NCBI RefSeq assembly: GCF_025717675.1
Contig: NZ_JAJIRT010000010.1
Location: 62,001-126,000 of the forward strand
Direction: 5' to 3'
Length of the DNA: 64,000 nucleotides
Source of the DNA: Paucibacter sp. DJ2R-2
GTDB lineage: Bacteria > Pseudomonadota > Gammaproteobacteria > Burkholderiales > Burkholderiaceae_C
Positions 1-64,000 of the stretch are shown one piece after another (the stretch's first letter is position 1; every line of letters begins with the position of its first letter). A program made the translations under genes and the position numbers. The notes beneath the pieces are model-generated. The model had not been told where the DNA came from. It saw only the letters and a list, made by a program, of their open reading frames with translations, and searched no databases.

Positions 1-1
1 G

Positions 2-502
2 GCCTGGGTGTGGCGCCATGCAGCCGATCACGGCGGCGACCCTAACCGCATCGTCCTTGTCGGCCATTCGGCGGGCGGGCACCTGGCCAGCATGCTGAGC
101 TGCTGCGACTGGAAAGTGGTGGCGCCTGATTTGCCTCGCCATCTGGTCAAGGGCGTACTGTCGATCTCGGGCGTGCATGACCTGGCGCCCTTGCGCCAGA
201 CTCCCTTCCTGCAGTCTGACCTCAAGCTCGATGCTGAGTCGGTGCGGCGTTTGAGCCCGGTTCATTTTCCAGCGCCTGACACGCCTCTCTATGCCATCTG
301 CGGCAGCGAAGAGAGTGAGGAGTTTCGTCGTCAGAATCGCTTGATCCGTCAGGCCTGGGGGCGGCGAGCGGTGCCGATCTGTGAAGAGATTGCCGGCTGC
401 AATCACTTCGACATCCTTCATGATTTGGCGGATCCTCAGGGCCGCAGCCACCAACTGGCGCGCAAGCTGCTTGATCTGCGCTGGTACAGCGCTTTGCTTT
501 GA
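2..502 (+). CDS. alpha/beta hydrolase, arylformamidase-like (5' partial)
   Basis: The reading frame is open to the left edge, so the N-terminal part lies outside the window. What remains is the C-terminal half of an alpha/beta hydrolase: the nucleophile elbow GHSAGGH, a stretch ISGVHDLAPL typical of the kynurenine formamidase/esterase group, and a C-terminal His in AGCNHFDIL that fits the catalytic His. A cluster GSEESEEF sits where the acidic member of the triad is expected. The family hydrolyses small esters or N-formylkynurenine; no tryptophan-degradation gene is visible beside it, so the substrate is open. It ends about 100 bp before the DUF3501 gene on the same strand. The hydrolase fold is secure, the exact activity is not. 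Confidence 0.75.
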   Translation, partial: AWVWRHAADHGGDPNRIVLVGHSAGGHLASMLSCCDWKVVAPDLPRHLVKGVLSISGVHDLAPLRQTPFLQSDLKLDAESVRRLSPVHFPAPDTPLYAICGSEESEEFRRQNRLIRQAWGRRAVPICEEIAGCNHFDILHDLADPQGRSHQLARKLLDLRWYSALL

Positions 503-518
503 CGCGGCCGAGGCCGCG
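503..518 (+). terminator. GC hairpin just after the hydrolase stop
   Basis: CGCGGC and GCCGCG flank a four-base CGAG loop directly after the stop codon. No T-tract follows, so termination is only a possibility; it could also be a chance palindrome in GC-rich DNA. Confidence 0.25.
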
Positions 519-603
519 CTACCATGGGCGTGCTGCAGCTTGGCCGTAACTGGGGCTGAACGAGCAGCATCGACGGGGACGGATCAGGGATGAGGACCAG
601 GCC

Positions 604-1206
604 ATGAGCATCAGCGCGGAAAGTCTCCTCAGTCTGGAGGACTACGGCGAATACCGGCGGGCCCATCAAGCCGAGATCCAGGAGTACCGGCGCCGTCGCT
701 CGGTGCTGCTGGGCGAACACATGAGCTTGCAGTTCGAGAGCGAACAGACCTTGCGTTACCAGCTGCAGGAGGTCTTGCTGGCCGAGCGCCTGGTTGAGCC
801 CGAGGACATCGAGCGAGAACTGAGTCTCTATGCGCGCTTGCTGCCCAGTGGCAGCAATTGGCGGGCCAGCTTGCTGATCGAGTTCGCCGACCCCCAGCAG
901 CGCGAGGTCGAATTGCCGGCGCTGCAGGGCGCTGAGCAGCGCTTTTTTGTCGAGGTGCAAGGCATGGAGCGCGTCTATGCCTTGGCCAATGAGGACTTAC
1001 CGCCCGTGGCGCCCGGAGCTGCCCCGGACAAGCCCTCAGCCGTGCATTTCCTGCGCTTCGAGTTCAGCCCCGAGCAGCGCGATGCCCTGCGCATTGGCAC
1101 ACCGGCCAATATCGGCTGCGAGCATCCCGCCTATCCGGTTGACGAACCGATTCCCCCATCCACGTTGAGCAGTCTGGTCGGTGACTTTCAGGACACCGCC
1201 ATATAG
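604..1206 (+). CDS. DUF3501 family protein
   Basis: A 200-residue soluble protein with no signal peptide or membrane segment. The N-terminal pattern (SLEDYGEYR, a basic RRRR stretch, LGEHMSLQFE, TLRYQLQEVL) is what I know of the DUF3501 family, which is about this length. The family has no proven reaction; relatives often lie near rubrerythrin or iron-sulfur genes, but none is seen here. The ATG is preceded by a GAGGA ribosome-binding site at about 591-595. Its last 19 bases overlap the convergent YitT-family gene. Family call fairly secure, function unknown. Confidence 0.75.
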   Translation: MSISAESLLSLEDYGEYRRAHQAEIQEYRRRRSVLLGEHMSLQFESEQTLRYQLQEVLLAERLVEPEDIERELSLYARLLPSGSNWRASLLIEFADPQQREVELPALQGAEQRFFVEVQGMERVYALANEDLPPVAPGAAPDKPSAVHFLRFEFSPEQRDALRIGTPANIGCEHPAYPVDEPIPPSTLSSLVGDFQDTAI

Positions 1207-1811
1207 CGGCCGGGTCGGTGGTTGATGGCCAGGGCGGCATTGATGGCCACCATGCCCAGCAAGGACATGCCGACACGCTCAGGCGCGACAAAGCCCAGGG
1301 CGCAGAGCAGGATCAAACCGTCCAGCCCCGCTTGCACATAGCCGGCGCGCCAGCCGCGTTTTTCTTGCAGATACAGCACCAGCACATTGAGCCCGCCCAG
1401 CGAAGCGCGGTGGCGGAACAGGATCAGCATGCCGGCGCCAATCAACAGGCCGCCGGTGATGGCGGCGAACCAAATATTGAGCTCGGCGAACTGCAACCAG
1501 CGTGGCAGCACCTCGGCCAGCACAGCCATCAGGCTGACGGCCGCGATGGTCTTGAGCGTGAAGGGCAGCCCCATGCGCCGGTAGGCCAGCCAGTAAAACG
1601 GCAGGTTGATGCAGAAGAACAAGGCGCCGAAAGGCAGGCCCAGGCTGTAGTGCAGCAAAAAGGCGATGCCCACGGTGCCGCCCGTCAGCATGCCGGCCTG
1701 CTTGAACAAGGCCACACCCAGGGCCACGAACAAGGTGCCGGTGACGATGGCCTGCACGTCCTCCAGCAGCGAATGCTTGAAGGTTCGGCTCAAGGTCTCC
1801 CGCAAACTCAT
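1188..1811 (-). CDS. YitT family membrane protein
   Basis: A 207-residue integral membrane protein with about five hydrophobic helices. Family-like features are the glycine-rich segment QAGMLTGGTVGIAFLLHY, a proline-bearing second helix (FFCINLPFYWLAY) and GGLLIGAGMLILFRHRASLGG. YitT proteins are widespread, with no agreed transport substrate. The short C-terminal soluble domain common in Firmicutes members is absent, as is usual in proteobacteria. Its ATG shares one base with the stop codon of the upstream DUF2788 gene (TGATG), so the two are very probably co-translated. The 3' end overlaps the convergent DUF3501 gene by 19 bases. Confidence 0.8.
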   Translation of the reverse strand: MSLRETLSRTFKHSLLEDVQAIVTGTLFVALGVALFKQAGMLTGGTVGIAFLLHYSLGLPFGALFFCINLPFYWLAYRRMGLPFTLKTIAAVSLMAVLAEVLPRWLQFAELNIWFAAITGGLLIGAGMLILFRHRASLGGLNVLVLYLQEKRGWRAGYVQAGLDGLILLCALGFVAPERVGMSLLGMVAINAALAINHRPGRYMAVS

Positions 1812-2026
1812 CAGACGATGCCGGCCATGAAGTACTTGATCACGCCCTTGGCCAGGAAGCCCACCAGGCCGAAGCCCAGGCCCAGCAGCAGGATGAAGGT
1901 GCCGAAGCGGCCAGCCTTGGATTCACGGGCCAACTGCAGGATGATGAACACCATATAGGCCATGAAGCCGCCCACGCCCCAGGTGAGGCAAAACTGGGCG
2001 AGTTCCTGTTCGCTGTATCCAAACAT
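1811..2026 (-). CDS. DUF2788 family small membrane protein
   Basis: A 71-residue protein starting MFGYSEQELAQF, with two predicted membrane helices (GGFMAYMVFIILQLA and FGTFILLLGLGFGLVGFLAKG) joined by a short basic loop, ESKAGR. This size and layout match DUF2788. The longer open frame to 2116 would add 30 residues without family character, so the internal ATG at 2026 is preferred. The stop codon overlaps the YitT start by one base, and the DUF2189 gene lies 43 bp upstream on the same strand, so the three small membrane-protein genes probably form one operon. Function unknown. Confidence 0.75.
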   Translation of the reverse strand: MFGYSEQELAQFCLTWGVGGFMAYMVFIILQLARESKAGRFGTFILLLGLGFGLVGFLAKGVIKYFMAGIV

Positions 2027-2069
2027 CCTGGTGTCTTTCGGTCCGATCTCGGCGTCTGTAGCTCGGCGT

Positions 2070-2852
2070 TCAGTCGTGAACGCTGACCAGATCGCGGTAG
2101 GCATGCCAGCTGGCATGGCCCAGCAAGGGCACGATCAGCACCAGGCCGACCATGAAAGTGGCCATGCCCAGCAGGGTCAGCAGCATGATGATTGCGGCCC
2201 ACAAGGCCACCGGTGCGGGGTACTCCATGACCACGCGCCAACTGGTGAAGACGGCGCCAAGCACGCCGATGTCGCGGTCCAGCAGCAGGGGCACGGCGAC
2301 CAGGGTGGAGGCAAACACCGGCGCGGCCAGCAAGGCGCCCAGGGCCAACCAGGCCTCGAACAGGTGAGAGTCTTCGTTGAGCACAACATGGCGCACGAAA
2401 TCGATCGGTTCGCGGATGGCGTGGCCACTGAAGCCGGTGATCAGCGAGGCGGACGTCATCACCCAGCCCGTGCCGGCAAAGGCCAGCAGCACGCCGAACA
2501 CCACCAGGCGCCCGTCGCGCGGCCACCAGGTGTGCAGCACGGTGTGCAGGCTCGGGGTCCGACCCAGCTCCAGGTCACGGCTGATGACATAAAGGCCGGT
2601 GGCGAGGATGGGTGCGACCAACAGGAAGCCGCTGAAGGCCCCGGCAAGCAGCCAGAAATGGTGGCGCGCCAGCAGCACGATCAGACTGCCGGCCAGGGCC
2701 ATGGCCAAGCCGTGGGCCAGGGAGGCCCCAGGGCAGCGCCACATATCGTGCCAGCCGCGTGCCAGCCAACCCAGAGGGCGCAGGGCAGGAATGGGCTTCA
2801 CGCCGAATTTGCGTGATTGGGCCAGGGCTTTTTCGGTGTCCAGGAAGGGCAT
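2070..2852 (-). CDS. DUF2189 family membrane protein
   Basis: A 260-residue multi-pass membrane protein with about six hydrophobic segments. The family pattern is visible: a soluble N-terminal lead-in (KFGVKPIPALRPLGWLARGW), helices separated by a cytoplasmic loop RDLELGRTPSL, and a C-terminal glycine-rich helix GLVLIVPLLGHASWHAYRDL, matching the DUF2189 group of proteobacterial inner-membrane proteins. No enzymatic motif is visible. It is the first gene of the run with DUF2788 and YitT. Role unknown; a transport or envelope function is only inference from topology. Confidence 0.75.
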   Translation of the reverse strand: MPFLDTEKALAQSRKFGVKPIPALRPLGWLARGWHDMWRCPGASLAHGLAMALAGSLIVLLARHHFWLLAGAFSGFLLVAPILATGLYVISRDLELGRTPSLHTVLHTWWPRDGRLVVFGVLLAFAGTGWVMTSASLITGFSGHAIREPIDFVRHVVLNEDSHLFEAWLALGALLAAPVFASTLVAVPLLLDRDIGVLGAVFTSWRVVMEYPAPVALWAAIIMLLTLLGMATFMVGLVLIVPLLGHASWHAYRDLVSVHD

Positions 2853-2964
2853 GGGCGGGATCAGGTCTCAGCAGCAATGGTGCCATGCTCGCACGGTCAT
2901 GTCCTTGATGCCCATCAAGACAAACACGGGTGGGCCACTGGATGGCGCCCGCGCTGCACTCTGC

Positions 2965-5559
2965 TCAGGCGGGCAGGCTCACTGCGTCGAGCAATTCACT
3001 CTCGATTTGAAGCTGGGCGCGGTTCTGCTGCAGCGCAGGCCCATCGACGAGAAAGGTGTCTTCCACCCGCTCGCCCAAGGTGGAAATCTTGGCCAGCTGA
3101 AGATTGATGCCGTGGCGGGCCAGCACCCGGGCAATCGCGTAAAGCAGGCCAGCGCGGTCGCTGGTGCTGATGGACAGCAGCCAGGCCTGGCCGCGTTCAT
3201 CGGGTCGCAGGGCAATGCGCGGCGTGTAGGGGAAGCTCTTGACCCGGCGCGAGAGCCGGCCACGGCGCGGCTCGGGCAACGGGCCTTGGGCCAGCAAGGC
3301 CTGGCTCAGCTTGGTTTCAACCAGGGAGACCAGGTCTCGGTGGTGCAGTTCCAGATCGGGGCTGATGACCTGGAAGGTATCCAGGGCGAAGCCGCGTCGG
3401 GTGGTGTGGACCTTGGCATCGAGGATGTTGAAGCCGGCGCCGTCGAAGTATCCGCAGATGCGGGCGAACAGGTCCTGGCGGTCTGGCGAATAGACCAGCA
3501 CCTGCAGGCCTTCGCCAATCGGCGAGGGCCGGGCCTGGACCACCGGCGTGGCGGTCTGCACATGGCGCCAGAGCGAGCGTGCATGCCAGGCCAGCTCGCC
3601 CGCTTCATGACGGGCGAAGTAACTGATAGCCAGGGTGTCCCAGAGCGCGGTCTCGGTGCCGGGCAGCATGGAGTGCAGGGCCAGGCTGTGGCGCGCTTCG
3701 TTCTTGCGCGCCTCAATGTCGGCGGCCAGATTGGGTTGGGCGCCGCCCAGGGCGCGCAGGGCCAAGCGGTAGAGGTCTTCCAGCAGCTTGCCCTTCCAGG
3801 CATTCCAGACCTTGGGGCTGGTGCCGCGGATGTCGGCCACGGTCAGCAGGTAGAGCGCCGTCAGGTGGCGGGCATCACCGACGGTGGCGACATAACGCTG
3901 GATCACTTCGGGTTCGGACAGGTCTTCCTTTTGCGCCACACGCGAGTGGGTCAGATGGTGCTGAACCAGGAAGACGACCAGCTCACTGTCCTCTTTGCTC
4001 AGGCCGTGGTCGCGGCAGAAGCGCCGCGCGTCGTCACCGCCGAGCTCGGAATGGTCACCGCCGCGGCCCTTGGCCACATCGTGGAAGAGGGCGGCGATAT
4101 AGAGCAGCTCGGGCTTGTCCCACTGCGCCGCCAGCTGCGAGCAGAAGGCGTACTCGTGCGCATGCTCTGGGATGAAGAAGCGCCGCACATTGCGCAGCAC
4201 CATCAGGATGTGCTGGTCCACCGTGTAGACGTGGAACAGATCGTGCTGCATCTGGCCGACGATGCCACGGAACACCCAAAGGTAGCGCCCCAGCACCGAG
4301 GTCTGGTTCATCAGCCGGAAGGCGTGGGTCTGGCCCTCGGGTTGGCGCAGGATCTGCATGAAGGTGGCGCGGTTCACCGGGTCGCGGCGGAAGGCCGCGT
4401 CCATTTGCGCGCGGGCGTTGTAGAGCGCGCGCAAGGTGCGGGCCGACAAGCCCTTGATGCCGGGCGTCTGCTGGTAGACCAGAAAGGTGCGCAGGATGGC
4501 ATGGGGCTCGCGCTCGTAGAGCTCGTCGCTGGCCACTTCCAGCATGCCGGCGCGGTCCAGGAACTGCTGCTCATGGCCCGGAATGGGGCGCATCAGACCC
4601 TGCTGGGAGCCGTTGATCTGTTCCTCCAGATTCAGCAAGAGGATCTGGTTCAGCTGGGTCACGGCCTTGGCTGCCCAGTAGAAACGCCGCATCAGCACTT
4701 CCGAGGCGCGCTGGGCCTTGCTGGACTGGTAACCGAAGCTCTCGGCCACGGCGGTCTGCAGGTCGAAGACCAGGCGGTCTTCGCGTCGGCCGGCCACCGC
4801 ATGCAGGCGGGCCCGGATCAGCTTGAGCAGGCCTTCGTTGCGCTGCAGTTGGCGGCTCTCGAAGGCCGTGATGAGGCCACGTGCGGCCAGGGCTTTCCAA
4901 GTATGGCCCAGGCCGGCGGCGCGGGCGATCCAGATCAGCACCTGCAGATCGCGCAGGCCGCCCGGGCTTTCCTTGCAATTCGGTTCCAGCGAGTAGGGCG
5001 TGTCCTCGAATTTCGTGTGCCGCTGTCGGGCCTCCAGCGTCTTGGCGCGCAAGAAAGCGCTGACGTCGAGATGCGCATGCTGGCCCTGCACCATCTGCTT
5101 GAACAGCGCGCGTGCGCCGGCCAGCGGCCGGGCTTCTAGCAGGGCGGTCTGCACCGTCACATCGGCGGATGCTTCCTGCAGGCATTCACCAAGTGTGCGC
5201 ACCGAGGAGCCCAGCTCCAGGCCGATGTCCCAGCAGGCGGTGATGAAGGCTTCGATGCTTTGCTTGACGGCGCCGGGCTGGTGCGATTCGACCCCGTCCG
5301 GCAGCAAGAGCAGCACATCGACATCGGAGTAGGGGAAGAGCTCGCCGCGGCCATAACCGCCCACGGCCACCAGACAGAAACCGGGCGGCATCTCGGCCTG
5401 GGCCCAGAGCTGCTGCAGCACACCGTCGACATGGCGGGCCAGCTGGCGCAGCAGACGCTCGGCGGCGCGCTGGGTCGGCGGCGCGGCGCGGAACGCTTCG
5501 ATCAGCGCCTGCTTGCCGCCCTTGAGCTGCTGGCGCAGCTCCGTGATGCTGCTGGCCAT
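2965..5559 (-). CDS. glnD: [protein-PII] uridylyltransferase / uridylyl-removing enzyme
   Basis: Bifunctional nitrogen sensor that uridylylates PII proteins at low glutamine and removes UMP at high glutamine. The 864-residue length is normal. Order of parts: nucleotidyltransferase domain with GGYGRGELFPYSDVD (G67-G68, metal ligands D79 and D81), a helical linker, an HD phosphohydrolase domain with LFHDVAKGRGGDH, and two C-terminal ACT domains that bind glutamine. The start MASSITEL at 5559 has a GAGAGG site upstream; the longer frame to 5673 would run into map. It follows map by 11 bp on the same strand, a common betaproteobacterial order. No sign of damage. Confidence 0.97.
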   Translation of the reverse strand: MASSITELRQQLKGGKQALIEAFRAAPPTQRAAERLLRQLARHVDGVLQQLWAQAEMPPGFCLVAVGGYGRGELFPYSDVDVLLLLPDGVESHQPGAVKQSIEAFITACWDIGLELGSSVRTLGECLQEASADVTVQTALLEARPLAGARALFKQMVQGQHAHLDVSAFLRAKTLEARQRHTKFEDTPYSLEPNCKESPGGLRDLQVLIWIARAAGLGHTWKALAARGLITAFESRQLQRNEGLLKLIRARLHAVAGRREDRLVFDLQTAVAESFGYQSSKAQRASEVLMRRFYWAAKAVTQLNQILLLNLEEQINGSQQGLMRPIPGHEQQFLDRAGMLEVASDELYEREPHAILRTFLVYQQTPGIKGLSARTLRALYNARAQMDAAFRRDPVNRATFMQILRQPEGQTHAFRLMNQTSVLGRYLWVFRGIVGQMQHDLFHVYTVDQHILMVLRNVRRFFIPEHAHEYAFCSQLAAQWDKPELLYIAALFHDVAKGRGGDHSELGGDDARRFCRDHGLSKEDSELVVFLVQHHLTHSRVAQKEDLSEPEVIQRYVATVGDARHLTALYLLTVADIRGTSPKVWNAWKGKLLEDLYRLALRALGGAQPNLAADIEARKNEARHSLALHSMLPGTETALWDTLAISYFARHEAGELAWHARSLWRHVQTATPVVQARPSPIGEGLQVLVYSPDRQDLFARICGYFDGAGFNILDAKVHTTRRGFALDTFQVISPDLELHHRDLVSLVETKLSQALLAQGPLPEPRRGRLSRRVKSFPYTPRIALRPDERGQAWLLSISTSDRAGLLYAIARVLARHGINLQLAKISTLGERVEDTFLVDGPALQQNRAQLQIESELLDAVSLPA

Positions 5560-5570
5560 GGCGGCGCCTC

Positions 5571-6383
5571 TCAGGTGCAGGTGCTGGTGATGAAGGCGGG
5601 CAGGGCGGGGCTGCCCTCGGACAGAGTGAAGACCTCGTAGCCGGTCTCGGTGACCATCAGCGTGTGTTCCCACTGGGCCGACAGCGAGCGGTCCTTGGTG
5701 ACGATGGTCCAGCCATCGCCGGTTTCCTTGATCTCGCGGCGGCCGGCATTGATCATGGGCTCAATCGTGAAGACCATGCCAGGCACCAGCTCCTCCAGCG
5801 TGCCGGGGCGGCCGTAGTGCAGCACCTGCGGCTCTTCATGGAAGACCTGGCCGATGCCGTGGCCGCAGAACTCGCGCACGATGGAAAAGCCGTTGCTCTC
5901 GGCATAGCTCTGGATGGCATGTCCGATGTCGCCCAGGCGAGCGCCGGGCTTGACTTTGGCGATGCCCTTCCACATGGCCTCGTAGGTAAAGGCGCACAGG
6001 CGCTTGGCGGCGATCGAGCCCTCGCCGACCACAAACATGCGGCTGGTGTCGCCATGCCAGCCATCCTTGATCACGGTGACATCGATGTTGACGATGTCGC
6101 CGTTCTTCAGCGCCCGGTCATTGGGAATGCCGTGGCAGACCTGGTGGTTGATCGAGGTGCAGATGGACTTGGGGTAGGGGATGTAGCCGGCCGGCGTGTA
6201 GTTCAGCGGCGCGGGAATCGCTTGCTGGACATTGACGATGTAGTCATGCGCCAGCTTGTCGAGTTGTTCGGTGGTGATGCCCGGTTTGACATGCGGGGTC
6301 AGCATGTCCAGCACCTCGGAGGCCAGGCGCCCGGCAATGCGCAAGGCCGGAATGTCGGCGCCGGATTTGATCGTGATCGTCAT
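5571..6383 (-). CDS. map: type I methionine aminopeptidase
   Basis: Removes the initiator methionine from nascent proteins in the cytoplasm. The 270-residue protein has the full pita-bread metal site: D101 in VNIDVTV, D112 in HGDTSRM, H175 in CGHGIG, E208 in FTIEPM and E239 in WEHTLMV. The N-terminal extension typical of type Ib enzymes is absent. I take MTITIKSG at 6383 as the start because the frame further upstream (to 6635) has no family similarity and overlaps the divergent gene. The gene lies upstream of glnD, 11 bp apart, and divergent from the DUF1624 gene across 82 bp that must hold both promoters. Confidence 0.97.
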   Translation of the reverse strand: MTITIKSGADIPALRIAGRLASEVLDMLTPHVKPGITTEQLDKLAHDYIVNVQQAIPAPLNYTPAGYIPYPKSICTSINHQVCHGIPNDRALKNGDIVNIDVTVIKDGWHGDTSRMFVVGEGSIAAKRLCAFTYEAMWKGIAKVKPGARLGDIGHAIQSYAESNGFSIVREFCGHGIGQVFHEEPQVLHYGRPGTLEELVPGMVFTIEPMINAGRREIKETGDGWTIVTKDRSLSAQWEHTLMVTETGYEVFTLSEGSPALPAFITSTCT

Positions 6384-6465
6384 GGGCAGGGATTTTACGT
6401 GCTGCGCCGGCGCCTTGCCCTGCCTACCATCGCGGCTTTGCCCGCGGCGACGGGAGGGGGCAGCG

Positions 6466-7680
6466 ATGAGACAGGCAAGCGAGGCCGCCTCGGGAGGCGC
6501 GGGTTTAAAGCCCTCGGAGACCGGCGCCAGACCCTCGGCCCATCGGCTCAGCGCCATCGATCTGCTGCGCGGCTTGGTGGTGGCGCTGATGGCGCTGGAC
6601 CACACGCGCGACTTCTTCGCCCCCTTGAATTTCAACCCGCTGGACCTGAGTCAGAGCAGCCTGGCCTGGTTTCTGACGCGTTGGATCACGCATTTGTGCG
6701 CGCCGACCTTTGTGCTCTTGGCAGGCATGTCGGCCTGGCTGCGCGGCCAGCGGCACAGCCGTGCGGACATGAGTCGCTATCTGCTGGGCCGGGGTGCTTT
6801 GCTGGTGCTGCTGGAGCTGAGCTGGGTCAGCTTCAGCTGGCAGTTTGGTTTTGAGACCCTGATCTTGCAAGTGATCTGGGCGATCGGCGTGGCCATGATG
6901 GCGCTGGGCCTGCTGATCTGGCTGCCGCGCTGGGCCGTGATCGCCGTGGCCGCCGGCCTGATCCTGCCGCACAACCTGCTCGATGCCTGGCATGGCGAGG
7001 GTGCCAGCCGGGCCTTCATGCTCTGGCACCAGGGCGGCTACTTCAAGCCGGCCGCCGCCGGGCCGGGGGTGATGGTGGTGTATCCGCTGATGCCCTGGAT
7101 CGGCTGGATGGCGGCCGGCTATGCGCTCGGGCCGCTGCTTCGCTGGCCGGCGGCGCAGCGTCAACGCTTCCTGCTGCTGGCGGCCCTGGGCTTGTTGCTG
7201 GGTTTTGTGCTGCTGCGTGCCACGGGTCTTTACGGCGACCCGCATCCCTGGGTGGCCCAGGGCCGGCCGCTCTGGCATGAGGCCCTGGCCTTCATCGACG
7301 TGCACAAATACCCGCCCTCGCTGCTCTACTTGGCCATCACCGGGGCCTTCACCCTGGCCGCGCTGGCCCTGCTGGAGCGAGCGATGGAGGGCGGGAGTTT
7401 GCAAGCGCCCGCGCCGCTGATGCTGTTCGGCCGCCACGCGCAGTTTTTCTACCTGCTGCACATCGCCATGATCCATGGGCTGGCGGGCGCCTGGTACTGG
7501 CTGCGCTACGGCGCCTTGCCCAGCGACGGGGCACACATGCCGGCCGGCTATGCGCCCTCGCTGTGGGTCTGTTACGGCGCCTGGCTGGGCGTGCTGGGCC
7601 TGATGTGGGTGTTGTGTCGGGCCTGGAGCCGCTGGCAGCGGAGCCGGACTCAGTCCTTCCAGACGATGATGCCGAAGTAG
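6466..7680 (+). CDS. DUF1624 / HGSNAT-like membrane acyltransferase family protein
   Basis: A 404-residue protein with about ten membrane helices. After a polar N-terminal tail comes [20 protein letters not shown] followed by TRDFF, the hallmark opening of the DUF1624/heparan-alpha-glucosaminide N-acetyltransferase catalytic-domain group, with the conserved His after LMALD. Further family features are [18 protein letters not shown] and [17 protein letters not shown]. Relatives are thought to transfer acetyl groups across the inner membrane; the bacterial substrate is not known. The ATG at 6466 has a strong GGGAGGGGG site at 6452-6460, which decides against the longer frame from 6256. It converges on uppP with a 31-base overlap. 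Confidence 0.82.
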
Positions 7681-8474
7681 GACGTCACCAGCACGATCAC
7701 GCCGAAGACGATGCGGTAGTAGGCGAAGGGCACAAAGCTGTGGCTGGAGATGTAGCGCAGCAGCCAGCGCACGCAGACCCAGGCGCTGATGAAGGAGAAC
7801 AGCAGGCCGACCGCGAACATGGGCACATCGGCCATGCTGAGCAGGGCGCGCTCTTTGATCAGGCTGTAGGCGCCGGCGCCTATCAGGGTCGGGATGGCCA
7901 GGAAGAAGGAGAAGTCAGTCGCGGCCTTGCGCGACAGGCCCATCAGCATGCCGCCGATGATGGTGGAGCCCGAACGGCTGGTGCCCGGCACCATGGCCAG
8001 ACACTGGATCAGGCCGACCTTGAGCGCGTCCAGCGGCGTCATATCGTCCACATGGGCGATGCGCACGGCGGCCTGCTGGCGGCGTTCGGCCCAGAGGATG
8101 ATGAAGCCGCCGATGATGAAGGTGCTGGCCACCACGGTGGGTGTGAACAGATGGGCCTTGATGGCCTTGCCAAACAGCAGGCCCAGGATCACGGCCGGCA
8201 GAAAGCCTATGGCGACATTGAGGGTGAAGCGGCGGGCGCGGGCATCCGAGCCTAGACCTGTGGCCACTTCACGCAGGCGCTGCCAGTAGACCAGGATGAC
8301 GGCGAAGATGGCGCCGGTCTGGATGGCGATGTCGAAGACCTTGCTCTTGGCATCGTCGAAGCCGAGCAGGGCGCCGGTCAGGATCAGGTGTCCGGTGGAC
8401 GAGATGGGCAGGAACTCGGTCAGCCCCTCGACGATGCCCATGATGGCGGCCTTGATCAGCAAAACGATGTCCAC
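7650..8474 (-). CDS. uppP: undecaprenyl-diphosphatase
   Basis: Inner-membrane phosphatase (BacA type) that recycles undecaprenyl pyrophosphate to the monophosphate for peptidoglycan and other envelope polymers. It shows both family signatures: [15 protein letters not shown] near the N-terminus and [10 protein letters not shown] in the second half, whose Glu, Ser and Arg residues form the active site, plus about eight hydrophobic segments. I choose the GTG at 8474, giving the canonical opening [13 protein letters not shown], because a GAGGGAG site lies eight bases upstream; the GTG at 8483 would sit inside that site. Product 274 residues. The 3' end overlaps the convergent DUF1624 gene by 31 bases. 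Confidence 0.95.
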
Positions 8475-8514
8475 GCAGGGCACTCCCTCTCGGTTTTGAA
8501 ATGGCCGCGATGAT

Positions 8515-8547
8515 AGCCCGCCCGGGTTTCAGCGCTTCGGGCGGGCT
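8515..8547. other. perfect 10-bp inverted repeat upstream of uppP
   Basis: AGCCCGCCCG at 8515-8524 is exactly complemented by CGGGCGGGCT at 8538-8547 across a 13-base loop. It lies 41 bp upstream of the uppP start, in the 263-bp divergent region with the RND adaptor. There is no T-tract, and no gene reads into it as a terminator would need. It could be a 5' leader hairpin or a protein-binding palindrome. Confidence 0.4.
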
Positions 8548-8737
8548 GACTGAGCCCGCATAAGATTCTTTACCTGCTGACCGTGCGAGCCTGCCTCACA
8601 ATCGGGGCCGTCGCTGCCAGCGCACCCGGCTCCTGCTGGGTATGCTGCGGCCCGGCCATCGCCAGCTGTCTGACTGGCAGAAGTTGCAATGCTGTTCGCG
8701 CGGCCACTGCCGCGTCTTGCCTGAGAGTGTTCCGCGC

Positions 8738-9910
8738 ATGAAGCCTTGGATGAAGATTGCTGTGCCCGTGCTGGGCTTGATTGTTCTGCTCGCCCTGGGC
8801 GGCAAATGGATGCAGAGCCGTCAGCCCGGCGCAGCGGGTGCAAGCGCAGCCAAGACGCCGCCGGCGCTCATGCTGACCGAGATGGACCTGCTTCAGGTGC
8901 AAAAGCAGCGTTTTTCCCAAACCCTGGAAATCAGCGGCAGTCTGAAGGCTCGCGAGTCCGTGCTGATCAAGGCCAAGGTGGCGGGTGAGTTGCTGCGGCT
9001 TGATGTGCGCGAAGGCGACACGGTTCGAGCCGGCCAGGCCCTGGGCCAGATCGACCCGGTCGAGGTGGATCTGCGCCTGCGCCAGGCCCAGGAGAATGCC
9101 GCCGCGGCCAAGTCGCAGCTGGACATCGCCCAGCGCAATCTGGACAACAACCGCGCCCTGGTGGCTCAGGGCTTCATCTCCGCCACTGCCATGGAGACCG
9201 CCAGCGCCAGCGCTGCCGGTGCCCGTGCGACTCTGCAGGCGGCCGAGGCTGCGGTCGGCCTGGCGCGCAAGGCCAAGGCTGATGCCCAGCTGATCTCGCC
9301 GATTGCCGGCCAGGTGGCGCAGCGCCTGGCCCAGCCCGGCGAGCGCCTGGCCCTGGACGGCCGGGTGCTGGAAATCGTCAATCTGAGCCAGCTGGATCTG
9401 GAAGCGGCCGTGGCGCCGGAGCTCAGCGTCGGGCTCAAGCCCGGTGCCCTGGCGCAGTTGCAGATCGAAGGTCTGGCGGAGCCGGTGCCGGCCACGGTGG
9501 CGCGCATCAATCCGGCCACGCAGAGTGGCTCGCGTGCGGTCATGGTCTATCTGCGCCTGGACGGCCGACCGGGCCTGCGTCAGGGCATGTTCGCTCGCGG
9601 CCGCATCCTGCTCGAGGAACGCGAGGCCCTGGTCGCGCCCGCCTCCAGCCTGCGCCTGGACAAGGCCAAGCCCTATGTCTTGCAAGTGGTCGACGGCCGG
9701 GTCAAGGCCCAGACCGTGGAGCTGGGGCAGGCCGGCGAAGGCTTGTTCGGTGGCCGCAGCGTGGCGGTGCAAGAGCTGCGCAGCGGCGTGGCTGCTGGGG
9801 CGCTGCTGCTTGCACTCTCGGCCGGCCAGGTGCCGGAGGGCACCGTGGTGAGTCGGGCGCCAGCCAACGCGGCGGTCTCAGCCTCCGCCCCTGCCGCCGC
9901 CTCACGCTGA
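8738..9910 (+). CDS. RND efflux periplasmic adaptor (HlyD/MFP family)
   Basis: Membrane fusion protein of a tripartite efflux pump, linking the RND permease next door to an outer-membrane TolC channel. The 390-residue protein starts [16 protein letters not shown], a single N-terminal membrane anchor, then shows a biotinyl-lipoyl half ([19 protein letters not shown]), an alpha-hairpin rich in Ala/Gln (about residues 110-180), the second lipoyl half ([19 protein letters not shown]) and a beta-barrel domain. The start at 8738 follows a GAGAG site; the longer frame from 8642 has no signal character. The permease starts 13 bp downstream. Substrate not predictable. Confidence 0.93.
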
Positions 9911-9923
9911 TCGGGTCGCCGCC

Positions 9924-12900
9924 ATGTGGTTCACCCGCGTTTCCATCCAGAACCCCGTCATGGCCGTCATGGTCATGCTGGCCTTTGTCGTGCTGGGCTT
10001 GTTCAGCTACCAGCGCCTGTCGGTCGATCAGTTTCCCAATATCGACTTCCCCACCGTGGTGGTGCAGATGGACTATCCGGGCGCTTCGCCCGAGATTGTC
10101 GAGAGCGAAGTCACCAAGAAGGTGGAGGAGGCCGTCAACACGGTGGCCGGCATCAATGCCCTGACTTCGCGTTCCTACGAGGGCAGCTCGGTGGTCATCA
10201 TCGAGTTCAACCTCGATGTCGACGGCCGCAAGGCCGCCGAGGATGTGCGAGAGAAAGTGGCGCTGATGCGGCCGAATCTGCGCGATGAGGTCAAGGACCC
10301 GCGCATCTCGCGCTTCGACCCGCAGAGCACGCCCATCTTCAACGTCGCCATCCTCTCGGAAGACGGCAAGAAGAGCACGCAAGAGCTGACCACCTGGGCC
10401 ACCCAGGTGCTGCAAAAGCGCCTGGAGAATGTGCGCGGCGTGGGCTCGGTCAGCGTGGTGGGCGGCCTGCAGCGTCAGATCCAGCTGCAGCTGCGCCCGC
10501 AGGCCATGGAAGCGCTGGGCATCACGGTGGATCAGGTGCTGGCCGCCGTGCGAAGCGAGAACCAGGAACTGCCCATGGGCAATCTGCGCTCGCTCGAGCA
10601 AGAGCGGGTGGTGCAGATCAATGCCCGGCTCAAGCGGCCCGAGGACTTCCGCGACATCGTGGTGGCACGCAAGGGCGGCGCTTCGGTTAAGCTCTGGCAG
10701 GTGGCCGATGTGGTGGACGGCCCGCAGGAGGTGGAAAGTCTGGCGCTCTACAACGGCCAGCGCACGGTGCTGCTGAGCGTGCAGAAGAGCCAGGGCGAGA
10801 ACACCATCGAGGTGGTCGATGGCCTGCAGCGCGCGCTGAAAGACGCGCAAGACCTGACCCCGCCGGGCGTCAAGGTCGAGGTCAACCGCGACAACTCGCG
10901 AGCGATTCGCGTCTCGGTGGCCAATGTCAAACGCACCCTGTTCGAAGGCGCGGCGCTGACCATCCTGATCGTGTTCCTGTTCCTGAACAGCTGGCGTTCG
11001 ACCGTCATCACCGGCCTGACCCTGCCGATCGCCCTGATCGGCACGTTCTTGTTCATGTATGCCTTCGGTTTCACCATCAACAACATCACCATGATGGCGC
11101 TGAGCCTGTGCGTGGGCTTGTTGATTGACGACGCCATCGTCGTGCGCGAGAACATCGTACGCCATGTGCAGATGGGCGCCACGCCGCGCCAGGCGGCGCT
11201 CGATGGCACGGCCGAGATCGGCCTGGCGGTGCTGGCCACCACCTTGTCCATCGTCGCGGTGTTCCTGCCCATCGGCTTCATGGGCGGCATCGTCGGCAAG
11301 TTCTTTCATGAGTTCGGCATCACCATCGTCGCGGCGGTGCTGATCTCCATGTTTGTGAGCTTCACCCTGGACCCGATGCTGTCCAGCGTCTGGCATGACC
11401 CGCAGGCGCATGGCGTGCACCGCGGGCCGCCGGTGACGCTCTACGACAAGACCTTGGGTCGTGTGACCGGCGCGGTGGACCGCTTCACCAACTGGTTGTC
11501 GGCGGGCTATCAGCGCATTCTGGCCTGGTCGCTGCGCCACAAGGGCGCAACCCTGCTGATCGCGCTGGCGACCTTCTTGTCCAGCTTTGTGCTGCTGGCC
11601 GGGGTGGGCAAGGAGTTCGTGCCCAAGGCCGACCTGTCGGAGACGCAGATCAATTTCTACACGCCCGTGGGCTCGGCCCTGGAGGTGACCGAGGCGCGCG
11701 CCAAGCAGATCGACGCCTTGCTGCGCGAGCTGCCCGAGGTGCGCTACACCGTGGCCACCATCAACAGCGGCTTTGCTGCCGGCAAGATTTACGGTGCCAT
11801 CTACGTGCGCCTGGTGGACCGCAAGGATCGCCAGCGCAGCGTGGCCGATCTGGCTGAACCGATGCGCCAGCGCCTGGCCACCGTGCCCGGCATCACCGTC
11901 ACCAACATCGGCCAGACCGATCTGGGCGGCGGCAAGAGCTTGCAGTTCTCCATCCAGGGCAGCGACTTGGGCGAGCTGGAGCGCATCTCCAAGCAGGTGG
12001 TTGCGCGGCTGCAGAAGATCCCCGGCCTGGTGGACCTGGACACCACGCTCAAGCCCAACAAGCCGACGGTGTCGGTCGAGGTGAAGCGCGATGTGGCGGC
12101 TGATGCCGGCCTCAACGTCAATGCTCTGGCGGGCACGCTGCGCACCTTGCTGGCCGGCACCACCGTGGGCAACTGGCGCGCCTCGGACGGTGAGAACTAC
12201 GATGTGCTGGTGCGCTTAGGTCCACAAAGTCGCGACTCTCTGACTGACTTGCAGCGCATGCCCATCAATCTGCCGGCTGCCGCCGACGGCATGCCGCGGG
12301 TGATGGCCCTGTCTCAGCTGGCCGATGTGAAGGCCTCGACCGGGCCCAACCAGATCAACCGCCGCGATATGGCGCGCGAGATCACCATCGACGCCAACGC
12401 CCTGGGTCGAAGCTCGGGTGAGGTGTCGGCCGACATCAAGAAGGTGTTGGACGAGACCGCCTTCCCGCCTGGTTACCGCTACAGCTTCGGCGGCTCGACC
12501 AAGAATATGAACGAGTCCTTCCAGTACGCCGTGGGCGCACTGGGCCTGGCCGTGGTCTTCATCTACATGATCTTGGCCAGCCAGTTCAAGAGCTTCTTGC
12601 AGCCGCTGGCGCTGATGAGCTCGCTGCCGCTGACCCTGGTGGGTGTGTTCCTGGCGCTGCTCTTGTTCCGCTCCACGCTCAATATGTTCAGCGTCATCGG
12701 CATCGTCATGTTGATGGGTCTGGTGACCAAGAACGCCATTCTTTTGATCGACTTCGCCATCCGCTCGCGGGCCGGCCAGCATGGCAACGGGGTGGATCAG
12801 GAACCCATGGAGCGCGAGGCGGCCTTGTTGCATGCGGCCCATGTGCGGCTGCGGCCGATTCTGATGACCACCCTGGCCATGGTCTTCGGCATGGTGCCCC

Positions 12901-13112
12901 TGGCTTTTGCTCTGAGCGAGGGCTCCGAGCAGCGCGCGCCCATGGGGCAGGCGGTGATTGGCGGGGTGATCACCTCCTCGCTGTTGACCTTGGTGGTGGT
13001 GCCGGTGATCTATTGCTATCTGGACGATCTGGCCGCCTGGGCGAAACGGCGCTGGACAGGAAATAGAATTCCCGCTGTACCGGGCATGGCCGACGCCGCC
13101 GCCGCGGATTGA
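9924..13112 (+). CDS. efflux RND transporter permease (HAE1/AcrB family)
   Basis: Inner-membrane proton-driven pump subunit of 1062 residues, with 12 predicted helices and two large periplasmic loops. The N-terminus (FTRVSIQNPVMAVMVMLAFV) and the double aspartate of helix 4 (GLLIDDAIVVREN, about residues 402-403) are canonical, as is the Lys of helix 10 in TKNAILLIDFA. The DD pair and this Lys carry the proton relay, so the pump should work. It resembles MdtB/MdtC-type pumps more than metal pumps: the heavy-metal helix-4 motif is absent. It forms a pair with the adaptor upstream; the TolC gene 1.1 kb downstream may provide the outer-membrane channel. Confidence 0.95.
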   Translation: MWFTRVSIQNPVMAVMVMLAFVVLGLFSYQRLSVDQFPNIDFPTVVVQMDYPGASPEIVESEVTKKVEEAVNTVAGINALTSRSYEGSSVVIIEFNLDVDGRKAAEDVREKVALMRPNLRDEVKDPRISRFDPQSTPIFNVAILSEDGKKSTQELTTWATQVLQKRLENVRGVGSVSVVGGLQRQIQLQLRPQAMEALGITVDQVLAAVRSENQELPMGNLRSLEQERVVQINARLKRPEDFRDIVVARKGGASVKLWQVADVVDGPQEVESLALYNGQRTVLLSVQKSQGENTIEVVDGLQRALKDAQDLTPPGVKVEVNRDNSRAIRVSVANVKRTLFEGAALTILIVFLFLNSWRSTVITGLTLPIALIGTFLFMYAFGFTINNITMMALSLCVGLLIDDAIVVRENIVRHVQMGATPRQAALDGTAEIGLAVLATTLSIVAVFLPIGFMGGIVGKFFHEFGITIVAAVLISMFVSFTLDPMLSSVWHDPQAHGVHRGPPVTLYDKTLGRVTGAVDRFTNWLSAGYQRILAWSLRHKGATLLIALATFLSSFVLLAGVGKEFVPKADLSETQINFYTPVGSALEVTEARAKQIDALLRELPEVRYTVATINSGFAAGKIYGAIYVRLVDRKDRQRSVADLAEPMRQRLATVPGITVTNIGQTDLGGGKSLQFSIQGSDLGELERISKQVVARLQKIPGLVDLDTTLKPNKPTVSVEVKRDVAADAGLNVNALAGTLRTLLAGTTVGNWRASDGENYDVLVRLGPQSRDSLTDLQRMPINLPAAADGMPRVMALSQLADVKASTGPNQINRRDMAREITIDANALGRSSGEVSADIKKVLDETAFPPGYRYSFGGSTKNMNESFQYAVGALGLAVVFIYMILASQFKSFLQPLALMSSLPLTLVGVFLALLLFRSTLNMFSVIGIVMLMGLVTKNAILLIDFAIRSRAGQHGNGVDQEPMEREAALLHAAHVRLRPILMTTLAMVFGMVPLAFALSEGSEQRAPMGQAVIGGVITSSLLTLVVVPVIYCYLDDLAAWAKRRWTGNRIPAVPGMADAAAAD

Positions 13113-13139
13113 CAGCACAACACGGAAAGACTGACTGAG

Positions 13140-13793
13140 ATGAACATCGAACAAGCCCGCTTCAACATGATCGAACAGCAGATCCGCCCCTGGGACGTGC
13201 TGGACGCTGGCGTGCTGCAGCTGCTGGCCGTGGTCAAGCGCGAAGATTTCGTGCCGCCGGCCAGCAAGGGCCTGGCCTTCATGGACACCGAAGTGGCCCT
13301 GGCCGGCGGCCAGCGGATGCTGGCCCCGCGCGTCGAGGCCCGCCTGCTGCAAGAGCTGAAGGTGGCGCGCCATGAGAAGGTGCTGGAAGTCGGCACCGGT
13401 AGTGGCTTCATGGCCGCGCTGCTGGGCCACCGCGCTCAGCGCGTGCTGAGCCTGGAAATCAACCCCGAGCTGGCTGCCCAGGCCACGCTCAACCTCAAGC
13501 GCGCCGGTGTGCTCAACGTGACCGTGCTGGAGCAAGATGGCTCCCAAGGCTTGGCCAAGGAAGCTCCGTTTGACGTGATCTTGCTGTCGGGCTCGGTGGC
13601 CGAGGTGCCGGCGGCGCTGCTGGCTCAGCTCAAGGTCGGAGGCCGCTTGGCCGCCATCGTGGGCGAAGAGCCGGTGATGCGCGCCCAGCTGATCACCCGC
13701 GTGGACGAGAAGAACTACCGCACGACCGAGCTCTTCGACACCGTGGCAGCTCGCCTGCAAGGCTTCGCCGAGCGCAGCAGCTTCCAGTTCTGA
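13140..13793 (+). CDS. pcm: protein-L-isoaspartate O-methyltransferase family protein
   Basis: Methyltransferase that repairs isoaspartyl residues in damaged proteins using S-adenosylmethionine. The 217-residue protein has MIEQQIRPWDV at the N-terminus and the AdoMet motif I VLEVGTGSGFMAALL, followed by LSLEINPEL (motif II region). The classical Pcm active-site stretch with SxPxM is poorly preserved (MDTEVALAGGQRMLAP), as is usual in this shorter betaproteobacterial subgroup, so true isoaspartate repair activity is not certain. It lies between the RND pump and a rhodanese gene that starts one base after its stop; co-transcription with that gene and tolC is likely. Confidence 0.85.
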   Translation: MNIEQARFNMIEQQIRPWDVLDAGVLQLLAVVKREDFVPPASKGLAFMDTEVALAGGQRMLAPRVEARLLQELKVARHEKVLEVGTGSGFMAALLGHRAQRVLSLEINPELAAQATLNLKRAGVLNVTVLEQDGSQGLAKEAPFDVILLSGSVAEVPAALLAQLKVGGRLAAIVGEEPVMRAQLITRVDEKNYRTTELFDTVAARLQGFAERSSFQF

Positions 13794-13794
13794 G

Positions 13795-14148
13795 ATGCAG
13801 CCCTCGCTGAGCGTGACTGATTTTCACGCGCTGTGTGCGCGCAGCGCACCTGGGGCGGACGCGGCGCGCTTGCCGCTGCTTCTGGATGTGCGTGAGCCCT
13901 GGGAAGCGGCGCTGGCCAGCATTCGCATCGAGGGCGTACCGGCGCTGTTGATTCCCATGGGGCAGCTGCCCGAGCGTCTGGACGAGCTCGACCGCCTGCA
14001 ATCCATCGTCTGTTATTGCCATCACGGCATGCGAAGTCAGCAAGTCGTCGCATTTCTGCAGCGCCAGGGCTTCGATTCCGTCTATAACCTCGCCGGTGGC
14101 ATTGACGCGTGGTCGCTGCAGGTGGACCCTGGCGTGCCGCGCTATTGA
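13795..14148 (+). CDS. rhodanese-like domain protein
   Basis: Single-domain rhodanese of 117 residues, possibly a sulfurtransferase carrying sulfur as a cysteine persulfide. The domain is complete: LLLDVREPWEAALASI at the start, IVCYCHHGMRSQQVV with the active-site loop C-H-H-G-M-R-S, and YNLAGGIDAWS at the end. No signal peptide is seen, so it should be cytoplasmic. The start codon lies one base after the pcm stop, so translational coupling is probable. The sulfur acceptor cannot be inferred from the neighbours. Confidence 0.92.
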   Translation: MQPSLSVTDFHALCARSAPGADAARLPLLLDVREPWEAALASIRIEGVPALLIPMGQLPERLDELDRLQSIVCYCHHGMRSQQVVAFLQRQGFDSVYNLAGGIDAWSLQVDPGVPRY

Positions 14149-14226
14149 TGACCAAACCCAACAAGCGTGCATCCCGCTAGGATCACGGCTCAGGACTCAA
14201 AAAGCTAATCGCTGACAAGGAAGCTC

Positions 14227-15585
14227 ATGCGTGACCCACGTGCTATTAATTCGCGCCATTCCTCCAACCCGGGCCGTGCCCTGAGCCGTATCGGCATGGC
14301 GCTGGCGCTGTTGATGGCCGGCGCTGGCAGCGCTCAGGCGCAAAGTCTGCAGGAGCTGTACGACGCGGCCCGCGCTTTCGATGCGCAGTTTCTGTCGGCC
14401 CGTGCGCTGGCGGATTCGGCCCAGTACAAGGCGGCTCAGGCCGATGCCTTGGCGCGGCCCAGCCTTGGCCTTGGGGTGACGGCCAAGCGCGACGAGACCG
14501 ACCCGCCGAAAATCGGCCGTGTCGGTGCCAGCACGCTGTCGGCCGGTTTGCAAGGCAAGTACGCCTTGTACAACCCGGGCAACAAGCTGACCATCGCCCA
14601 GGCTCAACTGGGTCTGACCGTTGCCCAGGCCGACCTGGAGAGCGCCGAGCAGGACCTGATCGTGCGTGTCGCGCAAGCCTATTTCGATGTGTTGGGTGCA
14701 CAAGACGTGCTCGGCACGGCGCGCGCCAGCAAGGCCATGATTTCTGAGCAGCTGGCCTCGGCCAAGCGCAATTTCGAAGTCGGTACCCAAACCATCACGG
14801 ACACCCGCGAAGCGCAAGCCCGCTACGACCTGGCCCTGGCCACCGAGATCGCGGCTGAGAACGATCTGCGCATCAAGAGCGTGACCCTGGACCAACTGGT
14901 CGGTCGTAACGGTGTGACGCCCAAGCCCCTGGCCGTGCCCGTGGCCCTGCCGGCCGTGACGCCGCTGACCGTGGATCCTTGGGTCGCTCAAGCGGAAGAG
15001 ATGCACCCGCTGATTCGCAAGGCCCGCATTGGCCTCGATGTGGCCAAGCTCGAGATCGGCAAGGCCCGCGCGGCTGACGGCGTGACGGTCGATTTGAACG
15101 GTACTCTGGGCGCCCAGGATGCTCGTGGTTCCGGTGCCCAGCTCAAGGGCACGACTGGCACGGCCAGCCTCGGCGTGACCCTGAGCCTGCCGCTCTACAC
15201 CGGCGGCGCCACGCAGAACCGCATCAAGGAAACCCTGGCCTTGGAAGAGAAGTCGCGCAACGACCTCGACTACGCCCGTCGCGCCGTGTCCGAGGGCACC
15301 AAGCGTGCCTTCTTCGGCGTGCAGTCGCTGACCGCACAGGTCAAGGCGCTGGAAGCGGCCGAGTCCTCGTCCAAGCTGGCGCTGGAAGCCACGCAACTGG
15401 GCTACAAGGTCGGCGTGCGGGTCAATCTGGACGTGCTCAATGCCCAGACTCAGCTCTTCAACACCCAGCAAAACCTGGCCAAGGCGCGCTACGACGTGGT
15501 CATGACCAGCCTCAAGCTGCGCCAGGCCTCGGGCCAGCTCAAGCCTGACGATGTGTCGGCCGTGAATCAGCTGCTGGCCAAGTAA
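14227..15585 (+). CDS. tolC: TolC family outer membrane channel
   Basis: Outer-membrane channel of 452 residues for type I secretion and drug efflux. A cleavable signal peptide is visible (basic start, then ALALLMAGAGSAQAQ with cleavage near AQA-Q). The mature part starts SLQELYDAARAFDAQ and has the two pseudo-repeated coiled-coil domains of TolC; family landmarks include DVLGAQDVLG, the repeated tyrosine-containing ARYDLALA and ARYDVVM helices, and NAQTQLFNTQQNLAKARY near the C-terminus. An AAGGAAG site precedes the ATG. It is the last gene of the efflux run and is closed by a strong terminator. It probably serves the RND pair upstream, and possibly other pumps. Confidence 0.94.
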   Translation: MRDPRAINSRHSSNPGRALSRIGMALALLMAGAGSAQAQSLQELYDAARAFDAQFLSARALADSAQYKAAQADALARPSLGLGVTAKRDETDPPKIGRVGASTLSAGLQGKYALYNPGNKLTIAQAQLGLTVAQADLESAEQDLIVRVAQAYFDVLGAQDVLGTARASKAMISEQLASAKRNFEVGTQTITDTREAQARYDLALATEIAAENDLRIKSVTLDQLVGRNGVTPKPLAVPVALPAVTPLTVDPWVAQAEEMHPLIRKARIGLDVAKLEIGKARAADGVTVDLNGTLGAQDARGSGAQLKGTTGTASLGVTLSLPLYTGGATQNRIKETLALEEKSRNDLDYARRAVSEGTKRAFFGVQSLTAQVKALEAAESSSKLALEATQLGYKVGVRVNLDVLNAQTQLFNTQQNLAKARYDVVMTSLKLRQASGQLKPDDVSAVNQLLAK

Positions 15586-15608
15586 ACGCTGCGGGCTCCG
15601 GCCTGCTC

Positions 15609-15644
15609 AGCCCGCCCGAGCTAGCTGCTCCGGCGGGCTTTTTC
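15609..15644 (+). terminator. intrinsic terminator after tolC
   Basis: AGCCCGCC at 15609-15616 pairs with GGCGGGCT at 15632-15639, followed by a T5 run. It closes the pump/pcm/rhodanese/tolC run. Confidence 0.88.
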
Positions 15645-15691
15645 TTGGCCGCGCCCGGGTCTGTCATGGTGGCTGGGCGAGAATAGCGGCC

Positions 15692-16477
15692 ATGCTTTAC
15701 TTGCTCTCTCCCGCCAAGTCACTGGACTATGAAACCCCGGTTCCCGAAGCCCTCAAGCCGCTGATCAGCCAGCCCCAGTTCACCGCTCAGTCGAGTGAAT
15801 TGATTCAGGTGCTCAAGACCCAGACGCCGGCGGACATCACCCGCCTGATGGACCTGTCCGATGCCTTGTCTGAACTCAATGTGGCCCGTTACCAGGCCTG
15901 GCGCCCACGCTTCACCGAGAAGAACAGCAAGCCGGCCGTGCTGGCCTTTGACGGCGATGTCTACGATGGCCTGCAGGCCAAGACCTTGAATGCCGAGCAA
16001 TTGCAGTGGGCGCAAGCCCATGTGGCCATCCTCTCGGGCCTGTATGGCGTGCTGCGCCCCATGGATTTGATGCAGCCCTACCGCCTGGAAATGGGCACCC
16101 GCTTGGCCAATCCGCGCGGCAGCAATCTCTACCAGTTCTGGGGCGACCGACTGGCCGAGCACCTCAACGCCCGCGCGGCGTCCAGCCAGGTGCCGGTGAT
16201 CGTCAACCTGGCCTCGCAGGAGTATTTCAAGGCTGCCGATCGCAAGGCCTTGCAGCCGAGGGTGTTGGAGTGCGTGTTCGAGGATTGGAAGAACGGCCAG
16301 TACAAGATCATCAGTTTCTTTGCCAAGCGTGCGCGTGGCCTGATGGCCCGCTTCGCCATCACCGAGGGTGTAGACACGCCGGCTGGCCTGCTGGACTTCA
16401 ATCTCGACGGCTACCGCTACCATGCCGAAGTGTCGACACCCGAGCGCCTGGTGTTCCGTCGTCGTCAGGCCGATTGA
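15692..16477 (+). CDS. yaaA: peroxide stress protein YaaA (UPF0246)
   Basis: A 261-residue cytoplasmic protein of the DUF328 family, starting MLYLLSPAKSLDYETP as nearly all members do. Other landmarks are FDGDVYDGL, the GLYGVLRPMDLMQPYRLEMG segment and the C-terminal FFAKRARGLMARF. In E. coli YaaA limits free intracellular iron during peroxide stress and binds DNA. It stands alone between the tolC terminator and the dioxygenase gene that starts 37 bp downstream on the same strand. No OxyR or Fur site was recognised upstream. Confidence 0.95.
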   Translation: MLYLLSPAKSLDYETPVPEALKPLISQPQFTAQSSELIQVLKTQTPADITRLMDLSDALSELNVARYQAWRPRFTEKNSKPAVLAFDGDVYDGLQAKTLNAEQLQWAQAHVAILSGLYGVLRPMDLMQPYRLEMGTRLANPRGSNLYQFWGDRLAEHLNARAASSQVPVIVNLASQEYFKAADRKALQPRVLECVFEDWKNGQYKIISFFAKRARGLMARFAITEGVDTPAGLLDFNLDGYRYHAEVSTPERLVFRRRQAD

Positions 16478-16514
16478 AGGTTTTCCATCCCTTTTCTTTG
16501 TCCCTCAGTTCACC

Positions 16515-17393
16515 ATGAGTGCACAACAACTGATCACCGCCGATCTGCGACAGTGGATCGCCTCGCAGCTGGCCCAGGGTTGCAGCCAGGAACAACTGCT
16601 GGTCGCCATGCAAAGCAGCGGCTGGGACGCCTCGGTGGCCGCTACAGCCTTGGCACAGACCTTGGATCCGTCGCTGGTTCAGCCCATGGCTGCAAATCCC
16701 ACCATCAGTCAGGCGGTGCGCGACGCGGCCGCTGGCAGCCCGGTGCCCGAGCCGGATTTGAGCCGCGGCGCGCCAGTGTTGCAGGTTGGCGACCGTGCCG
16801 TGCGCGTGCTGCTGAGCCTGCGCCACCCCCGCGTGGTGGTGTTCGGCGGTTTGCTGTCCGATGAAGAGTGCGACGCCATGGTGGCCCAATCCGAGGCGCG
16901 CCTGGCCCGCTCGGAGACGGTGGCAGCCAAGGACAGCGGCAGCGAGGTCAATGCGGCGCGTACCAGCGAGGGCATGTTTTTCGAGCGTGGCGAGAACGAT
17001 CTGATCCGCCGCATCGAGGCGCGCCTGGCGGCGCTGATCAACTGGCCGGTCGATCACGGCGAAGGCCTGCAGGTGCTGCGTTACCGCCCTGGTGCCGAGT
17101 ACTTGCCGCATTACGATTACTTCGACCCTGGCATGAGCAGCACGCCGGCCATCCTCAAGCGCGGTGGTCAGCGGGTCGGCACCTTGGTGATGTACCTCAA
17201 CACGCCGACTGCGGGCGGCGCCACCATTTTTCCGGACATTGGCCTCGATGTCTTGCCGGTCAAAGGCAATGCCGTGTTCTTCAGCTATGACAGGCCGCAG
17301 CCCCAGACCCTGACCCTGCACGGCGGTGCGCCGGTGCGCGAGGGCGAGAAATGGGTGGCGACCAAGTGGCTCCGTCAGGGCGTGTTTGTTTGA
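16515..17393 (+). CDS. 2OG-Fe(II) dioxygenase, prolyl 4-hydroxylase type
   Basis: Iron- and 2-oxoglutarate-dependent hydroxylase of 292 residues. The C-terminal domain has the full facial triad: H199 and D201 in LPHYDYFD, H269 in LTLHGGAPV, with K279 as the likely 2-oxoglutarate-binding residue. The N-terminal 50 residues form a small helical domain (LRQWIASQLAQGCSQEQLL) common in betaproteobacterial prolyl hydroxylases. The ATG at 16515 is chosen because the upstream frame overlaps yaaA. The target protein is unknown; the next gene, 38 bp on, encodes an unusual secreted Lys/Ala-rich protein that could be a partner, but this is speculation. Confidence 0.9.
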   Translation: MSAQQLITADLRQWIASQLAQGCSQEQLLVAMQSSGWDASVAATALAQTLDPSLVQPMAANPTISQAVRDAAAGSPVPEPDLSRGAPVLQVGDRAVRVLLSLRHPRVVVFGGLLSDEECDAMVAQSEARLARSETVAAKDSGSEVNAARTSEGMFFERGENDLIRRIEARLAALINWPVDHGEGLQVLRYRPGAEYLPHYDYFDPGMSSTPAILKRGGQRVGTLVMYLNTPTAGGATIFPDIGLDVLPVKGNAVFFSYDRPQPQTLTLHGGAPVREGEKWVATKWLRQGVFV

Positions 17394-17431
17394 ATGAGGG
17401 GAATTTGAGAGTGATTCAGGAGTTGCAAGTC

Positions 17432-17809
17432 ATGAGCCATAAGAACATCGTCATCGCCCTGTGCGCTGGTCTGCTGGGCGCGCTCAGCGCCGGTGCAGCG
17501 CACAGCCAGATCAGCAGTCAAGGCACGGTCATCCAGACTCCCCAGCCGGTGGCGCCGGCAGTGGTGGGCCTGCATCAGATGGAAGATGCGGCGGCTGCGG
17601 CCAAGCAAGCGTCGCCAGATGTGGCGGCCAAGGCGAGCAAGAAGGCGGCCAATAAGGCGGCCAAGAAGGCTGGCAAGGCTGCAGGCCAAGGGGCCAGTAA
17701 AGCGTCTGCCAAGGCGTCCGGTGCCAAGGGTAAGAAGCCTGCGGCCAAGGGCGGCAAGACCAGCAAGAAGAAGGCCCATCAGGCCGCGGCCAAGCGCAAG
17801 GCGCATTGA
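17432..17809 (+). CDS. secreted Lys/Ala-rich histone-H1-like protein
   Basis: A 125-residue protein with an AGGAG site before its ATG. Residues 1-26 look like a signal peptide (NIVIALCAGLLGALSAGAAHSQ). After a short neutral stretch (about 27-65) the rest is almost only Lys, Ala, Gly and Ser, with repeats of AKKA/SKKA type like the tail of histone H1. Similar AK-rich tails occur in nucleoid proteins, but those lack signal peptides. The exported polycation could bind anionic envelope polymers or DNA. I know no named family for it. It follows the dioxygenase by 38 bp and may be co-transcribed. The existence of the gene is well supported, its function is not. Confidence 0.7.
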   Translation: MSHKNIVIALCAGLLGALSAGAAHSQISSQGTVIQTPQPVAPAVVGLHQMEDAAAAAKQASPDVAAKASKKAANKAAKKAGKAAGQGASKASAKASGAKGKKPAAKGGKTSKKKAHQAAAKRKAH

Positions 17810-17829
17810 AGACAGGCAGCTGCATTTGT

Positions 17830-17861
17830 CAGGCGCCTGAAGTCGGGAGACTTCGGGCCTG
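17830..17861. terminator. imperfect hairpin between convergent genes
   Basis: CAGGC..CC.GAAGTC pairs with GACTTC.GG.GCCTG around a GGGA loop, with two unpaired bases. It sits between the Lys/Ala-rich gene and the convergent Lrp gene. No T-tract on either strand, so a terminator role is tentative. Confidence 0.35.
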
Positions 17862-17887
17862 AGTGCAGGAGCGGTGAGTCTCGGCGC

Positions 17888-18349
17888 TCAGCTCCGCAAA
17901 GGCAGCTGGCTTTGCTTCAGTTGCCGCAGCACAAAGCTCGACTTGCTGTGGCGGATGCCCGGGATCTTGTACAGGCGCTCGCGCAGCAGGCGCTCGTAGT
18001 CGCGCGTGTCCGAGACGGCGATGCGCACGTAGTAGTCGTAGTCGCCCGAGACCAGGAAAGCCTCCAGCACTTCTGGGATCTGCTCTAGCGCGCGGCCGAA
18101 TTCGAACAAGGCCTCGTCGGAATGGTTGTCCAGAGTCACCTGCACGATCACGGTGTCGGCCAAGCCGATCTTGGCGGCATTGAGCCGCACGGCATAGCCC
18201 TCGATCACGCCGGCTTCCTCCATGCGTTTGATGCGCGCCCAGCAGGGTGAACTGGTCAGGCCAACCCGGCCGCTCAGCTCCTGCAGGCTGATGCGGGCGT
18301 CCTGCTGCAGGCAGGCCAGGATGGCGAAATCGAATTTATCGAGCTTCAT
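17888..18349 (-). CDS. Lrp/AsnC family transcriptional regulator
   Basis: A 153-residue regulator with the standard two parts: an N-terminal helix-turn-helix ([19 protein letters not shown], then [15 protein letters not shown]) and a C-terminal RAM/ACT-type ligand-binding domain ([20 protein letters not shown]). Members bind amino acids and assemble into octamers or hexadecamers on DNA. It is transcribed away from the acetolactate synthase gene, the start codons being 100 bp apart, with a palindrome matching the Lrp consensus about 20 bp from its own start. It is therefore a likely autoregulator and regulator of the synthase gene. Ligand not predictable, but branched-chain amino acids would fit the neighbour. 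Confidence 0.95.
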
Positions 18350-18369
18350 GCTGCGGAAGTTTAGCTCTG

Positions 18370-18384
18370 CAGCAAATTTTGCTT
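18370..18384. promoter_or_regulatory. Lrp-type operator
   Basis: CAGCAAATTTTGCTT matches the E. coli Lrp consensus YAGHAWATTWTDCTR at 14 of 15 positions; only the last base differs. Its core AGCAAA-T-TTTGCT is a perfect inverted repeat. It lies in the 100-bp divergent region, 21 bp before the lrp-like start and 66 bp before the acetolactate synthase start, in locally AT-rich DNA. Confidence 0.7.
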
Positions 18385-18449
18385 ATGGCTTGCTGATTCA
18401 AGGAAAAATTCGGCAGCCTTTGCTGACGCTTCTTGGGCACAGTGCTGGC

Positions 18450-20264
18450 ATGAGTGCATTGCCCGAAACCTTGTTCGCCGCGGATCTCGATCTCGCCCCG
18501 GTTCTTCAGCCCGCCGTCCCGAGCAACGGTGCGCAGGCCTTGATTGCCAGCCTGTTGGCTCTCGGTGTGGATACCGTGTTCGGCTACCCCGGCGGCGCCG
18601 TGCTGCCGCTTTACGACGCGCTGCATGCCGAGCCGCGTCTGCACCATGTGCTGGTGCGCCACGAGCAGGCGGCCGTGCATGCGGCCGAGGGCTATGCGCG
18701 CAGCACCGGCCGGCTCGGTGTGGTGTTTGTGACTTCAGGGCCCGGCATGAGCAACACCACCACCGGCCTGCTGGATGCGCTTTGCGACAGCATTCCGGTC
18801 CTCTGCGTCAGCGGCCAGGTGGCGACCACGGCCATCGGCACCGATGCCTTCCAGGAATGCGACGCCCTGGGCATTTCCAAGCCGGTGACGAAATGGAATG
18901 TGCAGATCCGCGCGGTCGAGCAGGTGGCGGCCACGGTGCAAGAGGCTTGCTGGCGCGCATGCGGCGAGCGACCCGGCCCGGTGCTGATCGACTTTCCCAA
19001 GGACATCCAGCTGCAGGCGTTGCCGACCCCGCAATGGCGGCCGCCGATCCAGGCCGAGTTGCCGCCGCCGCGTGTCGACGCTGAGGCCGTTGCGGCAGCG
19101 CTCGACTTGTTGGCCGCAGCGCAGCGTCCGGTGTTTTACGGTGGTGGTGGCCTGATCAACTCGGGCGCCACGGCCTGCGCCAGTTTCCAGCGCCTGGTTC
19201 GGGCCACCGCTGCGCCTTGCACCCTGACCTTGCTCGGCTTGGGCGCGTTCCCGGCCTCCAGCCCGCAGTGGCTGGGCATGCTGGGCATGCATGGCAGTCT
19301 GGAGGCCAATCTGGCCATGCATCACGCCGACCTGATCGTTTGTGTTGGCGCGCGCTTTGACGACCGCGTCACCGGTCGCCTGGACAGCTTCTGCCCGGGT
19401 GCCAAGGTCATTCATCTGGACATCGACCCGGGGTCCATTGGCAAGGTGGTGCCCGCTGATGTGGCTTTGCCCGGTGATTGTGCGGCCACGCTGGCTGCCC
19501 TGGAACAAGGCTGGGTCAGGCGGGCGCAAATCCTGGATCTGCGCGCTTGGTGGGCGCGCATCGCCACCTGGCGTGCCGCCGATAGTTTCGGTTTTGATGA
19601 CCCTGGCGTCGGCGCCATCCTGCCGCAGGCCTTGATGCGCCAGCTGCAGCAGGCCACCGAGCAGCAGCGGCCGGGGCAGGGCGCCATCGTCTCCACCGAT
19701 GTGGGCCAGCATCAGATGTGGGCGGCCCAGCATTTGCGCTTCGAGGCCCCCGGGCGCTGGCTGACCTCGGGGGGCGCAGGCACCATGGGCTACGGTTTGC
19801 CCGCCGCTTTGGGGGCGCAGATCGCATACCCGGATGAGCTGGTGGTCTGCGTCAGTGGCGACGCCTCGGTGCTGATGAACATCCAGGAAATGTCGACGGC
19901 CGTGCAGCACCGCCTGCCGGTCAAGCTGGTGCTGTCCAACAACGGCCGCATGGGCATGGTGCGGCAATGGCAGGAGTTGATCCACGGCGGCCGCTACAGC
20001 CACAGCTACACCGAGGCCTTGCCGGATTTCGTGGCCCTGGCGCGTGCCTTCGGCTGGCAGGCTCTGCGGGTCGAACGGCGCGAGGACCTGGACGCCGCGT
20101 TGCAGCAATGCCTGGCCAGCGCGGGGCCGTTTTTTCTCGATGTTCAGGTCCTGGCCGAAGAAAACTGCTTCCCCATGATTCCGGCGGGCGCCGGCCATCA
20201 GGAAGTCTGGTTGGGCAAAAACAAGGCCTATGTGGAACCCGGCTTAGATCAGCCCGTGTCTTGA
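18450..20264 (+). CDS. acetolactate synthase large-subunit-like protein
   Basis: Thiamine-diphosphate enzyme of 604 residues that joins pyruvate units (or pyruvate and 2-oxobutyrate) to acetohydroxyacids. Family marks: [20 protein letters not shown], the catalytic Glu in [32 protein letters not shown], the ThDP/Mg motif [12 protein letters not shown]...NN, and the C-terminal [14 protein letters not shown] close to authentic acetolactate synthases. The start at 18450 excludes a frame overlapping the lrp-like gene. No small regulatory subunit (ilvN/ilvH) or ilvC follows, so it is an orphan large subunit, possibly a second isoenzyme. The divergent Lrp gene and intervening operator suggest control by amino acids. 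Confidence 0.85.
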
Positions 20265-20431
20265 CACGCTATCCGGCTGGCCGTCGGCTGTTGTGATCGT
20301 GATGAAGCGACTTGTTCCCGTGCCATGGCCTGCCGCAACTGCTAAATTGAAGCGCCAGTGACAGCAGTGCGGCCCTGAAGGCGCCTGTTTGATCACACGG
20401 ATCCAAGGCGGCGCTTTTCAGCCAGTTGCTC

Positions 20432-22123
20432 ATGCAGACCCTGTCAATACGGACCTACTTGCTGCTGCTCTTCCTGGCCACCGCTGTGCCGGTGTTCGGT
20501 TTGCTGGGTCTGGGTATATATCTGGACATGCAGCACACGGTGGAGCAGACCAAGACTTCCTTGCGGACCTTGGCAGCGACCATGATTCGCAACACCGGCG
20601 GCAGCTTGAGCAAGGCGCAGCAAAGCCTAGAACGCTTGGCTGCGCGGCCACAGGTGCAGCTGATGGATGAGCAGCAATGCGACCCGGCGCTAGCTGGCTT
20701 GCTGTCTATGAACCCGGCCTATGCCAATGTGGTCTATGCCAATCTCGAGGGTCGGGTGCTGTGCTCGGCTCATCCCCTGCCCGGGGGCAAGGCGGTCAGC
20801 GTGCAGGACACCCCTTGGTTCCAGGAGTTTCTGCGCGAGCCTCGCCCCATGGTCGGCCTGCCCCACAAGGGTTTGATCACCGGAAAGTGGGTTTCGGTCG
20901 TGGCAAGCCCGGTGCGCAATGCGCGTCAGGAGCTGGTCGGTGCGGTCTACCTGCCGCTGGACTTGAGCAGCTTCAACCCCAATGTCCCCGATCAGTGGCT
21001 GCCGGCCGAGAGCCGTTACGGTTTCATCGCGCGTGATGGCACGCTGATCTGGCGCAATCTCGATCCCGAGGGTGTGATCGGTAGCAAGCCCAATTCAGAA
21101 GCCGCACGCCGCATCGCCGAGATCGGCAGCGGTGAGTTCGAGAGCCTGGCCGTTGATGGCGTCCGGCGCTATTTTTCCGTGCAAGTCATGCCGGAGACCG
21201 GTTGGGTCGCCTTTGTCGGGGTGCCGGCCACGGTGGTCTATGCGGAATCCCGACGCCGTGCCGTGCTGGCCTTGGTCGTGGCTTTGGCTGCCTTGTTGAC
21301 GCTGACTCTGATGGCCGTTTTGATCGCCCGGCGCATCACTCGGCCGATCGCGCGTTTGGAGGGCATCACCCGGCAGATCCACAGCGGCGAGTTCGGCGCA
21401 CGCCTGGTGCCTGAGGGGCCGCGTGAATTGCGGGAGGTGGCGGAGGCCTTCAATGCCATGACGGCGCGCATGGAGCTGTCCACGCGCCAACTGGAGGCCG
21501 AGATCAGGGAACGCAAGGACATGGAAGACCAGATTCGCCTGCTGGCGGTGCTGGACCCGCTGACTCAATTGCCCAATCGCCGCCTGCTGATCGACCGTTT
21601 GGGCCAAGCCATCTCGATGAGCAAGCGCAGCACCTGTCACAGCGCCCTGATGTTCGTCGACTTGGACCAGTTCAAGCCGCTCAATGACCGGCATGGTCAT
21701 GTGGCCGGCGACCAGCTGCTGGTGGAGGCGGCCGGCCGCTTGCGGCGCAATGTGCGCGAGCAGGACACCGTGGCGCGCTTCGGTGGCGATGAGTTCGTCG
21801 TGCTGACGGTCGAGCTGAGCGGCGAGGCAGAGGTTGCTCGCGCTCAAGCCGCGGTCATCGCAGAAAAGGTCAGACAGGCGCTGGCCGAACCCTATGTCTT
21901 GCGCCACCAGTCGGATGGCTATGCTGCCAACCTCGAACTCGAACCTGGGGTGGAGGGGCTTGCCGAGTCCTTCAGCTACCCCTGCACGGCCAGTATTGGT
22001 GTGGTGGTGTTCCGTGCCGGCGAGGTCGATCCGGCCGAGATCTTGAAACAGGCCGACCAGGCCATGTACCAGGCCAAGCACTCAGGCCACAACCGGGTTT
22101 GCTTTTACGGCGCGCCGGCGTGA
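20432..22123 (+). CDS. membrane diguanylate cyclase (sensor-HAMP-GGDEF)
   Basis: A 563-residue enzyme that makes cyclic di-GMP. Order: N-terminal membrane helix (about 10-30), a periplasmic dCache-like sensor (about 35-260) with the marker TPWFQEFL and a later GWVAFVGVPATVVY, a second helix (about 273-295), a HAMP linker (ARRITRPIARLEGITRQI), a short coil and the GGDEF domain. The active-site motif G451-G452-D453-E454-F455 is intact and an R442-E-Q-D445 inhibitory site sits five residues before it, so the enzyme should be active and product-inhibited. I choose the ATG at 20432; a TTG six bases earlier is possible. The periplasmic ligand is unknown. A shared terminator separates it from efp. 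Confidence 0.93.
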   Translation: MQTLSIRTYLLLLFLATAVPVFGLLGLGIYLDMQHTVEQTKTSLRTLAATMIRNTGGSLSKAQQSLERLAARPQVQLMDEQQCDPALAGLLSMNPAYANVVYANLEGRVLCSAHPLPGGKAVSVQDTPWFQEFLREPRPMVGLPHKGLITGKWVSVVASPVRNARQELVGAVYLPLDLSSFNPNVPDQWLPAESRYGFIARDGTLIWRNLDPEGVIGSKPNSEAARRIAEIGSGEFESLAVDGVRRYFSVQVMPETGWVAFVGVPATVVYAESRRRAVLALVVALAALLTLTLMAVLIARRITRPIARLEGITRQIHSGEFGARLVPEGPRELREVAEAFNAMTARMELSTRQLEAEIRERKDMEDQIRLLAVLDPLTQLPNRRLLIDRLGQAISMSKRSTCHSALMFVDLDQFKPLNDRHGHVAGDQLLVEAAGRLRRNVREQDTVARFGGDEFVVLTVELSGEAEVARAQAAVIAEKVRQALAEPYVLRHQSDGYAANLELEPGVEGLAESFSYPCTASIGVVVFRAGEVDPAEILKQADQAMYQAKHSGHNRVCFYGAPA

Positions 22124-22132
22124 AGCACAAAA

Positions 22133-22163
22133 AAAGCCAGGCCGCGTGAGCAGGCCTGGCTTT
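22133..22163. terminator. bidirectional terminator between diguanylate cyclase gene and efp
   Basis: AAAGCCAGGCC at 22133-22143 pairs perfectly with GGCCTGGCTTT at 22153-22163, with an A-run on the left (seven As in all) and Ts on the right, so it can stop transcription from both convergent genes. Confidence 0.85.
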
Positions 22164-22204
22164 GTTCCGAGCGACCGGGCCGCGAGGGCCCAGGCTCTGC
22201 GTCC

Positions 22205-22759
22205 TCAGACGCGCTTGCGGTACTCGTGCGTGCGGGTGTCGATTTCGATCTTGTCGCCCTGGGCCACGAAGATGGGCACGGGGATTTCGAAGCCGGTGGA
22301 GATCTTGGCGGGCTTCAGGACCTTGCCCGAGGTGTCACCCTTGACTGCTGGCTCGGTCCAGGTCACTTCACGCACCAGAGAGGTGGGCAGTTCAACCGAG
22401 ATGGCCTTGCCGTCGTAGAACACCACTTCCACGGGCATGGAGTCTTCCAGGTAGGACAGGGCGTCGCCCATGTTCTCGGCTTCGACTTCGAACTGGTTGT
22501 ACTCGGTGTCCATGAACACATACATCGGGTCAGCGAAGTAGGTGTAGGTGCAGTCGCGCTTTTCCAGGATGACCTGGTCCATCTTGTCGTCGGCCTTGAA
22601 CACGACTTCGGTGCCCGAGTTGTTCAGCAGGCTCTTCAGCTTCATGCGCACGGTGGCTGCATTGCGGCCGCCGCGGCTGTATTCGGTCTTCAGCACGACC
22701 ATCGGGTCTTTACCGTGCATGATCACGTTGCCGGCGCGGATTTCTTGAGCAATCTTCAT
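22205..22759 (-). CDS. efp: elongation factor P (Arg32 type)
   Basis: Translation factor of 184 residues that rescues ribosomes stalled at polyproline stretches. It starts [19 protein letters not shown] and has the three-barrel length of the family. The tip of domain I reads SRGGRNAA with Arg at position 32, the residue rhamnosylated in the EarP-dependent class, instead of the Lys used by the EpmA class. The earP gene lies directly upstream on the same strand, 223 bp away. The start at 22759 is set by homology; the longer frame to 22891 adds unrelated sequence. Good agreement between residue and neighbour makes the modification route nearly certain. Confidence 0.97.
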
Positions 22760-22982
22760 GAGTGTTCCGATTTGGAGAGAAGTTCTTCGGGATGGCCCGG
22801 CGTCTTGATCACGCGCTATTGCTTCGGGGCCCAGGCCATTGCTTGATTGATGTGGGTCAGACGACCCGTGGGTCCGCTGAACTTCGGTCAAACAAGCAGG
22901 GTCTGCTGTCTTGAGATGCCAGCCTTTGACGGCTTCATCGAGGTGTCGTGCCCGGTCTTGCGGCGCAACAAAGCCCTATATT

Positions 22983-24050
22983 TTAGCTTGATTTGTGAGC
23001 CAGGCCGAGCAGTTGGCTGCACAAGTCCTGCTGGGGCGCCAATTGAGCACGCCAGTGCAGGGCCTGTGCAATGGCGGTTTCTGCGGCCGGCAGCCGCAAG
23101 TGGCCGGCCTCCAGCTCGTTCCAGCGGCGCCAGCAACTGCGCGTCGCCGCGGCCAGCTCGGCCCTTGCGTCTTGCAGATACAGGTCCAGGAAGGCGTTCA
23201 ACTTGGGGCCGTGGGCGCCGTCGTCCTGGCGGTAGATCTGCCAGACAAAAGGCTTGCCCGCCCATTGGGCGCGCACAAACGAGTCTTCCCCGCGCACGAA
23301 GTTGAGGTCGGCTGCCCAGAGCAGGGCGTCGAACTCGTCTTGGCTGACGAAGGGCAGGGCATGCAGGCGCAGCGGGGCAGGCAGCTCGCGCTGCAGCAAT
23401 TCCGCTTGAACAGCGCCGGGACAAACCAGCAAGAGGGTCGGCTGTTCGGCCAGGGTGGCGAGTAAATCGGGGAGGCGCGGGTTGGGGTAGGCGAACAGGC
23501 TGACGATGCGCTCGCCCGTCCGGCGCTGCAGGCCCAGGGCAGCCAACCAGGCGCTGGCGTCGAATTGGCTTTGTGCTTTCAGCAAGCCGGGCTCGCGCAG
23601 CAAGCCGCCGGTGCGCGGGCTGAAGCCTGGGTAGAAGAAGCGCTTGCCCAGGCCGCGTCCGGGGCCGCTGAACTGCGGTGAACTCAGGCCGTGGCTGCGC
23701 TCGACATAGGCTTCGGCGCTCAAGTACTCCAGATTCAGCCACAGGGGCGCCTTGGCGCGCGCGGCCATGCGTGCGACGAAAGCTGGAGGCAGCTCGCAAC
23801 CGAAAGTTTCGATCACCACATCGCCAGCCTCGGCTTCTGTTTCACTGGATGGCCAGTCGTGGACCGTGATGCCGGGCGGCCAGCCCCTGGGCGCCATCCA
23901 GCGCAGCGGCGTTGCGTCGTCGATCCACAGGCGCACGCGCTGCCCGCGCGCCGCCAGGTCGCGGGCCAGGCGCCAGCTGACACCGACATCGCCGAAGTTG
24001 TCGATCACACGGCAGAACAGATCCCACACCAAGCTCGGACTCAGACTCAT
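22983..24050 (-). CDS. earP: EF-P arginine rhamnosyltransferase
   Basis: Glycosyltransferase of 355 residues that transfers rhamnose from dTDP-rhamnose to Arg32 of EF-P. The N-terminal EF-P-binding region [20 protein letters not shown] holds the conserved Asp residues D17 and D21, and the nucleotide-sugar site [20 protein letters not shown] holds the conserved R-G-E-D-S; a further family block is [17 protein letters not shown] fold, cytoplasmic. The start at 24050 is chosen by family length; the frame to 24125 would overlap uvrC. It is divergent from uvrC (24 bp between start codons) and upstream of its own substrate gene efp. Confidence 0.95.
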
Positions 24051-24074
24051 GCCGGGATTATCGAGGCGGGCACA

Positions 24075-26144
24075 ATGCGGGCCATGCCAGTGCCTGACTC
24101 CAAGAACCTGCCCGATATCCAGCAAGAGACGGATGCCGCCTCAGCGACGCCGGACGCCCGCGCCCTTGGTGAGCAGGCCCAGACCCAGTGGGCGGCCGAG
24201 CGTCGCATCGTCGAGGAGGCCGAGGCCCAGCGGGTGCAGCAGGTCGAACAGGTGGCGCGTGAGCAGCGCGAGCGCATCCTGCAAGAGGTGGCCGCCTTGC
24301 CCGGGCTGCCAGGCGTCTATCGCTACTTCGATGCCCAGGATCAGGTGCTTTATGTCGGCAAGGCCAAGCATCTGAAAAAGCGTGTCTCCAGCTATTTCCA
24401 GAAGGACCATGGCGGCACGCGCATCGGCATGATGGTGGCGCGCATCGCCCGCCTGGAGACGACGGTGGTGCGCACCGAGTCCGAGGCGCTGCTGCTGGAA
24501 AACAATCTGATCAAGGCGCTGAACCCCAAGTTCAACATCTTGTTCCGCGACGACAAGAGCTACCCCTACCTCAAGCTCAGCGGCCATGAATTCCCGCGCA
24601 TCAGCTACTACCGCGGCGCGGTGGACCGGCGCCATCGCTATTTCGGCCCCTTCCCGAGCGGCTGGGCGGTCAAGGAGTCGATCCAGCTGATCCAGAAGGT
24701 CTTCAAGCTGCGCACCTGTGAGGACACGGTCTTCAACAACCGTTCACGACCCTGCCTGCTGTACCAGATCCGCCGCTGCTCCGGCCCTTGCGTGCCGGAA
24801 GGGCAGGGTGCCGATTACGGTCGCAACGTCAGCAACGCCGAACGCTTTTTGCTGGGCGAGACGCAAGAGGTGATGGACGGTCTGCAGGCACAGATGATGG
24901 CCTATTCGGATGCCTTGCAGTTTGAACTGGCGGCCGAGGTGCGCAACCAGATCCAGGCTCTGGCGCGCGTGTTGCAGCAGCAGTCGGTGGACGAGAACAG
25001 CGCCACCGGCCGTGACCGCGATGTCGACATCCTGGCAGCCAAGGTGCAAGGCGGCCGCGCCTGCGTCAACCTCGCCATGGTGCGCGGTGGCCGTCATTTG
25101 GGAGACCGCGCCTTCTTTCCCAAACATGTCGAGGAGGCGACTGCCGTTTCCCTGGGTGATGACGAGCAGCTCAGTGCCTTTTCCCCCGAGCGCCTGGTGC
25201 TGGAGGCCTTCATGGCTCAGCATTACCTCGATGCCCATGTGCCCTCGCTGATCGTGCTCAGCGAGTTGGTGGACGAGACGCTTTCTGAGGCCTTGAGCGA
25301 GCAGGCCGGCTACAAGGTCACCACGCAATCCCAGCCGCGCGGCCAGCGCCGCATCTGGCAGGAGATGTGCGTCAAGGGCGCCGAACTGGCCTTGGCGCGC
25401 CTGCTAGCCGAAGAGGGCTCGCAGCAGGCGCGTACCCGCGCCCTGGTCGATGCGCTGGAGTTGTCAGTGCAGGAGTTGGATGCTTTCCGCATCGAGTGCT
25501 TCGACATCAGCCATACCGCGGGCGAGGCGACCATGGCCTCCTGCGTGGTGTTTGATGCGCACCAGATGCAGAGCAGCCAGTACCGGCGCTACAGCATCGA
25601 GGGCATCACTGGCGGCGACGACTACGCCGCCATGCGTCAGGTGCTGACCCGGCGCTACAGCAAGCTGGCCGAGGCCGCGCAGCTGGGCACCGGGCGCCTG
25701 CCCGATCTGGTGCTGGTGGATGGCGGCCGCGGCCAGGTGGCTATGGCGCGCGAGGTCTTCGAGGAGCTGGGGCTGGATCTGTCCTTGATCGTCGGCGTAG
25801 AGAAGGGCGAGGGGCGCAAGGTCGGCCTCGAGGAGTTGGTGTTCGCCGACGGCCGGCCCAAGGTCTATTTGGGGCGTGACTCGGCCGCGCTGATGTTGGT
25901 GGCGCAGATCCGAGACGAGGCCCACCGCTTTGCCATCACCGGCATGCGTGCCAAGCGGGCCGCGGTGCGCACCGGAGGCTCTAAGCTTGAGGATGTGGCC
26001 GGTATTGGCCCGAAGAAGCGCGCTCAACTTTTGCAGCGCTTCGGTGGAGTGCGCGGCGTGGCCGCCGCGAGTGTGGAAGAGATTGCCAGCGTCAAGGGCG
26101 TTTCCAAGGAACTGGCAGAGGAGATCTATCGTGTCTTGCACTGA
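24075..26144 (+). CDS. uvrC: excinuclease ABC subunit C
   Basis: Nucleotide excision repair endonuclease making both incisions around lesions bound by UvrB. Of 689 residues, the order is: GIY-YIG nuclease ([20 protein letters not shown] onward, about 75-155), Cys cluster region [16 protein letters not shown] domain ([17 protein letters not shown]), RNase H-like nuclease ([20 protein letters not shown]) and two helix-hairpin-helix motifs ([21 protein letters not shown]). The N-terminus carries about 70 extra residues rich in Glu, Gln and Arg before the GIY domain, longer than in most UvrC proteins. ATG at 24075 has a GAGG site eight bases upstream; 24084 is an alternative. Confidence 0.96.
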
Positions 26145-26151
26145 TGATGTG

Positions 26152-26718
26152 ATGTGTGGCGGTGCGGGCGACCGGACGCTCGCTAGAGTGGGGTCGGCTC
26201 GCCTTTGTGCCTGGGCGGCGATCGGGCTGGCGCTGGCGCTGGTCGGCTGCTCCAGTGGGCCGCGTTCGCCCGCCCCGGCGCCAGTACCGGCTGCTGCCCC
26301 CAGTGCAGCGCCGGCGCCGGCTCCTTTGCCGGACAAGAGCGAGGCGCCCAAGCCCGTAGATACGGCCAAGACTGGCTTGCCACCACCCGGCCCCGTGCGC
26401 AACCATGACGAGTTGCGCAAACAGGCCGCATTGAGGCTGGTCGCGGCCAACCCTCACATGACCTATATGGGGCAGGTGCCGGCCGTGCTTCTGGCGATTC
26501 CGGTGTTGGAAGTGGAACTGCGCCATGACGGTCATATCAAGCGCATCAACATCTTGCGCCGTCCGGGACAGGCGCCGGACACTTTGCAGTTGGCCATTGA
26601 TGCCTTGCATCGCGCTGCGCCCTTTGGCAATGTCTCGCGCATGCCCGAACCCTGGAAGTTCAGCGAGACCTTCTTGTTCAACGACGACCGCCATTTCAAG
26701 CCGCGAACGCTGGACTGA
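26152..26718 (+). CDS. lipoprotein with TonB C-terminal-like domain
   Basis: A 188-residue predicted lipoprotein. After a short polar start there is a hydrophobic stretch ending in the lipobox LALVGC (Cys33); the next residue is Ser, which favours outer-membrane sorting. A linker rich in Pro and Ala (about 36-75) leads to a C-terminal domain, AIPVLEVELRHDGHIKRINI then ILRRPGQAPDTLQLAIDAL and AAPFGNVSRMPEPW, the strand-helix pattern of TonB C-terminal domains. Unlike TonB it lacks an inner-membrane anchor and should not couple to ExbBD. The start lies 7 bp after the uvrC stop; a GTG at 26188 is an alternative. Wedged between uvrC and pgsA. Confidence 0.75.
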   Translation: MCGGAGDRTLARVGSARLCAWAAIGLALALVGCSSGPRSPAPAPVPAAAPSAAPAPAPLPDKSEAPKPVDTAKTGLPPPGPVRNHDELRKQAALRLVAANPHMTYMGQVPAVLLAIPVLEVELRHDGHIKRINILRRPGQAPDTLQLAIDALHRAAPFGNVSRMPEPWKFSETFLFNDDRHFKPRTLD

Positions 26719-26840
26719 GGCCCCGCTGCCTCGGCAATAAAGAGACAGTCTGGCCCGTGCCAAGCCGGTCACTCGGCGTCTCGGCTCAAAAGGCCTGAAA
26801 AGGTGGGGGGGCGTCGGTTTTGTTTGGGCACAATGGGCGC

Positions 26841-27407
26841 ATGTTCTTCACCCTGCCAACCCTGTTCACTTGGGCCCGCATCGTCGCCATTCCGCTGGTC
26901 GTCGGTGTGTTCTATCTGGACCTGAGCAAAGACAGCCAAAACCTGTTTGCCACCGCGCTGTTCATTCTGGTCGCGCTGACCGACTGGCTGGATGGCTACC
27001 TGGCCCGAAAGCTTAATCAGACCTCGGCCTTTGGTGCCTTCCTGGACCCGGTGGCTGACAAGATGTTGGTCTGTGCCGCGCTGCTGATCCTGCTGGAACT
27101 CGGGCGAGTCAATGCCATGGTGGCTCTGGTCATCATCGGCCGCGAGATTGCCATCTCGGCCCTGCGTGAATGGATGGCCCAGATCGGGGCTTCGGGCAGC
27201 GTCGCCGTGCACATGGTGGGCAAGCTCAAGACCATGGCGCAGATGGTGGCGATACCCTTTCTGCTCTTCGATGGCCTGCTGTTCGGCATCCTGCCGACCC
27301 GCTTGTGGGGCACTTGGTTGCTGCTTGCGGCCGTGGTCTTGACCATCTGGTCCATGGTTTATTACTTACAGAAAGCTCTGCCCGAGATCCGCGCCAAGGC
27401 GCGTTGA
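26841..27407 (+). CDS. pgsA: CDP-diacylglycerol--glycerol-3-phosphate 3-phosphatidyltransferase
   Basis: Inner-membrane enzyme forming phosphatidylglycerol phosphate, the committed step to phosphatidylglycerol and cardiolipin. The 188-residue protein has the full CDP-alcohol phosphotransferase signature D-x2-D-G-x2-A-R-x8-G-x3-D-x3-D (from TDWLDGYLAR to FLDPVADK) and about five membrane helices. The start MFFTLPTLFTWARI at 26841 matches the family; the frame begins 21 bases earlier but that start has no support. It follows the lipoprotein gene after 122 bp. The uvrC-pgsA neighbourhood is known from many proteobacteria. Confidence 0.96.
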   Translation: MFFTLPTLFTWARIVAIPLVVGVFYLDLSKDSQNLFATALFILVALTDWLDGYLARKLNQTSAFGAFLDPVADKMLVCAALLILLELGRVNAMVALVIIGREIAISALREWMAQIGASGSVAVHMVGKLKTMAQMVAIPFLLFDGLLFGILPTRLWGTWLLLAAVVLTIWSMVYYLQKALPEIRAKAR

Positions 27408-27647
27408 GCAGGCCTTGCGTGCGCAGGCCGCGCATGCTGGTCCGGGGCGATCGAACCCTTCAGCAGCGTAGCCACTGTTGGTGAACGGTGTCTTTTGTAT
27501 CGGGGCTTTTCCCGGTCAGGCGGGTGGGCTGAATGCGCATAGAATCCGTTTCCCCGCGAGTTTCAGGCCAGCTCCGGCTTGCTTTAGCTCAGCAAAGTCG
27601 AGGCCTGCAAGTGCCGCGCGGACGCACTTCCTTTTGAGGGGAAACAA

Positions 27648-27920
27648 TTGAACAAGTCGGAACTGATCGAACACATCGCCCAGCAGGCGGACATTTCCAA
27701 GGCCGCTGCGGGCCGTGCTCTGGAGGCTGTGATTGGCGGCGTCAAGACCACGCTGAAGAAGAACGGTTCCGTTTCTCTGGTAGGCTTCGGCACCTTCAGT
27801 GTGACCAAGCGCGCTGCGCGTGCGGGGCGCAACCCCCGCACCGGCGATGCGATCAAGATCAAGTCTGCCAAAGTGCCGAAGTTCCGGCCCGGCAAGGCCC
27901 TCAAGGACGCGGTCAACTGA
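27648..27920 (+). CDS. hupB: HU family nucleoid protein
   Basis: A 90-residue DNA-bending histone-like protein of the HU/IHF superfamily. It starts [20 protein letters not shown], contains GFGTFSV and the DNA-intercalating arm with [11 protein letters not shown], and ends in a basic helix. The start codon is TTG at 27648, preceded by a good GAGGGGAA site (27636-27642) and with no ATG fitting the family N-terminus, so the rare start may limit translation. The 240 bp upstream should hold its promoter; a TAGAAT at 27540-27545 is a possible -10 but no good -35 was found. tRNA-Val follows 44 bp downstream. Confidence 0.96.
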
Positions 27921-27964
27921 AGTTCGGCGTCAGCCTCGTTTTTTGTTTTTTTACCGGTTTACCC

Positions 27965-28040
27965 GGGTGCTTAGCTCAGTTGGTAGAGCGTCGCCTTTAC
28001 ACGGCGCAGGTCGGCGGTTCGAGCCCGTCAGCACCCACCA
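27965..28040 (+). tRNA. tRNA-Val (anticodon TAC)
   Basis: Complete cloverleaf: acceptor GGGTGCT/AGCACCC, D arm GCTC-AGTTGGTA-GAGC, anticodon loop TTTACAC with TAC, T arm GGCGG-TTCGAGC-CCGTC, and an encoded CCA end. The lowest anticodon-stem pair (T-C) is mismatched. It lies just after the HU gene, an order usual in Burkholderiales. Confidence 0.96.
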
Positions 28041-28104
28041 GTATTGCCCGAGTCCGACAGCCTGTCTGGACGTGGGCTTTGGCTCCTAGAAGGCCGTCCC
28101 ACGC

Positions 28105-28130
28105 AAAGGCGAACTCCGGTTCGCCTTTGT
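28105..28130 (+). terminator. hairpin between tRNA-Val and ppiD
   Basis: AAAGGCGAAC at 28105-28114 and GTTCGCCTTT at 28119-28128 form a perfect 10-bp stem with a TCCG loop. Only a short T run follows, so it may be a terminator for the HU/tRNA transcript or a processing/attenuation hairpin before ppiD. Confidence 0.55.
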
Positions 28131-28154
28131 CGTGTCTGCATGTCTGAGGTTTCG

Positions 28155-30071
28155 ATGTTTGATTTCGTCCGTAAACACAATCGCCTGTTTCAGCTGCTCT
28201 TGCTGATTCTTATCCTGCCTTCGTTTGCCTTGGTCGGCATGCAGGGCTATACCAGCTTCATGGACGGCGCCAACGCAGGCGTGGCCACGGTCGCGGGTCA
28301 AAAGATCACGCAGGCCGAGTGGGACGCCGCGCAGCGCGATCAGGCCGAACGCATGCGTCGCCAGATGCCCAATCTGGACGCCAAGTTGCTCGACTCACCT
28401 GAAGTGAAGCGCGAGGCCCTGGATGGCCTGGTGCGTGAGCGTGTCTTGCAAGCGGCAGCCAAGGATGAGCATCTGTTCGTCAGCGATGAGCGCTTGCAGT
28501 CGCTGTTCATGAACGATCCTCAGTTTGCCTTCCTGCGCAACCCCGACGGCAGCTTGAACAAAAGCTTGCTGGCCGCTCAGGGCATGAGCTCGCAGATGTT
28601 TGTCGAACGCTTGCGCCAGGACTTGACCCTGCGCCAGGTGGCGGCCGGCCTGACGAGCTCGGGTCTGGCCTCGGAGGCCAATGCGGCCGTGGCCTTTGAT
28701 GCCTTGCTCCAGCAGCGCGAGGTGCAGTTGCAGCGCTTCCAGGCCAAGGATTTCGCCGCTGCCATCACACCCAGCGATGCCGAGCTCGAAGCCTTCTACA
28801 AGGACAGCAAGAACGCAGCCCAGTTCCAGGTGGCTGAAAACGCTCAGATCCAGTACCTGGTGCTCGACCTGGAGGCCTTGAAGGCGGGTGTCAGCTTCAG
28901 CGACGAAGACCTGCGCAAGTACTACAGTGAGAACCAGTCCCGCTACACGGTCTCGGAAGAGCGCCGTGCCAGCCACATCCTGATCAAGGCGGCACAAGAC
29001 GCCAAGGCTGATGAACGCGCCAAAGCCAAAGCCAAGGCGGAAGAGTTGCTGGCTCAGCTGCGCAAGAACCCGGCCCAGTTCGCCGAGCTGGCACGCAAGA
29101 ATTCCCAGGATGAAGGTTCAGCCACCAACGGCGGTGATCTGGATTTCTTCGCCCGTGGTGCCATGGTCAAGCCTTTCGACGACGCTGCCTATGCGCTCAA
29201 GCAGGGTGAGATCAGCAATGTGGTCGAGTCCGAGTTTGGTTACCACATCATTCAGCTGACCGGTGTGCGCGGCGGCGACAAGAAGAGCTTTGAGTCTGTG
29301 CGCGCCGAGATCGAGGCCGAGGTGCGCAAGCAACTGGCTCAAAAGCGCTATGTCGAGGTGGCCGAGCAGTTCAGCAACGGCGTCTACGAGCAATCCGACA
29401 GCCTGCAGCCGGTAGCCGACAAGCTGAAGCTCTCCGTTTTGAATGCCACCGTGCAGCGTAAGCCGGCACCTGGCGTGAGCGGCCCCCTGGCCTCGGCCAA
29501 ATTGCTGGAGGCTGTGTTCTCGGATGATTCCCTGCGCAACAAGCGCAACACCGAAGCCGTCGAGTCAGCGCCGAACCAGATGGTTGCGGCTCGCGTGGTT
29601 CAGCACAACCCGGCTCATTTGCTGCCTTTGGCCCAGGTCAAGGACACGGTGCGCAGCCAGCTGGTTCGCCAATTGGCCGGTGCTCAGGCCGCTAAGGCCG
29701 GTGCGGCTCGCGTGGCTGAACTCCAGAAGGCTGGAGCCTCTGAAGCTGGCGGCCTGGAAGCCGCCGTGGTGGTCTCGCGTGCCTTGCCGCGCGACCTGCC
29801 GCGCAAGGTGCTGGAAGGCATTCTCTCGGCCGATGCCAGCAAGCTGCCGACCGTGGTTGGCATCGATGCTGGTGACGGCAGCTATGTGCTGGCACGCATC
29901 AACAAGCTGCTGCCGCGTGACCCGGCCGTGGTGGATGCCAAGCGTGCGGCTGCCCAATACGCGCAAGCCTGGTCGGGTGTCGAGGCTCAGGCCTATCTCA
30001 ATGCTTTGAAGACGCGCTACAAGGCCGTGATCAAGGCGCCGATGGCTGCCGCCTCGGCCAGCGCTCCGTAA
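28155..30071 (+). CDS. ppiD: SurA N-terminal/PpiC-type peptidyl-prolyl isomerase (PpiD-like)
   Basis: Membrane-anchored periplasmic folding factor of 638 residues. It has a short cytoplasmic start (MFDFVRKHNR), one membrane helix (LFQLLLLILILPSFALVGM), a SurA-like N-terminal chaperone region (about 40-250), a parvulin domain (RRASHILIKAA to FGYHIIQLTGVR, about 270-370) with the NGGDLDFFARGAM signature, and a C-terminal chaperone region. This layout is PpiD, which helps outer-membrane and exported proteins leave the Sec channel. The start at 28155 has a TGAGGT site. It follows HU and tRNA-Val, the usual betaproteobacterial order. Confidence 0.93.
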   Translation: MFDFVRKHNRLFQLLLLILILPSFALVGMQGYTSFMDGANAGVATVAGQKITQAEWDAAQRDQAERMRRQMPNLDAKLLDSPEVKREALDGLVRERVLQAAAKDEHLFVSDERLQSLFMNDPQFAFLRNPDGSLNKSLLAAQGMSSQMFVERLRQDLTLRQVAAGLTSSGLASEANAAVAFDALLQQREVQLQRFQAKDFAAAITPSDAELEAFYKDSKNAAQFQVAENAQIQYLVLDLEALKAGVSFSDEDLRKYYSENQSRYTVSEERRASHILIKAAQDAKADERAKAKAKAEELLAQLRKNPAQFAELARKNSQDEGSATNGGDLDFFARGAMVKPFDDAAYALKQGEISNVVESEFGYHIIQLTGVRGGDKKSFESVRAEIEAEVRKQLAQKRYVEVAEQFSNGVYEQSDSLQPVADKLKLSVLNATVQRKPAPGVSGPLASAKLLEAVFSDDSLRNKRNTEAVESAPNQMVAARVVQHNPAHLLPLAQVKDTVRSQLVRQLAGAQAAKAGAARVAELQKAGASEAGGLEAAVVVSRALPRDLPRKVLEGILSADASKLPTVVGIDAGDGSYVLARINKLLPRDPAVVDAKRAAAQYAQAWSGVEAQAYLNALKTRYKAVIKAPMAAASASAP

Positions 30072-30163
30072 GAACTCATTCCATTCGGTCGCTCGAGAGT
30101 GCGGCCGAGTGGTGGTGATGAACGAAGCTTTTGGGTGAGGCGCCGCCATCTTGTAAAAAGTGC

Positions 30164-30193
30164 TTGCGCCGCCTTAAAAAATCGTTCTATAAT
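30164..30193 (+). promoter_or_regulatory. sigma-70 promoter of tRNA-His
   Basis: TTGCGC at 30164-30169 and a perfect TATAAT at 30188-30193, spaced by 18 bp in AT-rich DNA. The tRNA begins 12 bases downstream, which fits a start site close to the mature 5' end. Confidence 0.75.
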
Positions 30194-30205
30194 CTATGTC
30201 TCGAC

Positions 30206-30282
30206 GGTGGTTGTAGCTCAGTTGGTAGAGTCCAGGATTGTGATTCCTGTTGTCGTGGGTTCGAGCCCCATCAGCCACCCCA
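30206..30282 (+). tRNA. tRNA-His (anticodon GTG)
   Basis: Cloverleaf with the extra G at -1 typical of tRNA-His (GGTGGTTG start), anticodon loop ATTGTGATT with GTG, T arm GTGGG-TTCGAGC-CCCAT, acceptor end CAGCCAC, discriminator C and encoded CCA. Own promoter upstream and terminator downstream. Confidence 0.96.
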
Positions 30283-30290
30283 AAATCGTG

Positions 30291-30323
30291 AAAAGCCCTC
30301 AAGTGAATGCTTGAGGGCTTTTT
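30291..30323 (+). terminator. intrinsic terminator after tRNA-His
   Basis: AAAAGCCCTCAAG (30291-30303) pairs perfectly with CTTGAGGGCTTTT, ending in a T5 run at 30319-30323. Confidence 0.92.
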
Positions 30324-30457
30324 CCGTTCTGGGAACGAAAACGCTGCTGAACGCGAAATGTCGGAAGGCGAGCTGCTCATTTTTTTGCCGACCCAGGTTC
30401 GCCATGACTCACACTGCGACTCCGGCCCGCATTGCGGGCGCGTCAGGAGTCCTCTAC

Positions 30458-30868
30458 ATGCCGACCAGCAATTGGTATTCGCGCTTTGCCAAGGCCACCG
30501 CCCATTTCTGTGGTCGCCCGCGGGTGTTCACCTTGGCCGTGGCGGTCATTCTGGTCTGGTTGCTCACTGGGCCGCTGTTTGGCTTCAGCGACACCTGGCA
30601 ATTGGTCATCAACACCGGCACCACCATCATCACCTTCCTGATGGTGTTTCTGATCCAGAACACGCAGAACCGGGACACCGAGGCGATCCAGGTCAAGCTC
30701 GACGAGCTGATCCGGGCCACCCGTGGCGCCCACAATGCGCTGCTGGATCTGGAGGAGTTGGAGCAGGACCAGCTCGACGCCTTCCGGGGGCGCTACCAGG
30801 CGCTGGCCGCCGGTGCACGTAACGAACTGACCCGCGGCGAGCAGGACACCGGCACGCCTGAGCCCTGA
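30458..30868 (+). CDS. low-affinity iron permease family protein
   Basis: A 136-residue protein with two predicted membrane helices (VFTLAVAVILVWLLTGPLFG and LVINTGTTIITFLMVFLIQN) and the motif IQNTQNRDTEAIQVKLDELI, which is the signature of the low-affinity iron permease (Fet4-like) family as found in bacteria. The short bacterial members are about this length; real iron transport by them is unproven. The ATG at 30458 has an AGGAG site nine bases upstream; an earlier ATG at 30404 is less well supported. The C-terminus is acidic and soluble. It converges on the TVP38 gene with a 20-bp gap. Confidence 0.85.
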   Translation: MPTSNWYSRFAKATAHFCGRPRVFTLAVAVILVWLLTGPLFGFSDTWQLVINTGTTIITFLMVFLIQNTQNRDTEAIQVKLDELIRATRGAHNALLDLEELEQDQLDAFRGRYQALAAGARNELTRGEQDTGTPEP

Positions 30869-30888
30869 GCGGGGCCCGGCTGCGCGGG

Positions 30889-31596
30889 TCAGGCTTGCCG
30901 GCGCGCGGCCCAGCGGCGCAGCAGCCAGGCGGCGACGCCCAGCAGGATCAGGCCGGCCAGCAAGCGCCAGGCATCGCTGGCCTGGGCGCTCTCAAGGGCA
31001 TGCATCAACTGGTCCATAAAGAAGGCCAGAGCCAAGGTCGCCGGCAACATGCCCAGCAAGGTGCCGAGCATCATGTCTCTCAGGCGTATGTGGCTGGCTC
31101 CTGCCACCATATTGACGATGGCGAAGGGCGCAATCGGCAACCAGCGGATCAAGATCACGGCGATCAGGCCGCGCCGGGCCAAGGCCTGGCTCAGTTGTTG
31201 AAGGCGCGGGCCGGCCAGTGTTTTCAGAGCCGCATGACCCAGGCAGTGGCCGATGCCATGGCTCAAGCCGGCGGCCGCAACACCGGCCGCCAAGGTGCAC
31301 ATGAGCCCCTGGGTCGGGCCCAGGGCGGCCAGGGCGAGTACGGTGAGCAGCATCAGCGGCACGGCCAGCACCAGGGCGAGGGTCATCAAAGCAGCCATTG
31401 CCCAGGGCCCCAGCCACTGGCCCAGGCGCTGCAGCTTTGGCAGCAGCTGCGCCGGATCGATTTCGCTGCGCCAGGGCGAATAGGCCCAGCCCAGACTCAG
31501 ACCCAGCAGCAGCAACAGAAGCAGGGCCAGGCCGGCCGCACGCAGGCGCAGGCGCCGCTTGGCAGCGGCTTGCGTCGGTTCTTCCTTTTGCTTCAT
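30889..31596 (-). CDS. TVP38/TMEM64 (VTT domain) family membrane protein
   Basis: A 235-residue inner-membrane protein with about six hydrophobic segments. The VTT/DedA-like core is visible in LAALGPTQGLMCTLAAGV, the re-entrant region with LIRWLPIAPFAIVNMVAG, and the basic, polar GASHIRLRDMMLGTLLGM. Relatives in this superfamily are linked to lipid translocation and envelope homeostasis. Its ATG overlaps the NRPS stop codon by four bases, so it is translated from the same message; with the patatin gene it closes a three-gene operon. A role in moving a lipid or lipid-like product is inference from that context. Confidence 0.85.
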   Translation of the reverse strand: MKQKEEPTQAAAKRRLRLRAAGLALLLLLLLGLSLGWAYSPWRSEIDPAQLLPKLQRLGQWLGPWAMAALMTLALVLAVPLMLLTVLALAALGPTQGLMCTLAAGVAAAGLSHGIGHCLGHAALKTLAGPRLQQLSQALARRGLIAVILIRWLPIAPFAIVNMVAGASHIRLRDMMLGTLLGMLPATLALAFFMDQLMHALESAQASDAWRLLAGLILLGVAAWLLRRWAARRQA

Positions 31597-34500
31597 GCCT
31601 GAGTCCCTGTCTTCGCTCGCATGAAGCTGAGCAGCTCGTCAGCCAGGGTGTCGACGTGGCTCGAATCGAAGATGGAACCATGCGTACCGGCCACCTGGCG
31701 GCTGTGCAGCTCGGGCAGCAGCCGCCCCCAAGCCTGGAACAGCAGCTTGTGCCATTTGGCCAGACCGGCCGATTGCAGCAGCAAGACCGGGCCCGAAAAT
31801 GCCTGACAGCGATGGCCGCGCAGGGCCTGGACCTGAAGCACCAGGCCCGGGTCGCTGAACATGGCGCCGAGGCGTCGGCCATTGAGGCTCAGGTCCTGGA
31901 CGTGGAGCTTGCGCACCAGCCAGCCCAGCGTTCGCCAGGGGGTGGTGCCGCCGAACACGGCTTCGGGGTGGATGGTGTCCAGCAGCAGCAAGCCGGCCGG
32001 CGCCTGGCCGCGTTGCTGCAGCTCCACTGCTGCTGCCAAGGCCGTGACACCTCCGACCGAGAAGCCGGCCAGCCAGGCCGACGAGTCGCCCTCGGCGGCC
32101 ATGGCATCGGCATACATCGCTGCCAAGGCGCCAATGCTCAGCGGCTCTTCCTGAAGCGGCGGCTGCAACATGAAGACGTCCACTTCGCCGGCCAGGGCCT
32201 GCGCCAACTGCTGCAGCCGCAGCACATCGCCATGACCGGATGCGGCGACGAAGAGTCGCTGCGCGCCCGACTGCACATGGCTCAGCTTTTGCAATACGCC
32301 CGGCGGCACAAAGGGCCGAGTCAAGGCCCGTGCCAGAGCCGCGATGCTCGGGTGGTCTTGCATCAGTTGCAAGGGCAGGCGTTGACCGAGTTCATCCTCC
32401 AGCGTGGCCAGTACGCCGAGGGCGGCCAGAGAGTCACCACCGAGCGCAAAGAAGTCGGCGTCCAGGTCGATTTGGCCGGTCTGGCCAGTCTGGCCGTGTG
32501 CGATCTGGCCGGCTCGGGCGGCGGCCGGCAGGGCTTCACTCCAGAGTTCGAGCAGCCTGTGCTCCAAGGCATTTCTGGGCGCTCGTGGCGGGCCGCTGGT
32601 CGCAGGGGCCAGAGAGTCTGCAGACGACCCCAGCGGCGCGGGCGACGGTAAACCGCCCAGCTGCACCTTGCCATGGGGCCCGAGCGGCAACTCGGCCAGC
32701 AGGCTGAAGGAGCTCGGGCGCATGACCTCGGGCAGACTCTGGCGCAAGCCCGCTTGCAATCGTGGCAGGTCCGCTTCGCTCAGCCCAGCGCCGGCGAGCC
32801 AGGCATGCAGGCGCGGCGGCTGTGCCTCGGCGAGCAGTTGTACGGCCGCTTGTTGCACCAGGGGCAGGCGCAGGCAGGCAGCTTCGACATCGCCGAGTTC
32901 GATGCGCTGGCCGCGCAGCTTGACCTGACGATCCAGGCGGCCGTTGAAATGCAGCAGCCCGGCGGCGTCCAGCCAGCCGCGATCGCCGCTGCGGTAAAGC
33001 CGAGCTGGGGGCTGCCCCGGCGCGCTGGGCACCCAGGGGTCGGGCACAAAGGCGCGAGCGTCCAGCTCGGGCCGCCCGAGGTAGCCGCGCGCCAGACCGC
33101 CGCCGCCGATATAGATCTCGCCGCTGTAGCCGAAGGGCAGGGGCTGCATGGTCTCGTCCAGCACATAGATGCGGACGTCGTCGATGGGGCGGCCCAAGGG
33201 GATCTTCGTGATTTCGTTCTGCCCCGTGTCTGCCCCGATTTCGGCAGGGGCCGGCGGGCAGGGCCAGGCGCTGGCAAAGATGCAGGCTTCGGTCGGGCCG
33301 TAGAAGTTGTAGAGCTGGGCGCTGCTCAAGGCTTGAAAGCGCCGCACCAGGGCCGGAGGCAGCAGCTCCCCGCCGCAGCAGGCGACCCGAAGACTAGGTG
33401 CCGGCTGGCCTTGGCGGCGCGCCAGCGCCCAGGCGTCCACCAGACCGGCCAGGGTGCTGGGCACGAAGGCGCCGAAGCTGGCACCGTGCTTCTGGATCAG
33501 CTCGGCCAGGCGGCGCGGATGCACGCGGCCCGGCGGCGGCAGGGCGATGCTGGCGCCTTGGCTCAGCGGCAGCAGCAGCTCCACCAGGGCCGGGTCAAAG
33601 CCAAGTTGAGTGCCCTGGATGGCCCGGTCTTGCGGGCCGATGCCCCAGCTCTTGGCCAGCCAGGCCAGGCGCCGTGTCAGGGCGCCGTGCTCCATCATCA
33701 CGCCCTTGGGACGGCCGCTTGAGCCCGAGGTGAAGAGCACATAGGCCAGGTCTTCGGCGCGTGCCCCGTCCGAGGCTGCTCGGTCGTTCGAGTCCGGGAA
33801 TTCGGGCCAGGTCTGGGGCAAACGCAGGCAGCGCTGCTGCAGGCCCGGCAGTTCGCTCAACACCGACGGGCCATCGACATCGAGCAAAAGGGCCACCGCG
33901 CCGCTGTCCAGCAGCACACCGGCAAGGCGAGCCGGCGGCGCCTGCGGGTCCAAAGGCAGGAAGGCCGCGCCCGCCAGTCCAATGGCGACCAGGGCCACCA
34001 CCATTTCGGCCGAGCGTTCCATGGCCAGGGCCACGACCCGGTCGCGCCCGGCACCGAGGCGGCGCAGCTGCCGGGCCAGCGCTTCGGTGCGCGCAAGCAA
34101 CTCGGCATAACTCAGGCTTGCGACGGTGTCATGCTCATCCCAGACCAAGGCGCAGGCTTCGGGCTGCAGGCCGGCCTGATGGCGGAACTGGCTCACCCAG
34201 GTTTGCGGCGCCTCAAGCTGGGCCAGGTCCTTGTGCAGGCCGTGCAGCAGGGCCCAGCGTTCTTCGGCCGGCAGCAGTTCGATCAGGTCTAGCGCTTGTT
34301 CGGGCTGCGCGGCCAGGCTCTGGCTGAGCTGCCAGAGCCGGCGTGCCAGCAAGGCCGTTTCTTCCGCTTCGAAGCAGGCGCTGCTGGCTTCCAGTATCAG
34401 GGCCGGCGCAGCGCCGCCGTCGAATTCGCACAGCGTCATCGCCAGGGGGAAGCGGGCGCGGCCGCTGAACAGCTGGCGCGATTCCGTCAGTTGAGCCGCG

Positions 34501-35606
34501 CCAAACTGCAGGCGGTAGTCCTGGCGTTCAAAGGACAGCAGCAGCTCCAGCACCTCGCCCTGGCCGCTCAGGTGCAGGCCCGGCAGTTCATGGGCCAGCT
34601 CGCTCAAGGGGTAGCGCGCATGCCGCAGGGCCGCTTGCATCTGCGTGCCCGCTTGCTGCATCAGCGCCCCTGCCGTGCCGGCCTGGTCCAGGTCGAGCAG
34701 CAGGCATTGCAGGCCGGTGAACATGCCCGGTGTCTGGCGAAAGCGTTGGCCGCTGCGGTTCAGGCTGGGCACGCCGATCAGCACTTTGCGCTGACCGCTG
34801 AGGCGCCCGAAGTACAGGGCCATGGCGGCCAGCAGGACATTGAAGCTGCTCAGCCCCTGGGCTTTGGCGGCTTGCTCCATGCGGGCATAGGCGCTGGCAT
34901 CCAGGGGCAGATGGAAGAGCTGGGCTCTTGGCAACTCGCGTGTATCGACGCTCTGCGGCTGGGCGCGCCGCGCCACCAAAGGCTGGCGATCGCCTTGTGC
35001 CAGACCGGTCAGTTGTTGCCGCCAGAAAGCCGCGTCACGTTCGAACAAGGCCGATTGACGGTAGCGCTGCGAGTCCTCGATGAAGTCACAGTAGCGTGCG
35101 CCAGCACAGGCCTCTCTCGGCGAAGACGTGGCCCCGGGCTCCAGGCTTTGGTAGATCGTGCACCAAGCCTGCATCAGCTGGGTTGTGCCCCAACCGTCCA
35201 TCACGAGGTGGTGAAACTGGATGCTCAAGCCGTGCAGGGCGTCATGCGCGCGCAGCAGCAGGAAGCGCCAGGGCGGCCGGCCATCGAGGGCGAAGGGCTC
35301 GCCCATGCGAGCGTTCCAGCAGCGTTCCATGGCCTGCTCGGCTTCGAGGTCAGAGGCGCAGTGCAAGTCGACCCGTTCCAACTGCGCGTCCCAGGCCGGC
35401 AGCAAGCGCTGGTGACCGTGCAAATCAGGGGCCAGGCGCAGGGCATCGTGGCCGGCCACCAGCAGGCGCAAGGCCGCTTTCAGCCGGGCGACATCCAGCC
35501 GACCCCGCAGCAAGGCTCCACCACCGATATTGAGATGCGCACTGCCGGGCCAGGCGCGTTGATCGAGCCAGACCTCGCGCTGACTCAGCGACAGCGGCAG
35601 GTCCAT
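31593..35606 (-). CDS. single-module non-ribosomal peptide synthetase (C-A-T-TE)
   Basis: A 1337-residue synthetase with one complete module. Condensation domain (about 1-430) with HHLVMDG at 132-138; adenylation domain (about 450-970) with the ATP motif LFTSGSSGRPKG near 620, NFYGPTEA, YRSGDRG and a C-terminal Lys in PLGPHGKVQLGG; carrier domain with LGGDSL (Ser near 1057); type I thioesterase with GFSVGG (Ser near 1181), LLLLDTIHPE and the His in VAGTHGSIFD. All catalytic residues appear intact. Starting with a C domain and having only one carrier, it may join an external acyl or carrier-bound group to one amino acid and release it. No MbtH or phosphopantetheinyl transferase gene is near. 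ATG 35606 preferred, 35693 possible. Confidence 0.93.
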   Translation of the reverse strand: MDLPLSLSQREVWLDQRAWPGSAHLNIGGGALLRGRLDVARLKAALRLLVAGHDALRLAPDLHGHQRLLPAWDAQLERVDLHCASDLEAEQAMERCWNARMGEPFALDGRPPWRFLLLRAHDALHGLSIQFHHLVMDGWGTTQLMQAWCTIYQSLEPGATSSPREACAGARYCDFIEDSQRYRQSALFERDAAFWRQQLTGLAQGDRQPLVARRAQPQSVDTRELPRAQLFHLPLDASAYARMEQAAKAQGLSSFNVLLAAMALYFGRLSGQRKVLIGVPSLNRSGQRFRQTPGMFTGLQCLLLDLDQAGTAGALMQQAGTQMQAALRHARYPLSELAHELPGLHLSGQGEVLELLLSFERQDYRLQFGAAQLTESRQLFSGRARFPLAMTLCEFDGGAAPALILEASSACFEAEETALLARRLWQLSQSLAAQPEQALDLIELLPAEERWALLHGLHKDLAQLEAPQTWVSQFRHQAGLQPEACALVWDEHDTVASLSYAELLARTEALARQLRRLGAGRDRVVALAMERSAEMVVALVAIGLAGAAFLPLDPQAPPARLAGVLLDSGAVALLLDVDGPSVLSELPGLQQRCLRLPQTWPEFPDSNDRAASDGARAEDLAYVLFTSGSSGRPKGVMMEHGALTRRLAWLAKSWGIGPQDRAIQGTQLGFDPALVELLLPLSQGASIALPPPGRVHPRRLAELIQKHGASFGAFVPSTLAGLVDAWALARRQGQPAPSLRVACCGGELLPPALVRRFQALSSAQLYNFYGPTEACIFASAWPCPPAPAEIGADTGQNEITKIPLGRPIDDVRIYVLDETMQPLPFGYSGEIYIGGGGLARGYLGRPELDARAFVPDPWVPSAPGQPPARLYRSGDRGWLDAAGLLHFNGRLDRQVKLRGQRIELGDVEAACLRLPLVQQAAVQLLAEAQPPRLHAWLAGAGLSEADLPRLQAGLRQSLPEVMRPSSFSLLAELPLGPHGKVQLGGLPSPAPLGSSADSLAPATSGPPRAPRNALEHRLLELWSEALPAAARAGQIAHGQTGQTGQIDLDADFFALGGDSLAALGVLATLEDELGQRLPLQLMQDHPSIAALARALTRPFVPPGVLQKLSHVQSGAQRLFVAASGHGDVLRLQQLAQALAGEVDVFMLQPPLQEEPLSIGALAAMYADAMAAEGDSSAWLAGFSVGGVTALAAAVELQQRGQAPAGLLLLDTIHPEAVFGGTTPWRTLGWLVRKLHVQDLSLNGRRLGAMFSDPGLVLQVQALRGHRCQAFSGPVLLLQSAGLAKWHKLLFQAWGRLLPELHSRQVAGTHGSIFDSSHVDTLADELLSFMRAKTGTQA

Positions 35607-35650
35607 TGCTGCGCTCGCGGCGGCAGGGCCCGACGCGACCGGATCGGCGC

Positions 35651-37546
35651 TCAGATCTTGGGCTTGAGATTCAACAGCTGCTTGCGATCCCATTGTTCGA
35701 TGTGTTCCATCGCGTGGCGATAGCCCAGTTCGGCGATCTCGGCCCCTTGGGCGTAGGCCATCAGGGCGAATCCTGCCACGGGCGGTTCGAGGTAATGGTC
35801 GGCCTGCGCGCGCGCACGCTGCCGCTGCCCCAGGCTGCCGATGTGGCCGGCGCTGTAGAGGATGTCGGCAATTCCCGGCGCGGCTGGAGCGCCCGGGCGC
35901 AGCCAGCGCTTGAGCACCTGCCAATTGCCCAGGCGCGCCAGCCCGCTGTCGGCACGCAGGCTGGCGCGCACGTCGACATCGACGGCAATGATGCTGCCGT
36001 TGCCGCGGCGTCGCTCCAGAGGCGTGCCCAGGCGCACGCGCATGGCCTGCACCGGCACGTTGTCGAGGATGGCGCCGTCCACCAAGAGGGCGCCGCCCTG
36101 CAGCACGGGCGGGAACAGGCCGGCGGGCGAGTTGCTGGCCAGCACGGCGCGCCAAAGCGGGCCTTGGTCCAGGGTGCTGGTGGTGCCTTCGCTGAGATTG
36201 CAGGCGGCGGCGAAGAAGGGCAACCAGAGCTGTTCGATCAGGCGCTCGCCGAACATGCGGCGCAGGTCGCGCTCGACCCGCCGGCCGGCCACCAGGGACA
36301 CCAGCGGCAAGGTCAGGCGCTCGCCGCCGGCGGCAAAGCGGCGCGTCTGGCTCAGGATCTGCTCCAGGCTGTGGCCGCAGGCGTATTGCGCGGCGATCAG
36401 TGCCCCCATGCTGTTGCCGCCGATCAGATCCACGGGCAGCTGGCTTTCTTGCAGTGCACGCAACACGCCGAGATGAGCAAAGCCGCGCGCGCCCCCGCCG
36501 CCCAACACCAGGCCCAGAGCGCTGCCGGTCAGGAAGCGGGCCAGGCGCTGGGTGTCGCCCAAACGGGCGCGGCGCAGCGGGTAAATGCGCTCCAGGGTGC
36601 GCCCCATCAGCCACGGCGTTGGCAGCACCGGCTGAGCTTCATGGGCGTCGTGCAGCAAGACCAAATGCTGGCGCTTCAGTGCCGCGTTGCCATCGCCGGC
36701 CAACAGGGCCTGTTCAACCCGGCTGGGTGTGTGCGGGGCGTGGGCGCCACTGAGCAAGATCAGTTGATCGGCTTGGCGCAGCGCGAAGCGCGTCCAGGCC
36801 TCGGGTTCAGCGCCCAAATCATCGGCATGGCGCGCCTGATAGACGATGAAGTCAAAGCGGTCTTCCAGATGTGCCAGGGCCTCGTGCGGCAAGGCCTGAC
36901 CGTTGAGCAGCAGCTGCGGCGCTCCGCTGGCAGGGTCCCGCACTTCGCGCAGGTGGCCGCTGCGGCCCTGCAAGCTCAGGCAGCGGCACAGGTCTTCAGC
37001 CAAGGCGGTGCCGCAGCCGTCTTGATCCAGCTCCCGCTGCAGCGGCAACAGAGCAAAGGTCTGGGCCATGCGCTGCGGCACCGGTACTTCGTGCTGGGGC
37101 CGCAGGCGTTCGTACACCGCTTGGACGAAGACTTGGCAGAGCTCAGTCGGGTGGCGCTGCAGCAGGCGCTGATAGGCCTGGCGGCTCAAGACTGCCAGGC
37201 GCGAGTCGCGTACGGCGCTCAGGTCCTGGGCTCGCGCTTGCTGCAGGATCAGGCCCAACTCACCGATGCTCTGGCCGGGTTGAACTTGGTTGTAGAGCAA
37301 GCGCTGGCCTGTAGCGTCGCGCCGTGTCACGCGCAGGCCGCCGCTGATGACAAAAATGATGGTGTCGGAGGCTTCGCCTTCGCGCAGCAGCGTGGCACCG
37401 CCCTGGACCTGCTGCACCTCCATGGCCTCGGCCAGCTCCTTCAAGATCCCGGCCGGCAAGCCCCCGAACACCGGGCTGGCCTGCAGCATGGCCAGCACCT
37501 TGGCCAGGCTGGCCTCGCGGTGGATGTGTTCGGGCTGGAACTCCAT
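35651..37546 (-). CDS. cyclic-nucleotide-binding patatin-like phospholipase
   Basis: A 631-residue protein of the neuropathy-target-esterase type. The N-terminal part (about 25-145) is a cyclic-nucleotide-binding fold (FGGLPAGILKELAEAM, GEASDTIIFVISGGLRV). After a middle region (about 150-340) comes the patatin domain with the oxyanion loop GGGGARG (349-355), nucleophile S379 in GGNSMGA and catalytic D490 in VDGA, so the Ser-Asp dyad is intact. Such proteins cleave acyl chains from phospholipids or lysophospholipids at the membrane. It is the first gene of an operon with the NRPS, 44 bp downstream, and the TVP38 protein. Whether the N-terminal domain still binds cAMP or cGMP cannot be judged. 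Confidence 0.93.
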   Translation of the reverse strand: MEFQPEHIHREASLAKVLAMLQASPVFGGLPAGILKELAEAMEVQQVQGGATLLREGEASDTIIFVISGGLRVTRRDATGQRLLYNQVQPGQSIGELGLILQQARAQDLSAVRDSRLAVLSRQAYQRLLQRHPTELCQVFVQAVYERLRPQHEVPVPQRMAQTFALLPLQRELDQDGCGTALAEDLCRCLSLQGRSGHLREVRDPASGAPQLLLNGQALPHEALAHLEDRFDFIVYQARHADDLGAEPEAWTRFALRQADQLILLSGAHAPHTPSRVEQALLAGDGNAALKRQHLVLLHDAHEAQPVLPTPWLMGRTLERIYPLRRARLGDTQRLARFLTGSALGLVLGGGGARGFAHLGVLRALQESQLPVDLIGGNSMGALIAAQYACGHSLEQILSQTRRFAAGGERLTLPLVSLVAGRRVERDLRRMFGERLIEQLWLPFFAAACNLSEGTTSTLDQGPLWRAVLASNSPAGLFPPVLQGGALLVDGAILDNVPVQAMRVRLGTPLERRRGNGSIIAVDVDVRASLRADSGLARLGNWQVLKRWLRPGAPAAPGIADILYSAGHIGSLGQRQRARAQADHYLEPPVAGFALMAYAQGAEIAELGYRHAMEHIEQWDRKQLLNLKPKI

Positions 37547-37596
37547 CGAGTCAGTCTAGCTGCCGCTCACGGGCTCGTGTGGGCAGAAAGAACAAA

Positions 37597-37633
37597 GAAA
37601 AAGCCCGCGCGTCGGGTGACGCCGGGCTTTTGG
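37597..37633 (-). terminator. intrinsic terminator after the small periplasmic protein gene
   Basis: A two-part stem: AAAAGCCCG (37599-37607) with CGGGCTTTT (37623-37631), extended inside by GCGTC/GACGC around a GGGT loop with one bulged base. Read on the minus strand it ends in a T5 run, so it stops the gene ending at 37677 before the patatin gene. Confidence 0.85.
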
Positions 37634-37676
37634 CAACAGCGCCTGTGGCGCTGGAGGAACTCGAGTCGCTGATCGA

Positions 37677-38102
37677 TCAGTTGCTCGTGCCCATGGCACC
37701 GGCCAGGGCTTGCACCGCTTCTTCCAGCTTGGCCTTGCCCAGTGCCTTGCACTGCTCGGGCGAGGCGTTGGGGGCGGCACCAAAAGTGGTCGCGCTCTTG
37801 GCCGGCTTGAACACCAGGTCCTTGCCCTTGCGCGGCAGGACCACGGCGCGGGCGGTGATCACGCAGGTCTTTTGTGCCACATCGATGCCGCCTTCGACCT
37901 GGCTCAGGAAGCCCCAGGCCTTGGCCGGGAACAGCTTGACCGTGGCCGGTGTGATGCTCTTCAACCAAATGGCTTCGGCTGCGGCTTGATCCATCAGATT
38001 GGCGGTCGATTGGTCATCGATCACGTACTTGGCCGGAGCGGCAAAAGCGGCGGCAGCGGCGCAAGGCAGGATCAGGGCGGCGATCAGCTGGTTCAGTTTC
38101 AT
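37677..38102 (-). CDS. small secreted protein of unknown function
   Basis: A 141-residue protein with a clear signal peptide (MKLNQLIAALILPCAAAAAF, cleavage near AFA-A) and an AAGGAAA site before the ATG. The mature part is about 120 residues, without membrane segments. It has two Cys residues (in AQKTCVITA and PEQCKALGK) that could form a disulfide in the periplasm, and a conserved-looking stretch KAWGFLSQVEGGIDV. I do not recognise a family. It stands between feoB, 160 bp upstream on the same strand, and its own terminator. No iron-binding motif is visible, so a link with Feo is not supported beyond position. Confidence 0.75.
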   Translation of the reverse strand: MKLNQLIAALILPCAAAAAFAAPAKYVIDDQSTANLMDQAAAEAIWLKSITPATVKLFPAKAWGFLSQVEGGIDVAQKTCVITARAVVLPRKGKDLVFKPAKSATTFGAAPNASPEQCKALGKAKLEEAVQALAGAMGTSN

Positions 38103-38262
38103 GGGTTTCCTTCGAGACATGCTTGTTGTTGCTTTGGCAGCGCGCAGCAGCGACCTCACGCAGTGCGTGCGCAGGCCCGGCAGTGTGGGGGCAGAGTCTG
38201 GCTTTGGGCCTCAGGGTTTACACGGGATCGTTGCCAGAGAATGGTGAACACCGCCTTCGGCC

Positions 38263-40131
38263 TCAGGCAAGCAGGGCGCTGCTGATCTTGAAGGTCAGCC
38301 AGGCGGCCATATAGGCCAGACCGAAGAGATAGACCAGCATCAGCGCGGGCGTCTTGTAGCCGCCGGTCTCACGCCGGGCAGCAGCCAGGGTGGCGATGCA
38401 TTGCGGCGCAAAGACAAACCAGGCCAGCAGGGCCAGCGCCGTGGGCAAGCTCCAGCTCTGTGCGATCAGCGGACTCAAGGCCTCGGCCGCATCGGCGCCG
38501 CCGCTGGACAGGGCGTAGACCGTGCCCAGGGCGCTGATCACCACCTCGCGGGCGGCCAGGCCCGGCACCAGGGCCAGGCAGATCTGCCAGTTGAAGCCCA
38601 GGGGCTCGAACAGCGGCGCCAGACCGCGGCCCAGCATGCCGGCGACACTGTAGACGATGGCGGGCTCGCTGGCGCTTTCGGGCGCTCCGGGGAAGCTGGC
38701 CAGCAGCCAGAGCAGCACGGTCAGCACCATGATGACGCCGCCGACGCGGCGCACAAAGATCACCGCGCGCTGCCACAGTCCCAGGGCGATATTGCGCGGA
38801 TGCGGCCAGTGGTAGGCCGGCAGCTCCATCATCAGCGGCCGCACGTGCTCGCCGCTGCGCGTGAAGCGCTTGAGCAGCCAGGCCACGCACAGTGCGCCGA
38901 AGATGCCGGCCAGGTAGAGCCCGAACAGCACCAGGCCCTGCAGCTGCAAACCCCAAGCCAGTTGCCGCGCGGGTATGAAGGCGCCAATCAAGAGGGCGTA
39001 GACCGGCAGCCGGGCCGAGCAGGTCATCAGCGGCGCGATCAGGATGGTGACCCAGCGGTCGCGCGGGTTGGCGATGCTGCGCGTGGCCATGATGCCAGGG
39101 ATGGCGCAGGCAAAGCTGGACAGCAAGGGGATGAAGCTGCGGCCCGAGAGGCCGACGCTGCCCATCAAGCGATCCAGCAAAAACGCCGCGCGCGGCAGGT
39201 AGCCACTTTCTTCCAGGATCAGGATGAAGAAGAACAGGATCAGGATCTGCGGCAGGAAGACCAGCACGCCGCCCACGCCGGCGATCAGCCCGTCCACCAA
39301 GAGGCTGCGCAACCAGCTTTCGGGCAGGGCGCCGCCGACCATCTCGCCCAGCGCGGCCATGCCGTCCTTGATCAGATCCATGGGCCCGGTGGCCCAGGCA
39401 AACACGGCCTGGAAGAGCAGGAAGAGCACGGCCGCCAGGATCAGTGGGCCGGCCACCGGATGCAGCAGCACGCGGTCGAGGCGGTCGCTGGGCAGCTCGG
39501 GCAGCTCTTGATCCAGTTGCAGTCGCTGCAGGATCTGCTTGATGCGTTCGTGGTCGCAGTCTGCCGCGGTGTCGGGCAGGGCAGCTGGCGCCCAGACCGC
39601 TTTGTCGTCCAGCAGGGCTTTCAGCTCGGTCACGCCTTCGCCCGCCGTGGCCACGGTCCGCAGCACCGGCACGCCCAGTTCGCGCGACAGCGCCTCGGCG
39701 TCGATGGTCAGGCCGCGCCGGGCGGCCAAGTCGGCCATATTCAGCGCCACCACGCAGGGCAGGCCCAGGCGCTGCACTGCCAGCACCAGGCGCAGGGTGC
39801 GGCGCAGATTGGTGGCGTCGAGCACGCAGACCACCAGGTCGGGGCGCTTCTCGCCGCGCGCACGGCCGGCCAGCACATCGCAGGTGACGCGCTCATCGGG
39901 CGAGCGCGGGTTCAGGCTGTAGGTGCCGGGCAGGTCCAGCAGGCGCAGGGCGCGGCCGGCGGCGCTGAGCAGGCGGCCCTCTTTGCGCTCAACGGTGACG
40001 CCGGCGTAGTTGGCCACTTTTTGCTGGCTGCCGGTCAGGCGGTTGAACAGGGCGGTCTTGCCGCAGTTCGGGTTGCCGACCAGGGCCAGCAGCGGCCCGC
40101 CCCGGTGCACATGGATGACTGCCTCAGCCAT
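38263..40131 (-). CDS. feoB: ferrous iron transporter FeoB
   Basis: Inner-membrane Fe(II) importer of 622 residues with an N-terminal GTPase. G motifs: GNPNCGKT (19-26), the switch I region NYAGVTVERKEG, DLPGTYSL and NMAD. A short guanine-dissociation-inhibitor-like helical region follows, then two Gate/core membrane blocks with the conserved Cys in SSFACAIPGIMATR and in LMTCSARLPVYALLIGAFIP. The C-terminal part is shorter than in E. coli FeoB (773 residues) but normal for this group. The start overlaps the feoA stop by eight bases. A Fur-type palindrome lies upstream of feoA, so repression by iron is expected. Confidence 0.96.
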   Translation of the reverse strand: MAEAVIHVHRGGPLLALVGNPNCGKTALFNRLTGSQQKVANYAGVTVERKEGRLLSAAGRALRLLDLPGTYSLNPRSPDERVTCDVLAGRARGEKRPDLVVCVLDATNLRRTLRLVLAVQRLGLPCVVALNMADLAARRGLTIDAEALSRELGVPVLRTVATAGEGVTELKALLDDKAVWAPAALPDTAADCDHERIKQILQRLQLDQELPELPSDRLDRVLLHPVAGPLILAAVLFLLFQAVFAWATGPMDLIKDGMAALGEMVGGALPESWLRSLLVDGLIAGVGGVLVFLPQILILFFFILILEESGYLPRAAFLLDRLMGSVGLSGRSFIPLLSSFACAIPGIMATRSIANPRDRWVTILIAPLMTCSARLPVYALLIGAFIPARQLAWGLQLQGLVLFGLYLAGIFGALCVAWLLKRFTRSGEHVRPLMMELPAYHWPHPRNIALGLWQRAVIFVRRVGGVIMVLTVLLWLLASFPGAPESASEPAIVYSVAGMLGRGLAPLFEPLGFNWQICLALVPGLAAREVVISALGTVYALSSGGADAAEALSPLIAQSWSLPTALALLAWFVFAPQCIATLAAARRETGGYKTPALMLVYLFGLAYMAAWLTFKISSALLA

Positions 40132-40480
40132 GCGTCGCCTCCGGGCCTTGCAGGGCCTGCACCCGGATGCAGGCCGCCTCGGCGCGGCGCAGGGCAAAGG
40201 TGGACTGGCCGATGCGCACCACCAGCGGGTCGCTGCCGGGCAGGCCGCGGCTGAGGATCTTGACCGCCTCGCCCGGTACGAAACCGATTTCGGCCAGCCA
40301 GTCGGCCCACTCGGGCGCATGGACCGGCGCTTGCACCGAGTGCACCTGCATGGCTTGACCCAGCCCGAGTTCCGCCAAGGTGTTGGGGATCCAGGGGCTG
40401 GCTGCGGCGACGTGAGCGCAAGGGGTCAGGGGAGCGCCAGCCGCGGCGGGCAGAGCGCTGGAGGCGCTGAAGTCGGTCAT
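40124..40480 (-). CDS. feoA: ferrous iron transport protein FeoA
   Basis: Small cytoplasmic SH3-like partner of FeoB, 118 residues. The FeoA fold is recognisable in LAEIGFVPGEAVKILSRGLPGSDPLVVRIG followed by FALRRAEAACIRV. About 35 extra N-terminal residues rich in Ala and Pro precede the fold, so a later start cannot be excluded. Its stop overlaps the feoB start by eight bases. The Fur-like palindrome lies about 90 bp upstream of the start codon. No FeoC gene is seen. Confidence 0.9.
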   Translation of the reverse strand: MTDFSASSALPAAAGAPLTPCAHVAAASPWIPNTLAELGLGQAMQVHSVQAPVHAPEWADWLAEIGFVPGEAVKILSRGLPGSDPLVVRIGQSTFALRRAEAACIRVQALQGPEATHG

Positions 40481-40568
40481 GCGAGGCGTCTTGCTTCGGT
40501 GAAGAGGGGATGGGAAGGCCGCGTGCGGCTTGGGCTTCAGGGCTTGGAAAAAGTCAGCGAGTGCAATC

Positions 40569-40581
40569 GAGAATTATTCTC
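40569..40581. promoter_or_regulatory. Fur-box-like operator of feoAB
   Basis: GAGAATTATTCTC is a perfect 13-base palindrome followed by ATTTTAG, close to the Fur consensus built on GATAAT repeats. It lies about 90 bp upstream of feoA in AT-rich DNA that contrasts with the surroundings. Iron-dependent repression of feoAB by Fur is the expected role. Confidence 0.7.
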
Positions 40582-40766
40582 ATTTTAGACTTAGCGCCGC
40601 GGGTTGGGTGCCGCTGCTTTTTGATGCGTCTCATGCTTTGTGCGTTTTCGCCGCGGCGGATTGGGCGGCGGGCCGCTTGAGGGGCTGCCTTCGATGCTGG
40701 AAAACAGTGCACCTGAGTGGGTGTCCCTGCCTAGCGCCGCAGTTGCGCAAATGCATAAAATGGGGC

Positions 40767-40782
40767 GCGCAAACGTTTAGCG
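40767..40782. promoter_or_regulatory. LacI/PurR-type palindrome upstream of the nucleoside operon
   Basis: GCGCAAACGTTTAGCG is centred on AAACGTTT and differs by few bases from the PurR-type consensus ACGCAAACGTTTGCGT, the form bound by many LacI-family repressors. It sits 177 bp upstream of the BMP start codon, six bases downstream of a possible -10 (TAAAAT). A LacI-family repressor sensing a nucleoside or purine would fit the genes it precedes. No such regulator gene is in the window. Confidence 0.5.
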
Positions 40783-40958
40783 TTTTCCTTTATCAGCCGA
40801 TACACTGAGTTTTCTTACAATCAGCGTCCGATGTCGACTACCGTCTGGCGTTCGTAAAAAGACGGGGGCAATCTGCCCGAAGCCCAACCGCGCTGCCGGC
40901 CGGCCTTGATGGCCCCGGTGGCGTTCTTTCACCGATTTGCCTGCCCATCCCTGCTGCC

Positions 40959-41951
40959 ATGATCGCCACACCTTCGTTTGTTCGTGCCGCCGTGACTCTT
41001 GCGCTGTCTGCCCTGTCCCTGTCGGCGCTGGCCCAGGCCGGGCAAGCCGCCGTCATCTTTGACATGGGTGGCAAGTTCGACAAGAGCTTCAATGAATCGG
41101 CCTACCGCGGTGTCGAGCGCTGGAAGAAGGAAACCGGCAAGGCTTATCTCGAATTCGAGATCAGCAACGACACCCAGCGCGTGCAGGCCATCCGCCGCAT
41201 GGCCGAACGTGGCGCCAGCCCCATCATCAGCATCGGCTTTGCCCAGGCCTCGGCCCTGCAGCAAGTGGCCAAGGACTTCCCCAAGACCCAGTTCGCCATC
41301 ATCGACTCGGTGGTCAACGCGCCCAATGTGCAGTCGGTGGTGTTCAAGGAACACGAGGGCAGCTACCTGGTCGGCGCCATGGCCGCGCTCACCAGCAAGA
41401 CCGGCAAGGTCAGCTTTGTCGGCGGCATGGACATTCCCTTGATCCGCAAGTTCCAGTGCGGCTTCGAGCAAGGCGTGAAAGCGACCAACCCCAAGGCCGA
41501 GGTCTTCTCCAACATGACCGGCACCACCTCCAGCGCCTGGAACGACCCGACGCGCGGCGGTGAGCTGGCCAAGTCGCAGTTCGCCAAGGGCTCGGACATC
41601 GTGTTTGCTGCCGCGGGCGGCACGGGCTCGGGCGTCTACCAGGCGGCCAAGGACGCCGGCAAGCTGGCCATCGGTGTGGACAGCAACCAAAACCATCTGC
41701 AGCCCGGCACCATGCTGACCTCCATGGTCAAGAACGTGGACGTGGCCGTGTACAACGTGCTCAAGGGTTGGAAGGCCGGCGTCTCGGTGCTGGGCCTGAA
41801 AGAAGGCGGCGTCGAGTACGCACTCGATGAGCACAACAGCAAGCTGATCAGTCCGGCGCTCAAGACCAAGGTGGAGGCTATCAAGGTCGACATCGTGTCC
41901 GGCAAGATCAAGGTGGCCGATTACATGGCCGACAACGCCTGCAAGTACTGA
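40959..41951 (+). CDS. BMP family nucleoside-binding protein of an ABC importer
   Basis: Periplasmic binding protein of 330 residues. The signal peptide ends near SALAQA; the mature part starts AAVIFDMGGKFDKSFNE, the hallmark of the basic membrane protein (BMP) family, with later blocks GFAQASALQQVA, KEHEGSYLVGAMAA, FVGGMDIPLIRKFQCGF, FAAAGGTGSGVYQAA and GVDSNQ. BMP proteins of this class bind purine or other nucleosides. It lacks the lipobox of Gram-positive and spirochaete members. It heads an operon with the ATPase, two permeases and four nucleoside-salvage enzymes, which strongly supports nucleosides as ligand. The ribosome-binding site is weak. Confidence 0.92.
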   Translation: MIATPSFVRAAVTLALSALSLSALAQAGQAAVIFDMGGKFDKSFNESAYRGVERWKKETGKAYLEFEISNDTQRVQAIRRMAERGASPIISIGFAQASALQQVAKDFPKTQFAIIDSVVNAPNVQSVVFKEHEGSYLVGAMAALTSKTGKVSFVGGMDIPLIRKFQCGFEQGVKATNPKAEVFSNMTGTTSSAWNDPTRGGELAKSQFAKGSDIVFAAAGGTGSGVYQAAKDAGKLAIGVDSNQNHLQPGTMLTSMVKNVDVAVYNVLKGWKAGVSVLGLKEGGVEYALDEHNSKLISPALKTKVEAIKVDIVSGKIKVADYMADNACKY

Positions 41952-42007
41952 GCGCCTGCCCGGCGCGATCTTGCGCGACTTTCCGCGAAATTCAGCGACA
42001 TCCATCC

Positions 42008-43621
42008 ATGACGACCCAGAGCAAGGGCACCGTGCCCGCGGACGGTGCCCCGCCGGCCGTCGAGCTGCGTGACATCTCCAAGCGCTTCGGCGCCGTGCAG
42101 GCCAACCGTGAAGTCAGCCTGAGCGTGCGCGCCGGCACCGTGCACGGCCTGGTCGGCGAGAACGGCGCCGGCAAGAGCACGCTGATGGCCATTCTCTATG
42201 GCTATTACCAGGCCGACAGCGGCAGCATCGCCATCGCCGGCCGCCCGGTGCAGATCAAGGATTCACAGCAGGCCATAGCTCTGGGCATCGGCATGGTCCA
42301 CCAGCACTTCATGCTGGTCGACACCCTGAGCTGCCTGGACAATGTGATGCTGGGCGCCGAGCCGGCTTTCTTCCTCAATGCCGCCAAGCGCAAAGTGCGC
42401 AGCCAGCTTCAGGCCTTGATGAGCGAAACCGGCCTGCATGTGCATCTGGACGCTCTGGTCGGCGAACTGCCGGTGGGCGAACTGCAGCGCCTGGAGATCC
42501 TCAAAGCCCTGTATCGCGGCGCCAAGATCCTGATCCTGGATGAGCCCACCGCGGTGCTGACCCCGCAGGAAACTCTGCAGCTGTTTGAGACCCTGCGCCG
42601 CCTGCGCGAGCGTGGCACCACCATCCTCCTGATCACTCACAAGCTCAAGGAAGTGATGGCGCTGTGCGATGCCGTCACCGTGATGCGTGCGGGTCAGGTC
42701 GTGCAGACCAAGGCCATTTCAGATACCAGCCCGGAAGACCTGGCTCAGGCCATGGTGGGCCGCAAGGTGCATCTGGGTCGGCCCGAGCAGGCCGCCGCCC
42801 ACGATGCCGCTGCGCCGCTGCGCCTGCGGGTGCAGGGCCTGAGCCTGACCGCCGGCCAGGCGGTACCCTTGCTGCAAGACATCGGCCTGCAGCTGCGCGC
42901 CGGCGAAATCGTCGGCGTGGCCGGCGTGTCGGGCAATGGCCAGACCGAGTTGCTGGAAGTGCTCAGCGGCATGCGTGCGCCGGAGACCGGCCAGATGGAA
43001 CTCGGTGGGCGCCGCTTCGACGCCGCGGCTGGCCAGTGGCTGGAGCCGCGCAGCGCGCGCGAGTGCCGCCTGGCCCATGTGCCGGAAGACCGCCATGCCT
43101 GCGGCATGGTGATGAGCTTCCCGGCCTGGGAAACCGCGGTGCTGGGCTATCAAGACCTGCCCCTTTACCGCAGCGGCCCGCTGAATGCCGCCATGAACCA
43201 CGAGCGCATGAAGTCCGAGGCCGCGGCCATGGCCGAGCGCTTTGATGTGCGCCCGCGTGACATGAACATCGGCTCCAGCAAGTTTTCGGGCGGCAACCAG
43301 CAAAAGCTGGTGCTGGCGCGCGAAATCGGCCAGGCGCCCACGGTGCTGTTGGTCGGCCAGCCGACGCGCGGCGTCGACATCGGCGCCATCGAATTCATCC
43401 ACCAGCAGCTGCGCGCGCTGCGCGATGCCGGCTGTGCGGTGCTGGTCGTCAGCAGCGAGCTGGACGAGATCCTGGCCCTGTCCGACCGCGTCATCGTCAT
43501 GAACGGCGGCCGCATCACCGGCGAGCTGGACATCGCCGAGTGCACCGAAACCCGCCTGGGCCTGCTGATGGCCGCCACCGCGAAAGAAGAAATGAACGCT
43601 GCGGCGTTGCAACAAGCATGA
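42008..43621 (+). CDS. nucleoside ABC importer, double ATPase subunit
   Basis: Cytoplasmic ATPase of 537 residues with two fused ABC domains, as in sugar and nucleoside importers of the RbsA type. First domain: Walker A GENGAGKST, Q-loop region MVHQHFML, signature region LPVGELQRLEIL and Walker B LILDEPTAVLT. Second domain: degenerate Walker A GVSGNGQTE, signature KFSGGNQQKLVLARE and GQPTRGVD, where the usual Walker B glutamate is replaced. One competent and one degenerate site are normal for this subfamily. It follows the binding protein by 56 bp, and its stop overlaps the first permease start (ATGA). Confidence 0.95.
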   Translation: MTTQSKGTVPADGAPPAVELRDISKRFGAVQANREVSLSVRAGTVHGLVGENGAGKSTLMAILYGYYQADSGSIAIAGRPVQIKDSQQAIALGIGMVHQHFMLVDTLSCLDNVMLGAEPAFFLNAAKRKVRSQLQALMSETGLHVHLDALVGELPVGELQRLEILKALYRGAKILILDEPTAVLTPQETLQLFETLRRLRERGTTILLITHKLKEVMALCDAVTVMRAGQVVQTKAISDTSPEDLAQAMVGRKVHLGRPEQAAAHDAAAPLRLRVQGLSLTAGQAVPLLQDIGLQLRAGEIVGVAGVSGNGQTELLEVLSGMRAPETGQMELGGRRFDAAAGQWLEPRSARECRLAHVPEDRHACGMVMSFPAWETAVLGYQDLPLYRSGPLNAAMNHERMKSEAAAMAERFDVRPRDMNIGSSKFSGGNQQKLVLAREIGQAPTVLLVGQPTRGVDIGAIEFIHQQLRALRDAGCAVLVVSSELDEILALSDRVIVMNGGRITGELDIAECTETRLGLLMAATAKEEMNAAALQQA

Positions 43622-44766
43622 GTGCATCTTCATCTTCATCGAGCAGCGCCTTGCCGCGCTGGATCGACCTGGGCCTCTTGCCCTTGTGGAACCTGGCCGT
43701 GGCCCTGGGCGTGGCCGGCCTGGTGGTGCTGGCCATTGGCCAGAGCCCCATGCATGCGCTGAGCGTGCTGCTGCAGGGCTCGCTCGGCAGCTTGCGCGGC
43801 CTGGGCTACACCCTGTACTACACGACCACCTTCATCTTCACCGGCCTGGCTGTGGCCGTGGCCATCCACGGCGGCCTGTTCAATATCGGCGGGGAAGGGC
43901 AGGCCACGTTTGGCGGCCTGGGTGTGGGCCTGCTGGCCCTGGCCCTGGGCGCGCATCTGCCGGCCGCGGTGCTGCTGCCGCTGCTGGTGATCGCGGCGGC
44001 CCTGTTCGGCATGGTCTGGGCCTTGATCCCGGGCTGGTTGCAGGCCTGGCGCGGCAGCCACATCGTCATCACCACCATCATGTTCAACTTCCTGGCCGCC
44101 AGCCTGAACGTGTATTTGCTGGTCAACTGGCTGCGTCCGGCCGGCAGCATGGCGGTGGAGAGCGCAGACTTTGCCGAGTCGGCACGCATGCCGGCCCTGC
44201 ATCAGCTGGCTGCGCTGTTCGGTGTCGAGATGCCTTCTTCTCCGCTGAACCTGAGCCTGCTGCTGGCCTTGCTGGCCTGCGTCTTCGTCTGGTGGTTTCT
44301 GTGGAAGAGCGCGGCCGGCTATGCCTTGCGCGCCGTCGGCAGCGCGCCGCGCGCCGCGCACTACGCCGGCATCCGCCCCAAGTACCAGGTGCTGGTGGCC
44401 ATGGGCCTGGCCGGCGCGCTGGCCGGTCTGGTGGCGGTCAATGAGATCTCCGGCGTGCAGGGCAAGCTGACCCTGGACTTCGTCGCCGGTGCCGGCTTCA
44501 CCGGCATCGCCGTGTCGCTGATGGGCCGCAACCATCCGGTCGGCATCGTCCTGGCTTCGCTGCTGTTTGGTGTGCTGTATCAGGGCGGCGTGGAAGTGTC
44601 TTTCGAGCTTCCCGGCTTCAGCCGCGAGATGGTGGTCACGGCCCAGGGCCTGATCGTGCTGTTCGCCGGCGCCATGGCGACCGTGAGCCTGCCGCTGTTC
44701 GTCAAGCTGCACGGCTGGCTGTCTGGAAAAAACAAGGCCCATGCGAAGGAGCTGGCTCATGGATGA
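43618..44766 (+). CDS. nucleoside ABC importer permease 1
   Basis: Inner-membrane permease of 382 residues of the BPD_transp_2 type, with about ten hydrophobic segments after a serine-rich start. Landmarks are TFIFTGLAVAVAIHGGLFN followed by IGGEGQ, ITTIMFNFLAASLN, ALRAVGSAPRAAHYAGI (contact with the ATPase) and GFTGIAVSLMGRNHPVGI. These match the NupP/YufP-type permease of BMP-dependent nucleoside importers. The start overlaps the ATPase stop by four bases and the end overlaps permease 2 by eight bases, so tight translational coupling is expected. Confidence 0.94.
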   Translation: MSASSSSSSSALPRWIDLGLLPLWNLAVALGVAGLVVLAIGQSPMHALSVLLQGSLGSLRGLGYTLYYTTTFIFTGLAVAVAIHGGLFNIGGEGQATFGGLGVGLLALALGAHLPAAVLLPLLVIAAALFGMVWALIPGWLQAWRGSHIVITTIMFNFLAASLNVYLLVNWLRPAGSMAVESADFAESARMPALHQLAALFGVEMPSSPLNLSLLLALLACVFVWWFLWKSAAGYALRAVGSAPRAAHYAGIRPKYQVLVAMGLAGALAGLVAVNEISGVQGKLTLDFVAGAGFTGIAVSLMGRNHPVGIVLASLLFGVLYQGGVEVSFELPGFSREMVVTAQGLIVLFAGAMATVSLPLFVKLHGWLSGKNKAHAKELAHG

Positions 44767-45739
44767 GATCCTGATCGGCTCGATGCTGGCCTCGACCCTG
44801 CGGGTCACCACGCCGCTGCTGCTCTGTGCCCTGGCGGGCTTGATCAGCGAGCGCTCGGGCGTGATCGATATCGGCCTGGAAGGCAAGATGTTGTTTGCCG
44901 CGTTTGCCGCTGCGGCGGCTGCCAGTGCCAGCCACTCGACAGGCATGGGCCTGGCTGCGGCCATCGCCGTGGCCTGCGCCATGTCGCTGATCCACGGCTT
45001 TGCCTGCGTCACCCACCGCGGTGACCAGGTGGTGTCGGGTGTGGCGCTCAATATGGTGGCGGCCGGCCTGACCGTGGTGCTGGGCATCGCCTGGTTCGCC
45101 CAAGGCGGCCAGACCCCGCCAATCACGGCCGATGTGCGCCTGACCGGCCTGATCGCCGGCTGGAGCGAACCCGAGGCGGCCGTGGCAGCCTTGGGCCCCT
45201 GGCTGGGCGCCATCGTCGGCCACGGCCTGCTCAGCCACAACCTGCTGGTCTACCTGGCCTTCTTCCTGGTGGCCGGAGTCTGGTTCTTCCTCGAGCGCAC
45301 CAAGCCGGGCCTGCGCCTGCGCGCGGTCGGCGAGAACCCGGCCATGGTGGACGCGGCCGGCGTGTCCGTGCCGCGGCTGCGTTATGCCGCGCTGATGCTC
45401 AACGGCCTGCTCTGCGGCCTGGCCGGCGCCTACCTGACCCTGGCGCAGAACGCCTCCTTCTCGCCGAACATGACGGCCGGCCGTGGCTATATCGCTCTGG
45501 CCGCCATGATCTTCGGCAAGTGGAAGCCCCTGCCCACGCTCGCCGCCTGCCTGCTCTTCGGCTTCCTCGACGCCCTGGCCATCCGCATGCAGGGCGCGGT
45601 GATCCCCGGTGTCGGCGAAGTGCCGGTGCAGCTGATCCAGGCCTTGCCCTATTTGCTGACCGTCATCCTGCTGGCTGGCTTCATCGGTCAGGCCCTGGCA
45701 CCCAAGGCGCTGGGCCGGCCTTACCTCAAAGAACGTTGA
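44759..45739 (+). CDS. nucleoside ABC importer permease 2
   Basis: Second permease, 326 residues, NupQ/YufQ type. It has TTPLLLCALAGLISERSGV followed by IDIGLEG, the classic opening of this subunit, then HRGDQVVSGVALNMVAAGL, LRLRAVGENPAMVDAAGVSV (ATPase contact) and GRGYIALAAMIFGKW. A GAAGGAG site precedes the ATG by eight bases inside the previous gene. It pairs with permease 1 to form the membrane channel. Cytidine deaminase starts 8 bp after its stop. Confidence 0.94.
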   Translation: MDEILIGSMLASTLRVTTPLLLCALAGLISERSGVIDIGLEGKMLFAAFAAAAAASASHSTGMGLAAAIAVACAMSLIHGFACVTHRGDQVVSGVALNMVAAGLTVVLGIAWFAQGGQTPPITADVRLTGLIAGWSEPEAAVAALGPWLGAIVGHGLLSHNLLVYLAFFLVAGVWFFLERTKPGLRLRAVGENPAMVDAAGVSVPRLRYAALMLNGLLCGLAGAYLTLAQNASFSPNMTAGRGYIALAAMIFGKWKPLPTLAACLLFGFLDALAIRMQGAVIPGVGEVPVQLIQALPYLLTVILLAGFIGQALAPKALGRPYLKER

Positions 45740-45747
45740 GCACACGC

Positions 45748-46176
45748 GTGAACGCTCTGAAGAACGCCCTCACACCGGATCTCGTGCAGCGCCTGCTGGC
45801 CGCCTCGCTGGGCGCGCGCCAGCATTCGCATTCGCCGTACTCCGGCTATGCCGTGGGCGCCGCCGTGCTCGACGAGCAGGGCCGCATCCATGCCGGCTGC
45901 AATATCGAAAACGCCGCCTACCCGCAGGGCTGGTGCGCCGAGGCCTCGGCCCTGACGGCCATGATCATGGCCGGCGGTCGCCGCGTCAGCGCGGTGCTGG
46001 TCAGCGGCCCCGGCCCGGACATCATCACGCCCTGCGGCGGCTGCCGTCAGAAGCTGCGCGAGTTCGCCGACCCGGAGCTGATCATCATCGCCGCCGACCC
46101 GGGCGGCATCCGCCAGCAGTGGACGCTGGAACAGCTGCTGCCTTTCAGTTTCGGCCCCGAGCATCTGAAGCTCTGA
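45748..46176 (+). CDS. cdd: cytidine deaminase
   Basis: Zinc enzyme turning cytidine and deoxycytidine into uridine and deoxyuridine. The 142-residue protein is of the short tetrameric type, with HSPYSGYAVGAAV, the zinc ligands C63 (with catalytic E65 in CAE), C96 and C99 (PCGGC). The start is a GTG at 45748, eight bases after the permease stop; a TTG at 45736 is an alternative. Within this operon it feeds deaminated pyrimidine nucleosides to the phosphorylase at the end of the cluster. Confidence 0.95.
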   Translation: MNALKNALTPDLVQRLLAASLGARQHSHSPYSGYAVGAAVLDEQGRIHAGCNIENAAYPQGWCAEASALTAMIMAGGRRVSAVLVSGPGPDIITPCGGCRQKLREFADPELIIIAADPGGIRQQWTLEQLLPFSFGPEHLKL

Positions 46177-46209
46177 GCCTTCGCAACAATTTCCAGGAGG
46201 AACCTCAAC

Positions 46210-47055
46210 ATGATCGACCACAAGACCCTCAATCCCGCCATCGCCCAGACCGCCGAGAAGCTCAAGACCCTGTTCGGCGCGGCGCCGGCCGTGGCCGTGG
46301 TGCTGGGCTCGGGCTGGGCCGGCGCGGTCAGCCTGGTGCAGAACGCCAAGCACCTGGCCTACACCGAGCTGCCGGCTTTCCCGCAGCCCAAGGTGGAAGG
46401 CCATGTCAATGAGATCGTGGTCGGCACCATCGGCGCGCAGGCCGTGGTGATGCTGCGTGGCCGCGCCCACACCTACGAGAGTGGCGATTGCACCGGCATG
46501 GCCGGCGCCCTGCGCAGCCTCAAGGCCTGGGGCGTCAAGGTGCTGCTGCAGACCAATGCCTCGGGTTCCATCCGCAGCCATATGCCGGCCGGCAGCCTGA
46601 TGCTGATCAGCGATCACATCAACGCACCGCAGCGCTCGCCCCTGGTCGGCGAGCCCGGCAGCGAGCGCTTTGTCGACATGAGCACCGCCTACGACCTGGA
46701 GCTGCGTCAGCATGCCAAGGGCGTGGCCGCGGCCCAGAACCTGGCACTGGGCGAGGGCGTCTATTGCTGGGCCCTGGGCCCTCAGTTCGAAACCCCGGCA
46801 GAGATCCGCATGTTTGCGGCTTGGGGCGCCGACGCCGTGGGCATGAGCACCGTGCCGGAAACCATCCTGGCCCGCCACGCCGGCCTGCGCGTCATGGGCC
46901 TGGCCCTGATGACCAATATGGCATCCGGCTTGTCCGATGAAGCCCTGACTCATGCACTGACCCTGCAGCAGGCCCAGCAGTCCGGCGAGCGTGCCGCCCA
47001 GTACCTGGGTGCCGTGGTGGCCGGCATGGCCGATCTGGCCTCGCTGAAAGACTGA
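46210..47055 (+). CDS. punA: purine nucleoside phosphorylase (trimeric type)
   Basis: Phosphorolyses purine (deoxy)ribonucleosides to free base and (deoxy)ribose-1-phosphate. The 281-residue protein has VVLGSGWAGAV at the N-terminus (phosphate loop), VVMLRGRAHTYESG, LLQTNASGSIRSHMPAGSL, and the base-site region ALGPQFETPAEIRMF with GADAVGMSTVPE, typical of the trimeric PNP/MTAP family and unlike hexameric DeoD. A strong AGGAGG site precedes the ATG. It sits between cdd and deoC, so the sugar phosphate it releases can, after conversion to the 5-phosphate, reach the aldolase; no deoB phosphopentomutase gene is in the cluster. Confidence 0.93.
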   Translation: MIDHKTLNPAIAQTAEKLKTLFGAAPAVAVVLGSGWAGAVSLVQNAKHLAYTELPAFPQPKVEGHVNEIVVGTIGAQAVVMLRGRAHTYESGDCTGMAGALRSLKAWGVKVLLQTNASGSIRSHMPAGSLMLISDHINAPQRSPLVGEPGSERFVDMSTAYDLELRQHAKGVAAAQNLALGEGVYCWALGPQFETPAEIRMFAAWGADAVGMSTVPETILARHAGLRVMGLALMTNMASGLSDEALTHALTLQQAQQSGERAAQYLGAVVAGMADLASLKD

Positions 47056-47065
47056 GCGTTCTTCC

Positions 47066-47836
47066 ATGGCTTCTTTGGAACTGAAAGAAAACGCAGCGCG
47101 CCTGGCGCTGCAATGCCTGGACCTGACCAGCCTCAACGACGCCGACACGGCCGAGGACATCGCCGCCCTGTGCCGGCGTGCCCAGACGCCCTTCGGCCCG
47201 GTAGCGGCCGTCTGCGTATGGCCGCGTTTCGTGGCGCAAGCGCGCGCGGCCTTGCCGGCCGAGATCAAGGTCGCGGCCGTGGCCAACTTCCCGGACGGCG
47301 CCCTCGATCTGGCCCGAGCCCTGGCCGATGTGCAGGCGATTGCCACGGCCGGCGGTGATGAAGTCGATGTGGTCCTGCCGTATCGCGCCCTGATGGCCGG
47401 TCAGCGCAGCGAGTGCGCCGAGTTCCTGGCCGAGGTGCGCCATGCCAGCCGGCCGCTGACGCTCAAGGTCATCATCGAGAGCGGTGAGCTGAAGACCCCC
47501 GAGCTGATCGCGGATGCGGCCCGCCTGGCCTTGATGGCCGGCGCCGATTTCGTCAAGACCAGCACCGGCAAGACCGCGGTCTCGGCAACCCCGCTGGCCG
47601 CCCGCCACATCCTCAGCGAGATCGCCGGCAGCGGCCTGGTCTCGGCCGGCTTCAAGGCCTCGGGCGGTATCCGCACGGTGCCTGACGCCCAGGTTTATCT
47701 GGAGTTGGCGGCCGACAAGCTCGGCGCCGCAGCGTTGAACCCGCGCCGCCTGCGCTTTGGCGCCAGCGGCCTGCTGGGCGATATCGAAGCCGTGCTGTCC
47801 AGCACGGCCGCGCCCGCCAGCACCGCCAGCTACTGA
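47066..47836 (+). CDS. deoC: deoxyribose-phosphate aldolase
   Basis: Splits deoxyribose-5-phosphate into glyceraldehyde-3-phosphate and acetaldehyde. The 256-residue TIM-barrel protein carries the catalytic set of the E. coli-like class: D101 in [10 protein letters not shown], Schiff-base K164 in [10 protein letters not shown] and K197 in [10 protein letters not shown]. It starts 10 bp after punA and ends 11 bp before deoA. With the phosphorylases it lets the cell use the sugar part of imported deoxynucleosides as carbon source. Confidence 0.96.
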
Positions 47837-47847
47837 GCGCGGCGGCC

Positions 47848-49164
47848 GTGCGGGCTCAGGAGATCATTCGCGCCAAGCGCGATGGCGCGGCGCTGTCCGA
47901 CGCGCAGATCCAGAGCCTGGTGCGCGGCCTGGTCGATGGTGGCTGGAGCGAGGGCCAGATCGCGGCCCTGGCCATGGCCATCCTCTGGCGCGGCATGAGC
48001 CGGGCCGAGTGCGTGGCCCTGACCCGGGCCATGCGGGACTCGGGCCGCCAGATGCACTGGCGGGATCTGCCCGGCCCGGTGCTGGACAAGCATTCCAGTG
48101 GCGGCGTGGGCGACAAGATCAGCCTGATGCTGGCGCCTTTGGTGGCGGCCTGTGGCGGCTTCGTGCCCATGATCTCGGGCCGCGGCCTCGGCCACACGGG
48201 GGGCACGCTGGACAAGCTGGAGGCCATCCCCGGCTTTTGCGCCACGCCCGAGGCCGCGCGCTTTGAGCGCATCGTGCGCGAGGTCGGCTGCGCCATCATC
48301 GGCCAGACGGCCGACCTGGCCCCGGCCGATGGTCGCTTCTATGCCGTGCGCGACATCAGCGCCACGGTGGAGAGCGTGCCCCTGATCACCGCCAGCATCC
48401 TGTCCAAGAAGCTGGCCGCCGGCCTGCAAGGCCTGGTCATGGATGTGAAGTGCGGCAACGGCGCCTTTGCCGACTCGCCCTGGATGGCCCAGGAGTTGGC
48501 CCACAGCATCGTCGGCGTGGCCGCCGGTGCCGGTCTGCCGACCCGGGCCCTGATCACCGACATGAACGAGGTGCTGGGCCAGACCGTGGGCAACAGCCTT
48601 GAGTTGCTGGAAGCGCTGCGCTATCTGCGTGGCGAGCTGCGTGAACCGCGCCTGCATGCCCTGACCCTGGCCCTGGCCGGCGAGATGCTGCGGCTGGGTG
48701 GCTTGGCGGCCAACGCTGCGGATGCGGAAGCCAAGCTGCAAGCGGCCCTGGACAGCGGCTCCGCGGCCGAAAAGTTTGCACAAATGGTGGCGGCCCAGGG
48801 TGGTCCAGCCGATCTGCTGGAGCGGCCCGAGCAATACCTGGCCGCCGCGCCGGTGCAGCGCCCGGTCTGTGCGCCAAGCGCGGGCCGCTTGAGCGCAATG
48901 CAGACGCGCGAGATCGGTCTGGCCGTGGTCGAACTGGGAGGCGGTCGGCGCCAAGCGGGCGACCGCATCGATGTGCGTGTCGGTCTCTCGGCGGTCTTGC
49001 CACTGGGCACCGTGCTCGAGGCCGGCCAACCTTTCGCGACGGTCCATGCGGCCGACGCTCCTTCAGCCGAGCACGCCGCGGCCGCCGTGCTGGCGGCCTG
49101 CCGCTTCAGCTCGCCTGAGGCGCCATGGGGCCCCGCAGACCTGATCCAGGCCCGTGTCGGCTAG
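47848..49164 (+). CDS. deoA: thymidine phosphorylase
   Basis: Phosphorolyses thymidine and deoxyuridine to base and deoxyribose-1-phosphate. The 438-residue protein starts with GTG at 47848 and shows [29 protein letters not shown], the signature [16 protein letters not shown], and [10 protein letters not shown], followed by a C-terminal alpha/beta domain. It is slightly shorter at the N-terminus than E. coli DeoA, but no other start fits. It is the last gene of the nucleoside uptake/salvage operon; no terminator was recognised in the 55 bp before trmB. Confidence 0.95.
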
Positions 49165-49219
49165 ACTTCACGCCCCGTGGATCCACCTGCATCCACCTGA
49201 CCACTGCTGTACCCCTGCC

Positions 49220-49960
49220 ATGCCTGATATCGACGACGCCACGCCCGCTCCCGCCACGCCCGACAGCCCGGATGGCGGCTCGCCCCGCCGCGGCATCAAG
49301 AGCTTTGTGGTGCGCGCTGGCCGCATGGGCTCGGGCCAGGTCAAGGCCCTGGCCGAGCTGGGCCCCAAGTTCGTGCTGCCCTTCCAGGCGGGCCAGCGCC
49401 TGGACACCGCGGCCGTGTTCGGCCGAGAAGCACCGGTGGTGTTCGAGATCGGTTTCGGCATGGGCGACGCCACGGCCAAGATCGCCCAGACCTTGGCCGA
49501 CCATGACTTCATCGGCTGCGAAGTCCATGAGCCCGGCGTCGGCGCGCTGCTCAAGCACATCGAGGAAAAGCAGCTCGGCAATATCCGCATCTTCCAGCAC
49601 GACGCCGTTGAGGTGCTGGAGCAGATGATCGCCCCGGCCTCGCTGGCCGGCGTGCACATCTACTTCCCCGACCCCTGGCACAAGAAACGCCACAACAAGC
49701 GCCGACTGATCCAGCCCGAGTTCGTGGCCAGGCTCGTCAAGCACATCCGCCCCGGCGGCTATCTGCACTGCGCCACCGACTGGGAGCCCTATGCCCAGCA
49801 GATGCTGGAAGTCCTGGGCGCTGAGCCCTTGCTGGAAAACACCGCCGCCGGCTACGCTGAAACCCCCAGTTATCGCCCGCTGACCAAGTTCGAAAACCGC
49901 GGCCTCAAGCTGGGCCACGGAGTTTGGGATCTGGTGTTCCGCCGCCGCCCGCTGGCCTGA
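49220..49960 (+). CDS. trmB: tRNA (guanine-N7-)-methyltransferase
   Basis: Methylates G46 of many tRNAs with S-adenosylmethionine. The 246-residue protein has the family AdoMet site [28 protein letters not shown] and the hallmark [18 protein letters not shown], ending in [17 protein letters not shown]. The first 30 residues are acidic, Pro- and Ala-rich and probably disordered. The ATG at 49220 is chosen over a longer frame from 49154 that would overlap deoA. The last 56 bases overlap the convergent DUF1275 gene. Confidence 0.95.
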
Positions 49961-50681
49961 GCAGGCTGGCCCCGGCCAGCAGCACCAGGCCCAGGGCCAA
50001 GGGCAGGGTGGCAATGAAGCCGGCGTGCTTGAAGCCCAAGGCGCCGATCAAGCCACCGACAAAAAAGGCCAGCACCAAGCTCAGGTGGATGCGCAGGCGC
50101 TGTCGGTTGGCCATCACGAGGGGTTGTTGCGCACTCGCTGGCAAACGGTTCCAGTAGAGCAATCGGCCCAGCTCGAGCCCTAGATCGGTCAGCAGGCCGG
50201 TGACATGGGTGGTGCGGATCTCGGCATGCGAGATCTTGGTGATCAGGGCGTTCTGCAAGCCCATCACAAAGCACAGCAGCACGGCGGTCAGTGAGACGCG
50301 CAGGATCTGGTGCGGCAGCAATTGGCTGCCGATCAGGCCGAAGATCAGCAGCAATGCCGCCTCCAGCAAGAGCGTGGGCACGTAGGCCCAGCGCGGCCGG
50401 TGGCGCAGGCCGTAGTTGACCAGCAGCGCCGTGCAGGCCGCGCCCATCACAAAAGCCGCCACCGCCAGCAGGGCGCTGAAGGCCAGGCCGAACTGGCCCA
50501 GGGCGATGTGGTCGGTGCTGGCCGAGACCAGGCCGGTCATGTGCGAGGTGTACTGGCCCACGGCCAGAAAACCGCCGGCATTGAGCGCACCGGCCACAAA
50601 GGCCAGGCCGGCGCCCAGGTGCAGATTGCTGCGCGCGCTGCGTTCCGGCGCGGTCAGCTGAGCGAGATAGTCCACGGGCAT
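49905..50681 (-). CDS. YoaK/DUF1275 family membrane protein
   Basis: A 258-residue protein with about six to seven membrane helices. The DUF1275 pattern is clear: [20 protein letters not shown] with MTGLVS, then a central [20 protein letters not shown] and [12 protein letters not shown]. No activity is known for the family. The start at 50681 (MPVDYLAQL) is preferred to the longer frame to 50801, which runs into coaBC. It is divergent from coaBC across 61 bp and its 3' end overlaps trmB by 56 bases on the opposite strand. Confidence 0.85.
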
Positions 50682-50742
50682 AGGCCCTGAGCATAAGGGC
50701 TGGCAGGCCGCAGCCTGCGGCACAGCTGCTAGAGTGCCGCCC

Positions 50743-51963
50743 ATGTCTGAATCCACATCTCTGGCCGGCCGCCACATCTTGCTGGCCCTGTCCGGCGGCA
50801 TCGCCTGCTACAAGAGCGCCGAGCTGACCCGGCTCCTGAGCAAAGCCGGTGCCACGGTGCAGGTGCTGATGAGCGAGGCGGCCGAGCACTTCATCACCGC
50901 CGTCACCATGCAGGCCCTGTCGGGCCGCACGGTGGCCACCAGCCAATGGGACGCGCGCGAGCCCAACAATATGGCCCACATCAATCTGAGCCGTGAGGCC
51001 GATCTGATGCTCGTCGCCCCGGCCAGCGCCGACTGCATCGCCAAACTGGTGCAAGGCCGGGCCGATGATTTGCTGAGCCTCACGGCCCTGGCGCGGCCCA
51101 GCGATCGCTGCCCGCTGCTGGTGGCGCCGGCCATGAACCGCGAGATGTGGGCCCATCCGGCCACGCAGCGCAATGTCGCCCAGCTGCGCGCCGACGGCGG
51201 CATCGTGCTCGGCCCCGGCAATGGCGAGCAGGCCTGCGGCGAAACCGGCGATGGCCGCATGCTGGAAGCGGCCGAGTTGCTGGACGAGCTGATCGCGTTC
51301 TTCCAGCCCAAGCTTTTGGCGGGCCGCAAGCTCTTGATCACCGCCGGCCCCACCTTCGAAGCCCTGGACCCGGTGCGCGGCATCACCAATCTCTCCAGCG
51401 GCAAGATGGGTTTTGCGATCGCACGTGCTGCCGCCGAGGCTGGCGCCGAGGTGACCCTGGTGGCCGGCCCGGTGCACCTGCCCACGCCGCGCCATGTGCG
51501 CCGCATCGATGTGCAAAGCGCGCAGCAGATGTTCGACGCCGTGCTGCCCTTGGCGGCGGAGCATGAGCTCTTCGTCGCCACCGCGGCCGTGGCCGATTGG
51601 CGGCCGCTGGCGGCCAGCGCGCACAAGATCAAGAAAGACCCGAGCCAGGGAAATCGCCCGCCGGCTTTCGAGATGACCGAAAACCCCGACATCCTGGCGT
51701 CGGTCGCGGCCCTGCCGGCCGGGCAGCGCCCGCGCCTGTGTGTGGGCTTTGCGGCGGAGAGCCAGGATCTGGCCCGCCACGGCCGCGACAAGCTGCTGCG
51801 CAAAAAGGTGGAGCTCGTCGTCGGCAATATCGGCCCGGCCACCTTCGGCCGCGATGACAACGCTTTGCTCTTGATCGATGCCGAGGGCGAGCGCGAGTTG
51901 CCCCGCGCCGACAAGCTCAGCCTGGCCCGTCAGCTGGTGGCCGAGATTGCCCGCCGCGCCTGA
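50743..51963 (+). CDS. coaBC: bifunctional phosphopantothenoylcysteine decarboxylase / phosphopantothenate-cysteine ligase
   Basis: Two consecutive steps of coenzyme A synthesis in one 406-residue flavoprotein. The CoaC half (1-190) has LLALSGGIACYKSAEL, the catalytic His region in NNMAHINLSREAD, PAMNREMW and the substrate-lid Cys in EQACGETGDGRM. The CoaB half has LLITAGPTFEALDPVRGITN, SSGKMGFAIA, and the ligase block VADWRPLAASAHKIKK. The ATG at 50743 follows a TAGAG site. dut starts 30 bp downstream, a pairing found in many bacteria and typical for this order. Confidence 0.97.
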   Translation: MSESTSLAGRHILLALSGGIACYKSAELTRLLSKAGATVQVLMSEAAEHFITAVTMQALSGRTVATSQWDAREPNNMAHINLSREADLMLVAPASADCIAKLVQGRADDLLSLTALARPSDRCPLLVAPAMNREMWAHPATQRNVAQLRADGGIVLGPGNGEQACGETGDGRMLEAAELLDELIAFFQPKLLAGRKLLITAGPTFEALDPVRGITNLSSGKMGFAIARAAAEAGAEVTLVAGPVHLPTPRHVRRIDVQSAQQMFDAVLPLAAEHELFVATAAVADWRPLAASAHKIKKDPSQGNRPPAFEMTENPDILASVAALPAGQRPRLCVGFAAESQDLARHGRDKLLRKKVELVVGNIGPATFGRDDNALLLIDAEGERELPRADKLSLARQLVAEIARRA

Positions 51964-51993
51964 CCGCCTTCTTCGTTTTCTCTTCCGATTCCC

Positions 51994-52452
51994 ATGACCA
52001 CCACCACCGTCGATCTCAAAGTTCTGGACGCCCGCATGGCCGAGCAGGTGCCCAGCTATGCCACGCCCGGCAGTGCCGGCCTGGACCTGCGCGCCTGCCT
52101 CGATGCGCCCATCACTCTGGCGCCGGGTCAGACCACCCTGATTCCCACCGGCTTGGCCATCCACATTGGCGACCCCGGCCTGGCCGCCGTCATCCTGCCG
52201 CGCTCGGGCTTGGGCCACAAACATGGCATCGTGCTCGGCAATCTGGTCGGCCTGATCGACTCCGACTATCAGGGCCAACTGATGGTCAGCTGCTGGAACC
52301 GGGGTCAGAGTGAATTTGTGATCCAGCCTTTCGAGCGCATTGCTCAGCTGGTCTTGGTGCCCGTGGTGCAGGCGGCCTTCCGCCGCGTCGAGGAGTTTGG
52401 CGACGCCAGCAGCCGGGGCGAGGGCGGTTTCGGCTCGACCGGCAAACACTGA
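51994..52452 (+). CDS. dut: deoxyuridine 5'-triphosphate nucleotidohydrolase
   Basis: Hydrolyses dUTP to dUMP, keeping uracil out of DNA and supplying thymidylate synthesis. The 152-residue homotrimeric-type enzyme shows all five motifs: [38 protein letters not shown] and the C-terminal [10 protein letters not shown] arm. It follows coaBC by 30 bp and is probably co-transcribed. After it comes a 203-bp gap without a clear terminator. Confidence 0.97.
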
Positions 52453-52655
52453 ACCGAGGCCGTCGGCGCCCGCACTGTCGGCGCCAAGCCACAGCGGCCG
52501 GCCCGGGCTGGCTGGATGCCTTTCCTGCTGATTCTTGGCCCTGCATCAAATGAAGCGGCTTCTCTGCCCTGTTCGGCGCTTTGCGGATGGCTGAAAAGCC
52601 TTACACCTGCGATAGTTGAAACATCGGTGGGACAGCCGACACAAAGGAGATGCAG

Positions 52656-53597
52656 ATGGCAACACAGCCGCAAGCCGCAGCTGAAGGCGCCGGCGATGTG
52701 ATCGCAGCGCGCATGCGCGCGCTGATGGTGCGCGCACCGATGGCGGTGGGCTTCGTCAAGAACGCTCAGTTCGAGGTGGTCAGCGAACAGTTCAATCACC
52801 TCTTTGGTCACGGCGACGACACCGATCTGGGTGGCCAAAGCACCCGCAGCGTGCAGGTGTCCGACCCGTCCCATCAATCCCTGCTCGAGCGCAGCCACGC
52901 GGCTTTTGTTAGTGGCAAGCCGCTTGATGACGAGGTCGAGTTCGTGCGCCGCGATGGCAGCCGCTTCTGGGGCCGGTTGCAGGCCACGCCAGTTCATTGG
53001 GACCAGCCGGGCGGCGAAGCGCTCTGGATCGTCGACGACGTCACCGTTGCGCGCCAGCAGCGCATGCAGCCGACCTGGACGGCCAAGCACGATGTCTTGA
53101 CCGAGCTGGCCAACCGCCGCGAGTTCGAACGCCGCCTGGCCGAGCATGTGGGCAGCCGTCGCCACGAGCCGGTCTCGGTCTTGTGGATCGATGTCGACAA
53201 ATTCGGTGAAATCGTGGCCGGCATGGGCGCCGAGGTGGGGGACCATTTCCTCTACGGCCTGGGTCAGTTGCTGATCACCAAGGTGCGCGCCTCCGACCTG
53301 GTCGCCCGCCTGGAAGACGATCATTTCGCCGTGCTGCTGCCGAATTGCGACCAGCACTACGCCGAGATCGTGGCCGAGAAGATGCGCTCCGGCATCGCCG
53401 CTTACCGCCTGCGCTGGGGCCTGCACCGCACCCGCGTCAAGGCCTGCTTGGGCGTGGTGCAGTTGCAGACCTCGCTGGAGTCGGTCGATGCCGTGCTGGG
53501 CGCTGCCGCTCTGGCCTGCACCGAGGCCAAGGCTTCCGGGGGCGACAGCGTGCGGGTCTTCATTTCGGCCGGCGCTTTCGAGGAATTGGCCGGCTGA
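52656..53597 (+). CDS. PAS-GGDEF protein with degenerate active site
   Basis: A 313-residue soluble protein. N-terminal PAS domain (about 20-130: APMAVGFVKNAQFEVVSEQF, RRDGSRFWGRLQ), then a GGDEF-type domain (about 145-310: DVLTELANRREFERRL, VLWIDVDKFGEI). The active-site motif reads E220-D-D-H-F224 in place of GGDEF, so cyclase activity is very unlikely. The RxxD inhibitory site (R211-A-S-D214) is kept exactly five residues upstream, suggesting cyclic di-GMP binding instead. An AAGGAG site fits the ATG at 52656; the ATG at 52650 would have no spacing. A terminator follows. The next gene has a flagellar promoter, so a motility link is possible. Confidence 0.88.
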   Translation: MATQPQAAAEGAGDVIAARMRALMVRAPMAVGFVKNAQFEVVSEQFNHLFGHGDDTDLGGQSTRSVQVSDPSHQSLLERSHAAFVSGKPLDDEVEFVRRDGSRFWGRLQATPVHWDQPGGEALWIVDDVTVARQQRMQPTWTAKHDVLTELANRREFERRLAEHVGSRRHEPVSVLWIDVDKFGEIVAGMGAEVGDHFLYGLGQLLITKVRASDLVARLEDDHFAVLLPNCDQHYAEIVAEKMRSGIAAYRLRWGLHRTRVKACLGVVQLQTSLESVDAVLGAAALACTEAKASGGDSVRVFISAGAFEELAG

Positions 53598-53622
53598 GCT
53601 CAGACCGCCGCTCCGAAACACA

Positions 53623-53652
53623 GCCCGCCGCTCATGCCGGCGGGCTTTTTTG
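53623..53652 (+). terminator. intrinsic terminator after the PAS-GGDEF gene
   Basis: AGCCCGCCG (53623-53631) pairs with CGGCGGGCT (53639-53647) around a seven-base loop, followed by a T6 run. Confidence 0.9.
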
Positions 53653-53715
53653 TGCCCAGCGTTTCAAGCCGCCGAGCCTGGCGTGAGGAAATAGCCGGAA
53701 AAACGCATTCTTTTC

Positions 53716-53742
53716 TAAAGTTCGGCGCGCAGCGGCCGATTC
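53716..53742 (+). promoter_or_regulatory. sigma-28 (FliA) flagellar promoter
   Basis: TAAAGTTC, exactly 11 bases, then GCCGATTC: close to the class III flagellar consensus TAAAGTTT-N11-GCCGATAA (13 of 16 bases). It points to the rod-like gene whose ATG is 48 bp downstream and is preceded by a terminator, so the gene has its own transcription unit. Confidence 0.8.
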
Positions 53743-53790
53743 ACTCGGGACAATCCTGGCCAACACCAGCAGTTTCGGAGTGTCGTCGCC

Positions 53791-54084
53791 ATGTCCATCG
53801 GTCTGTCCACCGCCCTGTCCGGCATTTCTGCCGCCAACGAGCGCCTGCGTGCCTCGGCGCAGAACACGGTCAGCAATGGCGCGGCCGATTTCCGGCGCCA
53901 GCAGCTGCAGGCCCAGCAGTCGGATCAAAGCAGCGCTCAGCTGCGTCAGGTGCCGGCCGCCGGCCAGTCCGCGGAAGCAGACCTCGCCACCCAGAAGTCT
54001 GCGACCTACGCCTTCGTGGCCAATCTGCGCGTCCTGCAGACCCAGCTGCGTGCCAGCGGCACCATGCTGGACATTCACGCCTGA
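53791..54084 (+). CDS. small flagellar rod/hook-like protein
   Basis: A 97-residue protein that looks like the two ends of a flagellar axial protein joined without the middle. The N-terminus SIGLSTALSGISAANERL with AQNTVSNGAADFRR resembles the rod-protein opening in which a helix is followed by an N-x-A-N motif. The C-terminus TQKSATYAFVANLRVLQTQL, ending in MLDIHA, resembles the closing helix of FlgB/FlgC/FlgG proteins. Both form heptad coiled coils in the axial structure. The upstream sigma-28 promoter supports a flagellar role. No flagellar cluster is in the window. It could be a small adaptor or a chaperone-like decoy; true function unknown. Confidence 0.72.
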   Translation: MSIGLSTALSGISAANERLRASAQNTVSNGAADFRRQQLQAQQSDQSSAQLRQVPAAGQSAEADLATQKSATYAFVANLRVLQTQLRASGTMLDIHA

Positions 54085-54093
54085 GGCCGGCCC

Positions 54094-56181
54094 TCAGCGC
54101 AAGGGCAGGCGCAGTGTGACCCGGGTGCCTTGCCCGGCTGTGCTTTCGATGTGGATTTGACCCAGCATCAGCTCCTCCACCACCGTCCGCACCACGCTCA
54201 GGCCCAAGCCGGCGCCTTCGCTGCCCAGCCGGCCGCTGAAGAAGGGGTCAAAAACCCGCGGTAGCGCTTCAGACGGGATACCGCAGCCATTGTCCTGAAT
54301 CGACAGGCGCAGGCTGCCGTCCTCTGCGTCCCCTGCCTGCAGTTCGATGTCGAGCTGACCGTCCGTACAAGCCTTGAGCCCATGGTGGATGGCGTTGTCC
54401 AGCAGCTCTTGCACCACGTTGTGCAGCGATTGCATCGGTCCGAACATGGCCAGCTGGGCGGGCATTTGGGCCTTGATGACGATGCCCGCCGCACTGCAGC
54501 GCCCTTGGTAGTGATCGATCAAGCGGCGCAGCAAGGCGCTGACATCAAAGTCCTGGGCCATTTCCTGCTCGCTGTCGCGCGACAAGGCTTTCAGGCGCTG
54601 GATCAGGAGGCTGGCACTCTCCAGCGAGCGGTCGACCAGGGAAGAACACTGCTGCAGCGAGCTGGCGGTTTCGCTCAGGGCCTGGCGGCGCAGCGGTCCG
54701 TTCTGCAGCCACTGCTCCAGCTCCACGGCCCGGTCCCGGATCACCGAGGCGCCCATGCGCGCATTGCCCAGCGGCGTGTTCAGCTCATGCGCCATGCCGA
54801 CCACCATGCGGCCCAGGGCCAGCTGCTTTTCCTGTTGCATGACGGTGCGCAGGGCTTGCTCCAAGGAGGCCGTGCGGGCCAATACCCGCGCTTCCAGCTC
54901 CTCATTGGCCTGCTGCAGGGCAGCTTCGGCCGCGCGCCGGATGCTGGCTTCGGCCTGCAGGCGGCTCAGGGTCTGTTGCAGCTCGGCATTGCGGGCCGCC
55001 AGCGACTGCTCCAGCTGGCCGCCATGGCGGGCCAGTTGCTCGTTTTCCAGGCGCACGCGTTGCAGCAGGAAGACATCGTCCACGGCGCGCGACAGGGTGG
55101 ACGTCACGGCCTGAAGGCGTTGGCGCTGAAAGCTCAGCAGGCGCTGGCTGCTGCGCAGGGCGGCAGCGCTGTCACCGGCCGCCTCGCCGAAGCGAACGAT
55201 GGCGCGCAGCAGGTACTCGTGCACAAAACGCATCTTGTCGCCGGCTGCCGCAAGCTCCTGCTCCAGGGCTAGCACCGGCTGCCAGTGCGCGGTGTCGGCG
55301 TGCTCGCGCCAGTCCAGCAAAACCTGGGTCAGGCGCATGGCGTGGCTGGCGCCGGCGATCTGGCGCCAGACGCTGTTCTCGCTCGAACCCTCCAGCCGTG
55401 TCAGATATTGCCGGCAGGATGTCGTACTGCCTGCGAGCACATCGATGTAGGCCAGATTGAGCAGTGAGAGCATGGCGTCTTCCTGCAGACCCGTACTCTC
55501 TGCCAGTTGCAATGCATCGGTGTGAAGACTGTGGCAGCGCAGCCAGAGCGGGTGGCCAGGTGGTGCCAGCTGCTCATCCGCGAGGTAAAAGCAGGCCGTG
55601 GCGCAGTAATTGAGGATGCGGTGCACGGTGCCCGGCTGCAACTGCTCGCGCCGAGCCAACAAGGCTTCGCTGGCCTGCAGCAGGTCTTCGTACAAGCCTG
55701 CCTGAGCCAGTATGCGGCCGCGCATGGCCAGCAACTGCTCGGACAAAGCCAGGGCCTGCGCGCCCTGGCAGAGCTGTTGAGCCCGCTCCAGGCTGGACAG
55801 GGCCGCATGGTGCAGGCGCAGCCGGGTCTGCAGCTCGGCCAGGGTGAGCAGGGCCAGCGCTTCGACGATGGGGTCGTCCACCAGAGCGGCCGCCTGCTGG
55901 CTCAGCTCATAGGCCGTTTGCAACTGCGCGACATCGCCTTGGCTCGCGTCTGCTTGCAGGCGCAAGCCCAATTGCAAGGCTTGGGCCAGCAGACGGTCGG
56001 CGGTGTTGTTCAAGCGGCCTTGCAGCTGCTCCAGCAAGGGCGCAGCGTGCGCGAGATCCATCTGGCTCATCCACTGCTGGGCCTGCAGCAGCTGGGTTCG
56101 CACGACTTGGGCCTTGGCGTCATCTTTGCCGGTCGGGTCCGACGGTACAGGCAGGGGGGCAGGTCTTGACTGAGGGTGCAC
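54094..56181 (-). CDS. soluble sensor histidine kinase with TPR-like N-terminus
   Basis: A 695-residue kinase without signal peptide or membrane helices. Residues about 25-350 are a helical repeat region resembling TPRs (for instance AALSSLERAQQLCQGAQAL), about 375-450 a coiled coil rich in Gln and Glu, then a HisKA domain with H465 in GMAHELNTPLGNA and a HATPase_c domain with ELLDNAIHHG, IQDNGCGIP and GAGLGLSVV. No receiver domain or adjacent response regulator is present, so the partner lies elsewhere. The start is GTG at 56181 with a CGGAG site. It converges on the rod-like flagellar gene, 9 bp apart. Signal unknown. Confidence 0.88.
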   Translation of the reverse strand: MHPQSRPAPLPVPSDPTGKDDAKAQVVRTQLLQAQQWMSQMDLAHAAPLLEQLQGRLNNTADRLLAQALQLGLRLQADASQGDVAQLQTAYELSQQAAALVDDPIVEALALLTLAELQTRLRLHHAALSSLERAQQLCQGAQALALSEQLLAMRGRILAQAGLYEDLLQASEALLARREQLQPGTVHRILNYCATACFYLADEQLAPPGHPLWLRCHSLHTDALQLAESTGLQEDAMLSLLNLAYIDVLAGSTTSCRQYLTRLEGSSENSVWRQIAGASHAMRLTQVLLDWREHADTAHWQPVLALEQELAAAGDKMRFVHEYLLRAIVRFGEAAGDSAAALRSSQRLLSFQRQRLQAVTSTLSRAVDDVFLLQRVRLENEQLARHGGQLEQSLAARNAELQQTLSRLQAEASIRRAAEAALQQANEELEARVLARTASLEQALRTVMQQEKQLALGRMVVGMAHELNTPLGNARMGASVIRDRAVELEQWLQNGPLRRQALSETASSLQQCSSLVDRSLESASLLIQRLKALSRDSEQEMAQDFDVSALLRRLIDHYQGRCSAAGIVIKAQMPAQLAMFGPMQSLHNVVQELLDNAIHHGLKACTDGQLDIELQAGDAEDGSLRLSIQDNGCGIPSEALPRVFDPFFSGRLGSEGAGLGLSVVRTVVEELMLGQIHIESTAGQGTRVTLRLPLR

Positions 56182-56313
56182 GTGCGCAAGCTCCGGTGTG
56201 GGTGCCGGCCGCTTCAGCCCGAAGCGGCTCCGCGACGGCTTGATTGTGATGCCGGCACTCGGCCTTTGTCAGCCCCGCATCCGTGCGGGCGCATGCCCGT
56301 GTGCATCACGGCA

Positions 56314-58296
56314 TCAAGGCTTCAAGCGGTACCAAGCCGAGCCGTCGGTCTCGCGGCTGATCAGCTCGATCGCGGCGCCCGAACCGTAGGGCAGCTGGGC
56401 CACACCGCCCTGGCCACTGCGGAACTTCAGCGCCACGCCGGGCACCGGGAGCACGCGCCAGGACGGCAGGGGCGCGGTGCCGGCTGGCAGGGCCTCGACC
56501 CGCCCCAGCTTGGCCAGATAGGCGGCCACGGCCTCGCGGTTTTCATCGGGGGCGTCGATCACGACCTTGCTGGCGTTCAAACCCGGAAAGCCGCCGCCAC
56601 CATGGGCACGGTAATGGTTTGTGATGACCAGGAACTGCGCTTGGGCATCGAGCGGCCTGCCGTGGTAGCGCAGGTCCTCGATGCGCCGGGCTTGGGCTTG
56701 CAGCAGTTGCCCTTCGGCGCTGTAGCGGGCCGGCTGGTTGACGTTGATCGCATAGCTCAGACCGGGCTGACCGTCGGCCAGGGGCGCGGCGTACAGACTG
56801 TCGAAGTTGTAGGCGCGGAAGTCATCGTCCAGCAGTTCTTGTTCGGCCGGGCCTTCGGGATCGATCCGGCGGAACTGGCCGGCCGACATCTCCAACCATT
56901 CGCGCAACTCGGCGCCGCTGAGCTTGAGCACCTTGATCTGGTTGGGGTAGAGGTAGAGGTCGGCCACATGCTTGGCGGCCAGGGGGCCGGCTGGGATGTC
57001 GGTGTAGAAGCTCCATCCTTGGCGGCCGCCGGCCTTGAAGGGCGCGGCTGCGGACACCAGCGGCAGGCCTTCAAACGCCGTGCCCTGGACCGCACGCTCC
57101 AGATAGGCCAGCTGGGCTCGGGCCACCAGCTCCACGGCGAGGCTGGGCTGCACTTGAGAGAAGTAGCTGTGGATGGCGAGCTCGCTGTGCGCCACCGGGG
57201 CCCGCATCGCCTTCAGGGTGTCGCCATGCTCACGCGCGATCACATGGGCGACCATGGGGTCGGCCGCCACCAGGGCACGACGGCTGGCGCGGTCGAAGAT
57301 GGGGCGCAGCTCGGCGTGGCTCTGGCTGAGCACCCAGCGTCGGCCCTGACGTTGCAGAGTCAGGTCCACCACGGCCAGGTGGTCGCCCCAGCGGCCGGGC
57401 ATGGCGGCCGGCACGCCATGGATGCGGCCCTGCACCAAGTCCACACCGGGGTAGCCGGCGAACTGTGCGCTGGGGAACTCGGCATGGGCATGGCCGAAAA
57501 GCAGGGCGTCGATGCCGGGAACGCGGGCCAGCTCGGCCACGGTGTTCTCGGCCAGTCGGCCTTGCTCCGTCTTCTCGAAACCCGAGTGGGCCAAGGCCAC
57601 GACCAGATCGGCGCCTTGCGCCCGCATTCGGGGCACCAGGGTGCGGGCGGTCTCGACGATGTCGCGCGCCTCGACCTGACCCTGCAGATGGCGGCGGTCC
57701 CATTGCATGATCTGCGGCGGCACAAAGCCGATCACGCCGATCTTCAGCGTCTGCATACGGCCGGCTTCGTCCTTGAATTGGCGCTTCAGCAGCACATAGG
57801 GGGTGAAAGCGTGGCGTGCTTGGCCTTGTGCGCCGCGCTCCATGACGTTGGCACTGACGTAGGGGAAACTGGCGCCGGCCAGGGCCTGGCGCAAAAAAGG
57901 CAGACCGTAGTTGAACTCGTGGTTGCCGACATTGGCGGCGTCCACGCGCAGCAGGTTCAACACCTTGTAGGCGGGGTGGGTCTCGCCCGCACGCAAAGGC
58001 TGAATGCGTGCGACCTGGTCACCAAGCGGGCTGCCCTGCAGCAGATCGCCGTTGTCAAACAGCAGATTGTTCGGAGCCTCTTCGCGGGCGCGCTGGATCA
58101 GCGGAATGGTCTTGGCCAGGCCGTAGTCTTCGGTTTCACGGTCCTGGTAGTAGTCGTAGTTCAGCAGATTCATGTGCAGATCGCTGGTCTGCAGCAATCG
58201 CAGCTTGAGCGTGGCTGGCGTGGCTTGCAGTGGGCCACTCCAGACGAGACCGAGGGCGAAGACGGAATGCAGGACGACGGAGGTGATGCGGCGCAT
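56314..58296 (-). CDS. cpdB: 2',3'-cyclic-nucleotide 2'-phosphodiesterase / 3'-nucleotidase
   Basis: Periplasmic metallophosphoesterase of 660 residues that turns 2',3'-cyclic and 3'-nucleotides into nucleosides. A signal peptide opens the protein (MRRITSVVLHSVFALGLVWS, cleavage near ATP-A). The catalytic domain has the dimetal motifs TSDLHMN, FDNGDLLQG, VGNHEFNYG, VALAHSG and FGHAHAE; the C-terminal 5'-nucleotidase substrate domain includes YLYPNQIKVLKLSGAELREW and NFDSLY. ATG at 58296 is chosen for the signal peptide. The nucleosides it releases in the periplasm are the natural cargo of the importer encoded 15 kb away. It is divergent from the bkd operon across 266 bp. Confidence 0.93.
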   Translation of the reverse strand: MRRITSVVLHSVFALGLVWSGPLQATPATLKLRLLQTSDLHMNLLNYDYYQDRETEDYGLAKTIPLIQRAREEAPNNLLFDNGDLLQGSPLGDQVARIQPLRAGETHPAYKVLNLLRVDAANVGNHEFNYGLPFLRQALAGASFPYVSANVMERGAQGQARHAFTPYVLLKRQFKDEAGRMQTLKIGVIGFVPPQIMQWDRRHLQGQVEARDIVETARTLVPRMRAQGADLVVALAHSGFEKTEQGRLAENTVAELARVPGIDALLFGHAHAEFPSAQFAGYPGVDLVQGRIHGVPAAMPGRWGDHLAVVDLTLQRQGRRWVLSQSHAELRPIFDRASRRALVAADPMVAHVIAREHGDTLKAMRAPVAHSELAIHSYFSQVQPSLAVELVARAQLAYLERAVQGTAFEGLPLVSAAAPFKAGGRQGWSFYTDIPAGPLAAKHVADLYLYPNQIKVLKLSGAELREWLEMSAGQFRRIDPEGPAEQELLDDDFRAYNFDSLYAAPLADGQPGLSYAINVNQPARYSAEGQLLQAQARRIEDLRYHGRPLDAQAQFLVITNHYRAHGGGGFPGLNASKVVIDAPDENREAVAAYLAKLGRVEALPAGTAPLPSWRVLPVPGVALKFRSGQGGVAQLPYGSGAAIELISRETDGSAWYRLKP

Positions 58297-58544
58297 GGGC
58301 TGGAGTGTGGTGCTGCAGGGCAATAGGGCAAGGGGATGGGGCAGGGCGCATGCTAGCCCCTCCGGACCGCGTTCCAGGGTTAGTTCTAGGGTTTACTGCC
58401 CAGGGCCGAGCCGGCAATCCGCTACGCTGGAGCCCGGAGCTGCTGCCTGAACGGTGCGGCTCTTGAGAGGAACCCGACCGGTGCCGCCACCCTTGGCACT
58501 GGTCGAGCTCCCGACCCTGTCGACAACAAAGCCTTGGCGCGTGA

Positions 58545-60979
<2,435 letters not shown>

Positions 60980-60981
60980 AG

Positions 60982-62337
60982 ATGATGAGCAGCGAACATG
61001 TGATCAAGATGCCGGACATTGGCGAAGGCATCGTCGAAGTGGAAGTGGTGGCCTGGCGCGTGCAGGCCGGTGATCAAGTCAGCGAAGACCAGATCCTGGC
61101 CGATGTGATGACCGACAAGGCCACGGTGGAAATCCCCTCGCCGGTGAAAGGCCGTGTGCTGGCGCTGGGTGGTGAGGTGGGCGAGTTGATGCGCGTGGGC
61201 TCGGCCCTGATCCGCATCGAGGTTGAGGGCGAGGCCGGCGCTTCAGCACCTGCGGCTTCTGCTGCAACTGCACCCGCACCGGCGCCGGCACCTGTTTCTG
61301 CCGCGGCGGCGCCGGCTCCCGTGCAAGCCCCGGCACCATCGCCGACTCCCATCGCGCAGCCTGCTGTGGCCGCCCATGCCCCGCAGGACCTGGGCCTGAG
61401 CCTGGCCGACAAGCCCATCGCCTCGCCCTCGCTGCGCCGCCGCGCTTGGGAGCTGGGTGTGGATCTGGCCCAGGTGGGCGGCACCGGCCTCGGCGGCCGC
61501 ATCATGCAGGCCGATCTGGATGCGTTTGTCGCCAGCCATGGCAGCCAGCTGCGTCCGCCTGCTGTTGCTGCGGCACCGGCTGCACCTGCTGCAGCGCCGA
61601 CCAGCGCGCCGCGCCTGCCCCGCTCAGGCTCACGCGGCGATGGCGTCGAGGCCATTCGCATCGTTGGCCTGCGCCGCAAGATCGCCGAGAAGATGCAGGA
61701 CGCGAAACGCCGCATCCCGCATTTCAGCTATGTCGAAGAGGTCGATGTCACCGAGCTGGAGGCGCTGCGCCTCAAGCTCAACATCCAGTACGGCGCCAGC
61801 CGCGGCAAGCTGACCCTCTTGCCCCTGCTGGCCCGGGCCATCGTGCGCACGCTGCCGGACTTCCCGCAGATCAATGCGCGCCTGGACGACGAGGCGGGCG
61901 TGATCAACCGTTTCGACGCGGTCCATCTGGGCGTGGCGGCGCAAACGCCGGCCGGGCTGATGGTGCCGGTGCTGCGCCATGCCGAGAGCCATGATTTGTG
62001 GAGCTGTGCCGCCGAGATTCGGCGTTTGGCCGAAGCCGCCCGCAGCGGCCGCGCCACCCGCGACGAGCTCAGCGGCTCCACCATCACCATCTCCAGCCTG
62101 GGCGCACTCGGCGGCATCGTCACCACCCCGGTGATCAACAGCCCCGAGGTCGCCATCGTCGGCGTCAACCGCATCGTCGAGCGGCCCATGATCCGCAACG
62201 GTCAGGTGGTGGCGCGGCAAATGATGAACCTGTCCTCTTCCTTCGACCACCGCGTGGTCGATGGTCAGGATGCGGCCGAGTTCATCCAGGCCCTGCGCGG
62301 CTTGATGGAATCGCCGGCCTTGCTCTTCATCGACTGA
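60982..62337 (+). CDS. bkdB: branched-chain 2-oxoacid dehydrogenase E2 (dihydrolipoyl acyltransferase)
   Basis: Core of the complex, 451 residues. One lipoyl domain (about 5-85) with lipoylated K46 in MTDKATVEIP, an Ala/Pro-rich linker (about 90-130), the E1/E3-binding domain (ASPSLRRRAWELGVDLAQV), a second linker, and the acyltransferase domain with SSSFDHRVVDGQDAAEF holding the catalytic His and Asp. ATG 60982 has a GGAG site eight bases upstream; ATG 60976, overlapping the previous stop as ATGA, is nearly as likely. No E3 gene (lpd) follows: the next genes are on the other strand. The last 11 bases overlap the DUF2269 gene. Confidence 0.95.
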   Translation: MMSSEHVIKMPDIGEGIVEVEVVAWRVQAGDQVSEDQILADVMTDKATVEIPSPVKGRVLALGGEVGELMRVGSALIRIEVEGEAGASAPAASAATAPAPAPAPVSAAAAPAPVQAPAPSPTPIAQPAVAAHAPQDLGLSLADKPIASPSLRRRAWELGVDLAQVGGTGLGGRIMQADLDAFVASHGSQLRPPAVAAAPAAPAAAPTSAPRLPRSGSRGDGVEAIRIVGLRRKIAEKMQDAKRRIPHFSYVEEVDVTELEALRLKLNIQYGASRGKLTLLPLLARAIVRTLPDFPQINARLDDEAGVINRFDAVHLGVAAQTPAGLMVPVLRHAESHDLWSCAAEIRRLAEAARSGRATRDELSGSTITISSLGALGGIVTTPVINSPEVAIVGVNRIVERPMIRNGQVVARQMMNLSSSFDHRVVDGQDAAEFIQALRGLMESPALLFID

Positions 62338-62839
62338 GCGGCAGGAGCAGGTTCGCCAAGCCCGCAGGCAAGTCGGGCTTGGCCACCATCAGGTAGAAGA
62401 TGATGGGCATGGCCACGAAGGCGGCGTAGCCCAGCCCTTCCCACCATCGGGCATACCGCCAGTAGCGTGCGGGCAGGGTTTGTTCGCTCTTCAGCGCTAC
62501 CTCGGCCATGTCGGACATGCGCAGCTGCAGCCAGACCACCGGCAGCCAGCAGGCCCCGGCAAACAGGTAGAGCGCCAGGCCCAGGGTCAGCCAGGGCGTG
62601 CCCAGCACCGGCCAGCCGGCCTGCTGGGCCAGCCACAGGCCGCTGAGCGGCTGGACGATCACCGCCGGCGTGGTGAACCAAAGGTCGGCCCGCTTGACCA
62701 GGCGGCAGACCACGACTTGCGCGGCCAGCGATCCACTGCGGTTGGCAAAGTAGAGATAGAAGGCCGAGCCGAAGCCGGTGCCGGCCAGCAGCACGCTGGA
62801 GACCACATGCATGGTCTTGATGAGCAGATAGGTGTTCAT
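62327..62839 (-). CDS. DUF2269 family membrane protein
   Basis: A 170-residue protein with four predicted membrane helices. It begins MNTYLLIKTMHVVSSVLLAG followed by TGFGSAFYLYFA, the usual opening of DUF2269, with the conserved His in the first helix and later FTTPAVIVQPLSGLWL and WWEGLGYAAFVAMPIIFYLM. Function unknown; the His residues recall haem- or quinone-linked membrane proteins but this is only suggestive. Its start overlaps the stop of the DoxX-like gene by four bases. The start at 62839 is set by family similarity. Confidence 0.85.
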   Translation of the reverse strand: MNTYLLIKTMHVVSSVLLAGTGFGSAFYLYFANRSGSLAAQVVVCRLVKRADLWFTTPAVIVQPLSGLWLAQQAGWPVLGTPWLTLGLALYLFAGACWLPVVWLQLRMSDMAEVALKSEQTLPARYWRYARWWEGLGYAAFVAMPIIFYLMVAKPDLPAGLANLLLPLSR

Positions 62840-63228
62840 GATGAGCTGCCGCCCTCGCGGGCATCGAGAAAGAGCAGATAGAGCAGGGCGGCGATGGGCA
62901 GGTTCTTGCTCAGTGGGCCCAAGGGGTGGAGCCAGAGCGAGGGCAGCAGCAGGCTGCCCAGCACGGTCATCACCAGCATGGCCAGGCCTGCCGCCAAATA
63001 AAGCCGCGGCGCATGCCAGCGCCAAAGCGCCGTACCGATCAGCAGGTCCAGGCCGGCGCCGCTGAGGATCAGGGTTTGGGCCAGCGCTGCATCCAGGCCG
63101 GCTGCGTGCAGCAGGGCCGCCGATTGGCCATACAGCTCCCAGAGGCTGACCACGCCGGTCCAGAGCCAGAGGCCGACCAGGCTGAGGCGCGCGGCGCGGC
63201 GTCCGGCGGGATGGAGTGTGTGGCTCAT
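62836..63228 (-). CDS. DoxX-like family membrane protein
   Basis: A 130-residue protein with four predicted helices. After a basic lead come LSLVGLWLWTGVVSLWELYG, DLLIGTALWRWHAPRLYLAA and SKNLPIAALLYLLFLDAREG, the pattern of the small DoxX-like proteins often found with NAD(P)-binding epimerase-like genes. Here it overlaps such a gene upstream and DUF2269 downstream, each by four bases (ATGA), forming a tightly coupled unit. The family role is unclear; some members are linked to oxidative stress or thiosulfate metabolism. Confidence 0.8.
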   Translation of the reverse strand: MSHTLHPAGRRAARLSLVGLWLWTGVVSLWELYGQSAALLHAAGLDAALAQTLILSGAGLDLLIGTALWRWHAPRLYLAAGLAMLVMTVLGSLLLPSLWLHPLGPLSKNLPIAALLYLLFLDAREGGSSS

Positions 63229-64000
63229 GCGTCCTCCCAGGTGCTCAAGAACTCGGTCGGTGAGCGTGCGTCTCGATCCAGCAGTTGGCGCAGCGGCGCG
63301 GGGTCGGCTGTGTTGTCCTGCTGCAGCAGGGCCAGCGTTTCTCGACCCCAGGGTTGGAAGGGCAGGTGGTCGCCGATGCGGGCACTGAGCCGGCTCAGCA
63401 CATCGGGCAGGCGCAGCATTCGAGCCGGCGGCCGGCCTCGTTGCAGGCGCAGGCTGGCGATGAAATCGCTGAGGCGCAAGGCTTGTGGCCCCACCACGGC
63501 GAGCTGCGGCGGTCCAGTCCGTGGCAGCAGACGCAGGCAGGCTTCGGCCAGGTCTTGCACGGCCACTGGTTGGACACGGGTGTTCAGGGCCACGCCGGGC
63601 AGGATCAGCAAGGGCAAGCGCGCCAGATTCAGGAACAACTCGCTGCTGGCGCCGCCCGGGCCGAAGACGATGCTGGGTTGCAAGACTGTGGCGTCCAGGC
63701 GCCCGGCTTGCTGCAGCGCCAGCAACTTCGTTTCCGCAGCCCGCTTGCTGCGCGCGTACTGCGTGTCGCTCTCGGCAATGCCCAGGGCCGAGATCTGCAG
63801 CACGCGGCGCACGCCCGCTTCGGCGCAGGACTCGAATAAGGCCACCGGGCCCCGGTGATGGATGGCGTCCATGGGCTGCCCTGGTCGGTCGCGCAGGACG
63901 CCCACCGCGTTGATCACGGCGTCGACACCTTGCAGCCGTGGCAGCCAGTCCCTGGCCGCGAGCTCGCGGCTGAAATCGGCCTGGATCCATTCCACACCCG
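63225..64000 (-). CDS. NAD(P)-binding (atypical SDR/NmrA-like) protein, 5' partial
   Basis: The frame is open to the right edge, so the Rossmann glycine motif at the N-terminus lies outside. The visible part has DAVINAVGVLRDRPGQPMDA, VRRVLQISALG, YARSKRAAETKLL (the Tyr-x3-Lys-like position), LQPSIVFGPGG and VQPVAVQDLAEACLRLL, all typical of NAD-dependent epimerase/NDUFA9-like atypical short-chain dehydrogenases. In this order such a gene is commonly fused or coupled to DoxX-like proteins. It probably starts the operon with the DoxX-like and DUF2269 genes. Substrate unknown. Confidence 0.82.
   Translation of the reverse strand, partial: GVEWIQADFSRELAARDWLPRLQGVDAVINAVGVLRDRPGQPMDAIHHRGPVALFESCAEAGVRRVLQISALGIAESDTQYARSKRAAETKLLALQQAGRLDATVLQPSIVFGPGGASSELFLNLARLPLLILPGVALNTRVQPVAVQDLAEACLRLLPRTGPPQLAVVGPQALRLSDFIASLRLQRGRPPARMLRLPDVLSRLSARIGDHLPFQPWGRETLALLQQDNTADPAPLRQLLDRDARSPTEFLSTWEDA

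What the first reader, a model, noticed from the sequence alone, without database searches (positions are those of the whole stretch)
30889..37546. Coupled patatin phospholipase, one-module NRPS and TVP38 protein: candidate acyl-amino-acid system
Seen: three minus-strand genes head to tail. A patatin phospholipase with an intact Ser379/Asp490 dyad and a cyclic-nucleotide-binding domain is followed after 44 bp by a complete C-A-T-TE synthetase, whose stop overlaps the start of a VTT-type membrane protein. Known: a synthetase beginning with a condensation domain and having one carrier can acylate an amino acid and release it through its thioesterase; patatins liberate fatty acids; VTT/DedA relatives are tied to lipid movement. 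Inference: a second-messenger-gated lipase supplies the acyl group, the NRPS makes an N-acyl amino acid or similar small lipid, and the membrane protein handles it. I do not know this trio as a described system.
Basis: partly seen in the sequence, partly recalled or inferred. Interest (0 to 1): 0.78.

Follow-up and report, generated by a model that had tools for sequence, protein, structure and literature searches.

The report
Operon for a probable N-acyl amino acid
Three neighbouring bacterial genes, kept together in many related species, look like a small machine that joins a fatty acid to one amino acid and handles the lipids around it; what appears to be the same gene set has been noted once before, but nobody has shown what it makes.

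Summary
The genes are a cyclic-nucleotide-domain NTE-type patatin, a one-module NRPS (C-A-T-TE) and a VTT membrane protein.

The set is a real unit. In 148 related genomes the same 19 carry patatin and NRPS orthologues. Of 43 genomes found with the patatin orthologue, 37 have all three genes in order, 4 are cut by contig ends, 1 has patatin-VTT without the NRPS, and 1 has the patatin alone.

The order is found in nine genera. The C domain is not of LCL type: it groups with initiating C domains, and its best solved relative by sequence profile is the acyl-CoA-using starter domain of RzmA. The pocket code of the A domain is nearly invariant and non-polar. No other C domain was found in the genome. 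The best reading is an N-acyl amino acid, or a small ester or dimer of one. What the patatin and the VTT protein do is inference.

Tomita et al. 2023 (PMC10681181) described what appears to be the same cassette, without a product. New variant of a known kind.

The parts
35651..37546 (-). cNMP-domain NTE-type patatin, 631 aa
37151..37414 (-). cNMP-binding domain (residues 45-132)
   Evidence: Pfam PF00027
36596..36877 (-). NTE P-loop-like domain (residues 224-317)
   Evidence: Pfam PF24179
36044..36511 (-). patatin domain (residues 346-501) with Ser379 and Asp490
   Evidence: Pfam PF01734; dyad
31593..35693 (-). one-module NRPS C-A-T-TE; start probably 35693, alternatively 35606 (1337 aa)
34248..35600 (-). 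Condensation domain, initiating type (residues 3-453 from 35606)
32652..34187 (-). Adenylation domain (about residues 474-985), code DPVACGFIFK
32322..32486 (-). Thiolation (carrier) domain, Ser1059
31596..32258 (-). Thioesterase domain, Ser1183/Asp1210/His1309 (Pfam match covers residues 1117-1222)
30889..31596 (-). VTT (DedA-superfamily, YdjX/YdjZ-type) membrane protein, 235 aa
37599..37631 (-). terminator-like hairpin between the upstream gene and the trio

Best explanation
The operon makes a small lipid-linked amino acid. The A domain activates one, probably non-polar, amino acid and loads it on the T domain. The initiating C domain takes a fatty acyl group, probably of medium or greater length and most likely from acyl-CoA, and N-acylates the amino acid. 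The TE releases it as an N-acyl amino acid, or as a small ester or dimer of one. The patatin, whose cNMP domain could make it answer to a cyclic nucleotide, cleaves acyl chains from phospholipid or lysophospholipid. The VTT protein moves lipid (product, fatty acid or lysophospholipid) between membrane leaflets. Shown by sequence: domain order, intact catalytic residues, initiating C type, no second C domain found in the genome, conserved pocket codes, coupled genes. Inferred: chain length, amino acid, release mode, and the roles of the patatin and the VTT protein.
For: C-domain trees: trio C domains group with 8 N-terminal C domains, including EntF, before any internal one joins (0.966, 178 rows; 100 SH-aLRT, 68 rows). 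Holding them with LCL is rejected, p-AU 0.000335. In the four near relatives whose upstream DNA I held, no A, T or C motif lies upstream. A profile of 14 trio C domains ranks the RzmA starter domain first among solved structures (190.6 bits), then PvdL 163.8, Txo2 157.6, CDA-C1 152.0, against 112.1 for EntF. The place of RzmA R148, the acyl-length gate, is T 35, A 2, S 2 in 39 rows; in RzmA shorter side chains there gave longer acyl chains (PMC7804268, passages). A code DPIACGVIFK in 36 of 39 rows; the same columns give DVWHFSLVDK for EntF. One Condensation match in the genome and two phosphopantetheinyl-transferase matches. Gene unit.
Against: No acyl-CoA synthetase or ACP gene in the operon, so the acyl route is not seen. 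The gate place is also small in some non-starter C domains, so chain length is only suggestive. Foldseek ranks the Txo2 C domain ahead of RzmA. EntF falls in the same group, so a donor other than fatty acyl-CoA is not excluded. The LCL group tested was named after the tree had been seen, which weakens that p-value. G374 keeps patatin-VTT with no NRPS and G715 the patatin alone. No product, expression or binding data exist.
Confidence: 0.6

Rival explanations
1. The NRPS makes a surface-active lipoamino acid, and patatin and VTT protein are there to protect or repair the membrane: the patatin removes lysophospholipids or acyl damage and the VTT protein evens out the leaflets. They do not feed the synthesis.
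For: NTE-type domain make-up; putative scramblase-type VTT; patatin-VTT kept without the NRPS in G374 and the patatin alone in G715.
Against: The patatin is the first gene and in most relatives overlaps the NRPS start, which fits co-synthesis as well. No toxicity or lipid data.
Confidence: 0.35
2. The TE cyclises or dimerises a hydroxyacyl amino acid into a serratamolide-like cyclic lipopeptide (biosurfactant or antifungal), so the product is not a free N-acyl amino acid.
For: SwrW has the same C-A-T-TE order (PMC7767323, passages); three strains reported with what appears to be this cassette slowed Botrytis cinerea by 43-47% against 12% for a strain without it (PMC10681181, section 14).
Against: The A code is not the serine code (serine code recalled). 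The antifungal link is by strain only, with no mutant; one of the three strains has other clusters. No hydroxylating gene in the trio.
Confidence: 0.2
3. The C domain takes an aryl or other carrier-bound starter, as EntF does, and the product is not lipid-linked.
For: EntF falls in the same group of initiating C domains.
Against: Profile scores for solved starter domains that use fatty acyl donors exceed EntF (190.6 and 152.0 against 112.1 bits); leaving EntF out of the group is not rejected (p-AU 0.355); the two partner genes are lipid-type genes.
Confidence: 0.1
4. A defence-like unit: a nucleotide-gated phospholipase that damages the cell's own membrane on a signal.
For: Weak matches of the patatin to defence effectors (PADLOC phospholipase effector 8.5e-07, TIR effector by the cNMP domain 2.6e-10; NCBIfam DS2_1_antiphage 2.1e-06 and CBASS_lipase 4.9e-04, both far under their cut-offs).
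Against: No defence match for the other two genes; the unit is kept across whole genera with an invariant amino-acid code; no cyclase gene in the trio.
Confidence: 0.03

Closest known systems
[quoted passage not shown] koreense, Pseudoduganella ginsengisoli and Noviherbaspirillum denitrificans (Tomita, Kuroda, Narihiro 2023, PMC10681181; abstract, sections 13 and 14 and passages read)
   Same: An NRPS with C, A and T domains together with a patatin-like phospholipase and a protein with a SNARE-associated domain (older name of PF09335/VTT, recalled), in Burkholderiales; the NRPSs are 51-58% identical to each other's bin 43 member; C domain nearest to syringomycin synthetase in NaPDoS (31-33%)
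   Different: The parts I read mention no cNMP domain, TE, starter-type C or lipid role; the SNARE-associated protein is read as acting on eukaryotes. The figure was not available, and I could not compare sequences because those strains were not in reach by name.
SwrW, serrawettin W1 synthetase of Serratia (PMC7767323, passages)
   Same: One module, C-A-T-TE; makes an acylated amino acid product
   Different: A code here is not the serine code; the passages read report no patatin/VTT pair
RzmA starter condensation domain (PDB 7C1H series; PMC7804268, passages)
   Same: Best solved relative of the trio C domain by profile; HHxxxDG
   Different: RzmA is a lipopeptide synthetase whose gate residue is Arg (C2 acyl); here it is T, A or S
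OaaC-type fatty-acid-amide condensation domains (PMC13142362, abstract and section 9)
   Same: Related to starter C domains; join a fatty acyl group to an amine
   Different: Free-standing, (D/H)HxxxDS motif, ACP donor; here HHxxxDG within C-A-T-TE. Not compared by sequence
NTE-type and other cNMP-patatin proteins
   Same: cNMP domain, P-loop-like domain, patatin dyad
   Different: Trio patatins are at least 42% identical to each other and at most 37% to 10 other family members, which have no VTT or trio NRPS beside them
YdjX/YdjZ proteins of the DedA superfamily (COG0398, recalled for these two)
   Same: Profile match over the length (75.0 and 65.5 bits); no acidic residue around the first re-entrant helix
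   Different: Bound to a biosynthetic operon here; activity untested

Membership tests
One-module lipo-initiating NRPS (SwrW-like) | C-A-T-TE order on one polypeptide with intact motifs | tested here: met
One-module lipo-initiating NRPS (SwrW-like) | C domain of initiating type | tested here: met
   mixed structural ranking
One-module lipo-initiating NRPS (SwrW-like) | no other NRPS needed | tested here: met
   one Condensation match in the genome
One-module lipo-initiating NRPS (SwrW-like) | fatty acyl amino acid product | not testable with these tools
   no chemistry available
SwrW itself (serratamolide synthetase) | serine-specific A domain | tested here: not met
   DPVACGFIFK against DVWHFSLVDK in EntF; that serrawettin W1 holds serine, and the serine code, are recalled
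NTE-type patatin | cNMP domain, P-loop-like domain, GXSXG and DG[AG] | tested here: met
NTE-type patatin | (lyso)phospholipase activity, control by a nucleotide | not testable with these tools
   only ligand-site residues seen
COG0398-type VTT protein | closer to YdjX/YdjZ than to DedA-type YqjA; no acidic residue in first re-entrant helix | tested here: met
   sequence and consensus; feature from PMC10127716 passages
COG0398-type VTT protein | lipid scrambling | not testable with these tools
   no assay; no meaningful solved match
Cassette of Tomita et al. 2023 | same three protein families together | tested here: met
Cassette of Tomita et al. 2023 | sequence orthology to the bin 43 genes | not tested
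   their sequences were not in reach by name

The most novel reading that the evidence does not exclude
A cyclic-nucleotide-controlled membrane-lipid signalling or remodelling operon: a second messenger switches on an NTE-type phospholipase, the released acyl chains are turned by a dedicated one-module NRPS into a conserved N-acyl amino acid, and a scramblase-type VTT protein delivers it across the membrane. It would be a lasting trait of several Burkholderiales genera and not a passing antibiotic cluster.
Probability: 0.2. Interest if true: 0.8.

Novelty: new variant of a known kind. Interest (0 to 1): 0.5.

Why it matters
If true, a large group of environmental bacteria carries an unrecognised lipid-making operon in which one enzyme of the antibiotic-making type has been tied to a phospholipase and a lipid-moving membrane protein. 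N-acyl amino acids can act as surfactants and as signals (recalled), and a phospholipase that may respond to a cyclic nucleotide would be a rare direct link from second messenger to lipid product. Three small genes in cultured, harmless strains make it easy to test, and the two natural genomes without the NRPS offer a built-in comparison. It also offers a lipid-based reading of a cassette that was earlier read as acting on eukaryotes.

Tried and rejected
Tried without result: PDB sequence search and Foldseek for the VTT protein (no meaningful match); consensus promoters near the operon (none); paper searches for patatin with NRPS (none); PADLOC (weak matches of the patatin only); neighbours of 10 other cNMP-patatin loci (no VTT relative, no NRPS apart from weak AMP-ligase hits in L159). 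The Foldseek ranking of the C model is mixed: Txo2 first, then RzmA and CDA starter structures. The trio patatins form one group against those 10, but with support of only 0.6 when rooted on one of them.

Own errors found: I first placed A-domain residue 278 one column off, giving DPVFCGFIFK; aligning EntF showed it, and the code is DPVACGFIFK. I first thought the cNMP Arg was lost; aligning other family members showed it is kept. I first took G715 for a trio cut by a contig end; it has the patatin alone.

Considered and set aside: LCL elongation, partner of another NRPS, defence unit.

Rows dropped: C-domain hits covering under 85% of the profile. Of 207 domains kept, 178 went into the first tree (10 of 39 trio), and 68 of these into the second (6 trio, 22 of 56 N-terminal, 24 of 85 internal, 11 of 11 DCL, 5 of 16 E). 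Labels come from place and motifs in the reading frame, not from known products. The LCL set was chosen from the tree. L032 and L164 are taken to be one genome (equal contig length), so 39 NRPS rows are 38 genomes and 43 patatin rows are 42; L150, whose patatin is cut by a contig end, is not in the patatin rows.

Full report
WHAT IS THERE. Three minus-strand genes: patatin 37546-35651, NRPS ending at 31593, VTT protein 31596-30889. Pfam finds cNMP_binding, NTE_Ploop and Patatin; Condensation, AMP-binding, PP-binding and Thioesterase; and VTT_dom. The NRPS start is probably the in-frame ATG at 35693, 43 nt inside the patatin gene. Of 43 loci given, this junction could be scored in 37; all 37 have an overlapping start candidate and in 35 it is the nearest one. 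The NRPS stop and the VTT start overlap by 4 nt in the window and in a number of relatives, but not in all. A terminator-like hairpin at 37631-37599 sets the trio apart from the gene upstream; the consensus scanner missed it and found no promoter-like site.

IT IS A UNIT. In 148 related genomes, the NRPS orthologue (49% identity or more over most of its length, or split over two contigs in G002) occurs in 19, and the patatin orthologue (49% or more) in the same 19. Within the genus 14 of 18 genomes have both. G013, G014, G016 and G017 have neither; they are 97, 79, 91 and 99% complete, so not all of these absences are gaps in assembly. In a draw of 399 genomes of the family 32 have the patatin orthologue, in 10 of 141 genera (E 1e-95). 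In 399 of the order 4 have it, the own genome included (E 1e-100). In 369 of the class only the own genome has it (E 1e-95). These thresholds would miss distant relatives.

In all, 43 distinct genomes with the patatin orthologue were found. In 37 the three genes stand in order on one strand: the window, L080-L096 (17), 18 of the loci L130-L150, and L164; in one of these, L150, the patatin runs off the contig. Four are cut by contig ends (G002, G185, G191, G260). One has patatin followed by VTT and no NRPS found in the genome (G374). One has the patatin alone, beside sensor-kinase-like genes, with no NRPS or VTT match found (G715; 91% complete, 410 contigs). The complete trio is seen in nine genera of two families, and two more genera (G185, G191) are cut. 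FeoB and a 160-aa protein lie upstream in the genus loci but were not matched in the loci of other genera.

THE C DOMAIN IS AN INITIATING ONE. I labelled 207 C-type domains of the fetched loci by their place in the reading frame. In a tree of 178 of them, the trio C domains group with 8 N-terminal C domains, EntF among them, with support 0.966, before any internal one joins. In a tree of 68 the same group has 100 SH-aLRT. Holding the trio with the LCL group is rejected (p-AU 0.000335), though that group was named after the tree had been seen; leaving EntF out of the trio's group is not rejected (p-AU 0.355), so EntF's place is unsure. For four of the eight relatives I could look upstream and saw no A, T or C motif. 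A profile of 14 trio C domains finds the RzmA starter domain first among solved structures (190.6 bits), then PvdL (163.8), Txo2 (157.6) and the first CDA domain (152.0); EntF has 112.1. The structure search ranks Txo2 first, then RzmA and CDA, so it does not by itself settle the type. Passages of PMC7804268 say that RzmA residue R148 sets acyl length: Arg goes with C2, and shorter side chains gave up to C8 or C10. That place is T in 35, A in 2 and S in 2 of 39 trio rows. This points to a medium or longer acyl group, but T, A or S also occur there in some internal and DCL domains.

THE AMINO ACID. The ten pocket positions read DPVACGFIFK in the window and DPIACGVIFK in 36 of 39 rows. The same columns give DVWHFSLVDK in EntF, the serine code as I recall it. 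So one amino acid seems fixed across genera, and the pocket is non-polar. I recall no exact match for this code and name no amino acid.

PATATIN AND VTT. Ser379 and Asp490 are kept in 43 of 43 aligned rows (42 genomes). The Arg of the cNMP cassette is kept in 43 of 43 and the Glu in 41 of 43; the two without it, L096 and L149, are of one genus. The cNMP domain matches PKA, PKG and CRP domains of solved structures. This allows, but does not show, control by a nucleotide. The VTT protein is of the YdjX/YdjZ type (75.0 and 65.5 bits, against 7.1 for YqjA) and has no acidic residue around its first re-entrant helix. Passages of PMC10127716 connect that feature, in subfamily COG0398, with putative phospholipid scrambling and not with undecaprenyl phosphate. 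The AlphaFold model (mean pLDDT 81.7) has short helices at 81-92 and 144-167 that fit re-entrant loops; no solved structure matched it.

HOW IT PROBABLY WORKS. Acyl-CoA and one non-polar amino acid are joined on the single module and released by the TE. The patatin and VTT protein act on the lipids around this reaction. Whether the patatin feeds acyl chains in, or protects the cell from a surface-active product, is open; G374 and G715 favour a function of its own.

WHAT IS KNOWN. Tomita et al. 2023 (PMC10681181; abstract, sections 13 and 14 and passages read) found NRPS, patatin and SNARE-associated genes together in two activated-sludge bins and three cultured strains. The three strains slowed Botrytis cinerea, but the authors say that the link to the genes is not clear. 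I did not see the figure or the sequences. Ten paper searches were made, five of them aimed at this gene set. Two of the papers listed by those five were opened (PMC10681181 and PMC4690342, the latter not relevant). One search (NRPS, patatin, SNARE together) found PMC10681181 alone. The library holds only open PubMed Central papers, so other reports may exist. One-module lipo-initiating synthetases are known from SwrW (PMC7767323, passages).

What this work adds, as far as these searches show: the starter-type assignment of the C domain, the fixed pocket codes, the breadth of conservation, the YdjX/YdjZ-type assignment of the VTT protein, and the natural loss of the NRPS in one genome.

VERDICT. 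Real, conserved, partly reported, product unknown: a new variant of a known kind.

Noticed in passing
L149 (G374), 10550-13066: Patatin and VTT genes lie 86 nt apart (if VTT starts at the ATG at 11201) with no NRPS between them and none found elsewhere in that genome, while three other genomes of the genus keep the NRPS: a natural NRPS loss that leaves the pair.
   Followed up: partly
L165 (G715), 2555-4375: A trio-type patatin (54% identity) stands alone beside sensor-kinase/response-regulator-like frames; no NRPS or VTT relative was found in that genome.
   Followed up: partly
L177 (own genome C1), 3446-7624 minus strand: A 1392-aa protein with A and T domains and hexapeptide repeats but no C domain; matches to the A domain of the query at 34-37% identity occur in other genomes of the genus too. 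It resembles poly-amino-acid synthetases (recalled).
   Followed up: partly
window 37677-38159 and 38263-40320: A small protein of about 160 aa and a FeoB-like gene (named from recall) lie upstream of the trio in the genus loci but were not matched beside the trio in other genera.
   Followed up: partly
window 22205-22891 and 22983-24125: An elongation factor P-like gene beside a gene that looks like its rhamnosyltransferase EarP (both named from recall).
   Followed up: no
L170, 4370-19068: A plasmid of Paraburkholderia sabiae has a small annotated patatin about 4 kb from a multi-module NRPS, unlike the trio in layout.
   Followed up: no
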